Part shown: positions 1 to 64,000 of the stretch, piece after piece
Layout of the letters: each line of letters starts with the position of its first letter
Numbering within the stretch: position 1 is the first letter of the stretch
DNA from: Taxillus chinensis
Lineage: Eukaryota > Streptophyta > Magnoliopsida > Santalales > Loranthaceae
Reading direction: 5' to 3'
NCBI GenBank assembly: GCA_023512835.1
Contig: CM042084.1
Location: forward strand, 56,350,793 to 56,414,792
Length of the DNA: 64,000 bases
The notes under the pieces: model-generated
What the model was told of the DNA's origin: nothing
What the model saw: the letters and a program-made list of their open reading frames with translations, nothing else
Database searches by the model: none
Program-made: the position numbers and the translations under genes

Positions 1-9
1 AATATATAT

Positions 10-560
10 GTGCGGACGATGTTGAACTTTTTTTGTAGAACCATGCGGCATGTAGTGGAGGCGAGCCTAATGCCTACCCTCCGGCACAATACACTTCTAT
101 TATCTTTGTGTGAATTGTATGAGCAACCTCTAGCTGAGCATGTACTTCGTCAACGAATAAATGGAGCTGCAGAAGGTCATCGCTCTTGGCATCAAGTGCA
201 AGAGGTCCTCATCCCCTGTCTTAGTAGATTGCCATTTTGTGATTCTTCAGTGGATCTACGTGTGAGACATGTGGTATTGTATGATCCTTGCTAAGCACAT
301 GGATTTGCTACACGAAAGAAGAAGATAGTCCATGGTTTCTTGAAAAAAAATCAAAGACGCACTCAAGAAAGAAGGGTTGTTGACATCCAAGTTCCCTCTC
401 ATGCACTTCAATGAAATAGAGCTTCCCCAATAGCCCGACTAGTTCGGTTGTGGGATTTTTGTATGTTATTAATTATTTGCTAGCTCTGTTGCAACATAAG
501 GATACTTGGGCGCTTACGGGAAACATCTTCTGAATTTGTAGCGTGCCTTAGGCATATGGT
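10..560 (+). pseudogene. Broken C48 (Ulp1-like) protease domain of the Athila-A accessory gene
   Basis: The translation from 10 carries CRTMRHVVEA, then NGAAEGHRSWHQV and VVLYDP, all of which recur in the better preserved copy at 15348-15929. The catalytic His region is still readable in a shifted frame near 234 as CHFVILQ. The Asp is in the VLYDP motif, and the Cys motif GCGIFVCYY is readable with its Cys codon at 449-451. A TAA after the DPC residues (near 292), a TAG near 431 and frameshifts break the gene. C48 enzymes cleave SUMO-like isopeptide or peptide bonds; activity from this copy is not expected. The N-terminal part lies left of the window. Confidence 0.72.
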
Positions 561-1977
561 GGCCCATGTTATCTTCTTTGACAGCTTACCCACTCAAAGG
601 TAAGTGTCTTCCTTTCCCTTATCCCATGCTCGAGGACATAGCAATTTCTTAAGTGTGGTGTAGGGGTGGTTTGTGCCATTTACTTGTCCTTATGGTTGAG
701 TAAATTGTTTTCGTGTTTGAATGTGTGTTTTGTATGTGGAGAGCCATGGATAATAAGGTATGCACTTTTGGCTGAATTTTAATTTAAGTAATTAAAGTGT
801 ATTATGCTTTGGTTTATTCATGTCTTTACCTTGTGAATGTGATCACCATGTTAGTGGAGCTGGCATTTAAATATTAAATGAGCATGACATATTATGATAG
901 ACCTTAGTGGCCCTTAAAGTTGAGGGAAAAAGAAAATACAAAAAACAAATGAGATCGGCGACCTCTTTCTAGCCCTTGAGTGACATTTTTGGGTATGGGT
1001 AATAGTTTGCTTTGCTCCTCTCTGCATTTAACATTAGTTATTTAATGGTAGGAGTTGGGTATGTATGATGACTACTTATTTGTGCTCGGTGCTTGGTGTT
1101 GGTGTCATTGTCTTTATAAGAGGCCAAAGAGCCTTATATGTCATGTAATAAAGGGATTGAGATACGTTTTCTCTCCTTCCCAAGAAAGAAAAAGGCAAGT
1201 AAAAAATAATAAAATAAAAGGTGAGTATAAAAAAAGAAGAGTGAATAATCCTTCAAGGAGAGCATAAAATGCAACCTTATAAAGTTATTACTAAAAAGAA
1301 GTGTGGAAAAAAGCCAAAAAACGGTAAAAAAAAAAGAATATGTTGGGAATAAAAGCCACAATGGCTTCTTTGTTTATATGTGTTTTTGTTTTTCGTGTTT
1401 AAACCATAATAGCTAAGTTGTTTTGTTTTTGCAATTTGTTTCATGTGAGCTTAAATCTTTAGCTCCGAGTGTTTATCGGTAAGTAGAACAAAAAGTGTGT
1501 TTTCTTTGATGAGCACGGTTTGGAACTCCCATGTATGCTTGGCAAGAACTTAAGCAATAGCTAATGGAGAATGTTGTGAGGAGTTTTTCTACCTCTATTT
1601 TTTGTTAGGTATTGATTTTGGGCTTGAGCATGAGAGAGAAGAAAAGTTATATCCGAGTGAGGCGGTTCTGACCTCGGTGAGGACTTTAAGGCTAGCTAAG
1701 TTCTATTTTAGCATATAATGCTTATTGATATCTAATTTTTAGTAATGAGACTGCATGGTTGTTGGACTTAGAGGTATGAACATGAATGAGCTAAATTATA
1801 ATTCGTTTTGCTACTCGAAATGCCCATTTCAAGCATGATAAGGTTGCATATTTAGGAAACATGACTCTTTTGTTTGTTATTTGATTTTTTTTTCATGTTT
1901 GAATGAGTGTTTGTTTTCTTTTTTGCCTAATTGTGTTTTTTGCTTGAGGACAAGCAATGGTTCAAGTGTGGTGTATT
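561..1977 (+). other. Noncoding 3' tail of Athila-A
   Basis: No convincing reading frame is present. The text matches the tail of Athila-B at 16016-17163 plus 29958-30172 in order, for example the run about a series of 'accttataa-gttat' around 1270 and 16715 and the motif aggacaagca before the LTR. A purine-rich stretch with ttcaagtgtggtgta directly before 1978 is the likely polypurine tract, decayed relative to the G-rich version in Athila-B. The short reading frames at 1055-1267 and 1134-1361 are low-complexity and not supported. Confidence 0.7.
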
Positions 1978-3492
1978 TGATAACGTGTATTTATGTCATT
2001 ATTTTATAGCCTATTTAGGGTGTTTAAGAGCATGTTTGGAGCCTGTTTAGTACCATATTTCATATATATTTGCTCTAACTCCTAAAAAGACACTACTTGT
2101 GCTATATATGTGTTTTTGAGCTGTTTTGGGCAGGTTCTTGGATGATTTCTTCTCTATGCATCAACTAGACTACTCTATCTACTAAAGAGGGAGTTTGTGG
2201 CAACTTATGAGCTCAAAGGGAGGTATCTATTTCAGGCTACAAGCGAAAAGGCTGCAAGAGGTCTCTTCACACTATCAGTGCTGAACAAGCATGTTTTGAC
2301 CTATTTGACCCAAAAGGAGGCTTCAAATGATTTCATGTGCAGAACAAAAGTTGTTCCAAATGATGTTCTCTACCTTCCCAAGAAATTTCAGCTATTTTGG
2401 AGATGCCCGTGACAATGACCTTTGTCACAGGCAAGGATATTTTTGCATGGAAGGCTTCTATCTAATGTGACAAAGTCTTGGGTGAAGTTTCAGAGCAAAT
2501 GGAGGTGCCCGTGACAATGACCTTTGTCACGGGCAAGAATGTTTTTGCACAGTCACCTTTGTTTTGTTCTGCTGATAATTTTTCTCTTATGGAGCTTGAT
2601 CAAATTCTGCTTGGTTTAAGGTGTTTTTAAGGTTTGAATGAAGAATAAGGGTCACTTACCAAAACTACGTCGTTTTGGTAACGACAACAGCTGGCACTAG
2701 GGCACACTTTATACAATACCTGCAGCCCTATAAAAGGAGGCTAGGAAGGCTGAAACGGGGGATATTTGGGAGGCAAAAAACGCAGACAGAGGATGAGAGA
2801 GACGTTCTTGGAGATAGAAGCGCTTTTGAGTTTTACGGCAAGGGTTCTTTGCGAGAGAAGGAGAAGTGTTGGGGCTATTAATCATATCTATTCCTCTCTC
2901 TCTCTCAAATCCTTGTAATTATGTTTTAATGCAAAGTCTGATGTATGCATGGTTAGACTATCTCAACCCTTGTCTAGGGTAGAATTTGATGAACTAGATT
3001 TGATATTACATGATGGACCAAATCTATATCTGTTGAATTGGTTGTTTTCCTTTGAACACTTTTATTCTCATGGACCAAATGGTTCAAAAGACTTAAACTT
3101 CCGTTTTCATGGACCAAGTGTTAGGGCAGTGGGTGATGACCATTATAAACTTGGAATTAATTAAATATTTTTAAGCAAGTACCATAACCAGAGTATTATC
3201 AGGCATTGGGTGGTGAAATTGTGACCCTAGATCCTTTAATTCATTGATATCTTCGAATTGCGTTACAATCTCAATAGTTTTTGCATTTTGCATGTTTAAG
3301 ACTTATACTTTAATTTAACAATCAAAAATCAATTGTCCAGACATAAATTCAACTTGTTAGCTTAGTGCTTCTTCGCTTAACAGCATTAGCTACCTCCCTG
3401 TGGGTTTGACAACCAGAGTCTTAATACTCCATTTTATTACTTGACCAGTGCACTTGCTGCAAAGCCTATCAAACCAAATTTATTTCAGGTCA
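1978..3492 (+). repeat. 3' LTR of Athila-A
   Basis: The LTR is about 1.5 kb, starts TGATAACG and ends GGTCA. It is colinear with the Athila-B LTRs: a U3 block with two hairpins, an ACGT palindrome, a TATA box, then the region with actagatttgatattacatgatgg and, near the end, ctacctccctgtgggtttgacaacc shared with Athila-B. It lies next to copia LTR sequence at 3493. Similarity to Athila-B is obvious but incomplete, especially in U3. Confidence 0.85.
2405..2736 (+). promoter_or_regulatory. U3 promoter block of the Athila-A LTR: two hairpins, ACGT palindrome, TATA box
   Basis: Two inverted repeats with arms gcccgtgaca / tgtcacgggc and an 8-nt loop lie at 2405-2432 (one mismatch) and 2507-2534 (perfect 10-bp arms), 102 bp apart. 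At 2659-2678 the near-palindrome ccaaaactacgtcgttttgg follows (one mismatch from perfect). A TATA box (tataaaag) is at 2729-2736. This order (hairpin, hairpin, palindrome, TATA) repeats in the other gypsy LTRs in the window. Promoter function is inferred from LTR biology. Confidence 0.7.
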
Positions 3493-3990
3493 GACCCGTG
3501 TCTTTATTCGCACGGAGTAAGGAAACTAGATGCGGAGTAAGGAATCCAAACCTGTTACTCATACGGAGTAAGGATGTGCTGATACGGAGGTAAGCCATCC
3601 GACCCTTTAACTCACGCAGAGTAAGGAACTTTCACGGAGTAAGAAAGCGCCGATGTGGAGTAAGCACTCCAACCTTCTCATTCGTATGGAGTAAGGAAGC
3701 ACCGACATGGAATAAGCATTCCACTACTAAATTGATACGGAGTAAGAAATCAACGACACGGAGTAAGGATCCGAGCTTAGTTAACACGGAGTAAAAACCT
3801 TACACCGGATTAAGAAGACGCTGCTTTAACTTATCTCTTCGCATTTAAAGTCACAAGCTCGCTGCTTCCCAAATTAAGATAAACTCGTTGGAAACCGAAA
3901 GTATCTTACACGTGGATCATCCGAATATATAGACACAACCTTGACTGAACTTGGGAACTCACAAACGCACTTATGCTTCGCAAACCCAAG
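3493..3990 (+). repeat. Outer copia LTR, left part (split by Athila-A and Athila-B)
   Basis: The segment is full of the degenerate motif acggagtaagg seen in the LTRs of the inner copia element (17164-18374). It also shares cttacacgtggatcatccg and the run about 'gacacaacctt' before the break. The sequence resumes at 31693 with the LTR continuation (ttgagctccaca...). It belongs to the same or a sister family as the inner copia but is older. Confidence 0.8.
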
Positions 3991-5513
3991 TGATAACGTG
4001 CATTTATGCCGTTCTCCTAGGCCTTATTTAGGGTGTTTTAGAGTATGTTTTATACCTATTTGCATGATATTTTACACATATTTGCTCTAACCCCTAGGAA
4101 GACCCTGTATGGTGTATAGTGGTACTTTTTGAGTGTTTTTGGCAGGTTTTGGAGCAACCTTTTCCCACACACCTTGGCTAGATCATTCCATACACTCAAG
4201 AGGAAGCTATAGGAAGAATATGGAAACAAAATGAAGGCAAAATCAAGGTGCACGTGAAAAGGCTTTCTCATGTGCATTCTCACGTGCAAGGATTTTATTG
4301 CTTAGATGCCTTCTACAACTCAAGAGGAAGCTTTGGAGCAAATTTAAGTCAAATTGGAACTGCACGTGAAAAGGGTCTTCTCACGTGCATTCTCGCGTGT
4401 AGGCATTTTTGAGCTCCAAATGATGTGTTTTGTTGTTTTAATCATTTTCCTCTAAAGAACTGGGGGCGAATTTGGTGTAGTTTGAGTGTTATTGAGCCTA
4501 GAACGTTGAATAGTGTCATTATCCAAAACGACGTCGTTTTGGCTGCGACCACATTTATAATTAGGGCACACCTTTTGTCACCCTAATTTGGCCCACTAAA
4601 TCCTATAAATAGGGGTCTTTGGAGGCATTGTAAATCATCTTGAGGGAGAGAATCCGATCTGAGTTCTGAAAAAGAGCTATAGCCATTGCTAAAAGATCGG
4701 ATTGTCCATGGCAAGGTGTGATTTTGGGCAGCAGACGTCAGAGTCTTTGGAGGCTGGAGTCCTGGTTCATCTTGGGGTCTTCCTTTATTATCCTGGTACT
4801 GTAATCATGTTCTTTCTTGAAATTGTTATTGCTTTTGTCATGATTATGGAGTAGTTTTGTTAGTCTAGGGCGCAATGTAGCCCACCCGATAAATTGTATT
4901 AGTTTGGTTATGGTTGTTCAATAAAATAAAATTCAGTTCTTGTTTAATTCATTTGCTTGAATGGAAATGCCTAGTTTATGCATAATTAAGTAATCTTAGC
5001 CCTTGTCTAGGGTGGAACACTAGTGAATTAGATTTAATATTGTATGATGGACCAAGTCTGCAACTATTAGATTGTTTATCTACCTTGATCACTTTTATTC
5101 ACATGGACCAAATGGGATAAAAGCCTTAAATCTATCTTAGCATGGACCAAATGTAAGATAGGTAGGAGATAATCAACATGAACATGAACTAGAACATAAA
5201 TCAAGAACAAGAGCCATAACCAGGACTATTACAATCGATTGGGTGGTAAACATTGTGACCCTAGACCCTTAATCACTGAAATTTCTATACCAACAGCTTG
5301 CCAACATTCTGATTGAATCACTTTTCGTTCAAACTATTTGCACAACAAAAATCAATTGTCCAGACATAAAATCAACTTGTTAGCTTAGTGCTCCCTGCTT
5401 AACAGCATTAGCTACCTCCCTGTGTGTTCGACAACCGGAGTCTTAATACTCCATTTTATTACTTGACCAGTGCACTTGCTGCAAAAACCTATAGACACAA
5501 TTTATACGGTTCA
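3991..5513 (+). repeat. 5' LTR of Athila-B
   Basis: The LTR runs from TGATAACG to GGTTCA, 1523 bp, with TG...CA ends. The copy at 30173-31692 starts and ends the same way. It carries the U3 block described separately, a TATA box at 4605 and U5 text ending just before the primer-binding site. Differences from the 3' LTR are scattered substitutions, including a few in the second hairpin. Confidence 0.93.
4249..4612 (+). promoter_or_regulatory. U3 promoter block of the Athila-B 5' LTR: paired G-box hairpins, 20-bp palindrome, TATA box
   Basis: Hairpins with arms tgcacgtga / tcacgtgca lie at 4249-4288 and 4361-4389, 112 bp apart; each arm contains the CACGTG G-box core. The perfect 20-bp palindrome ccaaaacgacgtcgttttgg is at 4523-4542 (again at 30705-30724 in the 3' LTR). 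TATAAATA is at 4605-4612. ACGT cores are typical bZIP/bHLH sites in plants; binding here is inference. Confidence 0.75.
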
Positions 5514-5519
5514 AGTTTT

Positions 5520-5536
5520 TGGCGCCGTTGCCGGGG
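5520..5536 (+). other. Primer-binding site of Athila-B, complementary to tRNA-Asp
   Basis: The 17 bases tggcgccgttgccgggg begin 6 bases after the end of the 5' LTR. They are the exact complement of the 3' end of plant tRNA-Asp(GTC) including the CCA end. This primes minus-strand cDNA synthesis and is a usual primer in Athila elements. Confidence 0.92.
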
Positions 5537-5703
5537 AGGCAAGCCAAATGTTGTTAGGATTAAGTGACATTAGGTGCTTAAGTTTATTTGTGATCTGCAT
5601 TTTTACTTTCTTTTAATTTTCTAGTATGGTGTTACCTGGTATTTCCTTGTTTTTGCCATTTTTCAGGGGTGCACCATAGGTGTTTGAGAAAATTCCTCTG
5701 TGT

Positions 5704-7327
5704 ATGCGTCACACCAGGGGTGAGTTATTGCCATACGATCCCGAAATCGAACGGACGTTGCGAGAGCAGCGAAGGGCTCAGAGGGTATTAGCTGCAGCTG
5801 AACAGCAGTTGGAAGGCTTACATACCTTGTGTGAAGAAATCATGGCTGAAAACAGAGCAAGAGACGATCAGGGACACAACGGCCAAGGAGGTTATCAGCC
5901 TAGGACCTTCATGGATTATGCTAGACTTGTACTATCGGATGAGTACTCAGGCATTAGAAGGGTGCCGGTCCAAGCAAATAACTTTGAGCTGAAGCCTGCG
6001 CTACTACAGATGGTTGGGTAAGATGCATTCCGAGGCTCAGCACTAGATGATCCACAAAACCATCTAGCGCGATTCTTGCAAATTTGCGACACCATCAAAA
6101 TCAATGGAGTCTCGGATAAAGCCATTAAGTTGCGACTCTTCCCGTTTTCACTGAAGGACCGAGCTCTTGGTTGGTTCCAGTCCCTACCTGCTGGCAACAT
6201 ACGCACATGGGACCAAATGGTGGAGAAGTTTCTCTCCAAGTATTTTCCACCAACAAGAGTTATTCATTTAAGGAGCCAAATAAATCAATTCACCCAAGCA
6301 TGGTGATGAGTCGTTGTACGAGTCCTGGGGAGCGATTCACGATTTGGTTAGGAGGTGTCCTAATCATGGCAGGCAAGAATGGTTACAAGTAGAATCTTTT
6401 TATGCAGGCTGCACGCAAATACAAGGAGCATGATAGATACGGCCGGCCGGAGGAGCATTCATGACGATGGAGCCTTCTACAGTAGTGGAGCTTATAGAGC
6501 GAATGGCATTGTCCAACTGCCAATGGTCCAATGACAGGCGTCCTAGAGCTGAGCCGGTGGCTGCGGTATCAAATTCATCAAATTCAACTCAGTTCGATGA
6601 GTTGACAAGGAAGATGGAGTTGCTGACAGAACAAATGTCAGTGATGGCTGTTCGCATGGAGGGCAGAGTTGAGCAACCCAAGGCAATTACTGAAGATGCT
6701 GCTACAGCCCAACTATACGAAGAAGCCCAATATGTTGGGAATCGAGGTGGAGGATTCCAGAGACAATTTCAGAATCCAACTCAGTACCAGAATCCTCCTC
6801 AGCCCAACAACTTCCAGAATCAGGGAGGACCTCAACAATTTCAACAACAGCCTTACTTATGGCAAAGGCAGAATAAGGTCCCTACTACTGGAGCAGCACA
6901 GTATGGAGAACATTCTCAGCCACAACTTCCTCCTGGGTTCCAGAAGATGCCTCGACAAAAGGAGGAAGACAAAGAGAAGGCAAAGGATGAAGAGATGCGG
7001 AACTTCTTTTATCAATTTGCTAAGTAAGCAACTGATAGAATGAGTAAGGGGGAGATGAGGATTGAGTCCCTTACCACTTCTGTCCAGGATCTTGGAGCTG
7101 CTATGAAGAATATAGAGCAGCAGATTGACCAGTTAGCAAATGAAGTTAGGCCATTTTCATCAAATACTTTTCCCAGCAATACGGAGGTCAACCCAAGGGA
7201 GCAATGCAAAGCTATAATGCTTAGAAGTGGAAAAAAACTACCAGCTGGAGAGAAGGCAATTGAGCCAAACAAGGAGGAGTCGGAACAGCATGCCCAGGAG
7301 GAAGCTAAAGAAGGAGGTGCTGAGTAG
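5704..7327 (+). pseudogene. gag: Athila-B gag, broken
   Basis: The capsid polyprotein packages element RNA in virus-like particles. After a short basic N-terminus (first ATG 5704) and a coiled-coil-like stretch rich in Glu/Gln (5740-5860), the capsid core is readable: FELKPALLQMV near 5985, then after a stop at 6019-6021 FLQICDTIKINGVSDKAIKLRLFPFSL and WFQSLPAGNIRTWDQMVEKFLSKYFPP. This is the family usually called Retrotrans_gag. A frameshift follows near 6305. The C-terminal half (6461-7327) is Gln/Asn/Pro-rich (QNPTQYQNPPQPNNFQNQGG) and ends with a segment containing REQCKAIMLRSGK. At least four frame breaks are visible. Confidence 0.85.
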
Positions 7328-7439
7328 CATAAGGACCAGAAGGGAAAGGTTGGAAGTAGTCAACCGACAGCCAGCCAGCCTGAAGCTAGCACTCCCGTTC
7401 CATATAAACCTCATATGCCATATCCTCAAAGGCTGAGGA

Positions 7440-8112
7440 AAAAGAAGTTAGATGCTTAGTTCCATAAATTTCCAGACGTATTCAAGAAGGTGGAGGTGAA
7501 CATCCCATTCATAGAAGCCTTGGAACAGATGCCTGGCTACGTCAAATTTTTAAAGGAGAAGCTATACTGATTGTGAGATAGTGGCTCTCACAAATGATAT
7601 CAGTGCAGTGGTGCAGCACAAGCTACCACCCAAGCTTAAAGATCCGGGGGAGTCTCACTCGACTGCACCATTGGCACCTCGCAACCGGAGCAAGCCCTAT
7701 GTGATTTAGGGGCGAGTATAAATCTGATGCCAATGTCCATCTATCGGCGGACCGGGCTTGATGGAATAAAGCCCACTTCCATATCTTTACAATTTGCTAA
7801 TTGCTCGATAGGGAAGCCGGTGGGCATCATTGAAGACATTTTAATCAAGGTGGATCGCTTAATCTTCCCGGTGGACTTTGTTGTGTTGGAAATGGAGGAA
7901 GATATAGGAGTCCAACTAATTCTTGGAAGGCCGTTCTGAGTACCGGAAGGGCCTTGATCGATGTAAACTCGGGGGAGTTGACACTGCGTGTGGATGAAGA
8001 CGCAGTGGTGTTCAACATGGAGCGTTCGATGCACAAGGCGAATGATCATTCCGGATCCTATTGGATTGATCAGATTGCCGAATTCGTCGACAGCTACTTG
8101 AAGAGAGCTTGA
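7440..8112 (+). pseudogene. pol: Athila-B aspartic protease region of pol, broken
   Basis: The gag-protease junction is readable at 7440-7565 (FPDVFKKVEVNIPFIEALEQ). The catalytic motif is DLGASINLMP, with the DLGA codons at 7703-7714; Athila proteases typically have D-[LS]-G-A-S. Downstream, GLDGIKPTSISLQFANCS and the LILGRPF motif near 7918-7936 complete the retropepsin fold. A frame break lies just upstream of DLGA and a TGA ends the frame at 7937-7939, directly after RPF. The enzyme would cut the Gag-Pol polyprotein. Confidence 0.82.
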
Positions 8113-8289
8113 TCACTAAAAGCTTGGATCACGAATTGCAACAGGTGGATTTTCTTTGAGGCGGAACCGGAAGAGACTTATGAAGTCTTTGGAAGACCAA
8201 AGCGAGCAGCGGCCTTCCTCGGCAATTGAATCCTCAGGCAATCACGGAACCCTTGCCCGTTCGAAGCAACTCCCCGAACATCGAGGTAC

Positions 8290-9772
8290 GAGTTTTTGGA
8301 TACACAAGAGCGTTACCCTGTGATAGTAGCTGCGTCCTTAACAGTAGAAGAAACCAGTCAGCTACTAGCAGTCTTAAGGGAGCATAGGCAAGCCCTGGGG
8401 TGGTCTCTAGATGATATAAAAGGTAAGTCCAGCGCCGCATGCACAAGATGCGATGGAGGAGTCTTATACTCCTACCGTAGAGCGCCAACGCAGCTCAATC
8501 CTGCAATGAAGGAAGTCGTTGGCAAGGAGATTCTGAAGTGGAGGAAAGCTGGCATCATATATGCCATTTTAGATAGCTCCTGGGTTAGTCCAGTGCAAGT
8601 GGTTCCCAAGAAGGGCGGCATGACAGTGATACGCAATGAGAAGAACGAGCTCATTCCATCCCGCACAGTGACCGGGTGGCGCGTGTGTATCGACTACCGC
8701 AAGCTGAATAAAGCCACTCGTAAGGACCACTTTCCGTTATCTTTCATTGATCAAATGCTAGATCGGTTAGCGGTTACCCATATTATTGTTTCCTAGACGG
8801 TTATTCCGGAAACAACCAGATAGCGATTGCCCTGGAGGATCAAGAGAAGACCACATTCACGTGCCCTTTTGGCACATATGCTTTCGGGAGTATGCCATTT
8901 GGTTTCGTAACGCCCTCCTACTTTCCAGAGGTGCATGATGGCAATATTTCAAGGGTTGGTGGAGGACATTATGGAAGTCTTTATGGATGATTTCTCGGTA
9001 TTTGGTTCATCTTTCTCTATCTGCCTCGAAATCTGGAAACCGTGTTGATCCGATGCAAGGAAAAGGACCTGGTCTTGAACTAGGAAAAGTGTCACTTCAT
9101 GGTCAAGGAAGGAGTCGTCCTTGGGCATAGAGTGTCCACAGCTGGGTTGGAAGTTGATAGAGCAAAGATCTCCACCATTGAGAATCTACCTCCTCCCACC
9201 AATATGAACGGCATCCGGAGCTTTCTGGGACATGTAGGGTTTTATCGGCGGTTCATCAAAGATTTCTCCAAAATTGCCAAGCCCCTAAGCATGCTTTTAG
9301 AGAAGGATGTTCCTTTTGTGTTTTCTGAAGACTGTCTTCAGGCATTTACAATCTTTGAAAGAGAAGCTCAATTCAAGCACCTATGATAATAGCTCCGATC
9401 GGGGTCGCAACCCTTTGGTGATGTGTGATGCGAGTGACTTTGCGATCGGAGCGGTGCTTGGGCAGAAATGGGACAAGGTTTTCAGGGCAATATATTATGC
9501 CAGTCGCACACTTAATGAGGCCCAGCTCAATTACACTACTACAAAGAAGGAGTTACTCATTTGTGGTGTTTGCTTGTGATAAGTTTCGGTCGTATCTATT
9601 GGGAACTAAGATAATTGTTTACACCGACCACGCCGCCTTGAGATACTTGTTCGACAAGAAGGATGCTAAACCCAGGTTGATCAGATGGGTTTTGTTACTC
9701 CAAGAGTTTGATCTGGAGATTAAAGACTTGAAGGGCACTTCCAACACGTGGCAGACCATTTATCAAGGCTAG
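8290..9772 (+). pseudogene. pol: Athila-B reverse transcriptase and RNase H, broken
   Basis: The domain copies element RNA into DNA and degrades the template RNA. Visible parts: ILKWRKAGIIYAILDSSWVSPVQVVPKKGG (about 8530-8620), [22 protein letters not shown], then after a frame change the CPFGTYAFGSMPFG stretch near 8860-8905, and the catalytic box FMDD at 8980-8991. The connection domain is at 9099-9386 (FLGHVGFYRRFIKDFSKIAKPL). RNase H starts [16 protein letters not shown] near 9419 and continues with [23 protein letters not shown] near 9620-9690. A stop at 8793-8795 and several frameshifts divide it into at least five pieces. Confidence 0.88.
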
Positions 9773-9839
9773 AGCTAGGGGAAGGTAGCACTAAAGGTAT
9801 TCCTATTTCGACACCTTCCCTGATGAGCAGCTCTTTGTA

Positions 9840-11257
9840 GTGAAGCAAAGACGCCATGGTTTGCTGATATAGTGAACTACCATGCATGTGACTATGTACC
9901 TGAGAGTTCACTTATCGGGAAAAGAAGAGGTTCCTCTTTAATGCAAGAAGATACATTTGGGATGAGCCTGTTCTATACCGGCTATGTGCTGATCAGATCA
10001 TCGGAAAATGTGTGCCAGAAGAGGAAGTGGACAGCATACCGACGCATTGTCATTCATCCGACTATGCTGGCCATTTAGGAGTACAAAGGACGGTGGCAAA
10101 GATCCTACAAAGTGGGTTTTACTGGCAACCATGTTCACGAGACACATACACCTTTGTTAAGACATGTGATCGGTGTCAACGAACAGGAGGGATTACAAGG
10201 AAGCAAGAGATGCCCCGAACCGGCATTATGCCGGTCGAACTTTTTGACATATGGGGAATCGATTTCATGGGACCTTTCCCACCATCAGATGGGTTTTCTT
10301 ACATCCTTCTGGGTTGTTGATTACCTCTCGAAGTGGGTTGAAGCTATACCCACTAGGAAGAATGATGCTCAAGTGGTTACCAAATTCCTTCGCCGCAACA
10401 TATTCACTGGTTTGGAACACCTAGAGCAATTATTAGTGATGAAGGGAGTCACTTCGCAATAAGCTTTTCGACAAGCTCTTAAACAAATATGGAGTGCAAC
10501 ATAGGCACACTTTAGCCTATCATCCACAAGCAAACGGTCAAGTGAAGTTTCCAACCGTGAGATCAAGCACATCTTGGAAAAGACAGTGGGAGGCAACCGA
10601 AAAGATTGGGCTTTAAAACTCGATGAGGCGTTGTGGGCTTACCGCATAGCATTCAAAACGCCCATTGGAATGTCTCCTTATCATCTACTATATGGAAAGG
10701 CCTGCCACTTGCTCTGTTGAATTGGAACACAAGGCATTTTGGGCGGTTAAAAAGCTAAACATGGATCCCAATGTTGCTGCTTGAACTACGATTGCACCAA
10801 CTAAATGAGTTGGAGGAATTTCGCTTCAATGCCTATGAGAGTGCTAAGCTATACAAGGAGAGGTCTAAGCTCAAACATGATAAGAAGATCAGCCCTCTCT
10901 TTGTTAAACCAGGGAGAAGGTGCTTCTTTTTAATTCTAGAATTAAACTTTTCCCTGGAAAGGCTGCGATCTAAGTGGATGGGACCTTATCTTTGTTATAA
11001 ACGTTTTCCCATATGGCAGTGTTGAACTCCAATCAACCTCTGGGCAAATATTCAAAGTAAATGGTCAGCGTGTGAAGCCTTACTACATTCAGGACCATAT
11101 TAAGGAGGTTGATCATTTCACTCGAGCACAACTTGACAGAGGGGACGGTCAAGCTAAAAATCTAAACTCGGCGCTTCATGGGAGGCAACCCATGGTGATT
11201 TCTTTTCCTTTTTATTTTATTTTATTGGGATATTTTATTGTGTCCTTTAACCCATAG
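9840..11257 (+). pseudogene. pol: Athila-B integrase and pol C-terminus, broken
   Basis: The enzyme inserts the cDNA into the genome. The zinc-binding HHCC part is readable at 10012-10200 (HCHSSDYAGHLGV ... CDRCQR). The first catalytic Asp is in DIWGIDFMGPF near 10243-10272. After a stop at 10318, YLSKWVEAIPTRKN continues in another frame, and the second Asp lies in a SDEGSHF motif near 10435-10455. The Glu region near 10530-10560 is shifted by what looks like a one-base loss. The C-terminus VKPYYIQDHIKEVDHF ends at 11257 after the SALHGRQPM motif. No chromodomain is visible, as expected for Athila. Confidence 0.85.
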
Positions 11258-11536
11258 TCTGTAGGGAGGGCATATCTGCTTTGTTTTAATTTTATGTGCA
11301 GCATTTGAACCAGGGCCTAGGCCCATATTTCTTTGATGGAGCTTATTTCTGCTAAGGCCCAAATCCAAGCCCAGTTGAATTGAATCAGAGGGGTCCACTC
11401 CAATCTATTGCCCAACCAAGGAGATGAAGTTATGGATTATGAGATGGTATTTTGGGCCCACTAACTGACACGTTTTTGTCCTTGGGAGATGGGCTACTAG
11501 CCTGTCAAATTTCAGCAACTTTGGGCTTCATTTAGG
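11258..11536 (+). other. Spacer between Athila-B pol and the internal promoter-like block
   Basis: No coding potential is seen. The stretch has repeated ggccca words (11329, 11346, 11455) but no clear larger repeat. Confidence 0.5.
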
Positions 11537-12096
11537 GTGTCAACCAGCTTGCCCGTGAGAAGCAGTATTTCACGTGCACATGTATAATGAATCTACAGTT
11601 CATCCGTGACCCTCGGTGAAATTTGGACAAAAAAGGCCCTGACCGTGAAAAGGCTTTTCGCGTGCACAAGGGTAGGATGGTCCAATCGATCTGAAACTTT
11701 GCACAAAGGCAACTGGCATCCTCTAGACCTTTCTGAGACCTGCCTGTGAAAAAGCTTTTCGCGTGCACGAGGATAGAAGCGTCTTTTCGATCTAAAATTT
11801 TGGTGGAAGATAGCTGGAAGTGTCTAGATTCATCCAAGCCCTGCCCGTGAAATCATGCTTTTCACGTGCACACCTACCTTTGGCCAATCATCGAAATTTC
11901 GGTGGGCGATAGCTGGCATCTTCTAGAGTATTCTTTGTTCCGCATGTGAAAATAATGAAGCACTTTAAGAGGGTCATTTTCGTCTTTTACCTTTGTGGCG
12001 AATCACTATAAATAGGGAGGGGCTTCAAGCTTGAAACTCACATCTCATACTTTCCTCTTCCTTCCTGTTGAGAGCAAATTCCTTTTTGGGTCAGTC
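11537..12096 (+). promoter_or_regulatory. Internal promoter-like block of Athila-B: hairpin array plus TATA box before the accessory gene
   Basis: Four to five imperfect repeats of about 100 bp each contain a short inverted repeat of type ccgtgaaaag / gcttttcgcg followed by gtgcac. The cores start near 11551, 11643, 11743, 11843 and (partial) 11942. They are followed by TATAAATA at 12007-12014 in the context tataaatagggagg, close to the LTR context tataaataggggtc at 4605. The accessory gene ATG is at 12097, 83 bases further. The layout copies the LTR promoter. A promoter for a separate transcript of the accessory gene is inferred, not shown. Confidence 0.6.
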
Positions 12097-13366
12097 ATGG
12101 TGCGCACAAGAAGAGCCCGCCAAGGAGAAGGCAGTCTTGAAGCCTCTGCCACCTCTATGCCTTTGGCATTGAGAGAAGCCGACATGATCTTCGTGGGGGA
12201 ATGTACTTGATTGGGAGATCCTGGAGTCCTCCATGCTTGATTGGACCGAAGAAGTTATGACCAAGCCGCAAGCTTTGGGGTGAGAAGGTTAGTATGCGCG
12301 CATGATGATCTATATTACCCTTCCATGTTAGACTTTTATAATTCAGTCTACGTCAATGAGGAAGATGATGAGATCATTGGGGAGGTTCAAGGTGTCTTAA
12401 TTTCTATTTCCCCTGCTATGTTGAGAGACTGCTTTGATCTGCCAAATCCCATGCATGCCATACCTGGCTTGAACTTAGGAGATTATGGTAGAGCTTTACA
12501 GTATAATAAGGAATTTGGGAAACATCAGCAATTTACTAAAAACGGATTTCATGGGAAATACTATTGCCTTGCCAATTTGGTAGGGAGGTGCTTACTATTA
12601 CAGACTAGTGGTGTAGACTCAGTCCCTAAGTCCCATTTGGAGTTTATGTTTTGCATCGATCGTCAGTTACACATTGATTGGGCTGCTGAAATTTTTAAAC
12701 TGTGGAAACGGGATATTCACAAATGTTTATATGGTCGACTACTTAGTATGCTTCTGCAGTATCAATATGGTCATCTTAGTGCTCAAGTAGTCCCCACTGT
12801 TTTCCCGGATAACCTGCGGTTATGAGTTCTCCATCCAGAGGGTGCCTTAGGCGTTAGTTACAAGGGAAAATGGGGAGATAGTATCCACATCGCTCCACAG
12901 CCTTCACGTCATAGCGTACATATGGAGCGACCCACTGAGCAATTTAGGGACACCTCTACTCCCATGAATGCCCGCCGACAAACACATCTTCCAGTTGACT
13001 GCCATGTACATGTAGTTCAATGTTTACAAGGAGGAAGTCTACAATTTCTTCCAAGGCGTCAGTGGCCAAGTTATCAGTGAAGCTGACGTTCTTAACTGGG
13101 CCTTCACTAATGGCCACATCACAAGACTTCACCTGGATGAGTTGCTCGAGTACATCGCTCAAGACCAACAAGCAACCTCTCGTCCATCTGCCCGACCATG
13201 GGAAGCCCCGGAGCCAACTCCTGTTGCTTTTTATGAAGACTTACGGAGGCAAACTGCTAAACTACAGGAGGCACAGGCGGAAACTGTTTAGGAGATCGGG
13301 TCTTTGAAGAATAATCAAACTCTCATCCTCAAGGAGCAGAAGGAAGTCAAAGGTCTGCTTGGTAAG
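12097..13366 (+). pseudogene. Athila-B accessory gene, N-terminal part (Transposase_32-like domain)
   Basis: The likely start is the ATG at 12097, followed by a basic stretch (MVRTRRARQGEG); in-frame TGA codons at 12208 and 12238 interrupt it. From 12241 to 12825 one frame reads through a domain with VQGVLISISPAMLRDCFDLPN, NGFHGKYYCLANLVGRCL, SGVDSVP and DWAAEIFKLW. This matches the plant-transposon family often annotated Transposase_32, found in Athila-type elements. It also aligns with the copia accessory protein at 25843-26470 (same order: V.G..I.I.PA.LR, F.G.Y.C.A....RC, LYGR/YGRILS). A coiled-coil-like tail with SLKNNQTLILKEQKEVKGLL ends where a solo LTR interrupts at 13367. The C-terminal part continues at 14965. 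Function is unknown; env-like by position only, and no signal peptide or membrane segment is seen. Confidence 0.75.
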
Positions 13367-14959
13367 TGAAAGGAGCGTTTATCGCACACGCACTTCAAAT
13401 AAAATTTAAACTAAGTATAGCATAGGGCTAACATAGGTTGTTCACTAATCGGAGGACTTATAAAATTTAATTCAACTTATTCTTCAATACAAATAAATAA
13501 AGAAAATCTAAGTTAGAAAATTGGGGGGTTTTTGATTGAATGAAATTAAAATAAAATAAAATATGTAAAGAAAATTAATGAACTAAAAACGTAATTGATT
13601 TAACCTCTCACTTCAATTATTATTTATCATTATCTTCTAAAAATACAATAACATATTTAAGGCCTCATAATTCAATTGAACCAAGACACCATGATTATAA
13701 TTAAATCATGAATTTGCACTAGAAATCAGACTTGAACTCGTACCAATCCTAGAAACGATTATGTTTTGCATTCAGAAGACTAAATCGAAGACTACGAAAA
13801 ATAATCTTCACATCTCAAAATTAATTAACCGCAACCGCGAATTAATCACAATTAAAAATCATGCTTTAAACAATCCACAATTAACTACAACCGCAAATTA
13901 ATTGTAAAGAATTTAAAACAGGATAGAGGAACAATTGCAAACTATAGCACATAAATAAATTATTAAATTGAAGAAGAGAGATTCAGAATAATAATTGAAG
14001 TTTGAAGCTAAATTAAATACAGAAAATTAAAATAGGATGCATGGGCAGTCTTGCCATGTCACGCCGCAGGCCCTGGTGCTGCCTTGAAAACTGTTGCGCG
14101 TGATGGAGAGATGCAGACGGCGTTGCCGAGATGAGTCGCGATGGAGCTGGGTGTATTGAAGAGATTTGGTGCATTGGGTCTCTTGCTGTCGTGAATATGG
14201 TAGCGTGATGGATAGGCGATTGGATGAGATGGAAGGGATGCACAAGCTGGCGTGGTGGAGGCTGGATGAGGCTACAGCTGAAGCATTGGGTTGCGATCTA
14301 TCCTGACGGCACTTGTGGAAGAGATGGGTTAAAAGGGCTCACGTGGGTCTTGGATGATATCGAAGATGGAACAACGCTGGGTCTCTTATATTCACGTCAA
14401 TTGCCCTTAATTTCCTTTTCTTCACTCCTCATGTATAAGCATCCATGCATTCTTAAGATAGACTCTACTTTAAAATTCACACCTTCACGTCTTTTCTCCC
14501 CGCACAAACAAAACAATTTGACATAAATTAAAATGGTCCACACCAATTCTTTCCTTTCTCTAATACGTAACATGCAAAATAATAAAATTGAAACATAAAA
14601 CAATAAAAACAATTAAGCCCATAATAATAATAATTTATACATGCATGCAAAACAAATACTAATATTACTAATAATAATAAATAAAAAATATAATTTAATT
14701 AACTAAAATATATATAGAAAAAACTCTACTAAGATTAAAATTAAAATAATCAATTAAGCCCAGAGAATTAATATTAAAATTGGAATAATCAATTAAACTT
14801 TAAAAACCACCAAAATTAATATTAAATCTATGAAAATAAATAAAATAGTAAATAATTAAAATTGGGAAAAACTATTATAAAAATGCATTAATTCAATAAA
14901 ATATTTAATTAAAGCCCATAAATTACATGCAAATTTAATGACAAATTTCGTTGTTATCA
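13367..14959 (+). mobile_element. Solo LTR inserted in the Athila-B accessory gene
   Basis: The 1593-bp AT-rich segment starts TGAAAGG and ends GTTATCA (TG...CA). It is flanked by the perfect 5-bp duplication gtaag (13362-13366 and 14960-14964). Taking out the segment and one gtaag keeps the coding frame of the accessory gene open across the junction. No primer site, internal region or second terminal repeat is seen, so it is best read as a solo LTR of an unrelated family. Strand cannot be decided. Reading frames inside are low-complexity or antisense and not supported. Confidence 0.82.
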
Positions 14960-14964
14960 GTAAG

Positions 14965-16015
14965 ATCTGGAAAGCCCTGGGGAAGAAGAAGAAGAAAACT
15001 CCTACACCTCCTATGGAGGATCAATTTGACGCACCGTCACCTCCGGTCCAATGACACGCTGCACATAGCGAAGAGACACCGGAGTATCTATAGTATCCGC
15101 AAGAGGCAGAGCCCTACACTGCTCCACCCTTTCCTACAGCAGCTCCCATTTATTTTACACCACCAGCAGGACCCAGCTCTTCACAGGCCCTTGTTCCCTT
15201 CATCCAGCCATTGCAATGGTGGTCCGGTGCGTCATCAGAAGCTCCCCAGGAAGATAATCTAGGGGAGCCCATCTACATTCATCTTCATCCGGCCCTCTCC
15301 ACTGCTGATGCCATAATTGCTGCCAGCGGTTTACTTATGGAGACACCTTGCAAGCGCGTTTTACGCGTGATTCAGAAGTCTTCACGTCATCCTATTTGCA
15401 GCGTATCCTAGCTGATGAGTACTTATCTTCCGATGACGTTGACTTATTCTGTCGTACGATGCGACGCGTGGTGGAGGCTGAGCCCAACGACTACCCTATG
15501 GCTCAGTACACCTCTATCATGTTGTGCAAGATATATGAGCAGCCGTTAGAGGAGCGCATTTTCTGTGGGCGGATGAATGGAGCAGCAGAAGGACATCGCT
15601 CTTGGCACCAGGTCCATGAGGTTCTTATACTGGCCCTCCTTGATCGACACTTTGTACTCTTGCAATTGGACCTGAGTGTGGGCCATGCCGTCCTTTATGA
15701 CCCGAGCCAAGCCCATGGGTTTTCCACACGAAAGAAGAAGCTCGTCCATGGTTTCTTGAAAAAAATCAAAAACGCACTCAGAAAAGAAGGGTTGTTAACA
15801 TCCAAGTTTCCTCTGGTGCACTTCAATGAAATGGAGCTTCCCCAACAACCTAATCAATTCAGTTGTGGGATTTTTGTCTGTTATTATTTGATAGCTCTGT
15901 TGCAGATAAGGATACTTGGGCGCTCATAGGAGAAACATCGGCTGACTTTGTCGCACGTCTTAGAAGAATGGTGGCCCATGTTATCTTCTACTACAGCGTA
16001 CCCACCAACCGGTAA
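14965..16015 (+). pseudogene. Athila-B accessory gene, C-terminal C48 (Ulp1-like) cysteine protease domain
   Basis: After a Pro/Ser-rich linker (to about 15260) the protease domain runs from about 15340. The triad is visible in one frame: His codon 15648-15650 in RHFVLLQLD, Asp 15699-15701 in AVLYDPSQ, Cys 15864-15866 in NQFSCGIFVCYYL. A Gln three residues before the Cys motif is also present (QQPNQFSCG). His to Asp is 17 residues and Asp to Cys 55, as in C48 peptidases. A one-base loss near 15903 ends the frame at 15929; the intended frame continues to TAA at 16013-16015. C48 enzymes remove SUMO or related modifiers. Whether it acts on host SUMO or on the element's own proteins is unknown. 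The linker has stops and a frameshift. Confidence 0.78.
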
Positions 16016-17163
16016 CGGTCTTTTTCCTTTTTCCTTTCCCATGCTCTGAGGGCATCGCATCGTTTAAGTGTGGGGGGGGGGGGGTGATTTCCCTTGAACC
16101 GGTTGCTTGTTTGTTTGCATGCATGCTTTATTTTATTTTATTTTATTTTTTTCTTTTTTATTTTTATTTTATGTTTTTGTTGTGAATGTATGTTTTGCCT
16201 GTAAGGTGCATGGCTACCAAGGTATGCAAATTCTAGTTGACTATATTGACCACCTTAGTATCTTGTTGTGATAAAGATGTTTCAATCGTTAAGGTGTGTT
16301 ATAATTTAGTTGAGCATGTCTTTACTTTTTGTATGATATCACCATGATTTTGGAGCTGACATTTGAATAGTAAGCTGAGCATGTTATGGTAGGATGAGCT
16401 TTGTAAACCCTGAAGTTGAGTGCAGAATAGGCATATACTTTTTTGAGAGCACCATTATCTTGCCTTTGAGTGTATTTTATGGGTTATTGGGTTACCAATT
16501 TGCTCTTAATGTTCATTACTAGCTATTTAATGGTTGGAGTTACTTAGGCATAAGAAAGTACCTGTTCGTGGCTTAATGTTTGGTGTATGGTGTTAATGAT
16601 TCAAGTATTTCAGCTTAACTAAAAAAATATATATATTATTGTTTATGTGCAACAAAGGGTTGTGTGAGGAAAATAGCAGAGTGAATAATCCATCAAGGGA
16701 GAGCATAAAATGCAACCTTATAAGGTTATCATTTAAAAGAAGTGTGTCTCAAAAAAAACAAAAAAACAAAAAACAAAAAAAAAACAAAAACAAAAGTTTT
16801 GGCTGAGTTGTGAGCTCAATTCTTTAGCTCAAGATGTGTTTTATCAGTCATTAGAGTAGAGTGTGAGTTCATTGAGTAAAGCAAAGTGTGTGAGTTGCAA
16901 AAAGTATACTAGAGGGTGTGTTTTCCTTGACGAGCACAATGGGGACTTCTCATGTTTACGTGGCAAAAACTTAATCAATAGCTAGTAGTGAGTGTAAGAG
17001 TAGATCCTTAGCTGTTAGGCATTGATAGTAAGGCATGAGAGGAGAGAAAAGAAAGTTATATTTGAGTGAGGCTGCTCTAACCTTGGTAAGGACTCTCAGG
17101 GGGAGCTAAGTTTCATTTTATCCTTGCATGTTTGCTTCTATTTGAACTGTTAGTAATGATATT
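16016..17163 (+). other. Noncoding tail of Athila-B, up to the copia insertion
   Basis: No credible gene is seen. The text is colinear with the Athila-A tail at 561-1740. A G homopolymer of about 14 bases at 16071-16084 follows aagtgt, and A-rich low-complexity runs lie at 16740-16795. The tail is cut at 17163 by the inner copia element and resumes at 29958. Confidence 0.7.
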
Positions 17164-18374
17164 TGTTGGATCAAACCCAGAATTTGGATAATGCCGTTAA
17201 AGCCTTATGTAATTTGATCTCGAGATCTTTTGTGTTTATTTGATCATTGCGAAGGTATGTCACTAATCCAAAGATGCACTCGTGAGAGCAAAGCTAAGGA
17301 CAGGATACATAATCCTGATCCTGGACAAGAGTTAGTGTCGTCAAACACTTGGTAAATAACCAAGTAACAATAAGTGCGGAGTAAGGAAAATAAATGCGGA
17401 GTAAGGATAAATGCGGAGTAAGGATAAGTGCGGAGTAAGGAAAATAAGTGCGGAGTAAGGAAAATAGATGCGGAGTAAGGAATCCGGACTTATTACTCGC
17501 CCGGAGTAAGGAACTTACATACGAGTAAGGAACTTACACACGGAGTAAGGAACTTACACACGGAGTAAGGAACTTACATACGGAGTAAGGAACTTACATA
17601 CGGAGTAAGGAACTTACATACGGAGTAAGGAACTTACATACGGAGTAAGGAACTTACATGCGGAGTAAGGAAGCGCTGACACGGACTAAGGATTCTAGTA
17701 CTGAATAGATACGGAGTAAGCAACCACTGACACGGAGTAAGGTTCCGAGCTTCATTAACTACGGAGTAAGGAAAATTACACCGGACCAAGAAGACACTGC
17801 TCCAATGAAACCGCATTTAAAGTTATCAGCTCGTGCTGTCCCGATGTAAGAAGAATGCATTTAGAACAAGAAGAATCTTACACGTGGATCATCCGGATAT
17901 GTGGACACAACCTTAATTGTATCTCGGAACTCACAAAGACACTTATACTCTTCAAATCCAAGATCTTGAGCTCCACAATCCGCAGCGATCAAGGCAGATA
18001 GATTACCGAGGGATAGTTAGTGCGGAACGCATTCCGGAACTTCAAGTTCCAAGGTTGTCTCTTAGGAATGTTTTGTATAAATATTCATACTTATACTTCT
18101 TGTAAAAAGAGTGAGCGAGAGCGAAGAAGTGCAAAAATAGAAAAGGCACTTGGCTAGTGTGTGAATTCAAAGTTGTAAACAGAGTGTAAGAGAGTGTTTG
18201 CTTCTATTTTGTTGTAATCACTTTGTGATAATAAAACAAAATACTTCCACTATCTGGTTATCTTCCGAGTGATATTATCACTTAAACTAGATAAGTCTTT
18301 GTGTCTTGAGAGAAAAGAAAGAGTTCGAATAAGAGCCTATTCACCCCCCCCCTTTAGGCTCCAAGGGACCATCA
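17164..18374 (+). repeat. 5' LTR of the inner copia
   Basis: The 1211-bp LTR contains an array of about 20-bp units with cggagtaagg (17370-17780), a TATA-like tataaat at 18076-18082, and a C-rich run before the end (cacccccccccttt, near 18343). It ends at 18374, two bases before the primer site. The other copy is at 28745-29957. Confidence 0.93.
17370..17780 (+). repeat. Tandem array of cggagtaagg units in the copia LTR U3
   Basis: The core cggagtaagg occurs about twenty times. The most regular part (about 17500-17665) is a 20-bp unit of the form aacttacatacggagtaagg repeated eight times or so. The same array is in the 3' LTR at 28970-29365. Decayed forms are in the outer copia LTR (3510-3800), in the reversed solo LTR (34660-35240, as ccttactccg) and at 53890-54060. 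It marks the family and may be a repeated binding site. Confidence 0.85.
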
Positions 18375-18376
18375 AG

Positions 18377-18389
18377 TGGTATCAAAGCA
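18377..18389 (+). other. Primer-binding site of the inner copia, initiator-Met tRNA
   Basis: The bases tggtatcaaagca lie two bases after the LTR end. They match the complement of the initiator-Met tRNA 3' end except for one position (A where G is expected). Confidence 0.85.
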
Positions 18390-18436
18390 AGTTCTACTTC
18401 GTTCTAAGTAGAGATCCCACTCTTTCAATCTCGGAA

Positions 18437-20480
18437 ATGGCCGAAGAAAGCAGTATGCTTTTCAACACTCGCCTTAACTCCGGAGGTGCACAGGAGCCCA
18501 TCCCAAATCGAAGCGCCGGTGAAAATGTCGATCCACCACAACCTGCTGCCGCCACCGCTTCTCAACCACGGAGTTCTGGGTTTACTCTAACGAAACCGCC
18601 CAAATTCACACCTGAGCTTTTCTCCCAGTGGAAAGCTCGCATGAAGATGTTTATGGTTTGCCATGATCATCTTATGTGGCCATGTCTTCATCAGGAGATT
18701 CCAATTCCGATGACTATCGGAGAACATGGCGTAAGGAGGCCAAAGACCGATCGTTGAACTTACCAACGATGAAAGAGCCTGGCGGTGCGCTAGTGAAAAG
18801 GCTCGGCTTATGTTACATCGTCCTTGGATTCCGAAGCTTTCACAGACGTCCGGGGCTGCACGACAGCAAAAGCTGTTTGGGACAAACCGACAATCCTCTA
18901 TGAGGGGAGTCGGTCCCGGATGCAGAATGTGATCGTACTCTTAGACGAACTTTGAGAGTTTTAATCATAAACCGGGCGAATCACTTGAAAGCATCTATCG
19001 GAGATTCGGCAAGCTCATACTTGAACCGAAGACTGTCAATGAGCATTACTCTCAATCCCGGATCAATGACAAGTTCTTTCGCTCCTTGCCGGATCGCTAC
19101 TACTCCAAACAACTCCGGATGCAATCGGACAAAAGCGCGGTATGTTCCCCTTGAAGAACTATATGGAGAGTGCGGACTCACGAAGTCAGGTTTAAGTACT
19201 CCGACAGAGATGAAAAAATAGCTCGGAAAGAAAAGGGGGTAGCTCTCAAAGCTACCGAATGTCTAAACATACCGAGGAATGATGATACGGACGTATCCGA
19301 CAATTCCGATTCGACGAGGAGGAGGAGATAGCCCTTCTTGTCAAATCCTTTGAGCGATTCCTACGGAAAAGCGAAAAGGGGTCGAAGACGCTCATCATCA
19401 TCGTTCCAACGGAAGGAGCGACCCGAGTCCAGTTCCCAGGAATGTTTCAACCGTGGGAAAACCGGTCACCTGGGCCAAGGAATGCAGGTCCAAAGCAAAG
19501 GTGGCCGAGAAAAGTGACAAGGTAAATTCTCGCCGCTCCACCTCGGATAACAGCAAGAGCAAGAGAAAGGCGCTCGTGACAAAATACATGAGTGGCTCGG
19601 AAGAAGAGGAGGAATCCTCGGATGATGAGCCGACCATTAAGCCGAACGTCCGCCTCATGGCAAATCTGAGGTACCTTCTATCTCGAGCTCCTGAGTAAAT
19701 TAGAATCTCTTACTATTGCATGTGATCATGAAAAGAATGAGAGACTAATAATAACTCAAATGTACAAAGATATGGAAAGTCGGAATAAACGTCTCGAATT
19801 TACCATTAATAGACTCGAAAAGGACGTCGCCGACTTCGGGGGAAAGGAAGCTTGGTATCATGATCTAAGAGCTGAAAATCATCTCTTAAATACCAATCTC
19901 TCAGGCCTAAAAGTTATAGTTAAAAGACTCGAAAATGAATTGGAACAGAAAAAGAAATAAATCGTAAGTGGCTAAAATCCGGGGAAATAGCCTCTACCTT
20001 TAGGGACCGATCCCTGACGACATTCGAGTCAAACCTGGTCTAGGTTCTGAACCATCAACCTCCATAGCTAAAGCCACTGAGTGTCCTCCGGATTTCACTC
20101 CTAAACTAACCAACTTATATCCTGTTAGTACATCTAAACCGTTGGATGGTTTCATTTCAGGTGGCACCATAGTTTATGATCGTGGAACCGAGGTACATTC
20201 GCACTTCCCGAAGCAGTAGCACCCGTAACTAAAGATGAAGGGAAGGCCGCTGCAGTTAAAGCCAAAACCGTAGCACCCAAAAAGAAAGACAAGGCTAAGG
20301 CCGACGCATTTAGGGCCAAGAGCGCGTCACCCAAACGTAATGGATTAGGCCACGTGGAACAGTAGAAAATCAGTAAAATCTAAGAGACCTGTATCCCCTG
20401 TTTGTACTTCACATTATAGTGTCTGTTCCATCTGTAGGGAAATGGGTCATTATCACTATGAATGTTGGAGTCTATCGATA
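18437..20480 (+). pseudogene. gag: Inner copia gag, broken
   Basis: The ATG at 18437 opens MAEESSMLFN and a Pro/Ala-rich stretch, then the capsid start FTLTKPPKFTPELFSQWKAR. After frameshifts, capsid pieces continue at 18676-19220. A first zinc knuckle near 19455 is damaged (CFNRGKTGH, second Cys lost). A coiled coil lies at 19760-19960 (RNKRLEFTINRLEKDVADF). An intact CX2CX4HX4C knuckle, CSICREMGHYHYEC, is at 20424-20465. Two knuckles and a long coiled coil in gag fit Sireviruses. A Lys/Ala-rich stretch at 20225-20330 has been stopped in frame. A close relative of the coiled coil is at 63765-64000 on the minus strand. Confidence 0.8.
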
Positions 20481-20769
20481 GCTGGCTTTGTAATCAATTT
20501 CAATCAAATAAAGATCAGTTTTATAAAAGGGGTTCTTCGAGCAAAACAAAATCTAAATCTAAAAGGAGTGTCTCTCCCAAGAAATCCCAAATAAAAGAAG
20601 CAATTGAAACTAACAAGTTAATGTCAACTTGGAAAGCTAAGAGTCCTAACAAAATCAAATCCGTAAATGTTGACAATCTGCTGCTCACTCTAACCGCCCG
20701 AAACAAGTTTGGGCACCAAAAGTGTAAATTGTTGTCTTTCAGGAGCATCTCTGGAATGAATTGCCGGAT

Positions 20770-21130
20770 CACTTGAAGTTAAAGATAAATCAAAGCAAGT
20801 GGATCCTTGATAGTGGATGCTCCGGACATATGACGGGTGACCAGGACTCTACTTGTAGAAGTTAATGATAAACAAGGTCCATCCGTCTCATATGGCGACA
20901 ACAGCAAAGGTAAGACTGTCGGGTATGGCACTTTAACTAACGGCTGTGTATCAATCACTAAAGTTGCACTAGTCGAAGGTTTAAAGCATAATTTGCTAAG
21001 TGTCAAGTAAACTATGTGACAAAGGATTTCTTGTTTCCTTTTTGTCCAACACCTGTAAAGAAGAGAAAACTTATCCGGAGATGTTAAGTTATCCGGATCA
21101 AGAGATGGGGACATATACTCGGTGGTCTTA
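20770..21130 (+). pseudogene. pol: Inner copia aspartic protease, broken
   Basis: The catalytic motif WILDSGCSGHMTG starts at 20800, with the catalytic Asp codon at 20809-20811. Ty1/copia proteases typically read DSGA/C-S-x-H-M. Downstream the domain can be followed through a frameshift (VSYGDNSKGKTVGYGT in another frame near 20890) to about 21110. Confidence 0.78.
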
Positions 21131-21179
21131 AGAAATAATTCTTCGACCCTGTATGTTTCCTCACGAAAGCAACAGATGA

Positions 21180-22150
21180 AGATAGTTGGTTATGGCACAA
21201 GCGATGCGCACATTTGAACTTTAAGACTTTGTCTAAATTAGCATCACTTGATCTTGTCACCTGGTCTACCCAAACTCAAGTTCTCCAGAGACACTCTCTG
21301 TCGAGAATGCCAACTTGGTAAACAGACCAAACACGCTTTAAGAGCAAATCGGTTAACTCAATAATCGCTCCTCTGCAACTTCTTCATATGGACCTATGTG
21401 GTCCTATATCTGTTTCATCACTAGCCGGTGCGAGATATACCCTTGTGGTTATCGATGATTTCACCGGATACACATGGGTGATGTTCCTGAAATCAAAGGA
21501 TCAAACTTTTGAACATCTTGTAGATCTCTTCAACTGGATAAGCAACTCACAAGGACTGAGCATTAAATGCATCAGGAGTGATCATGGTACAGAATTTGAT
21601 TTTTCCGAAATGAGATCATATTGTTCGAACAGGGCATACAACATGACTTTCTGCGCCCAGAACCCCACAACAAAATGGGGTAGCCGAGCGCAAGAATCGA
21701 ACTTTAGTTGAAGCTGGTAGATCCATGTTAGCAGGGGCAATGCTTCCTCTCGCCTATGGGCTAAGCTGTGTCCACCGCCGCTATGTTCGGAACGGAACTC
21801 TAATAAATAAATCTACCATGAAAACACCCTATGAGATGTGGAGAGGTCGAAAACCTTCAATTTCACATTTCAGAGCCTTCGGATGTACTTGCTATATACT
21901 GATCAATGGCAAAGAGACCCGGAATAAATTTGAACCAAAAATCGATGATGGGATTTTTGTCGGGTACTCACTTCATAGCAAGGCTTATCGGGTCTTCAAT
22001 AGAAAACTTTTTAAAGTTGAAGAATCTATCCATGTAACCTTTGATGAAGCTAATCTCGATTGGTCAAAAGTCGGTCCTTCAAATTCTAATCTGCAGGTCA
22101 TAAACAAACGTCGATTACTCAAAGTTTATGAATATTCCTGCTACACATCC
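21180..22150 (+). pseudogene. pol: Inner copia integrase, broken
   Basis: The zinc-binding GAG-pre-integrase part is readable as WLWHKRCAHLNFKTL near 21190 and CRECQLGKQTKH near 21300. The catalytic core has the first Asp in MDLCGP (codon 21391-21393), the second in IRSDHGTEF (codon 21580-21582) and the Glu in a VAERKN motif (codon 21686-21688), reached only after a frameshift. The C-terminal part MKTPYEMWRGRKPSISHFR and IFVGYSLHSKAYRVFN (21815-22010) is typical of copia integrase. Confidence 0.86.
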
Positions 22151-22229
22151 TGACTGGTATCCTGACCAACCACGTGGCATCCGCGAAACACAACGGAATT
22201 TTATGGATGATGCTACGGATGACTCAGAC

Positions 22230-22301
22230 TCCGGACTACCACTTAGCTCCGGACTACCACTTAGCTCCGGACTACCACTTAGCTCCGGACTACCACTTAG
22301 C
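22230..22301 (+). repeat. 18-bp tandem repeat coding for a hexapeptide array in the copia polyprotein
   Basis: Four identical 18-bp units (tccggactaccacttagc) encode repeated SGLPLS in the linker between integrase and reverse transcriptase. The flanking frame 22128-22718 stays open through the array. Identical unit sequences suggest recent slippage. Confidence 0.9.
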
Positions 22302-22649
22302 TCCGGACAAACTCCTGCAGATACACAAAATTCCGGAGCACCTTCAAGTCCGTCCGGACTAGTTAACACTGAAAGAAACAGTGTTGAAGAACCAATCAGT
22401 TCATCCGTACCTCTAAATACGGAAACATCTACTCCGGACGAAGCCCAACCAGTTGATAGAACTGAACCACCCTATTTGGAAGAGCTTCAAATTGTTCAAG
22501 GACAACCAACACACGCACAGAATTATAGATGGACTCGAAACCATCCCTCAGATCAAGTGATTGGTGATCCTACTGTTGGTGTAAGAACAAGAGCAGCCAC
22601 CTCAAACATGAGTCTTCACTCATGCTTTCTATCTCAAATAGAACCAAAG

Positions 22650-23498
22650 GTGGTAGATGAAGCTCTTCCAGGATTCAAACTGGATAGAAGCCATGCAAGA
22701 AGAACTGAATCAATTTAAGAGAAATAATGTGTGGACCTTAGTACCAAGGCCTAAGTCTCAGCAAGTCATTGGCGTTAAATGGGTGTTCCGGAACAAACTT
22801 GATACGGATGGAATAGTAATCCGGAACAAAGCCAGGACTGGTAGCCAAAGGATATCGTCAAGAAGAGGGAATAGATTATGATGAAACCTTTGCTCCGGTC
22901 GCAAGACTTGAGGCAATCCGAATGTTTCCGGCGTATGCTTCATATGAAAACTTCATAGTTTATCAAATGGACGTCAAGAGCGCATTCCTGAATGGAGACC
23001 TTCAAGAGGAGGTGTATGTTGAACAACCTCCCGGCTTCATTGAACCTAAGGCAGGACATCTTGTCTACAAACTTCGAAAGCTCTATATGGTTTGAAGCAA
23101 GCTCCCGAGCCTGGTACGACAAAATCGTCGGAATTCCTACTTGCTCATAACTTCCAAAAAGGGAAGATAGATACCACCCTATTTCTACGACAAGAGAAAG
23201 GACACACTCGATCGTACAAATATACGTGGACGATATCATTTTCGGATCAACAAATCCGAAGCTTTGTGAAGAGTTTGCTAAGTTGATGACAGGCAAGTTT
23301 GAAATGAGCATGATGGGAGAACTGTCCTACTTCCTTGGAATTGAAGTCAAACAATTAAAGGAAGGAATCTTTATCAATCAGGCTAAGTACACTCGCGATC
23401 TTATTAAGAAGTTTGGTATGGAAGGTTCATCTCCCGTCAAAACTCCAATGCCTGTCGGTGCCAAGTTAGATCCGGATATGGACTGGCATATCAAGTAA
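22650..23498 (+). pseudogene. pol: Inner copia reverse transcriptase, broken
   Basis: Pieces in order: MQEELNQFKRNNVWTLVPRP near 22690, VIGVKWVFRNKLDTDG, then after a frame change the [13 protein letters not shown] and [27 protein letters not shown] regions around 22900-23040. The catalytic box YVDD is at 23223-23234, followed by IIFGSTN. MMGELSYFLGIEVKQLKEGIF and the AKYTRDLIKKFGM stretch close the domain. The regular Ty1/copia motifs are all present, but at least three frame breaks separate them. Confidence 0.88.
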
Positions 23499-23500
23499 AT

Positions 23501-24238
23501 GTGACCGACTACGAGAGGATGATCGGATCCTTGCTCTATCTTACGACAAGTCGCCCGGACATTATGTTTGCAACTTGCATTTGTGCACGATATCAGGCGA
23601 ATCCCAAGGAGTCACATATGCTTCATGTAAAACGGATCTTAAGGTATCTCAAAGGGACGATGAATTTGGGACTCGGTACTCAAAGGAGTCCAACTTCACC
23701 TTATCAGGGTACTCGATGCCGACTTGCTGGATGTCGCATCGACAGGAAAAGCACAAGCGGTACATGTCGGTTTCTTGGAAATAGATTGATCTCATGGTTC
23801 GAAGAAGCGAATTCCGTATCAACCTCTACCTCTTGAGGCGGAATATATCGTGCTTTGGAAGTTCGTTGCGCACAACTACTTTGGATGCAAAGTCAACTTA
23901 TCGACTACGGATTCAACATGTCCTCTATTCCACTTTATCGTGACAACACTAGTGCAATTGCCATCAGCAACAATCCTGTCATGCATCCTAAGACGAAGCA
24001 CATTGAGGTCAGGTATCACTTCATACGCGATCATGTTCTTAAAAAGCATATTTCACTGGAACATGTTGCCACCGAAGATCAATTAGCAGACATATTTACA
24101 AAGCCCCTCCCCGATGCGAGGTTTTCTCGAACTACTCTTCCAACTAGGTATGCTCGACTTCTCTGCATAGTTTCTCATTTAAATTTCACAACAAGATATT
24201 CTCTCACAAACCATGCATTGTATGTTTACCGAAAGTAG
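23501..24238 (+). pseudogene. pol: Inner copia RNase H, broken
   Basis: DYERMIGSLLYLTTSRPDIMFATCICARYQANP starts the domain. DRKSTSGTCRFLG follows in frame. After a frame change, IPLYRDNTSAIAISNNPVMHPKTKHIEVRYHFIRDHV carries the conserved late motif, and EDQLADIFTKPLPDARF marks the usual end of copia pol near 24120. The frame runs on to a stop at 24238. Confidence 0.88.
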
Positions 24239-25842
24239 TAGAAAGACCGCATTGCTGATCATACTTACCGACTCCACGGTTCCATGTTTTCGATGTTAAT
24301 CTCAACCTCATAATGGGAGGATGCTTGCGTTTCCCGACTGAAGTCGTTTAAAGCTAACATAATTACAGTTTATATGATTTACCTCGATCGGATTCATGAT
24401 CTTCATATCCATTAATCACCACATGATCAAAGCATGTTCATTTAGATTACTCCATTAACATGCATAGTTGAAGGAGTGAAATGGGCTAGCTTGGAATGCC
24501 TGGTGGATGAATACACAAACGCATTTCGATCGCCTTCGAAGTATAGTCTTCTAATAAGATAGACAGTGCTGAACTACAAATTGGAACGGTCAACCGAGAG
24601 GATTGCACAATCTACGGGGGAGAAAATGCTTTATATTTTATTCAAGTAATACCCCCGTATATGTCTCATGACCTTTTTCCTTGACCTGTCTATATCGAGG
24701 GGGAGCTTTTCATTGAGAGGATTAAATGATCTACGGGGGAGCAGCAATGAACCCCTAATATGTCTCGGATTCTCCCTTCTCTACGCTATTACTTCCGGAT
24801 CCGATGGACATGCTTGTTTTAAATCGGAAAAGTGGCATGTGTGGATGTATGTTCTTCCTTCAACCATGCATTTTAATCGATTAATCATCTGCATTCTTTT
24901 GACATGTGTTCACCTTTTCATCTCACACTCATGAATCCTAATGAAGCCAAATCATTTGACCTTTAATTAATCTTAGCTACGTTTGTCAAGCAAGACGGTT
25001 TCGCTATGTTGACCTATATGAACCTGTGTATTGCTATCGACATATGCCCTGACTCAAGTAATATTGATCAAGTTCACATTGCGTACGTCTACTATATTCT
25101 TAGCCATGCATGAGTTCTGTTTCTTATTAGTTCGGATTATGTTGTTTTTCATTGATTATCTTCTCTAACTGTACTAATCTTTGCCTGTTAAGCTTTTGTA
25201 TTTTCAGATATTTTTATTTAGCTACAGGTTCAGATTTTCTTTGCAATCAGTATTGATAAATCCAGTCCATAGTCTCGGATTTGAAGTGTTGTGGTACTTC
25301 TCTTCGCTTTGACTTATTGATCGCAAAGGAATCTACTCTACATTCTCACCAAACTCTGTTTACGACCTGGACAAGGTCTATTATTCATCCGGATACTCTT
25401 TCACGAATATTATTAACTCCGGATGAGTGTCGGCTCTTTCCTCCGGACTCCGACTTTGTTCAATTGTGCCAATCCACGTATACTCATATGTCGCATGCTT
25501 TTGAGGAGGAATAATGATGATTCATTAAATGCCTATCTCGGGTTGCACACACACTTCTCCTGGATGGCAACCAGTTGTCATCGCTACTTGGTCATGCGGT
25601 CTCCACGACATCGTTTTATTCGGAGACGCCTCGATATCCGGACAAATGACATCGGCATGTCGCGCGGGTCCCCACCTCACTCCCACATTCCTAGACCCGC
25701 CGACATTTGCGGACTTGGTCTTATATGTTCGGATCATTCCTGCGAAGCACGAGTATTGCTTATTTCAAATCCCTAACCCTCTCGTTGCTCCTTCTACCGT
25801 CAAGACCTCACCTTTCCTCTTTTCCTTCCCATCGAATCTGCA
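24239..25842 (+). other. Spacer between copia pol and its accessory gene, with repeated polypurine-like tracts
   Basis: No convincing gene is seen. G-rich purine tracts resembling the polypurine tract before the 3' LTR occur near 24614-24622, 24697-24705 and 24733-24742 (each gggggag in context). Multiple such tracts are a known feature of Sireviruses. Short reading frames at 25281-25776 have no recognised domain and may be chance or the start of a longer leader. Confidence 0.6.
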
Positions 25843-28582
25843 ATGGCACCCGAATCTTTCTTTCCTGGCGTTAATCCTGGCCATCTAGTTGATTGGAATG
25901 CTGTTTCTAATCCTCCGGATTGGTTTCACCATCTTCGCTCTCTTCTTGAAGCCTCGCACATACTCAACCTGGTCTCCAATCCCATCGATCTTTTTATCGA
26001 TGACATTCTTGAGTATTACCAACGGATTCGCCGCACTACCGATTCCATAACCTCTCATGTCCGCGGCGAATCCATCATCATCACTCCGGCTGTTCTCCGC
26101 GCCGCTCTTCACCTTCCTCTTGGTGAACCACAGCGTCCGGATGCCGAACCGATGGCGGCTTCTATGGGGTGCACATCCAAAGGGAAGGAATACAAGGTGA
26201 AATCCTTCCAGGGTCGCTATCGATGTATGGCGACTATTCTAAGTCGATGCCCACCGGCTCGCACATCAGCCCTGGACTCGGTTCCGTACGATCTTCTACC
26301 TGGCCATGTACGGCGTTTTTGAAGGTCTTCCGATGGATTGGGGGATGTTCTTATTTCGTTTGCTACAGAATGGTCCCAAAAACCATTCCTATGGGCGCAT
26401 CCTCAGCATTGTCTTCCGGCATCTTCGTCCGGACCATTTCGCCCAAGTTGATGCTGTCTCGTTTCCCTCGGCTCTTTATCTTCGTCACCTTACGCCGGAC
26501 GGAAACATGACCGCTCGCCGACCCACGGTAGCTCTCCGCGCTCCGCCTGCCTCGGAACAACAAGGCAGCTCGTTGGTGACCCCTCCGACAGCCAAGCCCC
26601 CGAGGTCGGTTCAGACACCGAGCCTCCCGGATTCGGTCCGTAGCTGCGCCCTCCCACTCACGGGCCTCCCGGCCCAAGCGTCCGTGCTGAACCGTCCGAG
26701 GTTGCGGGGCCCTCTCGCGCGCGGGGCGTCGAGAGCTATTTCCTCCGCCCCCTCTGCCGCCGATGTTCCCACTCCCTCCACATCCGCTATAGCCGCCGCG
26801 GTTGATACCGCCGTTGCCGCCGCCACCGGCGATGTCCCGGCCGCTTCTCCCTGAAGCCCCCTTGCCTCCTCTACCTCAACCCCGAGATTACCTTGACCAT
26901 CTCTCCGCCGTCACCTTAACGGACCTCGGCTCCGTTTCGCTTAGCCCACACCTCCTCCATTCCCGACAACGATCTCCGGGTGTTTTACACACGCAATACC
27001 CAATCCCCGGAGACTATGATCATCCGGAATCTGGACCACGGCTTTCTTACGCCGGCTGCCATTCCCGATGTGTCGTTCCCTACACCCTCAGGCCCAGCCC
27101 CCGCTACCCGAAGTCCTTCTCCCCGCTAAGGCTGGGCCCTCTTCTCTTGCCGCCGCGATTCCCGTAGTTGACTTGTCCGGTCAAAGCAGGTCTCTTGCTC
27201 CGGATGCCTCCAATGCTCCGGATGCCTCCGAAGCTCCGGATGCCTCGATGCTCCGGATGCTCCTGCTCTGCTGCTTACTCCTGCGGACTCCTCTCGCCCA
27301 CCGCACTCCCGCTCCTGTTCATGCGGGGGAGTCCTCCAAAGCTCCAGAGTTAGCCCTTGGGCGTGCCTCTTTGGCACGGTCCACTCCGATGCTTGTGCTT
27401 TCCGCTCACTGGACCGCCATGCTCACGCTCAAAGCGCCCAAATTTCCGCCATCGCCGCCAAAGTTGATGCCCTCGGCGCCCAACTACTCTCCGCCCTCAC
27501 CGACTCCTCCACTTCCATTGAGCAGAAAATGGATCTTGTCGCCACCTCCGTTCATTCACTATCTACTTCCTTCGCGGATCTGGCGCATACGATGGCTCGT
27601 CCTCCCGTTGCTTCCCGGCGATCCGCCAAACCGGGGGAGAAAGTGTCATCTCGATCCATCTACTCCTTCGCCCCACAACCATCTTCCCGGACCGAGAAGC
27701 GACCCGCCACTTCGGTGCTTCAGGGAGTTCCAATTCCCAAACGAAGCCGCTTCTCTCAACCTAGTTCCTCTATCGCACCTCCAGCTCCTCCTCCATCCTC
27801 TTCATCCGCACTGGTACCTTCCTCCCATCCTATGCGGAGTTTGACCCGTCCGATGCGGATGGAAGCTTGCGCAAGGCAATGAAGGCCTATCTTTGCGTCG
27901 TCGCCGAGAGAAGATGTCTTTTCGAAATGTATCCTTTCTCTCCGACCGACATTCGGACTCTTTGTTCGGAGAAAGGACTCTTTACTACGAAGACATTGAT
28001 AACTTCTCGAGAGTCGCTAAAATGGAGATGAGGTCGTTTCCATCTCTTTACGAAGATGGGCACTTGTTTGAAGTTCTGCCATGTTGGAATGAGGGCTATC
28101 TTCCCGGTGTGGAGTTAATTCAGACTTACATCGACGGAACCGTCGAAGATAGCAAGCCATGGAAAACTCTCTCAACCATCCTCATTCCGTACCGGATCAT
28201 GTCGCCACACTTCATGATGGTCGTCTTCATGATTCAATCCAAGCAGATGATTCTCATTGATTCTCATCAGATTGTGGAGCACTTCGTTAGGAAGAATCAA
28301 TGGGAACCTCGTGTCTCGACTAACCGAAGCCGTGAAGAAAGCCGGACTATATGAAGAGTTGGGTATCACACCCCTGCGCTCTACCGAGAAACTCAAGGCG
28401 ACATTCCGGGGCAAGAAGCAAGTGCCACAACACCGGATGGAGATAGCTGCGGAGCCTTTGTTTGTCATTTCATCAAATCGTTCTTAATTGTGGACAAACA
28501 TTGGAGCCAACACTCCACCTTTACGATGCAGCAGACAATGGAGCTAAGAGAGAAGGCAAGCAACTATGATCTTCAAGTATAG
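25843..28582 (+). pseudogene. Inner copia accessory gene: Transposase_32-like N-domain, Pro-rich linker, C48 (Ulp1-like) protease
   Basis: The ATG at 25843 opens MAPESFFPGV. Residues about 60-180 carry VRGESIIITPAVLRAALHLP, SFQGRYRCMATILSRCPP and LDSVPYDLL, then in another frame DWGMFLFRLLQ and SYGRILSIVFRH, matching the Athila-B accessory domain block by block. A GC-rich Pro/Ala/Ser linker (26500-27880) follows, including an APDAS-type repeat near 27200-27250. The protease shows His (codon 28208-28210, SPHFMMVVF), Asp (28259-28261, MILIDSHQ) and Cys (28448-28450, DGDSCGAFVCHFIKSF) in one frame, His to Asp 17 residues apart and Asp to Cys 63. A TGA at 28352-28354 interrupts, and the frame ends at TAG 28580-28582. 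Linker frameshifts also break it. The element has no separate promoter that I could see before the ATG. Confidence 0.8.
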
Positions 28583-28731
28583 TAAGCCTTATGTACCTTA
28601 GTGAAAAATCTGTATTAAGGCTGATCTAGATTTAGTTTTTGAGCAATGAAATTGGTTGTGGTGTATATTCGTATGATATTCGTTTGCATCGCTTACCAGG
28701 ATCGGATTACAAAGGGTTTAGGCATATCCAT

Positions 28732-28744
28732 AATTGGGGGAGAT
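28732..28744 (+). other. Polypurine tract of the inner copia
   Basis: aattgggggagat lies directly before the 3' LTR at 28745 and primes plus-strand synthesis. Confidence 0.85.
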
Positions 28745-29957
28745 TGTTGGATCAAACCCGAATTTGGATAATGCCGTTAAAGCCTTATGTAATTTGATCT
28801 CGAGATCTTTTGTGTTTATTTGATCATTGCAGAAGGTATGTCACTAATCCAAAGATGCACTCGTGAGAGCAAAGCTAAGGACAGGATACATAATCCTGAT
28901 CCGGACAAGAGTTAGTGTCGTCAAACACTTGGTAAATAACCAAGTAACAATAAGTGCGGAGTAAGGAAAATAAATGCGGAGTAAGGATAAATGCGGAGTA
29001 AGGATAAGTGCGGAGTAAGGAAAATAAGTGCGGAGTAAGGAAAATAGATGCGGAGTAAGGAATCCGGACTTATTACTCGCCCGGAGTAAGGAACTTACAT
29101 ACGGAGTAAGGAACTTACACACGGAGTAAGGAACTTACACACGGAGTAAGGAACTTACATACGGAGTAAGGAACTTACATACGGAGTAAGGAACTTACAT
29201 ACGGAGTAAGGAACTTACATACGGAGTAAGGAACTTACATGCGGAGTAAGGAAGCGCTGACACGGACTAAGGATTCTAGTACTGAATAGATACGGAGTAA
29301 GCAACCACCGACACGGAGTAAGGTTCCGAGCTTCATTAACTACGGAGTAAGGAAAATTACACCGGACCAAGAAGACATTGCTCCAATGAAACCGCATTTA
29401 AAGTTATCAGCTCGTGCTGTCCCGATGTAAGAAGAATGCATTTAGAACAAGAAGAATCTTACACGTGGATCATCCGGATATGTGGACACAACCTTAATTG
29501 TATCTCGGAACTCACAAAGACACTTATACTCTTCAAATCCAAGATCTTGAGCTCCACAATCCGCAGCAGTCAAGGCAGATAGATTACCGAGGGATAGTTA
29601 GTGCGGAACGCATTCCGGAACTTCAAGTTCCAAGGTTGTCTCTTAGGAATGTTTTGTATAAATATTCATACTTATACTTCTTGTAAAAAGAGTGAGCGAG
29701 AGCGAAGAAGTGCAAAAATAGAAAAGGCACTTGGCTAGTGTGTGAATTCAAAGTTGTAAAACGAGTGTAAGAGAGTGTTTGCTTTTATTTTGTTGTAATC
29801 ACTTTGTGATAATAAAACAAAATACTTCCACTATCTGGTTATCTTCCATGATGATATTATCACTTAAACTAGATAAGTCTTTGTGTCTTGAGAGAAAAGA
29901 AAGAGTTCGAATAAGAGCCTATTCACCCCCCCCCCTTTAGGCTCCAAGGGACCATCA
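28745..29957 (+). repeat. 3' LTR of the inner copia
   Basis: It spans 1213 bp and is the near-identical partner of 17164-18374, with about a dozen differences, several being one-base insertion/deletion differences. It ends ccatca and is followed by the second atatt duplication. Confidence 0.93.
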
Positions 29958-30172
29958 ATATTACATGGTTTTTAGACTTGATAGTAAGGGCATGTTTAGA
30001 TTAATTTGTGATTCATTTTAGCCATTGGAATGTCTACTTCATCTTGATAGAGTTGTATGTCTTGGGAAACCATGCCTCTCTTGTTTGTTAGTTTATTCTT
30101 TCTTTTCGGTTTGACCGTGTGTTTGTTTCTTTTTTGCTTGAGGACAAGCAAAGGTTCAAGTGTGGGGGAATT
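29958..30172 (+). other. End of the Athila-B tail with polypurine tract
   Basis: The tail of Athila-B continues after the copia insertion and matches Athila-A at about 1745-1977. The tract caagtgtgggggaat (30158-30172) directly precedes the 3' LTR and is the likely polypurine tract. Confidence 0.8.
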
Positions 30173-31692
30173 TGATAACGTGCATTTATGCCGTTCTCCT
30201 AGGCCTTATTTAGGGTGTTTTAGAGTATGTTTTATACCTATTTGCATGATATTTTACACATATTTGCTCTAACCCCTAGGAAGACCTTGTTTGGTGTATA
30301 GTGGTACTTTTTGAGTGTTTTTAGCAGGTTTTGGAGCAACCTTTTCCCACACACCTTGGCTAGATCATTCCATACACTCAAGAGGAAGCTATAGGAAGAA
30401 TATGGAAACAAAATGAAGGCAAAATCAAGGTGCACGTGAAAAGGCTTTCTCATGTGCATTCTCACGTGCAAGGATTTTATTGCTTAGATGCCTTCTACAA
30501 CTCAAGAGGAAGCTTTGGAGCAAATTTGAGTCGAATTGGAGCTGCACGTGGTAAGGGTCTTCTCACGTGCATTCTCACGTGCAGGCATTTTTAAGCTCCA
30601 AATGATGTGTTTTGTTGTTTTAATCATTTTCCTCTAAAGAACGGGGGTCAAATTTGGTGTAGTTTGAGTGTTATTGAGCCTAGAACGTTGAATAGTGTCA
30701 TTATCCAAAACGACGTCGTTTTGGCTGCGACCACATTTATAATTAGGGCACACCTTTTGTAACCCTAATTTGGCCCACTAAATCCTATAAATAGGAGTCT
30801 TTGGAGGCATTGTAAATCATCTTGAGGGAGAGAATCCGATCTGAGTTCTGAAAAAGAGCTATAGCTATTCCTAAAAGATCGGATTGTCCTTGGCAAGGAG
30901 TGATTTTGGGCAGCAGACGCCGGAGTCTTTGGAGGCTAGAGTCCTGGTTCATCTTGGGGTCTTCCTTTATTATCCTGGTATTATAATCATGTTCTTTCTT
31001 GTAATTGTTATTGCTTTTGTCATGATTATGGAGTAGTTTTGTTAGTCTAGGGGCGCAATGTAGCCCCCAATAAATTGTATTCAGGTTGGTTATGGTTGTT
31101 CAATAAAATAAAATTCAGTTCTTGTTTAATTCATTTGCTTGAATGGAAATGCCTAGTTTATGCATAATTAGGTAATCTTAGCCCTTGTCTAGGGTGGAAC
31201 ACTAGTGAATTAGATTTAATATTGTATGATGGACCAAGTCTGCAACTATTAGATTGTTTATCTACCTTGATCACTTTTATTCACATGGACCAAATGGGAT
31301 AAAAGCCGTAAATCTATCTTAGCATGGACCAAATGTAAGATAGGTAGGAGATAATCAACATGAACATGAACTAGAACATAAATCAAGAAGAAGAGCCATA
31401 ACCAAACTATTACAATCGATTGGGTGGTAAACATTGTGACCCTAGATCCTTAATCACTGAAATTTCTATACCAACAGCTTGCCAACATTCTGATTGAATC
31501 ACTTTTCGTTCAAACTATTTGCACAACAAAAATCAATTGTCCAGACATAAATCAACTTGTTAGCTTAGTGCTTGCTGCTTAACAGCATTAGTTACCTCCC
31601 TGTGGGTTTGACAACCAGAGTCTTAATACTCCATTTTATTACTTGACCAGTGCACTTGCTGGATAACCTATAGACACAATTTATACGGTTCA
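30173..31692 (+). repeat. 3' LTR of Athila-B
   Basis: It spans 1520 bp with the same ends as 3991-5513. It carries hairpins with G-box arms near 30431-30470 and 30543-30571 (the second decayed by substitutions), the perfect 20-bp palindrome at 30705-30724 and a TATA box near 30787. Confidence 0.93.
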
Positions 31693-32461
31693 CCAAGACC
31701 TTGAGCTCCACATCCGCAGCATTCAAGGCAGAGAGAATTCCGAGGAGCAGTCAATGTGCACATAGTCCGGAACAACAAGTTCCAAGACTATCTCTCAAAG
31801 ATGTGTTATATATAATGTAACCTTGTACACTAAGAAAAAATGAGGTGTAGTTGTTGATGTTCGTGAGTTTGTAATAAGCTAAAGTGTACTAGAGCTCATT
31901 GAGACAACAGAGGCTAGAGTGTGAGTCATTTTGTAAACAGAGTGTAAGAGAGTCTTGCAGTAGATCTAAAGGCTTTATAAGCTTTAATGGGGAATGAGAG
32001 TTAAAAGAGAAACCGTTTCACTTCAAAACATTTGAGAAAAGAAGTTTTAACAGTTTAAACATGAAGAAAATAAAAGAAAGAACCTGGGTGGTTTTATGGC
32101 CGAGCTTGGAAATCCTTTTTCAAAAAGTTTCCTTGAAAACACAAAGGTTAGAAAGAAAATTGCAACTTTCCTTCCGTGCTTTAAGTCTTTAGTTCCCACG
32201 TTTCCAGAATGCTTCCTCCTTGGTTTGGAATGTCTCCTTTTTAGGCGCTTGAAGAAAAGTATATCTCTTTCTGATTTTTCCTCTCCAGAATAATTTCCTC
32301 TTTTCTCTTAATTGATAATCGATGCCCCTTATCTCTTTCACTATCTGATTATCTTCCGCATTGATTCTATCTCTTAAACAAATAAGTGTAGTGCCAAAAA
32401 GTGAGAAAAGAGTTTTCGATAAGAGCCTATTCACCCCCCTCTAGGCTCTGAGGGACCAACA
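31693..32461 (+). repeat. Outer copia LTR, right part
   Basis: It begins with the second ccaag and continues with ttgagctccacatccgcag, matching the inner copia LTR from 17966. It ends cctattcaccccc...gagggaccaaca at 32461. The next bases show no initiator-Met primer site, so this is a 3' LTR or a solo LTR. The neighbouring sequence is antisense Tekay. An extra block at about 31990-32335 is absent from the inner copia LTR. Confidence 0.82.
31990..32335. repeat. Dispersed repeat inside the outer copia LTR (inverted partner at 54690-55060)
   Basis: This block of about 340 bp is missing at the corresponding place of the other copia LTRs. Its reverse complement reads through 54690-55060 with clear similarity, for example attccaaaccaaggaggaag and caaatgttttgaagtgaaac. 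The ends (ggggaatg... and ...cgatgcccc) are weakly inverted. The class is undetermined. Confidence 0.55.
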
Positions 32462-32819
32462 CAAGGTAACCTCAATTTGACCTTTCATACTCAAGGCATC
32501 AGCCACTAGATTCCCCTTCCCATGAGTATAAGTCAAGGTCAAATCAAACTGCTAAAGGTACTCCATCCACCTCCTCTGCCTCAGATTCAGATCCCTCTGA
32601 ATGAACACATACTAAAGACTCTTATGACCTAAATACACCACAAACCTCTCTCCCAACTAGTAGTGTTGCCAACTCTTGAATGCAAAAATAACAGCTGCAA
32701 ACTCTAAGTCATGGATTAGGTAGTTCCGCTCATGAGGTTTCAACTACCTCGAACCATAGGCTATAACATGCCTCTTCTCATCAAGACAAAACCCAAGTCC
32801 AATTAAGAGGCATCGCAAT
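32462..32819 (-). pseudogene. pol: Tekay-0 pol remnant (RNase H region), right of the outer copia LTR
   Basis: The minus strand matches the Tekay-2 RNase H region near 42450-42760: 'tactccatccacctcctctgcctcagattcag' corresponds to its RRWMEYLQ part and 'catcgcaat' to the catalytic DASRxGLG part. Many stops are present. The reversed solo LTR interrupts it at 32820. Confidence 0.7.
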
Positions 32820-35423
32820 TGTTGGTCCCTAGGAGCCTAGAGGGGGTGAATAGGCTCTTATCGAAAACTCTTCTTCTACTCTGGCACAACACTTTTCTGG
32901 TCAAAAGATATAATCAGTGCGGAAGATAACCAGATAGTTGACAGTGGAAGTATTCTATTTTCTTATCAAAAGATAATTACAACAAATTAATAGCAGATTA
33001 AAGCTAATGATAAGCTTTTCGATCTACTGAAACTCTCTAGAACTCTGTTTTACAATTACTCACACACTAGCTAATTTAATCTCTAAAAGCTCTTGTACAT
33101 GTACGCGCATATATGAAAATATACAAAGTTTAATATATATAGACATCCCTAGTGTCACGACCCGAGCAGCGTGGTGTTGGCGGGACGTTTCTTAGTGGCA
33201 CGATTCAGGAATGTATTCGTGCTACGTAAGGGAGAGGGGTTGGTTGAAAGCGTAGATGGTGCGCAGCAGAAGGTTCTAGGCAGTTCGTGGAGGAGAACGG
33301 ATGGAACCCCTTCGGAGTTCAGACGTGCCGACCCAGTTGAATGCGGGGAGCACGCCGCTAGTCGAGGACTTGACGTTGAAGAAGGGATTTGGCCATCCTT
33401 ACACAAACTGGTCGGGAACTGGAGCCGTTCTCCTGATGAGCCCAGTGGCGGGGCGAAACCAGTCTACGTGCGCTTCAACCCTCAAAGGCTAAACTTAACG
33501 GACCATGGATAGAGAAGCTAAGTGCCACAATGGGTTGAGAGGCGCAGGAAACCTGACCCCGTGACAATTGGTATCAGAGCCGAACCGGCCCATATCCTGA
33601 AGACTCGCCGAGCACTCTCGCGAGTAGCGTGATCCCAAGGTGGGAGCTCATAGAGGTGAGTCGACCGATAGTGTCTTGCACACCTGGCGTCCATAGAGTT
33701 GGAGTATCCTAGAGTGTGATACAGAGTTGGGCAAGGGAGTATGAAGGAGCGCGTCGGAGCGATCTTGGAAGCCTCCTATCCTTTAGACATTTGGGCGAGC
33801 GGGAGAGCATCTTGGTAAAGGTGTTGCAACCTGTGGAGAGGCGATGTCCAACCAGTTGACATTGGGCGAGTGGGAGGGCATCGAGGTAACGATGCTATCA
33901 CCTGTGGGGAAGCGATGTTGACAAGCACAACGAGGACGTTACGAGGATTGGGTGGAGGAGAATGTCACGACCCGAGCAGCGTGGTGCTGGCGGGACGTTT
34001 CTTAGTGGCACGATTCAGGAATGTATTCGTGCTACGTAAAGGAGAGGGGTTGGTTGAAGCGTAGATGGTGCGCAGCGAGAAGGTTCCAGGCAGTTCGTGG
34101 AGGAGAACGGATGGAACCCCTTCGGAGTTCAGACGTGCCGACCCGGTTGAATGCGGAGAGCACGTCGCTAGTCGAGGACTTGACGTTGAAGAAGGGATTT
34201 GGCTATCCTTACACAAACTGGTCGGGAACTGGAGCCGTTCTCCTGATGAGCCCAGTGGCAGGGCGAAACCAGTCTACGTGCGCTTCAACCCTCAAAGGCT
34301 AAACTTAGCGGACCGTGGATAGAGAAGCTAAGTGCCGCAATGGGATGAGAGGCGCAAGAAATCTGACCCCGTAACACTAGCAGACATTCTTGGAATAGGA
34401 TCTTCCGAGCACCATGTAGCATTGAATTCTTCTCGGAAATTGTCTCTACTTAATTGTTGTAGATGTGGTGCTCAAAATCTTGGGTCTTTAAAAATTGAAT
34501 TACTTCGCATGATCCAAATTGCATTTAAGGCTCTGTCCACATCTCCGTGTGATCCACGTGTAAGACGACTTAGATATTCAACGCGTCTTTCTTACATCAG
34601 GACACAGTGAGCTGATGACTTTAAATGCGAAGCCGATAAAGTGAAGCAGCGTCTTCCTAATCCGTTGTAAAGTTCCTTACTCCGTGTTAATGAAGCTCAG
34701 ATTCTTACTCCGTGTCCATGGTTGCTTACTCCGTATCAGTTTGGTACTTGAATCCTTATTCCGTGTCAGCGCTTCCTTACTCCATATGAACAAAAGATTC
34801 AGAGGGCTTACTCTGTATCAGCGCTTCCTTACTTCGCTTGAGTTCCTTACTCCGCATGAGTAAAAGGTCCGGCTGGCTTACTCCGTATCAACACATCCTT
34901 ACTCTGCTCGAGTAAAAGGTTCAGATTCCTTACTCTGCATCTCTTTTCCTTAGTGTGCGAACAAAGGACTTGGGTCCTTATTCCACACAAGTCCTTCCTT
35001 ACTCCTCATGAATGAAAGACTCGGATTCCTTACTCCGTGTCTTCTTGTCCTTAGTCCGCTTGAGTGGAAGACTTAACTTTTTATTCCGCGACAGTTCTCT
35101 CTTACTCCGTGCGAGATGTAGACTAGGATTCTTATTCCGCATCTATTTAACTTAGTCTATTTAAGTGTAAGACACGGATTCCTTAGTCCATAACTTCAAG
35201 TGTTTGGTCCACACGGGTGATCCTTATTCTGTATGAAGTACTTGACAACACTCACATTGGTCCGGATCAAGATTATGTATCTTGTCCTTAGCTTTGCTCT
35301 CACGAGTGAAGATCCGATTTAGAGTTTTATCTTCTGCAACAACTTAGAATAGACATAAAAGATCTCAAAACAGATTACATTGGGTTTTAGCCGCATCATC
35401 CAAATTTTGGGTTTGATCCAACA
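32820..35423 (-). mobile_element. Reversed solo copia LTR, itself holding TRIM-1
   Basis: It starts TGTTGGTCCC (the complement of an LTR end ...GGGACCAACA) and ends TTTGATCCAACA (the complement of TGTTGGATCAAA). ccttactccg units at 34660-35240 are the complement of the family array. Flanks gcaat (32815-32819) and acaat (35424-35428) form a target duplication with one mismatch, and the Tekay-0 sequence joins correctly across it. Without the TRIM the LTR is about 1.38 kb. Confidence 0.85.
33153..34376 (+). mobile_element. TRIM-1: miniature non-autonomous LTR retrotransposon
   Basis: Two 414-bp direct terminal repeats (33153-33566 and 33963-34376) are about 95% identical. Each starts TGTCACG and ends in GTGACA or GTAACA. 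An initiator-Met primer site tggtatcagagc is at 33569-33580, two bases after the first repeat. The tract gggtggaggagaa precedes the second repeat. The internal region is only 396 bp and has no gene; it contains two tandem units of about 70 bp starting at 33786 and 33858 (gacatt.gggcgag). The target duplication is ctag (33149-33152 and 34377-34380). Reading frames across the repeats are not supported as genes. Confidence 0.88.
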
Positions 35424-36382
35424 ACAATACACCTCATATGGAACTACCTTCTACGGCAAACTCAAAACTGGTGCTGTAGTCAAACAAGTCTTCAATTTCT
35501 TGAAAGCCTGTTAACACACCTCAGTCCAATCAAACTTCACTCCCTTCCTCGTCAATTTTGTCATAAGAGTCGCTAGATGAGAAAATCCCTCCACAAAACA
35601 CCGATAATAGCCCGCCAACCCCTAAAAGCTCCGAATCGAAAAACATTGGTTGGCCTCCTCTAGGATGATACTGCCTCCACCTTTCCTGGATCCACACTAA
35701 TCCCCTCTGTTGACACCACATGGCCAAGAAAGTGAACTTCTTATATCTAGAAGCTACGCTTTGAGAACTTGGCAAACAAACGATGCCCCCTTAAAACCTG
35801 CAATATCACATCCAAGTACTCCTCATGCTCCTCTCAGGAACGTGAATAGACAAGAATGTCATCCATGAACACCACCATAAACGAATCAAGGTAATGGGCA
35901 AATACCTGATTATCAAATGCATGAACATCATCGGTGCATTATTGAGACCAAATGGCATCACCAACCACTCATAGTGTCCATACTACACTTAAAGGTTGTC
36001 TTTGGTACATCATCTTTTCTCACTCTCAACCAATGATAGCCAGGACCTCAAATCCACTTTGGAAAACCACCGTGCTCTACTCACGGTGATCAAACGAGTC
36101 ATCTATACAGGGTATAGGATACTTATTCTTTATGATCATCTCGATCTAGCTTCTCGTAATCATACACATCATAGGGAACCATTTGCTTTCTTCGCGAACA
36201 ATACCCGAGCACCCCACAGTAAGGTACTTGGCAGGATGAAACCCCTCTCTCCAAGCTCAACTAACTGCTTTTGAAGTGCCCTCAACTCTGCCGGTCCCCT
36301 ACGATAAGCCACTTGTGAGATAGGCCCTGTTGAACCCCATTTTCACCGGGTTAAAACATAACCGTACTTAGTGAAGGGCCAC
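35424..36382 (-). pseudogene. pol: Tekay-0 pol remnant (reverse transcriptase region)
   Basis: Antisense sequence continues Tekay-0 after the solo LTR. The order matches Tekay-2 at 42770-43690, for example 'caatgtcatccatgaacaccaccataaacgaatcaag' corresponds to the FIDD box region, and 'accccacagtaaggtact' to the SPWGAP region. Multiple stops and deletions are present. Tekay-1 begins at 36383. Confidence 0.75.
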
Positions 36383-36410
36383 TGTAATGACCCGTATTTT
36401 GGGATGTGTG

Positions 36411-37634
36411 GACCAGGGGTATATCAGACCGAGTACCTCACCTTGGGGTGCTCCAGGTGCTTTTGCAAAGAAGGTAGATGGCACATTACGCCTTTGCATC
36501 GACTATAGGAAGCTGAATTCGGTGACTGTGAAGAACAAGTATTCGTTGCCTCGGATAGATGACCTATTTAACCAGTTGAGTGGAGCCCGGTGGTTTTCCA
36601 AGATAGATCTATAGTCAGGGTATCATCAGTTGAGGGTTATGGAGGAGGACATCCCTAAGACCGCTTTTCGGTGCAGGTATAGACACTATGAGTGGGTAGT
36701 GATGCCTTTCGGGCTCACTAATGCACCAGCAGTGTTCATGCATTTGATGAACCAAGTCTTTGCTCCATATTTCGATTCCTTTGTGGTGGTGTTTATAGAC
36801 GATATCCTGGTGTATCCAAGATGGAGAGGGAGCATGTGGAACATTTGGCAACAGTGTTGCAAACCTTAAGGGACCAGCAGTTATTTGCTAAATTTAGCAC
36901 ATGTGAGTTTTGGATGCAAGAGGTTCACTTCCTTTGCCATGTGGTGTCCGCTGAGGAAGTTAGGGTGGACCCAGCCAAGATTGAGGCTGTGGCATCGTGG
37001 GAGAGGCTAACCAATGTTTTCGAGATTTGTAGCTTTCTTGGCTTGGCAAGGTATTACCGTCGTTTTGTAAAGGGATTCTCCCGTTTGGCAGCTCCTATGA
37101 CGGCGTTGACCGGGAAGGGAGTGAAGTTTGAGTGGATTGACAAGTGTCAGCAGGCGTTTGAGGCTCTCAAAACCCGTTTGACCACTACACCGGTGTTGAG
37201 GTTACCTCGGGAGGATATCGCATATGAGGTATATTGTGATGCGTCCAGGGTTGGTTTGGGGTGTGTGCTTATGCAGGAGCACATTATGGTAGCCTATGGG
37301 TCGAGGCAGCTGAAACCTCATGAGCAGATTACCCTACTCATGATCTTGAGTTTGCGGCTGTCATCTTTGCCTTGAAGAGTTGGCAACATTACCTTTTGGG
37401 GGAGAAGTTCGTAGTGTTTTCGATTACAAGAGCCTTGAGTACATCTTTACTCAGAAGGACTTGAATTTGAGGCAGAGGAGATGGGTGGAGTATCTACAGA
37501 CCTTTGACTTTACTCTTGCCTATACCCCGGGCAAGGGTAATGTTGTGGCTGACGCGTTGAGCAGAAAAGGAAAAGGTGAGGTGGCCGTGAGAGAGTGGAA
37601 GTTGATGGAACAGTTAGCGATGTTGCAGCTATAG
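36411..37634 (+). pseudogene. pol: Tekay-1 reverse transcriptase and RNase H, broken
   Basis: It starts inside the domain at [35 protein letters not shown] and [12 protein letters not shown] follow, then a TAG at 36612-36614. Next come [19 protein letters not shown] text, catalytic box FIDD (in [11 protein letters not shown]), a frameshift near 36830, [21 protein letters not shown], RNase H start [14 protein letters not shown] near 37230, and [18 protein letters not shown] near 37460. It ends [14 protein letters not shown] near 37570. It is about 90% identical to Tekay-2 RT in opposite orientation. Confidence 0.87.
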
Positions 37635-37639
37635 CCTGT

Positions 37640-38759
37640 TGTTCGGGATGGTGGGACAGTCCTGAGTCCTTTGGTTGTTGTGCCTAAGCTATACCAGCGC
37701 GTCCGGAAGGGACAGTTGGGTGACATTGAGTGTGAGGTCCTCCGTGCCTTGTATTGAGGCCGGTGAGCTATCTGAGGGCTGGACAGAGGGTCCTGAGCAT
37801 GAGTTGTCTTTTCAAGGGCGGCTAGTAGTGGCTTCTTCTCTCCGGGATGAGGTGATGAGGGAGTTTCATTAGTCTAGGCTTGTCGTGCATCCAGGGGGTA
37901 CGAAGATGTATCATGCACTTCGAAAACATTTTTGGTGGCCTAGGATGAAACGTGATGTAGCTGCTTTTGTTTCGAGGTGCCTCACTTGTCAACAAGTGAA
38001 GGCTGAGCATCAGCGGCTGGCGGGCATGTTACAGCCGTTGCCAATAGCCGAATGGAAGTGGGACCACATAGCGATGGACTTTGTGACTGGTCTTCCACCC
38101 ACCACTGGGCGGAAGGACATGATATGGGTGATTGTGGACCGGCTGACTAAGTCGGCCCATTTTCTTGCTGTCCGCGAGCGGGATTCCATCGGGGTGCCAT
38201 CATCAATTGTGTCCGACAAGGATTCGAGGTTTACTTCTCGTTTTTGGGCAGGTTTGCAGGAGGCTATGGGGACAAAACTTAACTTGAGTACCGCCTTTCA
38301 CCCTAAGACTGACGGTCAGACTGAGAGGACGAATCAGACCATGGAGGACATGTTGAGGGCTTGTGTGCTAGATTTTGGGGGTTCGTGGGCAACTCACCTT
38401 CCTTTGGTGGAGTTTGCCTACAATAACAGTTATCAGGCATCCATTGAGATGGACCCTTTTGAAATGTTGTATGGGAGGCCGTGCCGATCACCCTTGTGTT
38501 GGACTGAGGTAGGAGAGGCAGCTCTCTTGGGACCACAGTTGGTTCAAGAGGCTACTGAGAAGGTGAAGTTGATTCGTCAGCGCTTGTTATCAGCCCAGAG
38601 TCGACAAAAATCTTATGTAGATCAGCAGCGGCGACCTTTGGAGTTTTCTGTGGGAGATCATGTGTTTCTCCATGTCTCTCCATGACGTGGACATCGGCGC
38701 TTTAAGAGAGGTTCCAAACTCTGTCCCCGGTTCATTGGTCCTTTTGAGGTTCTAGCTTG
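37640..38759 (+). pseudogene. pol: Tekay-1 integrase, broken and cut by Tekay-2
   Basis: The HHCC part reads [21 protein letters not shown] ... [13 protein letters not shown] (37885-38025). The core has DFVTGLPP (first Asp), SDKDSRF (second Asp) and HPKTDGQTERTNQ (Glu). Relative to Tekay-2, fifteen residues between RERDSIG and VPSS are missing in frame. A TGA at 38683-38685 replaces an expected Arg codon after LHVSP; the frame then runs on to the Tekay-2 insertion at 38760. The missing continuation is at 47967. Confidence 0.87.
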
Positions 38760-39855
38760 TGTCACGCCCCGGATTTCCAACTCGAGGAAACTGGTACGTG
38801 ACTCCCCATATACCCACACGGAGGGCAAAGGGGTTAGGGTGCAAACCCCAAATATAACATTTTAAACATCCACAACACATTCAAGAAAATAATGTTCATA
38901 AAAGCAATCCACAATCCAAACCAGTCTTTATTACAACAAAATCCTCTTTCCAATCCATCCCCACTAGGGTTACATCAATTCCCATAAAAATAACATAAAT
39001 GGAGGACAGTAAAATCAATAGGGTCTTCCACCTTGGGGTCCCACCTAATGCCTGTATGTTCCTGAAAGAAAACACAACATAGAGGGAGGGGTGAGCAACC
39101 ACGGCTCGGTAGGGATCATGTCTCCCCAATTCATCCTATGCCCGTAGCGTCTACATGAGTGTGTACAGGTGCGGTGTAGTGACAATAAAATATAAACAAG
39201 TTGTATTCCACATTCACATGGCACACACATATCCACGACCATACAGGCTTAGCCACACGGCTAACATATCCACGGCCACTAAGGCTTAGCCACACGGCTA
39301 ACATATCCACGGCCACTAAGGCTTAGCCACACGGCTAACATATCCACGGCCACTCAGGCTTAGCCACACGGCTAACATATCCACGGCCACTAAGGCTTAG
39401 CCACACGGCTAACAGTTCCAGTCCCGGGCTTCCACAGCCACCGGGTTCCACAAACACATCATACAAGGTCACACAGGCATTAAGCCAAACACGCAGCATA
39501 CACACTTTCACAGGCATAATACCAAACACTTAGTTCGCACAGCCCATCAAGCATAAAATCAAACACATACTAGGCATATTCACACAGACATATTCACACA
39601 GCCATTTTATCGAACACTTAATATGTACTCATCAAAAACTGCCATTGAAGGCCAACATCCATATAGGAGATCACACCTATATGGATTACATATATATATA
39701 AACAGGTATAACTCCATAATCTGCCCTAGAACCCTAGGACAGAGGAGGATTTAGGAAGAACAGAACCCCTACCTTGTATGTTCTCCTACTCCCGCTTCCA
39801 CGCAAGACTCCGACCACCCACGCAAGACGCTCCGGAAGCCACCAGAAGCTATCCT

Positions 39856-39898
<43 letters not shown>

Positions 39899-40583
39899 TT
39901 ACGACGGCTGGTGGAGCAACAAACCCTAAACCTAAAACAGAGGGGCTTCTCCTCCTTATATAGACAACACAACATCAAAACGACGTAGTTTTGATTAAGT
40001 GAATCCCAGCATCAAAACGACGTAGTTTTGATGGAACAAGCTATGACCTTCCCACATCCATACACACCAAAATATTCACAATTCCAACATGGTCCTTTGG
40101 GAAAAGATGATTAGAATGACAAAACCAAGGTAACCATGCAAAAACATGCCTGCACGCCAATTTGAACGCCAATTCCCCAATTGTCGTGCGGCTCCAAATG
40201 CACTCAAACTTCACCCCAAGCCTCTTTGCATCTTGTAGAGGTCGAGAAGCAAAAATATGCTTGCACGTGAAATGGGTGAATTCACGTGCAGCTCCAAATG
40301 CTCTGAAATTTCGTGGTAGATAGAGGACCTCATTCTAAGCAACTTTTGTTCTTGCACGCCAATTGTTTGAGGCCATCTACTATACCAAAAGTGAGCTCCA
40401 AAATCTGCCAAAACAGCTTAAAACCGCATGTATATGCATAGCATCTTCCTAGGGCATAAATGTACGTTATCACTTGTCACATGCACCTCCCAAAAGTCCC
40501 CTCTTAGGCTCATCTCTTACCTCAAACTTGTGCACCAACATCCAAGGTGTTTGTGGTTAACTTCTTACACACTGGTCATTACA
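38760..40583 (-). repeat. 3' LTR of Tekay-2
   Basis: It spans 1824 bp. On the minus strand: TGTAATGACC start; hairpins at 40262-40290 (arms tgcacgtgaa) and about 40152-40193; two near-palindromes atcaaaacgac / gtagttttgat at 40011-40032 and 39974-39995; TATA near 39956-39963; a CT/GA microsatellite at 39858-39890; and five copies of a 37-bp minisatellite at about 39230-39413 (core aggcttagccacacggcta). Confidence 0.92.
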
Positions 40584-40595
40584 TCCTCTCCCCCC
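40584..40595 (-). other. Polypurine tract of Tekay-2
   Basis: tcctctcccccc on the plus strand is ggggggagagga on the minus strand and directly precedes the 3' LTR. Confidence 0.85.
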
Positions 40596-40887
40596 ATAAG
40601 ACTTTTCGTCCTCGAAAAGAAACGACATACGAGGAAAACAAACACAAGCTACCCATTTGCCACACGGCGAACCACAACACCCAAATGGGTCATACACCGC
40701 GCACAAAGACATAACAAGGTACCACCATAATCCATAACAACACATATCCACATGTCACAAATTCACATCTCAAAACACATCACAAATATGAACACATGTC
40801 TAAAAGACAAAACAAATACACCAAATCATACACAACTAATACAAGAAAACACATCACTATCCCTTGGCCAACAGCCACCTCCCACGC

Positions 40888-41380
40888 TTAAGATTGTTCG
40901 TCCTCGAACAATTCGGGTCTTGCTCACACATCACGGACTCACATTCCCATGTCTCCTCCTCAATGCCACGGTCTGCCACAAAGACGCGAACCAAAGGAAT
41001 AAGACGACCACGCAAAAGCTTCTCTCGCCGATCTAGGATACGGATAGGGGCCTCAACAACGGACATGTCATCCTCAATGTCTAATGTCCCCCAATCGATC
41101 ACATGAGTGGGGTCGGGGTGATACTTCCGCAATCGGGACACGTGAAACACGTTGTGCACTCGACTCGGCCGCGGTGGTAACGCTAACCGGTAGGCCACAG
41201 GCCCCACACGATCCGAATCTCAAAAGGACCAATAAACCGCGGAGATAGCTTGGAACCTCGCCCAAACCGTCAATGTCCACGACGTGGAAAAACACATGAT
41301 CACCAACAGAAAACTCCAAAGGTCGCCGCCGCCGATCCGCATAAGATTTCTACCAACTCGAGCTGATAACAAACGCCGAC
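40888..41380 (-). pseudogene. pol: Tekay-2 integrase C-terminus and chromodomain, broken
   Basis: The minus strand reads a GPVAYRLALPP motif (the GPY/F module), VHNVFHVSRLRKYHPDPTHV, then the chromodomain-like VVEAPIRILDRREKLLRGRL and IEEETWECESVM. Chromodomains bind methylated histone tails and steer insertion into heterochromatin. The aromatic and WE residues are partly kept. The last codons overlap the hairpin ttgttcg-agga-cgaacaa (40894-40911). Frameshifts near 41210-41330 separate it from the integrase core. Confidence 0.82.
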
Positions 41381-41494
41381 GAATCAACTTAACCTTCTCG
41401 GTAGCCTCTTGAACCAACTGTGGTCCCAAGAGAGCTGTCTCCCCCCACCTCGGTCCAACACAAAGGTGATCGACACGGCCGCCCATACAACGCC

Positions 41495-42406
41495 TCAAAA
41501 GGAGCCATCCCAATGGATGCCCCGATAAGCGTTGTTGTAGGCAAACTCCACCAAAGGAAGGTGAGTCGCCCACGAACCCCCAAAATCTAACACACAGGCC
41601 CGTAACATGTCCTCCAAAGTCTGATTCGTCCTCTCTATCTGGCCGTCAGTCTCAGGGTGAAAGGCTGTACTCAAGTGAAGTTTGGTCCCCATAGCCTCCT
41701 GCAAACCTGCCCAGAAACGGGAAGTGAACCTCGAATCCCGGTCAGAGACAACCGATGATGGTACTCCATGTAGTCTCACAATCTCGTTCATGTATAGATG
41801 ACTCAAGGTCCCAATAGAGTCTCGCTCGCGAACAGCCAGGAAATGGGCCGACTTTGTGAGTCGATCCACAATCACCCAAATCATATCTTTCCTCCCTGTG
41901 GTGGGTGGAAGACCAGTCACAAAATCCATCGCTATGTGGTCCCACTTCCACTCCGCTATGGGCAAGGGCTGTAACATGCCCGCCGGCCGCTGATGCTCAG
42001 CCTTCACCTGCTGACACGTGAGGCACCGCGAAACAAAAGCAGCCACATCGCGTTTCATCCCAGGCCACCGAAAATGTCCTCGAAGCACATGGTACATCTT
42101 CGTACCCCCTGGATGCACAGCAGCTCTAGACTGGTGAAACTCCCTCATCACCTCATCCCTGAGGGAATAAGCCACTACCAACCGCCCCTGAAAAGACAAC
42201 TCATGTTCAGGACCCTCTGTCCAGTCCTCAGATAGCTCCCCAGCCTCAATACGGGCACGGAGAACCTCACACTCAATGTCACCAACTGTTCCTCCCGGGA
42301 CGCGCCGGTACAACTCAGGCACAACCGCCAAAGGACTCGGGACTATCCCACCATCACGAACAACAGGCTGCACTGCAACATCACCAACCGCTCCATCGGC
42401 TTCCAC
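41495..42406 (-). pseudogene. pol: Tekay-2 integrase core
   Basis: A 303-codon frame carries the zinc-binding [19 protein letters not shown] ... [13 protein letters not shown], then [22 protein letters not shown] and [13 protein letters not shown], giving the D, D and E of the catalytic core. [15 protein letters not shown], missing from Tekay-1, is present here. The frame is lost after EFAYNNAYR near 41520. Confidence 0.9.
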
Positions 42407-42439
42407 TCTCTCATGGCCACCTCGGCTTTCCCTTTTTTG

Positions 42440-43941
42440 CTCAACGCGTCGACCACAACATTACCCTTGCCCGGGGTATAGGCAAGAGTAAAGTCAAAGG
42501 TCTGCAAATACTCCACCCATCTCCTCTACCTCAAATTCAACTCCTTCGAGTAAAGATGTACTGAAGGCTCTTGTGATCCGAGAACACCACGAACTTCTCC
42601 CCCCAAAAGGTAATGTTGCCAACTCTTCAGGGCGAAGATGATGGCCGCCAACTCAAGATCATGGGTAGGGTAATTCTGCTCATGAGGCTTCAGCTGCCTT
42701 GACCCATAAGCTACCACACTGTGCTCTTGCATAAGCACACACCCCAAACCAACCCTGGACGCATCGCAAAATACCTCATACGGAATATCCTCCCTAGGCA
42801 ACCTCAACAAAGGTGCAGTGGTCAAACGAGTTTTGAGAGTCTCAAACGCCTGTTGGCACTTGTCCGTCCACTCAAACTTCACTCCCTTCCGAGTCAACGC
42901 TGTCATAGGAGCTGCCAAATGGGAGAATCCCTCTACAAAACGACGATAATAGCCTGCCAAGCCAAGAAAACTACGAATGTCAAAAACGTTGGTTGGCCTC
43001 GCCCACGATGCCACAACCTCAATCTTAGCCGGGTCCACCCTAACTCCCTCAGTGACACCACATGGCCAAGAAAGTGAACCTCCCTGCAGCCAAAACTCAC
43101 ACTTGCTAAACTTAGCAAACAACCGCTGGTCCCTCAAGGTTTGCAACACTTGTTGCCAAGTGCTCCACATGCTCCTTCTCGTCTTGGAATACACCAAGAT
43201 ATCATCAATAAACACCACCACAAACGAATCCAAGTATGGAGCAAATACCTGGTTCATCAAATGCATGAACACTGCTGGCGCATTAGTGAGCCCGAAAGGC
43301 ATCACTACCCACTCATAATGCCCATACCTGCACCGAAAAGCCGTCTTAGGGATGTCCTCCTCCCTAACCCTAAGCTGGTGATACCCCGACCATAAATCTA
43401 TTTTGTAAAACCACTGGGCCCCACTCAATTGGTCAAACAGGTCATCTATCCGAGGCAACGGGTACTTGTTCTTCATAGTCACCGAATTCAACCTTCCTGT
43501 AGTCGATGCGAGACGAAGCGTGCCATCAGCCTTCTTAGCAAAGAGCACCGGAGCACCCCAAGGTGAGGTACTCGGTCTGATATACCCCTGGCCCACCAAC
43601 TCCTCGATTTGCCTCTGAAGCTCCCTCAACTTGGCTGGCCCCATATGATACGCTACTTGGGAAATCGGACCCATCCCCGGCACCAACTCAATGGTGAACT
43701 CCACACTCCTCCTCTTAGGTGGCAAACTCCTAAACTCTTTAGGAAAAACATCTTGAAATTGGTCCACAACGGCGGGACACACCCCTCTTTTCCACCTTCC
43801 CCTCCTCAACAAAGGTCGGGGCCGCCAACCTGGTGGGTAATGGCACCCCACTAGTCCAACACGGCCCGGCTCGACTCGCCTCACGATTCCACTCCCCTTG
43901 CAGGGTACAAGAGGTTCCTGCGGGTGACACGAAAGATACAT
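42440..43941 (-). pseudogene. pol: Tekay-2 reverse transcriptase and RNase H
   Basis: A 471-codon frame: [69 protein letters not shown] and [10 protein letters not shown] (catalytic). [21 protein letters not shown] is the connection, and [14 protein letters not shown] opens RNase H. One site is damaged: the [11 protein letters not shown] motif reads [11 protein letters not shown] here, the result of a small frameshift and its compensation. After ELNLR the frame is lost at 42526. Confidence 0.9.
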
Positions 43942-44470
43942 GTCGCCGATAACACTCTATCTTGGCTTGGAAAGCCATAAGCCAATCCATACCCAAGATC
44001 AGGTCAAAAGTACGCAAAGGCATCACATGCAAGTCGAAGCTCAGTTCCACATCACCCATGGTTAACACACAACCGTGGCAAACATGTCGCACCTCAATCA
44101 TACCTCCCACCAGAGACTCTACAACTAAGGGCCTCTCCGCCTCAACACACGTTAACCCCAAGCCCTCAACTATAAGCTCAGCAATAAAAGAACGTGATGC
44201 ACCCGTATCGAAAAGAACAGAAGCAAGCATGCGGGAGATCAAAAGAGTACCTCTAACCACCGATGGTCCTGCTCCACCCTCAGCTGGTGGGGGTGGTAGC
44301 TCAGCCTCCTCCTGGTACGTCGCCTCCAGCGCAAACACCCTTCCTTGGCCCGTGCCACTGGTCGGCTCACTCACTGGACGCTTCCCGCTAAGGTTGCCTC
44401 CAGCTTCAGTCTGCTGCCGCTCCGGCCTCCCCTGGGGTCGGGTCTGACTCGGTCCTGCCTGACTAGCCTG
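43942..44470 (-). pseudogene. pol: Tekay-2 aspartic protease
   Basis: The minus strand reads GTLLISRMLASVLFDTGASRSFI with the DTGA catalytic motif, then VLTMGDVELSFDLHVMPL and FDLILGMDWL. It shares one open frame (to 43739) with the zinc knuckles upstream, as in a fused Gag-Pol. The overlap with the RT frame starting 43941 implies a frameshift. Confidence 0.88.
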
Positions 44471-45662
44471 CCACTGACGAGCTGGTCTCTCTGCCGGTGT
44501 ATGAAAACTAGCGTCACTCCTCATGCTGTATGCCATGGCTCCAACTCCCTTGTTGCTACTCCGGCAAACCCGGCTCAAATGGCCTTCTCGTCCACAGCTA
44601 TTGTATCGCCAGTTCTTCTTGGGACACTCCCTCTTGAAGTGGCCTTGCTCCCCACAACAATGACAACCGCTAGGGAGTCCTCCTGCCGGACCTCCCTGTC
44701 TCGCTACCGTCAAAGCTAGACCTCCCTGGGGGCACTGATGGTTGTCCCCGGCTGCAGAAAGAACTGCTATCCCTTTCCTCGGTCTTGGGCCGCTTGGACC
44801 CGGAATCATGCTCCAACCCACCGTGCAACGAGCGACCCCGATGGGTCTGCCTCCCATCATCCAGCTCCCTCTCAGCTATTCGGGCTGTCTCCACAACCTC
44901 AGCATAGGTCCTCAAACTGCATTGCCACCCTCGCCAAGTGCCGGCCTGTGACCCAAGGTGAACTTGTGGGCCTTCAAGGTCCTCCTGCGCCACGATCTCG
45001 GGAGCAAATCCGCTCAAGCTCCGAATTGCGCTCATACTCGGAAACCGTCTTTGATCCCTGTTTCAGGCCGCCGAATTCTTCTCTCTTCGCCACCTTAACG
45101 ACTGGGAAGAATTCATCATGGAAGAGCTGCAAGAACTCGTCCCACAACATGAACTGCACAGCACGGCTCCCCACAACACTCTGCCACCATTCCAGAGCAT
45201 TCCCCTCCAGCTGCCGAATGGCCAATCTCACCTTATCCTCCTCCCGGGATGGAGAAAGGAAAACACATGCTCGATCTGCCTCAGCCAGTGCTCAGCTAAC
45301 ACGGGGTCCTCCTCCCCTTTGAATCGCGGAGGTTGTTCCTTTCGGAACCGTGTCACCACGTTATCCTCTGCACGAGTCGGTATGCCACTCAATGAACCCT
45401 CACGCTCCCTTGGTAACTCCCCCGCTGGTGGTGGCGGTGGTGGTGGCACCACCTGCTGTGCCGCCATCTCACGGCGCACCTCCTCCCGGACTTCTTGCCG
45501 GATACCCTCCCTCAGCTCTTGGACTTCCAACCGGATGCCTTCTCGCAGCTGCGCCAGCAACAGTGCATGTCCTCCAACGGACTGCCCCGCACCCGGGCCC
45601 TCATGGGCAGATGACTCATCAACCACTACCCCGGACGCACGAGTCACTCTCCTCGGTGGCAT
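44471..45662 (-). pseudogene. gag: Tekay-2 gag, broken
   Basis: The start codon is at 45662-45660 (MPPRRVTRASG). A Glu/Arg-rich helix and a Pro stretch (VVPPPPPPPAGE) come first, then FRKEQPPRFKGEEDPVLAEHWLRQIE. Capsid text LEGNALEWWQSVVGSRAV and FLQLFHDEFFPVVK follows in another frame (45231-44974). Near 44660-44560 two zinc knuckles follow: CHCCGEQGHFKREC is intact, the second reads YNSCGREGHLSRVC with its first Cys replaced by Tyr. At least three frameshifts are visible. Confidence 0.85.
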
Positions 45663-46102
45663 TCTTACTACATGAAGTAAGAAGCACAAACGTCAGAACG
45701 CATTCAACAATTATCGGGTCTCACTACCTCTACCCCACTATCAAGTCAAGTAGTACATGCCATCACACACATTTTACACATTGCACCAATCAACATTGCA
45801 CACAGTTCACATAAACAAGGACCTTTCCTTGTAGTCATGCTCAAGGTACTTCAAATAAAATCAGAGTTGCACATTTCACACCTTATCACACCATTCACAT
45901 TTTCCACAGTTTTGCACCCATTCACAGCAAATGCAACTAGTGCCCTAATGCCAATGCATGCAAATCCTACCTCAGGTCTGGACTATCCCAAGTACACCTT
46001 GGAGGCTCAAAGAGGACCATGTTGATCAGGCATGTCCCTCCAGGCTCCTCCAAAGGACTTAGGATAACCAGGTCCGCCCACTACCCTAGGCCAACTAGAC
46101 CA

Positions 46103-46115
46103 TGCTCTGATACCA
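46103..46115 (-). other. Primer-binding site of Tekay-2, initiator-Met tRNA
   Basis: tgctctgatacca on the plus strand is the reverse complement of tggtatcagagca, a perfect match to the complement of the initiator-Met tRNA 3' end. It lies three bases from the 5' LTR. Confidence 0.92.
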
Positions 46116-46118
46116 TAT

Positions 46119-47237
46119 TGTCACGCCCCGGATTTCCAACCCGAGGAAACCGGTACGTGACTCCCCTTGTACCCACACGGAGGGCAAAGGGGTTAGGGTG
46201 CAAACCCCGAATATAACATTTTAAACATCCACAACACATTCAAGAAAGTAATGTTCATAAAAGCAATCCACAATCCAAACCAGTCTTTATTACAACAAAA
46301 TCCTCTTTCCAATCCATCCCCACTAGGGTTACATCAATTCCCATAAAAATAACATAAATGGAGGATAGTAAAATCAATAAGGTCTTCCACCTTGGGGTCC
46401 CACCTAACGTCCGTATGTTCCCGAAAGAAAACACAACATAGAGGGAGGGGTGAGCTACCACGGCCAAGAGGGATCATGTCTCCCCAATCCATCCCATGCC
46501 CCTAGCGTCTACATGAGTGTGTATAGGTGCAGTGTAGTGACAATAAAATATAAACAAGTTGTATTCCACATTCACATGGCACACACATATCCACAGCCAT
46601 ACAGGCTTAGCCATATAGGCTAACATATCCACGGCCACTAAGGCTTAGCCACACGGCTAACATATCCACGGCCACTAAGGCTTATCCACTAAGGCTAACA
46701 TATCCACGGCCACTCAGGCTTAGCCACATGGCTAACATATCCACGACCACTACGGCTTAGCCACACGGCTATCAGTTCCGATCCCGGGCTTCCACGACCA
46801 CCGGGTTCCACAAACACATCATACAAGGTCACACAAGGCATTAAGCCAAACACGTAGCATACACACTTTCACAGGCATAATACCAAACACTTAGTTCGCA
46901 CAGCCCATCAAGCATAAAATCAAACACATACTAGGCATATTCACACAGACATATTCACACAAGCATTTTATCGAACACTTAATATGCACTCACCATCCAA
47001 CACGAATATATCAAAAATCGCCATTGAAGGCCAACATCCATATAGGAGATCACACTTATATGGATTACATATATATATAAACAGGTATAACTCCATAATC
47101 TGCCCTAGAACCCTAGGACAGAGGAGGATTTAGGAAGAACAAGAACCCCTACCTTGTATGTTCTCGTTCTCCCGCTTCCACGTAAGACTCCGACCACCCA
47201 CGCAAAGACGCTCCGGAAGCCACCAGAAGCTATCCTT

Positions 47238-47281
<44 letters not shown>

Positions 47282-47966
47282 ACAACGCTGGTGGAGCAAC
47301 AAACCCTAAACCTAAAACAGAGGGGCTTCTCCTCCTTATATAGAAAACACAACATCAAAACAACATAGTTTTGATTAAGTGAATCCCAAGCATCAAAACG
47401 ACGTAGTTTTGATGGAACAAGCTATGACCTTCCCACATCCATACACACCAAAATATTCACAATTCCAACATGGTCCTTTGGGAAAAGATGATTAGAATGA
47501 CAAAACCAAGGTAACCATGCAAAAATATGCCCGCACGCCAATTTGAACGCCAATTCCCCAATTGGCGTGCAGCTCCAAATGCACTCAAACTTCACCCCAA
47601 GCCTCCTTGCATCTTGTAGAGGTCTGGGAAGCAAAAATATGCTTGCATGTGAAATGGGTGAATTCACCGCAGCTCCAAATGCTCTGAAATTTCTGTGGTA
47701 GATAGAGGACCTCATTCTAAGCAACTTTTGTTCTTGCACGCCAATTGTTTGAGGCCATCTACTATACCAAAAGTAAGCTCCAAAATATGCCAAAACAAAC
47801 TTAAAACCGCATGTATATGCATAGCATCTTCCTAGGGCATAAATGTACGTTATCACTTGTGACATGCACCTCCCAAAAGTCCCCTCTTGGGCTCATCTCT
47901 TACCTCAAACTTGTGCACCAACATCCAAGGTGTTTGTGGTTAACTTCTTACACACGGGTTATTACA
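46119..47966 (-). repeat. 5' LTR of Tekay-2
   Basis: It spans 1848 bp and is the partner of 38760-40583. It has the hairpin with arms gcacgccaatt / aattggcgtgc at 47533-47570 (perfect 11 bp), near-palindromes at 47354-47375 (decayed) and 47392-47413, TATA at 47336-47343, a CT tract at 47244-47272 and minisatellite copies at about 46590-46780. Confidence 0.92.
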
Positions 47967-48290
47967 ACTGTGTGGGGCCCGTAGCTACGAGTAGCATTGC
48001 CACCGTGATTGAGTCAGGTGCACAATGTGTTCCACGTGTTCCAGTTGAGGAAGTATCATCCTGACCCCACTCATGTGATCGATTGGGGGACATTGGACAT
48101 TAAGGATGACATGTCCATTGTTGAGGCCCCTATCCGTATCCTCGATCGGCGGGAGAAGCTTTTGCGTGGTCGTGCTATTCCTTTGGTTCGCGTGTTGTGG
48201 CAGCACCGTGGCATTGAGGAGGAGACATGGGAACGTGAGTCCATGATGCGTGAGCAGCACCCAGAGTTGTTCGAGGACGAACAATCTTGA
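47967..48290 (+). pseudogene. pol: Tekay-1 integrase C-terminus and chromodomain (continuation after Tekay-2)
   Basis: The frame resumes with a VGPVAT-type GPY motif, then VHNVFHVFQLRKYHPDPTHV and chromodomain text IVEAPIRILDRREKLLRGRA ... IEEETWERESMM, ending HPELFEDEQS at 48290. One frame change near 48010 lies between the GPY motif and VHNVFHV. The C-terminal FEDEQ codons form the hairpin at 48267-48284. Confidence 0.86.
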
Positions 48291-48554
48291 CGGTGGGAGG
48301 TGGCTGTTAGCCAAGAGGTAGTAATGTGTTTTCTTGTATGTGGTTCATGATTTGGTGTATTCGTATTTGTATTTGTAGACTGGTATTTGTATTTATATTG
48401 AGATGTGTTTTGTGATTGCAATGTGTATGAAATGTCCTGTTATGTTGTGTGATCCATCTAGGCATTGTGGCTTGCCGTTTGCAAATGGGTAGCATGTGTT
48501 TGTTATCCCTTGTATGTTTCTTTTCGAGGACGAAAAGTCTTAAGGGGGAGAGGA
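48291..48554 (+). other. Tekay-1 3' untranslated region with hairpin and polypurine tract
   Basis: The region is noncoding. A hairpin cttttcg-agga-cgaaaag is at 48520-48537, a near copy of the one at the end of pol (ttgttcg-agga-cgaacaa, 48267-48284). The tract aagggggagagga (48542-48554) directly precedes the 3' LTR. Confidence 0.8.
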
Positions 48555-49113
48555 TGTAATGGCCCGTATTTTGGGATGTGTGAAGTTAGTCACGTTTTGC
48601 CTTTTGAGTGGCAATTTTCTAGTTTTTTGGGGAACTTTTACTCATGGACTTCAGGCAAATCATTTTATTTACCAAATAGGGAACTTTTGACGAAATAGGG
48701 CAGCCTAGGGAGGCAGAAATAGAGTGCATGTCATATGGGGCATTATGACGTGCAAGGTTTTTATTACATGTCTGCCTTCTACATGATGCAAGGAAGCTTA
48801 GGGTAGAATTTCACAAAGATTTAGAGCTACATGTCATATGGGGATATGACGTGCATTATGGCGTGCGGCCTTTTTGTACCGTCACCTTGGTTTTGTTATT
48901 CTAATCATCTTTTCCCAAAGGACCATATTAGAATTATGAGTATTTTGTCGTGTATGGATGCAAAAAGGTTGTAGCTTATGCGATCAAAACTACGTCGTTT
49001 TGATGCTGGGTTTCACTTAATCAAAATTATGTCGTTTTGATGTCGTGGTGTCTATATAAAGGGGTTTAGGCTTAGGTTTAGGGTTCTTTGGTTTCTTTTG
49101 CCGTCGCAGCCGC

Positions 49114-49116
<3 letters not shown>

Positions 49117-49177
<61 letters not shown>
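49117..49177 (+). repeat. (AG)n microsatellite downstream of the LTR TATA box
   Basis: About 30 uninterrupted AG units begin some 60 bases after TATA. The complement (CT)n is at the same LTR position in Tekay-2 (39858-39890, 47244-47272) and Tekay-3 (51503-51529). Confidence 0.95.
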
Positions 49178-49182
<5 letters not shown>

Positions 49183-49621
49183 AATCTCCGGATCGTTGCC
49201 GTGGTGGTTCGCGTGGGTGGACGGTGTCTAGTGTGGAGGCAGGAGCAGAAGGACACTTGCAAGGTAGGGGTTCTGTCTTCTTGTACCTAATCCGGGGGTT
49301 AGGCCCTGTGGTGAATGAACTGTTGGATATCGTTATTGTTGTTATATTATTTATATGTAAATTCATATAGGTGTGACCTCCTATATGAATGTTGGCCTTC
49401 AATGGCGTGTTGTTTGGATACATGTCTATTTGCATGCCAAGTGTTTGAGATTATGCCTGTGAGGCCATGCATGTCAAGTGTTTGAAATTATGCCTGTGAG
49501 GCTGTGCATATTAAGTGTTTGTTATTATGCCTAAGTGACTGTGCATATCATGTGTTCGCTGTTATGCCGGAGTAACTGTGCCTATTATGTGTTCGATGTT
49601 ATGCCCGAGTAGCTATGTGTA

Positions 49622-49818
49622 CTGTGTTTTGTGAAACCCAGTGGCCGTGGAAGCCCGAGATCGTATGTGAAACCCGGTGGCTATGGAAGCTCGGGACCGT
49701 TTTTATGAAACCCGGTGGCCGTGGAAGCCTGGGACTGTTCTTGGAACCCGGTGGCCGTGGAAGCCCGGGACTGCTCTTGGAACCCGGTGGCTGTGGAAGC
49801 CCGGGACTGTTCATGTGT
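49622..49818 (+). repeat. Minisatellite in the Tekay-1 LTR
   Basis: Five imperfect units of about 30-36 bp with core aacccggtggc-gtggaagc are in tandem. It occupies the place where Tekay-2 has its 37-bp unit, whose sequence is different. Confidence 0.85.
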
Positions 49819-50281
49819 TAGCTTGTGTGGCTGTGGACCTGTTAGCCTATGTGGCTGTGGAAATGATTGTATTTGCTGATGTGGTTTGTTATTATATCTG
49901 TTAAAATAAATTATATCACGACACTGCACATGGCATGTAGATGCTAGGAGCATGGGATGGGTTGGGGAGACATGATCCCTACTGAGCTGCGGTTGCTCAC
50001 CCCTCCTACCGTGTTGTTTTCTTTACAGGGACCTACAGGCGTTAGGTGAACACCAAGGTGGAAGACCCGCTGTGGCTTTTGTTATCGTTATTTATGTTTT
50101 GTTGTTTCTGTGAGAGCTTTGTAACCCCAAGGGGGAGATATTGTATTGAGGAGTTATATGTAATACAAACATGTTTGGACACGTTAATAATGGTTTAAAC
50201 TTAATATATATGTATAACTGTCTCTCCGAATATTTGTTGTGAAATGTATGGTGTCCTGTGTAGGCAAATTGTATCCTTACC

Positions 50282-51502
50282 TGTCACGCCCCGGTTTTCC
50301 AACCCGAGGAGACCGGAACGTGACCCTCCCTTTACCCGGTTTTGGATAAAGGGGTAGGATACAACATACACTTCACATTTTATTTTCGAGAGACCAAAAT
50401 CACATAATTATTAAATTCAAACCACATGCCTTTATTATGTTTCAAACTTCATTACAGAATCTCCCCGCCGGGGTTACAAGGCCTCAACGAAATTACATAA
50501 CACAAATTACATAACATAAAACAAAGCCACAAAACGGAACTCCTCCACCTAGGTGTTCCCACCTAACGCCTGTAGGTTCCCGCAAGAAAACACACCACAA
50601 TAGGAGGGGTGAGCAACCACAGCCAAGAGGGATCATGTCTCCCCAACCCATCCCATGCTCCTAGCATCTACATGACATGTGTACGAGTGCGGTGTCGTGA
50701 TACATTCCAACAGATATAATAACAAACCACCAGAAAAATACAATCATTTCTACATTCACACAGCTAACACTTTAACCACAAGTGATTTAACCGCCTCTTC
50801 AGCCAATGATTCAAGTGATTTAACCGCCTCTTCAGGCCAATGATTCAAGTAATTTAACCGCCTCTTCAGGCCAATGATTTAACCGCTCTCAGGCAAATAG
50901 TTTAACCACCTCTCAGGCATAGTTTCCACAGCCTCACAAGCTAACACAAAACAGTCCCGGCTTCCACAGCCGCCGAGTGTACAAGCAAACACGCAAAGAC
51001 ATAAGGCCATACAGGCATAACATCAAACACTTAATATGCTTAGTCACACAGGAATAACGTCGAACACTTAGCATGCATATATTCACAAGCTCACAAACCC
51101 AGCCACACAGATATTATTTCAAACACATAATATGCATAGCCTCACAGCCATTATTTCAAACACGTTCTGAGCATACACACAGGCATATTCACACAGGCAT
51201 ATTCACACAGGCATTTTATCGAACACTTAACATGCACTAACCACCCAACCTCAGAAATCACACCAAAACGCCATCATAGCCAACATTCATATAGGAGGTC
51301 ACACCTATATGAATTTACATATAAATAATATAACAATAACAATAAAACTCGAGAAACCCTCTACACAGGGCCTAACCCCGGAACAGACCAGGTGAGACAG
51401 AACCCCTACCTTGAAAACGTCCTCCAGCTCTTGCTTCCACGCTAGACGTTGTCTTCCCCACGCACGACGCTCCGGCAGCAAGCCAGCAGCTCTCCTTCCT
51501 TC

Positions 51503-51541
<39 letters not shown>

Positions 51542-52232
51542 GCGACGGCTGAAAAGAACCCTAACCCTAGAACAAGGAGTCTCCTCATCCTTATATAGAC
51601 CTCCCATTATCAAAATGACGTAGTTTTGATTAAGTGAAACCCAGGATCAAAATGACGTAGTTTTGATTACACAAGCTACAACCTTTCCGCATCCATACAC
51701 ACCAAAATACTCACTATTCCAACCTAGTCCTTTGGGAAAAGATGATTAGAATAACAAAACTAAGGTAACCATCCAAAAATATGCCTACACGCCAATTTGA
51801 ACGCCAATTCCCCAATTGGCGTGCAGCTCCAAATGCACTCAAACTTTACCCCAAGCCTCCTTGCATCTTGTAGAGGCCTCGAGAAGCAAAAATATGCTTG
51901 CACGTGAAATGGGTGAATTCACGTGCAGCTCTAAATGCTCTGAAATTTCTGTGGTAGGTAGAGGACCTCATTCTAAGAAACTTTTGTTCTTGCACGCCAA
52001 TTGTTTGAGGCCATCTACCCTATCAAAAGTGAGCTCCAAGATCAGCCAAAACAGCTTAAAACCGCTTGTATACGCATAGCATCTTCCTATGGCATAAAGG
52101 TACGTTATCACTTGTCACATGCACCTCCCAAAAGTCCCCTCTTGGGCTCATCTCTTACCTCAAACTTGTGCACCAACATCCAAGGTGTTTGTGGTTAACT
52201 TCTTACACACGGGTTACACACGGGTCATTACA
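50282..52232 (-). repeat. Antisense LTR of Tekay-3, inserted in the Tekay-1 LTR
   Basis: It starts TGTCACGCCCCGG and ends CATTACA (minus strand TGTAATG...GTGACA), 1951 bp. It contains near-palindromes at 51609-51630 and 51646-51667, hairpins at 51788-51823 (arms cacgccaatt) and 51899-51927 (arms tgcacgtgaa), a CT tract at 51503-51529 and a minisatellite at about 50790-50930 with core tttaaccgcctcttcagg. It is close to Tekay-2 in U3 but different in the rest. Confidence 0.88.
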
Positions 52233-53507
52233 TCCTCTCCCCTTAAGACTTTTCGTCCTCGAAAAGAAATGACATACGAGGAAAACAAACACAAGCTACC
52301 CATTTGCCACACGGCGAGCCACAACACCCAAATGGGTCATACATCACGCACAAGACATAACAAGGTACCACCATAATCCATAACCACATGCATCACAATC
52401 TATGGAAACACATCCACATGTCACAAATACCCATCACAAGCACGTTTCATTAACACATTCAATATAAATAAAAGTCAAAAGTCAAAAAGGAAATACAAAT
52501 ACACCAGCCAACAGCCACCCCTCCAATACAACACAAGCATGATAGGAAAACACATATTCTAAACTCACAAACAATCCTTGTTCTCCTCACCTAACACATG
52601 TCACAAGTATTCACATGTCACGACGGTGTATGACATATACGCCCATCCCCAACACGTATGTTTAACAAATCACATAGGTCACAGACCAACTCACATCATA
52701 AACACCACTACAAGGAACAAGGCACAAACAAAACACTACTACACGTTTAACGTTCCACCGCCCACTCGCCGACACCATACAAACTCACCCGCAGGGAGTT
52801 TCCTCACAACCTTCCCACCTTTGGACTTTTCGTCCCCGAAAAGAGAAATCAAGTAGTAACATCACGAGAAGATCAAAGCAACACATAACACCCATGAGCA
52901 CAACAAGAACTAGGGCTTGGCCAATTAGCGTGTCGACAACAACTTATGTGAGCAAGTCCGACAAAAGCGGAGGTCGAGAAACCTCTCACAGAGTCGCTAA
53001 GACCCCAACAACCGAACAAGGCCAACACCATAAGCCTATGCATGAAGTATCCATTCGCTAGAATTCATATGATTGAACGAGAAGTCACTACATCGACATA
53101 GCAGGTACTCGGCGTTAGACGCCTACTCGTGTCACAATAGGACCAACACTCCACAATGTGAAATACCTAACAATGACACCACCGAGATTTGATGTCAACG
53201 GACACCAACAATTTACAACGCAGCCACACTCCATATGTAGACCTTACCCTGGCAGCAAACACAAAGAGGTCACAAGGAAACACAAACAAACAAGAGAAAA
53301 GCATTATGCAAACCACAATCACAACTCCACACAAGGGATATCACCACAAAGAAGACTGGCATCATGCATTAGAAACCGCCTCACTCTATAACGATACACG
53401 CAACAACAACCCAACCAATGCCAAAGGGAACTCAAGATGACTTACAATCCAGGACACAACTACATCAGGATGAAGTGTGCCCTCCACCACCCGGTCACAA
53501 TCAACAA
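52233..53507 (-). other. Tekay-3 internal remnant without pol, right boundary unclear
   Basis: A minus-strand polypurine tract is at 52233-52243, and the hairpin cttttcg-tcct-cgaaaag at 52249-52266, followed by text matching the Tekay-2 3' untranslated region (40620-40790). A second, slightly changed hairpin (cttttcg-tccc-cgaaaag) is at 52826-52843. No gag or pol is seen, and 52860-53500 is unrecognised. Tekay-1 LTR end text begins by about 53508. Confidence 0.55.
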
Positions 53508-53557
53508 GACGCTCACGTTCCGGTCTCCTCGGCTGGAAATTCAGGCGTGACAGCCAC

Positions 53558-55564
53558 AAGGCTAACAATCACTTTGGGAGACCTTAAAATGCACCAAGGC
53601 TAGTACCAAAGGATAGAGGATGAAATTGGGAGACTAACGCACTTGATCGTGTTCAATTCCGACTTAAAACGAAGAAGTTATGGCCAAAAACGGGTTTGGT
53701 CATAAAAATCCAACTTGAAAGGACAGCCAATGTCCCTGGTTAAAATTGGATCATCAGATCAAATCTAGGAACACCAAGGTCAAAATCCGGATCATCAGGT
53801 CAAAATTTGGATCATCAAGGTTAATCCGAGTTATTCTTAGCACGAAGGAAGGATCCGAGCTATTCTCGATGTAAAATATGGAGTTTTAAGACGGAGTAAG
53901 GATCTGAGCTATCCTTAATACGGAAAGCATGGAGTAAGGATCCGAGCTATCCTTAATACCCGAATAAGGAGCCTTAGCACGGAGTAAGGATCTAAGCCTT
54001 CCATTGATCCGAATAAGTGATCCGAGCTATCCTTCTTACAAGAGAAAGAGCCTTAGTCTAGAATAAGCTTCAATCATCCGGTTTATCTCCCAATGATCCA
54101 GAATAAGCCCGCATCCGGAGGTCAAACTTGGTCAAACTCGGAATAAGCACTGAAGATGCAGAATCAGCTCCCAATGGCCCGGATATCATCCCCATGGTCC
54201 GGAATAAGTTCCAATAATCCGAAAACACTAAAAAACTCCTCCACCGGCCCGAAAGCGACTCCAACGCATCAAGACTCTAAAAAGCCTTTTTTCGAGTGCA
54301 TTAATTACAAACAATGTCTTGGGACTCCATTTTTTGAGCATAGGGACAGGAGCCTTGTAATTAAATAAATAATCCTCGAGACATCACAGTTAACCCTAAG
54401 GACTACATAACCATTAATTCCGAAACGGCGCCAATACACTCGAAAATGCATTTTGCCCTTACTCGCCGAAGGGACCAAATATGACTGGAATATTAAATTA
54501 ATCCCAAGCGATTTTATTTATTTTTCAAATGTGGGAACATGGAGCCATAATGAGGTCTCGGGACATCCATTTTGACTTATTAGAAATATAAGAATGCAAT
54601 TAATGCCTAGCCAATGGATAATCCCTAAAATACCTATAAATATGCTGCCCACAAACCTCTAAACAGGGGGCGATGATCAAGTATCGTAGGGAGGGCATTA
54701 ATTATCGAAGGAGGATTCTGGAGAGGAAAAATCGAGAGATATATACCTATTTTCTAAGGATAAATGCATCCCAATTGCTTTTGTCTTTAAGCGACTAAAG
54801 GGGATGTTCCAAACCAAGGAGGAAGTATTCTCAAATCATGGAAACTAAAGGCTTAAATCAAGGAAGGAAAGTTGCATTTTTCTTTCTAACCTTTTTGTTT
54901 TCGGAAGACTTTTGGAGGAGGATCTCCAAGTTTGGTCACAAAAAGACCACCTAGGTTCTTCTATTTAATTTCTTCTTATTCAAATTGTCAAAATTTCTTT
55001 TCTCAAATGTTTTGAAGTGAAACGAGTTCCCTTTTAACTCTCATTTTTTTTTATTCAAAAATAAAAAAGGACAATGAAAAGAACACATTTTCTAGAAAAA
55101 TTAAAACAAGGCCAAGGTGGTCATGAGGTCCGAGTCATAAATGCTCATATCCTAGTCCGCGTAGGCCAATATCAATTGTAGCGGCATTTCCATACTTGAA
55201 TTCAAATTATTTTTGTCTTTCTTTTCTAGAAAAGAGAATTACTTTTGTTTTCCTAAAAATGGTATCTTGTCACATGGGCCTAGATCCCACATTCTTTTTC
55301 TAAAATTGAATGTCCCCTTTTATTTCTTTTAAAATCCCTTTTGGTCGACTTAAGGCATAGATCCTTAAATTCCCTTTTCCCGAAATAAAAATATAAAAAA
55401 ATAATTTCTTTTTAATAATGCAAGCAAACACCCTTAGATCAAGACTAGGTACCAATAATGGGCACAAGTGGTGGTGCAAGAATTCTTCTTCCTTCCCTAC
55501 ACATAACCAACTTCCGAACCATAATCTTTGGAACCATTAGACCATATCTTTTCTAGGTGCCCAA
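53558..55564 (+). other. Old mosaic with copia LTR debris
   Basis: No gene is seen. 53575-53740 is a direct repeat of 63545-63690. 53890-54060 holds decayed (a)cggagtaagg units, so part of this is copia LTR in sense orientation. A TATA-like ctataaatatg at 54650-54660 could be its promoter. 54690-55060 is the inverted partner of the block at 31990-32335. 55060-55564 is AT-rich and unrecognised. Confidence 0.5.
54690..55060. repeat. Dispersed repeat, inverted partner of 31990-32335
   Basis: Clear similarity over about 340 bp to the complement of the insert in the outer copia LTR, including tggagaggaaaaatc, ttccaaaccaaggaggaag and ttttgaagtgaaacg. No open reading frame is seen. Confidence 0.6.
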
Positions 55565-56773
55565 TGTCACGAGTCAGGTTTCGCGCCTCTCAACCCATTG
55601 TGGCACTTAGCTTCTCTATCCACGGTCCGCTAAGTTTAGCTTTTGATGGCTGAAGTGAACGTAGACTGTTTCGCCTGCCACTGGCTCATCGGGAGAACGA
55701 CTCCGATTCCCGACCGGTTGTGTAATGATAGCCAAATCCCTTCTTCAACGTCAAGTCCTCGACTAGCGGCGTGCTCCCCGCATTCAACTGGGTTGGCACG
55801 TCTCGAACTCCGAAGGAATTCCATCCGTTCTCCTCCATGAATCGCCTGGAACCTTCCATGCGTACCATCTACGCTTTCAACCCACCCTCTCCTTTACGTA
55901 GCACGAATATATTCCCAAATCGTGCGATCGAGAAACGTCCCACAAGCACCACGCTACTCAGGTCGTAACATTCTCCTCCACCTAATCCTCGCAATGTCCT
56001 CGTTGCGTTTGTCGACATCGCTTCCCAGGCGATGGCATCATTAACTCGACGCCCTCCCACTCCGCCCAATGTCAACTAGTTGGACATCGCTTCCCGAAGG
56101 GTCGTAACACCTTTACAAGATGTTCTCCCGCTCGCCCAATGTCCAAAGGATAGGAGGCTTCCAAGATCGCTCCGACGCGCTCCTTCGTACTCCCTTGCCC
56201 GACTCGCATCACACTCTAGGATACTCCAACTCTATGGACGCAAGCGTGCAAGACACTACCGGTCAACTCACCCTCGCGAGCTCCCACCTTGGGATCACGC
56301 TACTCGCAAGAGTGCTTGACGAGTCTTCAGGATACGGGCTGGTTCGGTTCGATACCACTTGTCACGTTGGTCAAGGTTTCTGCGCCTCTCAACCTATTCG
56401 GCACTTAGCTTCCCTATCCACGGTCCGCTAAGTTTAGCCTTTGAGGGTTGAAGCACATGTAGACTAGTTTTTCTTGCCCTCCACTGGGCTCATCGGAGAA
56501 TGGCTCCAGTTCCCAACCAGCTGTGTAAGGATGGCCAAATCCCTTCTTCAACGTCAAGTCCTCGTCTAGCGGCGTGCTCCCCGCATTCAACCAAGGTCAG
56601 GCACGTCTGAACTCCGGGGTTCCATCCGTTCTCCTCCACGAACTACCCGGAACCTTCGCTGCGCACCATCTACGCTTTTCAACCAACCCCTCTCCTTTAC
56701 GTAGCACGAATAAATTCCTGAATCGTGTCTCTGAGAAACGTCCCACCAGCACCACGTTGCTCGGGTCGTGACA
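55565..56773 (-). mobile_element. TRIM-2: second copy of the miniature LTR element, antisense
   Basis: Terminal repeats at 55565-55970 and 56360-56773 match the TRIM-1 repeats on the minus strand. The internal region (55971-56359) matches the TRIM-1 internal region, and a decayed initiator-Met primer site is near 56346-56357 (minus strand tggtatcgaacc). The target duplication is ccaa (55561-55564 and 56774-56777), 4 bp as for TRIM-1. Its terminal repeats differ more from each other than those of TRIM-1, so it is older. Confidence 0.85.
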
Positions 56774-59292
56774 CCAATCACACCTCTAAACTGTTTGGTG
56801 GCAACTCGTTTTTCTTTTCTTTCATGGTTTGTGCGAGCCTTGTGCGAGGATGACTCTAGGATCAACTGAATGAACCAGCATGAGTCCTTTCACAAAAGCC
56901 AAGACGAGCCCAGATAAAAAACGAGTGATGACAAGCCCCACACCAGGTAGCAAATCTATGGTGAACTCCACACTCCACTCTAGAGGCAACGTCACCAAAT
57001 CTTCAGGAAGACATCCTAGAATTGGTCCACCACAGCTAGCCACACTGTCTTACCCAAACTCCGCTCCTCGCCAAACCCCAATGCTACTAAATGGTGGGTG
57101 ACAACACCCCATAACTCTCGCTGTAGACCTGCTCTACCCGCCTTATCACCCCATTCCCCACACAAGGAATCCACCTCTCCCGAGGCGTAGTAAAACCACC
57201 CTCCTCCTATAACAATCAATCCTCACTTAAAAGGCCGCTAACCAATCTATCCCTAGAATAACATCAAAAGTATTTATGGACATCATATATAGGTCGAAAA
57301 GTAAGCACTACACTACCAATGGTCAGCTCACACCCACAACACTCCTCTTTAACCATGTGGTGACACCCATGGGTGACCCCACAAGGCTCTACTAAAGACT
57401 CAACAATCAAAGAACATGATGCACCGGTATCAAAAAGAACAGATATCACATTGCTTGAGATAAGAATCGTACCCCGAACAACTGATGGTGTTGCTCCCCT
57501 CCTCTAGTGGCGGCGTTGGCAACTCTGCGCATGGGTCACGGATGTGAGGGCAAACACTCGCCTTGACCTCCTCTAGCCTCAGATGTCTGACCCCAATGCT
57601 CCCTTGGTTTCTACTGGTCTCCTCATTTATCTTTGCCATACAGTTGGCCCTCCCCGCCGCCCCAAAGGCCAGGCTCTAGCGGATCGCCTGGCTAATCTGC
57701 CTCAGACATGCTGGCCTCACTAGTGTCCCGAATCGTCTTCACTCTTCACACCCTAAGTTCGCCCATTGGATGCTCAACCTTCCCCTTTACCGAAACACAC
57801 CCCTGGTGATGTGCCCTGCCTTGCCACATTTAAAACAAGACATGTGGCACTTAGACAGTCCCTATTTCAATGCCCCTCCTCTCCAAAGTACCACACCCAC
57901 TAGGAAAACTCGAAAACCGCTCCCTTGTCCTCCAAAAAATATGGTCTACGAAAGGACCCTGCCGACCGGCCCTACTCGCACGTAGCCTGCTCCCCCGCCT
58001 CCACTCCAGGCCTCTTCACCCACTAGAGTTGCTCTTAGGCTCCCTACTCTTGCTTCCCTTTATCTAGACCTCTCTCCGAATCTCCCGTGGCGTCCACCGC
58101 CTCGCATATGTTCTCGCCTTAAGCACCTCCATTCTCTGCCTCAAGGTAAGCCTAGGACCCATGGTGAATTTATGGGCCTTTAAGTCTTTCCTCGAGACTA
58201 ACTCTGGAGCAAACTAGATCAAATTTCGGAACGCCCGCTCATACTCCACCACTTATCACCTCCCTGTGTTAGGTTATCAAACTCGCTCCTCTTGCACCAC
58301 CAAACTAACTCCCAAGAACTCGTTATAGAACACCTATATAAAGTCATCCCATAATGTTTTCCTCAAATCAAGGCGACCACCAAACTCAACCACCACTCTA
58401 GGGCCTCTCCCTCAAGTTGTCGAATTGCTAGCCTAACCTCTTCTTCCTCAAGTAGAAAGAGGAAAAGAAGATATGCTCCACGTGACACAACCACCGCTCA
58501 TCTCCAACTAGGTCCACCCCTCCTTCAACTTTGCTGGTTTCTCCTTCGTAACCTAGCCGCCCAATCCTCTGAAGCCCTCTTCGAATGTCCTCATCACATA
58601 AAACATCCTCTCCCCGAGGTGGGGGGGGAGGTGTTCCCTGTCAAGCAGCTATCTTTGCTCTCATCTCCTCCCGCAGCCTCTTGTCGGCGTTATCTCTCAT
58701 CCCATGCATGGCCTCACCAAGATCCAAGCCGAGCCAACACTTGTGTCATGGGATCAGCTCCTCCTACTTGCCCTATTTGGATCCAGACACTTCATCCCCA
58801 CTGCGCCTTACTCTCACGAGGTGCTCTCCTGAGGCATGACTCTAAAAGAATGTACAACCATATCACAACATGCTTATAAACTCCCAACGTCTCATCTCAA
58901 TATCTCATAAGTGGGGATATACACCAGCTCATCACATCACATTATTCAAGACACGCAAATATCTTATGGCTCATGTTCTCACATCATATGTACTCATAAA
59001 TCTCATGATGCACACCCATCACATAATAGTATGCCACACCTCAAAAAATAACAAAGCATTCACCATTAAGCATCTCACATAACAAGAATTCAACATGTAT
59101 CACATGCTAGTGGCCTACTCAATGCATGTATGCACTCAATACACATCCTACTCGTGGCTTATCAGCCCCTCAATGCACCTTAGAAAATACAAGAGTCTCG
59201 TTGATCAAGTGAGTCTACTCATGCCCCCTAAGGGCCTTAAGGATGACTTACCCTCCTACTACCCGAGGTCTCAATTGCTTTGATACCTATCT
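56774..59292 (-). pseudogene. gag: Tekay-4 gag and protease remnant
   Basis: On the minus strand: the primer-site region (59276-59288, two or three mismatches to initiator-Met), a long leader, decayed gag (about 58840-57900) with Pro-rich N-terminal part and traces of capsid and zinc knuckle near 57800-57850, and protease text MISVLFDTGASCSLIVESL (57449-57390). The start of RT (about 57000-56950, WSVEFTIDLLPG) ends the recognisable sequence. It is heavily decayed, with stops throughout. RT, RNase H and integrase are missing; TRIM-2 lies just beyond. Confidence 0.7.
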
Positions 59293-59790
59293 CGTCACGC
59301 CGGATTTCTTAACACCGAGAAACCGGGCTAGTGATGCCCATGCCTCGCCACCAGAGGACAAGAGGTTAATAAATGGTCACCTAATAGGGCTCCCTCAAGG
59401 GTGCTACCCCAAACCCGTTACAATCTCATACATGATATGCACAAACCATACAAGAAAACCACTCTATGTAATAAAACAATGTTACATGATAAAACGTCAC
59501 CAACTCCAAAACATGGTGCCTCAAATAAATACATAAGTCTCAATCTCAAAAATTATACATGATCTCAAATAAAGTAACAAATTAAATGATCATGCTTCCA
59601 CAAGGTGTAACCTCCTAACGCCTACTAAGTCCCGCAAAAAGACATTGAAGGTGGGTGAGCAAACCATAGCTCAGATGTGGGTTATGCCTCCCTGGACCAA
59701 CCCAACATCTCCTCCATAATATGCTCAGTGTAGACATGTGCAGTTTAGTGTAATTAAAATAATAGTAAACATCACACAAGGATTCATAGG
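59293..59790 (-). repeat. Tekay-4 5' LTR, partial
   Basis: It starts cgtcacgccggatttc (first base of the expected tg changed). It carries the text around gggtgagcaaaccatagctcag ... gtgcagtttagtgtaa, which matches Tekay-2 LTR at 39090-39190. It stops at about 59790, where a different sequence begins. Confidence 0.65.
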
Positions 59791-60842
59791 AACGCCCCCA
59801 AATTTGAGACTTCCAAACCGGGTGCGTTAGGAAAATAAATATACAAATTTTATATCAATTTCAAACTATTACTTATTTAATCAAACAAACCATTCATTAT
59901 TCAAATTTCAATCCAAGATCTTTAAGGTTTAGGGGTTTAGAGACTAAGTATCCATAACCCATTATTACATAACAAAGCACACGAGCAAACAACTTAATAA
60001 ATCTTTAAATTTTCACACAACTTTATTTCCAAGCACTCCGATCTTATCCTAGTTTCTCCACCCAATTACCCGGGGTTGGAAAAGAAATCATAAAAAAGGG
60101 TGGCTCAATCCACAAAGGGTAAACATAAGTGGGTAAGGAAAAATCATGAAGATATCAACATAGGAAATATAAGATTTACACATCATACATGATCAAATTT
60201 CACAAGAAAATCATAACATGGAAGATTATGTTTGAACATCGTATCATAACATCACGACAGGTTAACTACCGAATACCATATCATAACATAACATAACATA
60301 TTATCAACTGGATTGACACTCTCCAATGATGTTCTTTACCCAAGATTGGAGGTCTTTTCTGAACCACCCATCATAAACTTACTTTGTCCAAACATAAGAG
60401 GTTATAACAACTTTAACATACATAACATGAGCATCACATAGAATTTCAATAAAACATTCAAAGTTAACAAGGATAACCACTAATATCAAAATGGTTATCT
60501 ACCCCAATCAATAATAGATACCGAGAGAGAGATTAAAAAGAGACTAATCTAATCTTCTCAACAATAAAATGGAATAGAAAAAAATAAGAAACATAAAACT
60601 CTTACAATAATAATTCCAAATAAAACAAGATAAAGAGAAAGAGAAAAGTCCTTACAATAATAATGAAATATAGATTATAATGAAAAAGAAAAGGGGGATG
60701 AGAAAAACCCATAGAAATATAGACATAATGAAAAAAAAAAAGAGGATAAGAAACCAACGATCGGTCGTTTCTCCGTTCTAAACCTAAAAATATCAAACAC
60801 TAAATTAGCATTAATGCGAAAAGTTCAATATCACACATATCT

Positions 60843-60888
<46 letters not shown>

Positions 60889-62460
60889 TACTTTAACTAT
60901 ATCTTTTAATAGCATACGTGCTTGTGGGGTTGAATATTAATTTGGGTTCCCACTTCTATTGCTGTTCCATATCCTATTTCGATCCCATGCATCATAAGCC
61001 TTGAGTTGTGCACTAACTAGGTTATATGCCTTGAGAGTTTTTGAATAAGATTTCTTGTATTGGGTGAACGGAAAAGACGTTCGATAGGCTTATTTTTCCT
61101 ACGTGTTTCCACCTTAACCATGAGGGGATATTAGACACGGGTCTAAAGGGACGATCAAGAGGAGATAAGGATGGGGATAGCTGTGAGGTTGAAGCATTAA
61201 CAATTGGGGTTGGGCGAAGGGCGATTGTCGGGGGAATTCATTTTGGAAGTCGTTCCTTACAATCTTCCGCTATCTAGAACCTTAAAATAAAAAAATAAAA
61301 ACATAAGTTAATATTCTCATCTTTTCACTTGAATTATAGAATGACAACGCTATGATAAAATACTATAATTTAAAATAATTACACATGTATGTAAATGGTA
61401 AGGCCAACCATGTATGTATATACGAGGTGGTACAACTAATCATATAAATAACATGTAAGGTGGTAAAACCAACCATGAATATAGTATATATGAGGTGGTA
61501 AAACCAACCATATAGATCTACATAAATAAATGACCTCAAAATTTCAAAATCTTAAAGTATTACCTTCGTAGAACCACTGTAAGTACCAAAAGCAAAAGAG
61601 GATTTGAGTAGAGTATTTGGGATGTTAAGAGGGCTTAAGGAGTGTTTTGATAGGGAAATTTCGTGGTGTGGCTTGAGGGATTTGTGCTTAAAGGAGAGGC
61701 AAGAATCCTTATATAGGCAAGGATGGTGGTAGGTGTGTAGTGTGAAAGTAGTGTATGAATTTGACTTTGGCATCAAATTAAATTATGTAAAAATATATAA
61801 AATACTTTATTTTATTCCATTATACTCTTTAAAACGTGGGTATCTTCTCCTACCATTTAAAAAATGTTTTAAGACTTTTCAACCTAGAAGGTTCCTTTGG
61901 CATCAAAAGTCCACATTGGTGTACTCCCTACTAATTCAATTATAAAGTTTTTAATTTGTAGTTTTTGACAAATGGCCAATTGTATTGTTACTAACTCAAA
62001 TATCTACAAATGGGTATCAATTTTATAATTTTTGAATATGTATAACAAAAGTTATTGAATTTTAAAGTCATACTAAAATGTTTACCCGTTCATACTGAAC
62101 CTATGTGTAGTATTTTAAATTCTGGAATCGATTGGCTTCATATTAAATTCTGAAATTTTTACACGTTTTAGCTAAGTCATAAATGAACAAATGGGCTTGG
62201 TTTTATGTCAATTGGATCTATATAACTCAAGTTATGAATTTTTGAATGGGACCTCCAGAATCTGCCTCATTCAAATTTTTGGGCCTTACCTATGTTTTAT
62301 ACTTTTGTAAGTTAAGGCTTGTAATACTTACTTACCCATATTAATTTGGTTTAAGAAACTAAATGACATAATATAGCATCTAAAATTTTTATGACATATA
62401 AGAAATTATTTTATTATTTTTTTTATAAGTATTTAATATTACGCGGATAAAATAATATAA
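59791..62460 (-). repeat. AT-rich noncoding block, probably a long LTR of another element
   Basis: No gene is seen. The beginning (aacgcccccaaatttgagacttccaaaccggg) resembles a minus-strand gypsy LTR end, and a minus-strand TATA box (ctatata, 61710-61716) sits in a typical LTR context. Three partial repeats around aaggtggtaaaaccaacca occur at 61400-61520. The right end could not be fixed, so size and family are uncertain. Confidence 0.4.
60846..60887. repeat. (AT)n microsatellite
   Basis: About 21 uninterrupted AT/TA units lie within the AT-rich block. Confidence 0.95.
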
Positions 62461-63330
62461 TGCATAATCAATAAACAATAAACTAAGATAACATTATAGC
62501 ATAAAATATTATAATCCTAAAATAAATATTAATATCATATTCTATGGCCTAGTAAAATTCTTGAATTATATTAGCGTATGTTAAGGCGTGTTGTGCTTAG
62601 TGCACAACCCTCCTAACATTCCTGGTTGTGCACTAATACCCTCAAACTTCTCCCCGTGTCTCGTCGATTATACTGCAGCCATTGGACATGAGCATTTAGC
62701 TCATCTATAAAAGCATAGCTTTGTAACTTCAAGTCGTATTGCTCGCGATCTTCATGGCGACATTATTCTCGGATGGCAGGACTAAGAACTTGATGCCATA
62801 ACTCTTATTATTCTTCTTCTTACTTCTATACTCTCTTTATAAATAAAATCTCAGCTCATACCTATTTATGGAAGTCCAAACGATACTATTCATAACGACT
62901 GATACTATTCATAAGGCTACTATACATGTTATTTGAATGACTATATTGGGTGCTTATTTTTATCGTGTAATATCTAAAATATCATTTCTAACTATTGTTA
63001 ACAATAACATTATTATTATTTTATTATTATTACTCTTTAAGAAGAACTTAAATAGCTAAAAAATTTTGCGGGTACATAGGTGGTCCCCTCAATAGAACCT
63101 CAATACTCGCATCCACTCTTGGACCGTCCCTCGATGGGACCTCAACAACTCATGTCCATCCCAAGACTGCTCCCTCAATGAAACCTCAAAATCTCATGCC
63201 AATCTAGGACTATTCCTTCAATGGAACATCAACATCTCATGTCCAATCCAAGACTGTCCCCTTAATGGGACCTCAATATCGCATACCCAAATAAAATAGA
63301 TACACACAAGCATCTCATCACACATCACTA
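62461..63330. other. Unassigned sequence with a hairpin and a tandem repeat
   Basis: No gene is seen. A perfect 13-bp inverted repeat ttagtgcacaacc / ggttgtgcactaa with a 14-base loop is at 62597-62636. From 63080 to 63285 about four and a half units of 43-44 bp repeat imperfectly, with core tcaatgggacctcaa.atctcatg. Confidence 0.6.
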
Positions 63331-63764
63331 TTGTTGGATCCCATTTTGTTCGGGTTGGACATACTAACCCCATTTTATATATATTTGCCCATACCATATA
63401 TCTTATGGATTAGGTCCATAAAGATCCCCCACTACTAAGAGTCGGTCCTAGGTTTGGAGTTTATGTTAAACCCCAATTTGTGCAAGACGGATATATTATG
63501 ACACCAACAGGGAAGCCCAAAATTCGAACCTTTGCTACAAGACATTGAAGTGTCCCAAGGCCAACACTAGATGATAGAGGATAAAATTTGGAGACTAACG
63601 CACTTGACCGTGTTCAACTCTCGACTTAAAAACGGTTATAACCAAAATAATTTCGCCAAAAAAAGTCAAACTTGTCAAAAGACAATCATTGCCTCAGGTT
63701 GTGTGGAGGTGGATTCTTCTCGAAACCTAGGCCTGGTTTGACTGTATTATCCGATTAGTTCTAA
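63331..63764. other. Unassigned repeat segment
   Basis: tgttggatccc at 63334 resembles a copia LTR start. 63545-63690 is a direct copy of 53575-53740 (cggagactaacgcacttga-type text). No gene is seen. Confidence 0.4.
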
Positions 63765-64000
63765 ATGTAGAAGCTATTCCTCGATTTTAGCCACTTACGA
63801 TTTATTTTCTTTTTCATTTCAAGTTCATTTTTGAGTCTCTTTAGATTCACGATTCGGTCATTTAAGTTAGTGTTAAGCAAATGGTTTTGAGCTCCAAGAT
63901 CATGATACCAAACCTCTTTACTCCTAAGATTGGCTAAGTCCTTTTCTAGATTTGAAATTATCAGTTCAAGACGTTTAGCCCGTCCACTCATATCTTTGTA
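63765..64000 (-). pseudogene. gag: Copia gag coiled-coil fragment, antisense, running off the window
   Basis: The minus strand reads KRLELIISNLEKDLANLRSK, EVWYHDLGAQNHLLNTNLND and KRLKNELEMKKK. This matches the inner copia gag coiled coil at 19760-19960 residue for residue in many places (WYHDL, NHLLNTNL). It is the edge of another antisense copia of the same lineage. Confidence 0.8.

What the first reader, a model, noticed from the sequence alone, without database searches (positions are those of the whole stretch)
12241..26470. The same accessory domain in a Ty3/gypsy (Athila) and a Ty1/copia element
The Athila-B protein at 12241-12825 and the copia protein at 25843-26470 align block by block: VQGVLISISPAMLRDCFDLP against VRGESIIITPAVLRAALHLP; GFHGKYYCLANLVGRC against SFQGRYRCMATILSRC; GVDSVP against ALDSVP; DWAAEIFKLW against DWGMFLFRLL; YGRLLSM against YGRILSI. 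Both genes follow pol after a noncoding spacer and precede the 3' LTR. Two superfamilies that separated very early therefore share one gene at one position. This implies gene exchange between elements (one is nested in the other here), or independent capture from a common source.
Basis: partly seen in the sequence, partly recalled or inferred. Interest (0 to 1): 0.9.

Follow-up and report, generated by a model that had tools for sequence, protein, structure and literature searches.

The report
Third gene shared across retrotransposon superfamilies
Two very distantly related kinds of plant jumping gene carry the same extra gene, a putative Ulp1-type protease joined to a domain of unknown function, although their core copying genes show no similarity by the same tests; the gene has most likely moved between them.

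Summary
The similarity is real and larger than reported. The Athila (Ty3/gypsy) element at 3991-31692 and the SIRE-like copia element at 17164-29957, both with LTRs and 5-bp target duplications, share a two-domain third gene between pol and the 3' LTR: a Transposase_32-like domain, then a C48/Ulp1-type peptidase domain. Profiles of copies from the same genome match at E=2.9e-34 (first domain) and 4.9e-19 (C48); a cross-domain control fails. Naturally open copies give 94 bits for Athila-copia against 97 bits for two Athila subgroups (first domain), while pol gives 18-20 bits (E about 0.6) for Athila-copia and 635 bits within Athila. So the gene most likely crossed between superfamilies after they split. 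Of 8 copia-type loci fetched with flanks, 7 have copia pol on the same strand, so this is no accident of nesting; dN/dS is 0.14-0.38 in 28 of 28 copia pairs. Limits: all copies are from one genome and were found through the domain itself; direction and donor are unresolved; the copia C48 half is recognised only through its Athila relatives; Transposase_32 membership is below Pfam's cut-off. Function is inferred only: perhaps removal of SUMO or a like modifier from host proteins. An envelope role is not supported but not excluded.

The parts
3991..31692 (+). Athila (Ty3/gypsy) element; LTRs 3991-5513 and 30173-31692 (96.9% identical), TSD CCAAG, primer site TGGCGCCGTTGCCGGGGA
   Evidence: self-BLAST; ends; integrase zinc-binding domain PF17921. 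The name Athila and the tRNA-Asp type of the primer site are recalled; relatives L014, L026 and L028 have RVT_1
12097..12207 (+). N-terminal start of the Athila third gene (MVRTRR...), cut off by an in-frame stop
   Evidence: ORF list; same start as P0002
12241..12825 (+). Athila third gene, Transposase_32-like domain
13016..13291 (+). Athila third gene, middle part (reads like the middle of the 748-aa frame of L021)
   Evidence: by eye
13367..14959 (+). TG...CA, LTR-like insert flanked by GTAAG, separating the two parts of the Athila third gene
   Evidence: sequence read; no second copy tested
15309..15929 (+). Athila third gene, C48/Ulp1-like peptidase domain (H, D, Q, C positions present)
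   Evidence: PF02902 E=3.6e-8; profile of Athila C48 E=2.4e-8 to SENP1
15..658 (+). remnant of a second Athila C48 domain at the window's left edge
   Evidence: 77% nucleotide identity to 15432-16073
17164..29957 (+). copia (Ty1) element, SIRE-like; LTRs 17164-18374 and 28745-29957 (98.8% identical), TSD ATATT, primer site TGGTATCAAAGC, inserted in the Athila 3' region
   Evidence: RVT_2 55.7 bits, rve 31.6 bits (cut-off 32.6)
25843..26322 (+). copia third gene, first part of the Transposase_32-like domain
26306..26482 (+). copia third gene, rest of the Transposase_32-like domain in another frame
26483..27886 (+). copia third gene, Pro/Ala/Ser-rich linker with a basic PKRSR motif (broken frames)
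   Evidence: open counterpart in L036
27887..28585 (+). copia third gene, C48/Ulp1-like domain in broken frames (27887-28354, then 28355-28585 with CGAFVC)
17375..17672 (+). 20-bp tandem array (TGCGGAGTAAGGAACTTACA, 14.7 copies) in the 5' LTR; same at 28955-29253 in the 3' LTR
28735..28742 (+). polypurine octamer TGGGGGAG starting 10 bp before the 3' LTR; GGGGGAG occurs 6 times in the internal region
   Evidence: rule from PMC2829016 (passages)

Best explanation
Athila (Ty3/gypsy) and a SIRE-like Ty1/copia lineage of this plant carry one homologous accessory gene between pol and the 3' LTR. It encodes a Transposase_32-like N-terminal domain, a low-complexity linker and a C-terminal Ulp1-type (C48) cysteine peptidase domain. 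The gene passed between the superfamilies, directly or through a carrier, as one unit, long ago but well after the superfamilies split, and then descended with each element under purifying selection (homology and constraint: shown; lateral passage: inferred from distances; donor and direction: not resolved). A plausible route is template switching or read-through between co-packaged element RNAs (inference, not tested). Most likely function (inference, about one in three): the protein acts in the nucleus, the N-terminal domain binds a partner or the element's chromatin, and the peptidase removes SUMO or another ubiquitin-like protein from host silencing or integration factors, which favours expression or insertion.
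For: Homology: hhalign copia vs Athila first domain prob 99.9, E=2.9e-34, 221 columns (6 copia and 7 Athila rows chosen); C48 prob 99.1, E=4.9e-19, 165 columns (4 and 5 rows); control, copia first domain vs Athila C48, prob 0.2. Open frames: Athila L021 vs copia L036 94.0 bits, E=9e-24, and 35.8 bits, E=7e-6, for the two domains in order; L021 vs Athila C L020 96.7 and 80.9 bits; pol Athila vs copia 19.6 and 18.1 bits, E=0.62 and 0.68, within Athila 635 bits. One unit: L021 (748 aa) and L020 (674 aa) hold both domains in one frame. Belongs to the elements: of 8 copia-type loci with flanks, 7 have copia pol upstream on the same strand and all 8 have C48; 8 Athila loci have pol and both domains. 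The window's copia domain has 150 matches of 150 scored, at least 84% identical, 12 with a stop. Constraint: dN/dS 0.14-0.38 in 28 of 28 copia pairs; 0.15-0.23 in 6 of 6 Athila A pairs without the window copy. Distances; no pol or gag piece of one window element finds the other at E<=0.01. Peptidase: PF02902 to E=5.6e-14 and SENP1 E=2.4e-8, for Athila.
Against: All comparative copies are from one genome, and all loci were found through the first domain, so the share of copia or Athila elements that carry it is unknown. The 6 copia loci were picked by me as likely copia; L033 seems to have a masked stretch between pol and gene. Not every distance is even: in the first domain B-C (33%, score 310) is closer than B-copia (28%, 204) and C-copia (26%, 167); in C48 A-copia scores 68 against A-C 114 and 36 against 81 bits in open frames, though the copia pieces are shorter. 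The two RT stretches overlap only in part. The domain tree gives no supported copia clade; without L017 it even places L025 beside Athila (88/85), which would read as copia-to-Athila if the long root were trusted. Copia C48 is not recognised by Pfam (0.016 at best) or in the PDB. No uninterrupted copia frame seen holds all four catalytic positions; 5 of 7 copia copies seen there (L023, L025, L031, L032, L036) have a stop next to the Cys, the window copy a frame change, L033 neither. My basic-motif patterns found nothing in Athila L020 and L024. No activity, localisation or binding is tested.
Confidence: 0.72

Rival explanations
1. Independent capture: each lineage took the gene from a common third source, such as a host gene or a DNA transposon carrying both domains.
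For: Ulp1 domains are known in Mutator and Ginger transposons (PMC2836005, passages). L017 is a 746-aa frame with a Transposase_32-like domain (38 bits) and no retroelement pol found by my probes in 5.7 kb upstream and 7.9 kb downstream. Athila copies form one side of the tree.
Against: No C48 found at L017. Same position, strand and order in both elements would need the same fusion gene to be caught twice in the same place.
Confidence: 0.23
2. Vertical descent from the common ancestor of Ty1/copia and Ty3/gypsy, with loss elsewhere.
For: Athila copies form one side of the domain tree.
Against: Pol between the two is at noise (18-20 bits) while the third gene gives 94 bits. The third gene evolves faster than RT: within copia RT 91% vs first domain 71% (medians, 7 and 9 rows). 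Athila elements with canonical Transposase_32 have RT 65% like Athila A but a first domain at noise level (score 33).
Confidence: 0.03
3. Nesting artefact: the copia copy holds a piece of another Athila element inserted between pol and the 3' LTR.
For: Nested insertions abound in the window.
Against: 7 of 8 copia-type loci have copia pol on the same strand; copia copies are 49-57% or more like each other and about 30% like Athila; dN/dS below 0.4 in 28 of 28 pairs.
Confidence: 0.01
4. About function: an envelope-like (membrane) protein, as such genes in SIRE and Athila elements are often called.
For: Position between pol and the 3' LTR; literature usage (PMC3414828 passages, PMC7264820 first of three parts). 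The 19-residue hydropathy maxima of 3 of 5 frames (1.64-1.75) reach the customary 1.6 (recalled).
Against: All five maxima (1.35-1.75) lie inside the two domains; a C-terminal peptidase domain is present. Some frames are cut, so a segment outside them is not excluded.
Confidence: 0.07
5. About function: decaying baggage without use.
For: Window copies are broken; recurrent stops beside the copia Cys.
Against: dN/dS well below 1 in the pairs that can be read; 7 of 150 copia hits lie in open frames of 500 aa or more.
Confidence: 0.07

Closest known systems
SIRE/Sirevirus eORF-3'F ('env-like') genes
   Same: Same place and strand in a copia element with Sirevirus-like polypurine tracts; [quoted passage not shown]
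   Different: Here the gene has named domain content (Transposase_32-like plus C48), constraint, and a homologue in Athila.
Athila 3' additional ORF with Transposase_32 (sunflower Athila 14, PMC11728184)
   Same: Athila element, 3' sense ORF, Transposase_32 match, predicted nuclear signal (passages).
   Different: 'Ulp1' has 0 occurrences in that paper, and the passages read name no copia counterpart. In this genome the strong Transposase_32 copies with Athila pol show no C48 by my probes (7 of 7) and only weak kinship to the shared gene.
ORF3 sharing among bdelloid rotifer retroelements (PMC5408684)
   Same: Same accessory ORF types in unrelated retroelement classes, read as gene sharing (abstract).
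   Different: Animals, other enzymes (GDSL esterase, DEDDy exonuclease), other retroelement classes.
VANC anti-silencing proteins of VANDAL transposons (DUF1985; PMC5735166)
   Same: Transposon accessory protein; binds short motifs in same-orientation arrays of its own element (passages); the copia LTR here has such an array.
   Different: No DUF1985 row among the Pfam hits of the shared gene; no binding tested; 'Ulp1' has 0 occurrences in that paper.
Ulp1 domains in Mutator and Ginger transposons
   Same: Ulp1-type peptidase carried by a mobile element (PMC2836005, passages).
   Different: DNA transposons; no Transposase_32-like partner named in those passages.

Membership tests
Ty1/copia, SIRE lineage (Sirevirus) | copia pol (RVT_2, integrase before RT) | tested here: met
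   rve at 21388-21708 (31.6 bits, cut-off 32.6), RVT_2 at 23226-23495; RVT_2 E=1.2e-76 in L031
Ty1/copia, SIRE lineage (Sirevirus) | octamer AGGGGGAG starting 10 bp before the 3' LTR, with extra copies upstream | tested here: inconclusive
   TGGGGGAG at the right place (one change), 6 GGGGGAG in the internal region vs a mean of 0.27 (max 3) in 200 single-base shuffles, but one exact AGGGGGAG, elsewhere
Ty1/copia, SIRE lineage (Sirevirus) | placement in the SIRE clade of an RT/INT tree | not testable with these tools
   no reference collection of plant elements on hand
Athila (Ty3/gypsy) | gypsy pol (RVT_1, RNase H, then integrase) | tested here: met
   window: PF17921 after the RT-like frames, but its own RT pieces give no Pfam hit; its relatives L014, L026, L028 have RVT_1
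Athila (Ty3/gypsy) | placement in the Athila clade of an RT tree | not testable with these tools
   name rests on recalled primer site, size and third gene
Pfam Transposase_32 (PF20167) | score over the curated cut-off of 45 bits | tested here: not met
   window 15.3 and 12.1 bits; whole frames L025 26.6, L023 27.5, L021 29.4, L020 33.0, L026 27.5, L017 38.0, L036 19.7
Pfam Transposase_32 (PF20167) | profile-profile match to canonical members of the same genome | tested here: inconclusive
   Athila T32-C48 vs canonical prob 12.7, E=0.0023; copia prob 1.1, E=0.049; single-protein E-values are 2e-9 to 6e-6
Peptidase C48 (Ulp1/SENP) | over the PF02902 cut-off (20.7 bits) | tested here: met
   Athila: window 33.9, L021 37.2, L020 52.9, L022 46.2, L027 46.0. 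Copia: not met on its own (15.5 bits at best), linked through Athila C48 at E=4.9e-19
Peptidase C48 (Ulp1/SENP) | catalytic His, Asp, Gln, Cys | tested here: met
   Athila L020 aligned to SENP1 (E=0.13 alone). Copia: positions present in L032 and L033, but not in one uninterrupted frame
Peptidase C48 (Ulp1/SENP) | SUMO or ubiquitin-like isopeptidase activity | not testable with these tools
   needs protein
Retroviral-type envelope | membrane-spanning segment | tested here: inconclusive
   hydropathy maxima 1.35-1.75 in 5 T32-C48 frames, all inside the domains; 3 of 5 reach the customary 1.6
VANC/DUF1985 | DUF1985 domain | tested here: not met
   no DUF1985 among Pfam hits at E up to 10 or 1

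The most novel reading that the evidence does not exclude
Plant LTR retrotransposons of both superfamilies trade one nuclear accessory gene, a target-binding domain joined to an Ulp1-type peptidase, that strips SUMO or a like modifier from silencing factors on the element's own chromatin. The same-orientation tandem motif arrays in the copia LTR would be its address. The heterogeneous 'env-like' genes of SIRE and Athila elements would then be, at least in part, fast-evolving versions of one counter-silencing gene, not envelopes.
Probability: 0.12. Interest if true: 0.9.

Novelty: new variant of a known kind. Interest (0 to 1): 0.62.

Why it matters
The origin and function of the third genes of SIRE and Athila elements are stated as unknown (PMC3414828, PMC6317226, passages). 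A homologous, constrained, two-domain gene in both superfamilies shows that at least some of them are one gene that moved. It gives a defined enzyme class to assay in place of 'env-like', and profiles for sorting other groups of these genes. [quoted passage not shown] I found no report of this in my searches, which cover open-access papers only and of which I read listings and passages.

Tried and rejected
AlphaFold2 on the Athila domain (3 sequences): mean pLDDT 40, so no fold search was made. Protein database: copia piece 0 hits, Athila domain 1 hit (P0002), L025 first domain 0 hits. Viral contigs: no relative. First-domain profile vs PDB: none; copia C48 profile vs PDB: none. A first tree with 3 copia rows placed copia between Athila groups; with 9 copia rows this went away, so I claim no direction. 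The RT tree of Athila had 10 partly filled rows and one starred branch; I use distances and open-frame comparisons instead. Vertical descent and nesting artefact were rejected, envelope left open, as above. The whole-genome search with P0001 did not complete, so the number of Athila copies is not known. Pfam Transposase_32 matches in the genome: 147, with 150 of 869 candidates scored; matches to the window's copia domain: 150 of 150 scored, of 7184 candidates, the window's own copy included; both are lower bounds. On checking my draft I lowered the best explanation from 0.78 to 0.72 and common source from 0.3 to 0.23, and raised envelope from 0.04 to 0.07, because the copia clade is unsupported, loci were found through the domain, the basic motif is missing in two Athila frames, and hydropathy is marginal.
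Full report
What is there. An Athila (Ty3/gypsy) element spans 3991-31692 with 96.9% identical LTRs and TSD CCAAG. A copia element spans 17164-29957 with 98.8% identical LTRs and TSD ATATT, and sits inside the Athila 3' region, downstream of the Athila third gene. Athila itself sits in an older LTR related to the copia one (3688-3990 matches 17662-17962, and 31693-31786 matches 17958-18053). With a recalled rate of 1.3e-8 per site per year the LTRs date to about 0.5 My (copia) and 1.2 My (Athila).

The observation. The five block pairs are real and in order. BLASTP gives 31% over 118 aa, E=2e-14, and 31% over 59 aa, E=8e-6. Window-wide tblastn gives E=1e-13, and 0 of 500 shuffles reach either score. 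The copia gene changes frame between the blocks. A partial relative of the Athila protein, P0002 (82% identity over 44% of the query), extends the similarity to the N-terminus.

A second shared domain. Downstream of the first domain both genes continue into a C48/Ulp1-type domain. Athila 15309-15926 scores PF02902 E=3.6e-8. The copia Cys piece scores only 0.016, and the His/Asp piece gives no match. Between the window copies the tblastn E-value is 3e-4. So the shared unit is a two-domain gene.

Copies in the same genome. The window lies in a 521-Mb genome. A PF20167 search gave 147 matches among 150 scored of 869 candidates. I fetched 20 regions around such matches, 6 more chosen as likely copia, and two small ones. 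Of the 20: seven with strong Transposase_32 have Athila pol upstream on the same strand and no C48 by my probes (L009-L011, L013-L016); L012 has no same-strand pol. Eight have Athila pol, the first domain and C48 (L019-L022, L024, L026-L028). L025 has copia pol, the first domain and C48. L018 and L023 have both domains without pol in view. L017 has the first domain alone. All 6 chosen regions have copia pol on the same strand (in L033 across what seems a masked stretch) and the first domain at 49-57% identity to the window's copia copy, and C48. Because loci were found through the first domain, these counts show that the gene sits in copia and in Athila elements, not what share of them carries it. 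A search with the window's copia domain gave 150 matches of 150 scored (7184 candidates) at 84% identity or more, the window's own copy included; 12 have a stop inside, and 7 lie in open frames of 500 aa or more. Athila frames of 748 aa (L021) and 674 aa (L020) hold both domains. Copia frames of 868 aa (L025) and 864 aa (L036) run from the first domain into C48 but end before the Cys.

Homology by profile. Copia vs Athila first domain: prob 99.9, E=2.9e-34, 221 columns. C48: prob 99.1, E=4.9e-19, 165 columns. Copia first domain vs Athila C48, as a control: prob 0.2. These E-values are for single comparisons of small alignments of rows that I chose. Athila C48 as a profile finds SENP1 at 2.4e-8 and Ulp1 at 5.6e-4; L020 alone reaches only 0.13; the copia C48 profile finds nothing in the PDB. 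The His, Asp, Gln and Cys positions align in L020 with SENP1 and occur in copia L032 and L033, though not in one uninterrupted frame. Of 7 copia copies seen around the Cys (window, L023, L025, L031, L032, L033, L036), 5 have a stop within a few codons of it, at differing places, the window copy has a frame change, and L033 has neither.

Selection. NG86 dN/dS for the first domain is 0.14-0.38 in 28 of 28 copia pairs. In Athila A it is 0.15-0.23 in the 6 pairs without the window copy; of the 4 pairs with it, 1 is finite (0.15, dS 2.8) and 3 are saturated. Athila C48 gives 0.06-0.22 in 6 of 15 pairs, the other 9 being saturated. Pairs share branches and some copies are decayed, so these are descriptive.

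Exchange rather than inheritance. First-domain similarity, median local score: Athila A-copia 222 (30%), A-C 213 (31%), A-B 370, B-C 310, B-copia 204, C-copia 167, A-canonical 33 (noise). A reverse-transcriptase stretch: A-C 307 (72%), A-canonical 274 (65%), A-copia 23, where shuffles average 24.5 and reach 44; the Athila and copia stretches overlap only in part. So I compared naturally open frames: pol Athila-copia gives 19.6 and 18.1 bits, E=0.62 and 0.68, and 635 bits, 67%, within Athila. The third gene gives 94.0 bits for Athila A-copia (L021-L036) and 96.7 bits for Athila A-C (L021-L020) in the first domain, and 35.8 against 80.9 bits in C48, where the copia frame is cut before the Cys. 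No pol or gag piece of one window element finds the other at E<=0.01; only the third gene does. Within copia the third gene changes faster than RT (71% vs 91%, medians of 9 and 7 rows), so it is not the better-kept relic of a shared ancestor. It also disagrees with RT inside Athila: canonical-Transposase_32 elements are close in RT and at noise level in this gene.

Trees. In the first-domain tree Athila A, B and C form one side (100/100 without L017; 94/87 with it), and A+B are together. The copia rows are one side with no support (31/0), or, without L017, not one side, with L025 beside Athila (88/85); the root branch is very long. In the C48 tree copia and Athila are each one side (100/100), with the same order of A, B and C (A+B 84/81). 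The two domains thus agree that they moved as one unit, and donor and direction stay open. An early tree that nested copia inside Athila did not survive more rows.

Function. The evidence stops at domain content, constraint and sequence features. The highest 19-residue hydropathy values of five long frames are 1.35-1.75, all inside the two domains; 3 of 5 reach the customary 1.6 (recalled), so a membrane role is unlikely but not excluded. Basic motifs of the PKRSR kind are in copia L023, L025 and L036; L021 has two inside C48; L020 and L024 have none by my patterns. Ulp1-type enzymes remove SUMO or related modifiers (established for the family). I therefore favour a nuclear peptidase that acts on host proteins, with the first domain as its targeting part; this is inference, about one in three. 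The copia LTR has a 20-bp array with GGAGTAAGG in one orientation, 14.7 copies in each LTR, like the arrays bound by VANC anti-silencing proteins (PMC5735166, passages). That is an analogy only; no DUF1985 match was found.

Relation to the known. SIRE eORF-3'F and Athila 3' ORFs are known. [quoted passage not shown] PMC3414828 (passages) says the origin in Sireviruses and some Gypsy elements is unknown. PMC11728184 (passages) reports Transposase_32 in a sunflower Athila 3' ORF. PMC5408684 (abstract) reports ORF3 sharing among rotifer retroelements. None of the passages I read reports the gene in both plant superfamilies or with a C48 domain. My searches cover only open-access papers, and supplements were not read, so prior notice elsewhere is possible.

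Noticed in passing
L017 5737-7974 (+) and L035: A 746-aa frame with a Transposase_32-like domain (38 bits) beside a KIB1-4 gene (E=2.5e-35) and a second copy of it, without retroelement pol by my probes in 5.7 kb upstream or 7.9 kb downstream; about 60-bp tandem repeats lie just upstream. Possible host-captured copy or unknown mobile element.
   Followed up: partly
17375-17672 and 28955-29253: Tandem array with GGAGTAAGG in one orientation in both copia LTRs; the motif has 41 plus and 5 minus copies in the window, nearly all in LTRs of this family and its relatives, three at 53893-53981.
   Followed up: partly
L009-L016: Athila elements with canonical Transposase_32 (to 106 bits) have close RT but a third gene only weakly related to the T32-C48 gene, so Athila seems to carry at least two unlike third genes.
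   Followed up: partly
L023, L025, L031, L032, L036: Stops at differing places beside the C48 Cys in 5 of 7 copia copies seen there, not in L033. Could be decay, or the Cys part may be dispensable or made by read-through.
   Followed up: no
3513-3990 and 31693-31786; 32816-35424 (minus): Older LTRs related to the copia LTR; Athila inserted into one of them.
   Followed up: no
13367-14959: TG...CA insert with GTAAG duplication between the two parts of the Athila third gene, like a solo LTR.
   Followed up: no
window copia vs L029-L034: RT stretch 88-95% alike (5 of 6; none found in L033) but first domain of the third gene only 49-57%, so the third gene may evolve very fast or be swapped within copia too.
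   Followed up: partly
L021 and L036, between the two domains: A weak collinear match (16.9 bits, E=4.9) around FFQGISGQ...INWAFTNGHIT hints that the middle part may be shared as well.
   Followed up: no
36408-38193 and 41810-43596 (minus): Two copies (88% identical, opposite strands) of gypsy-like pol that match the Athila pol pieces, another gypsy family.
   Followed up: no
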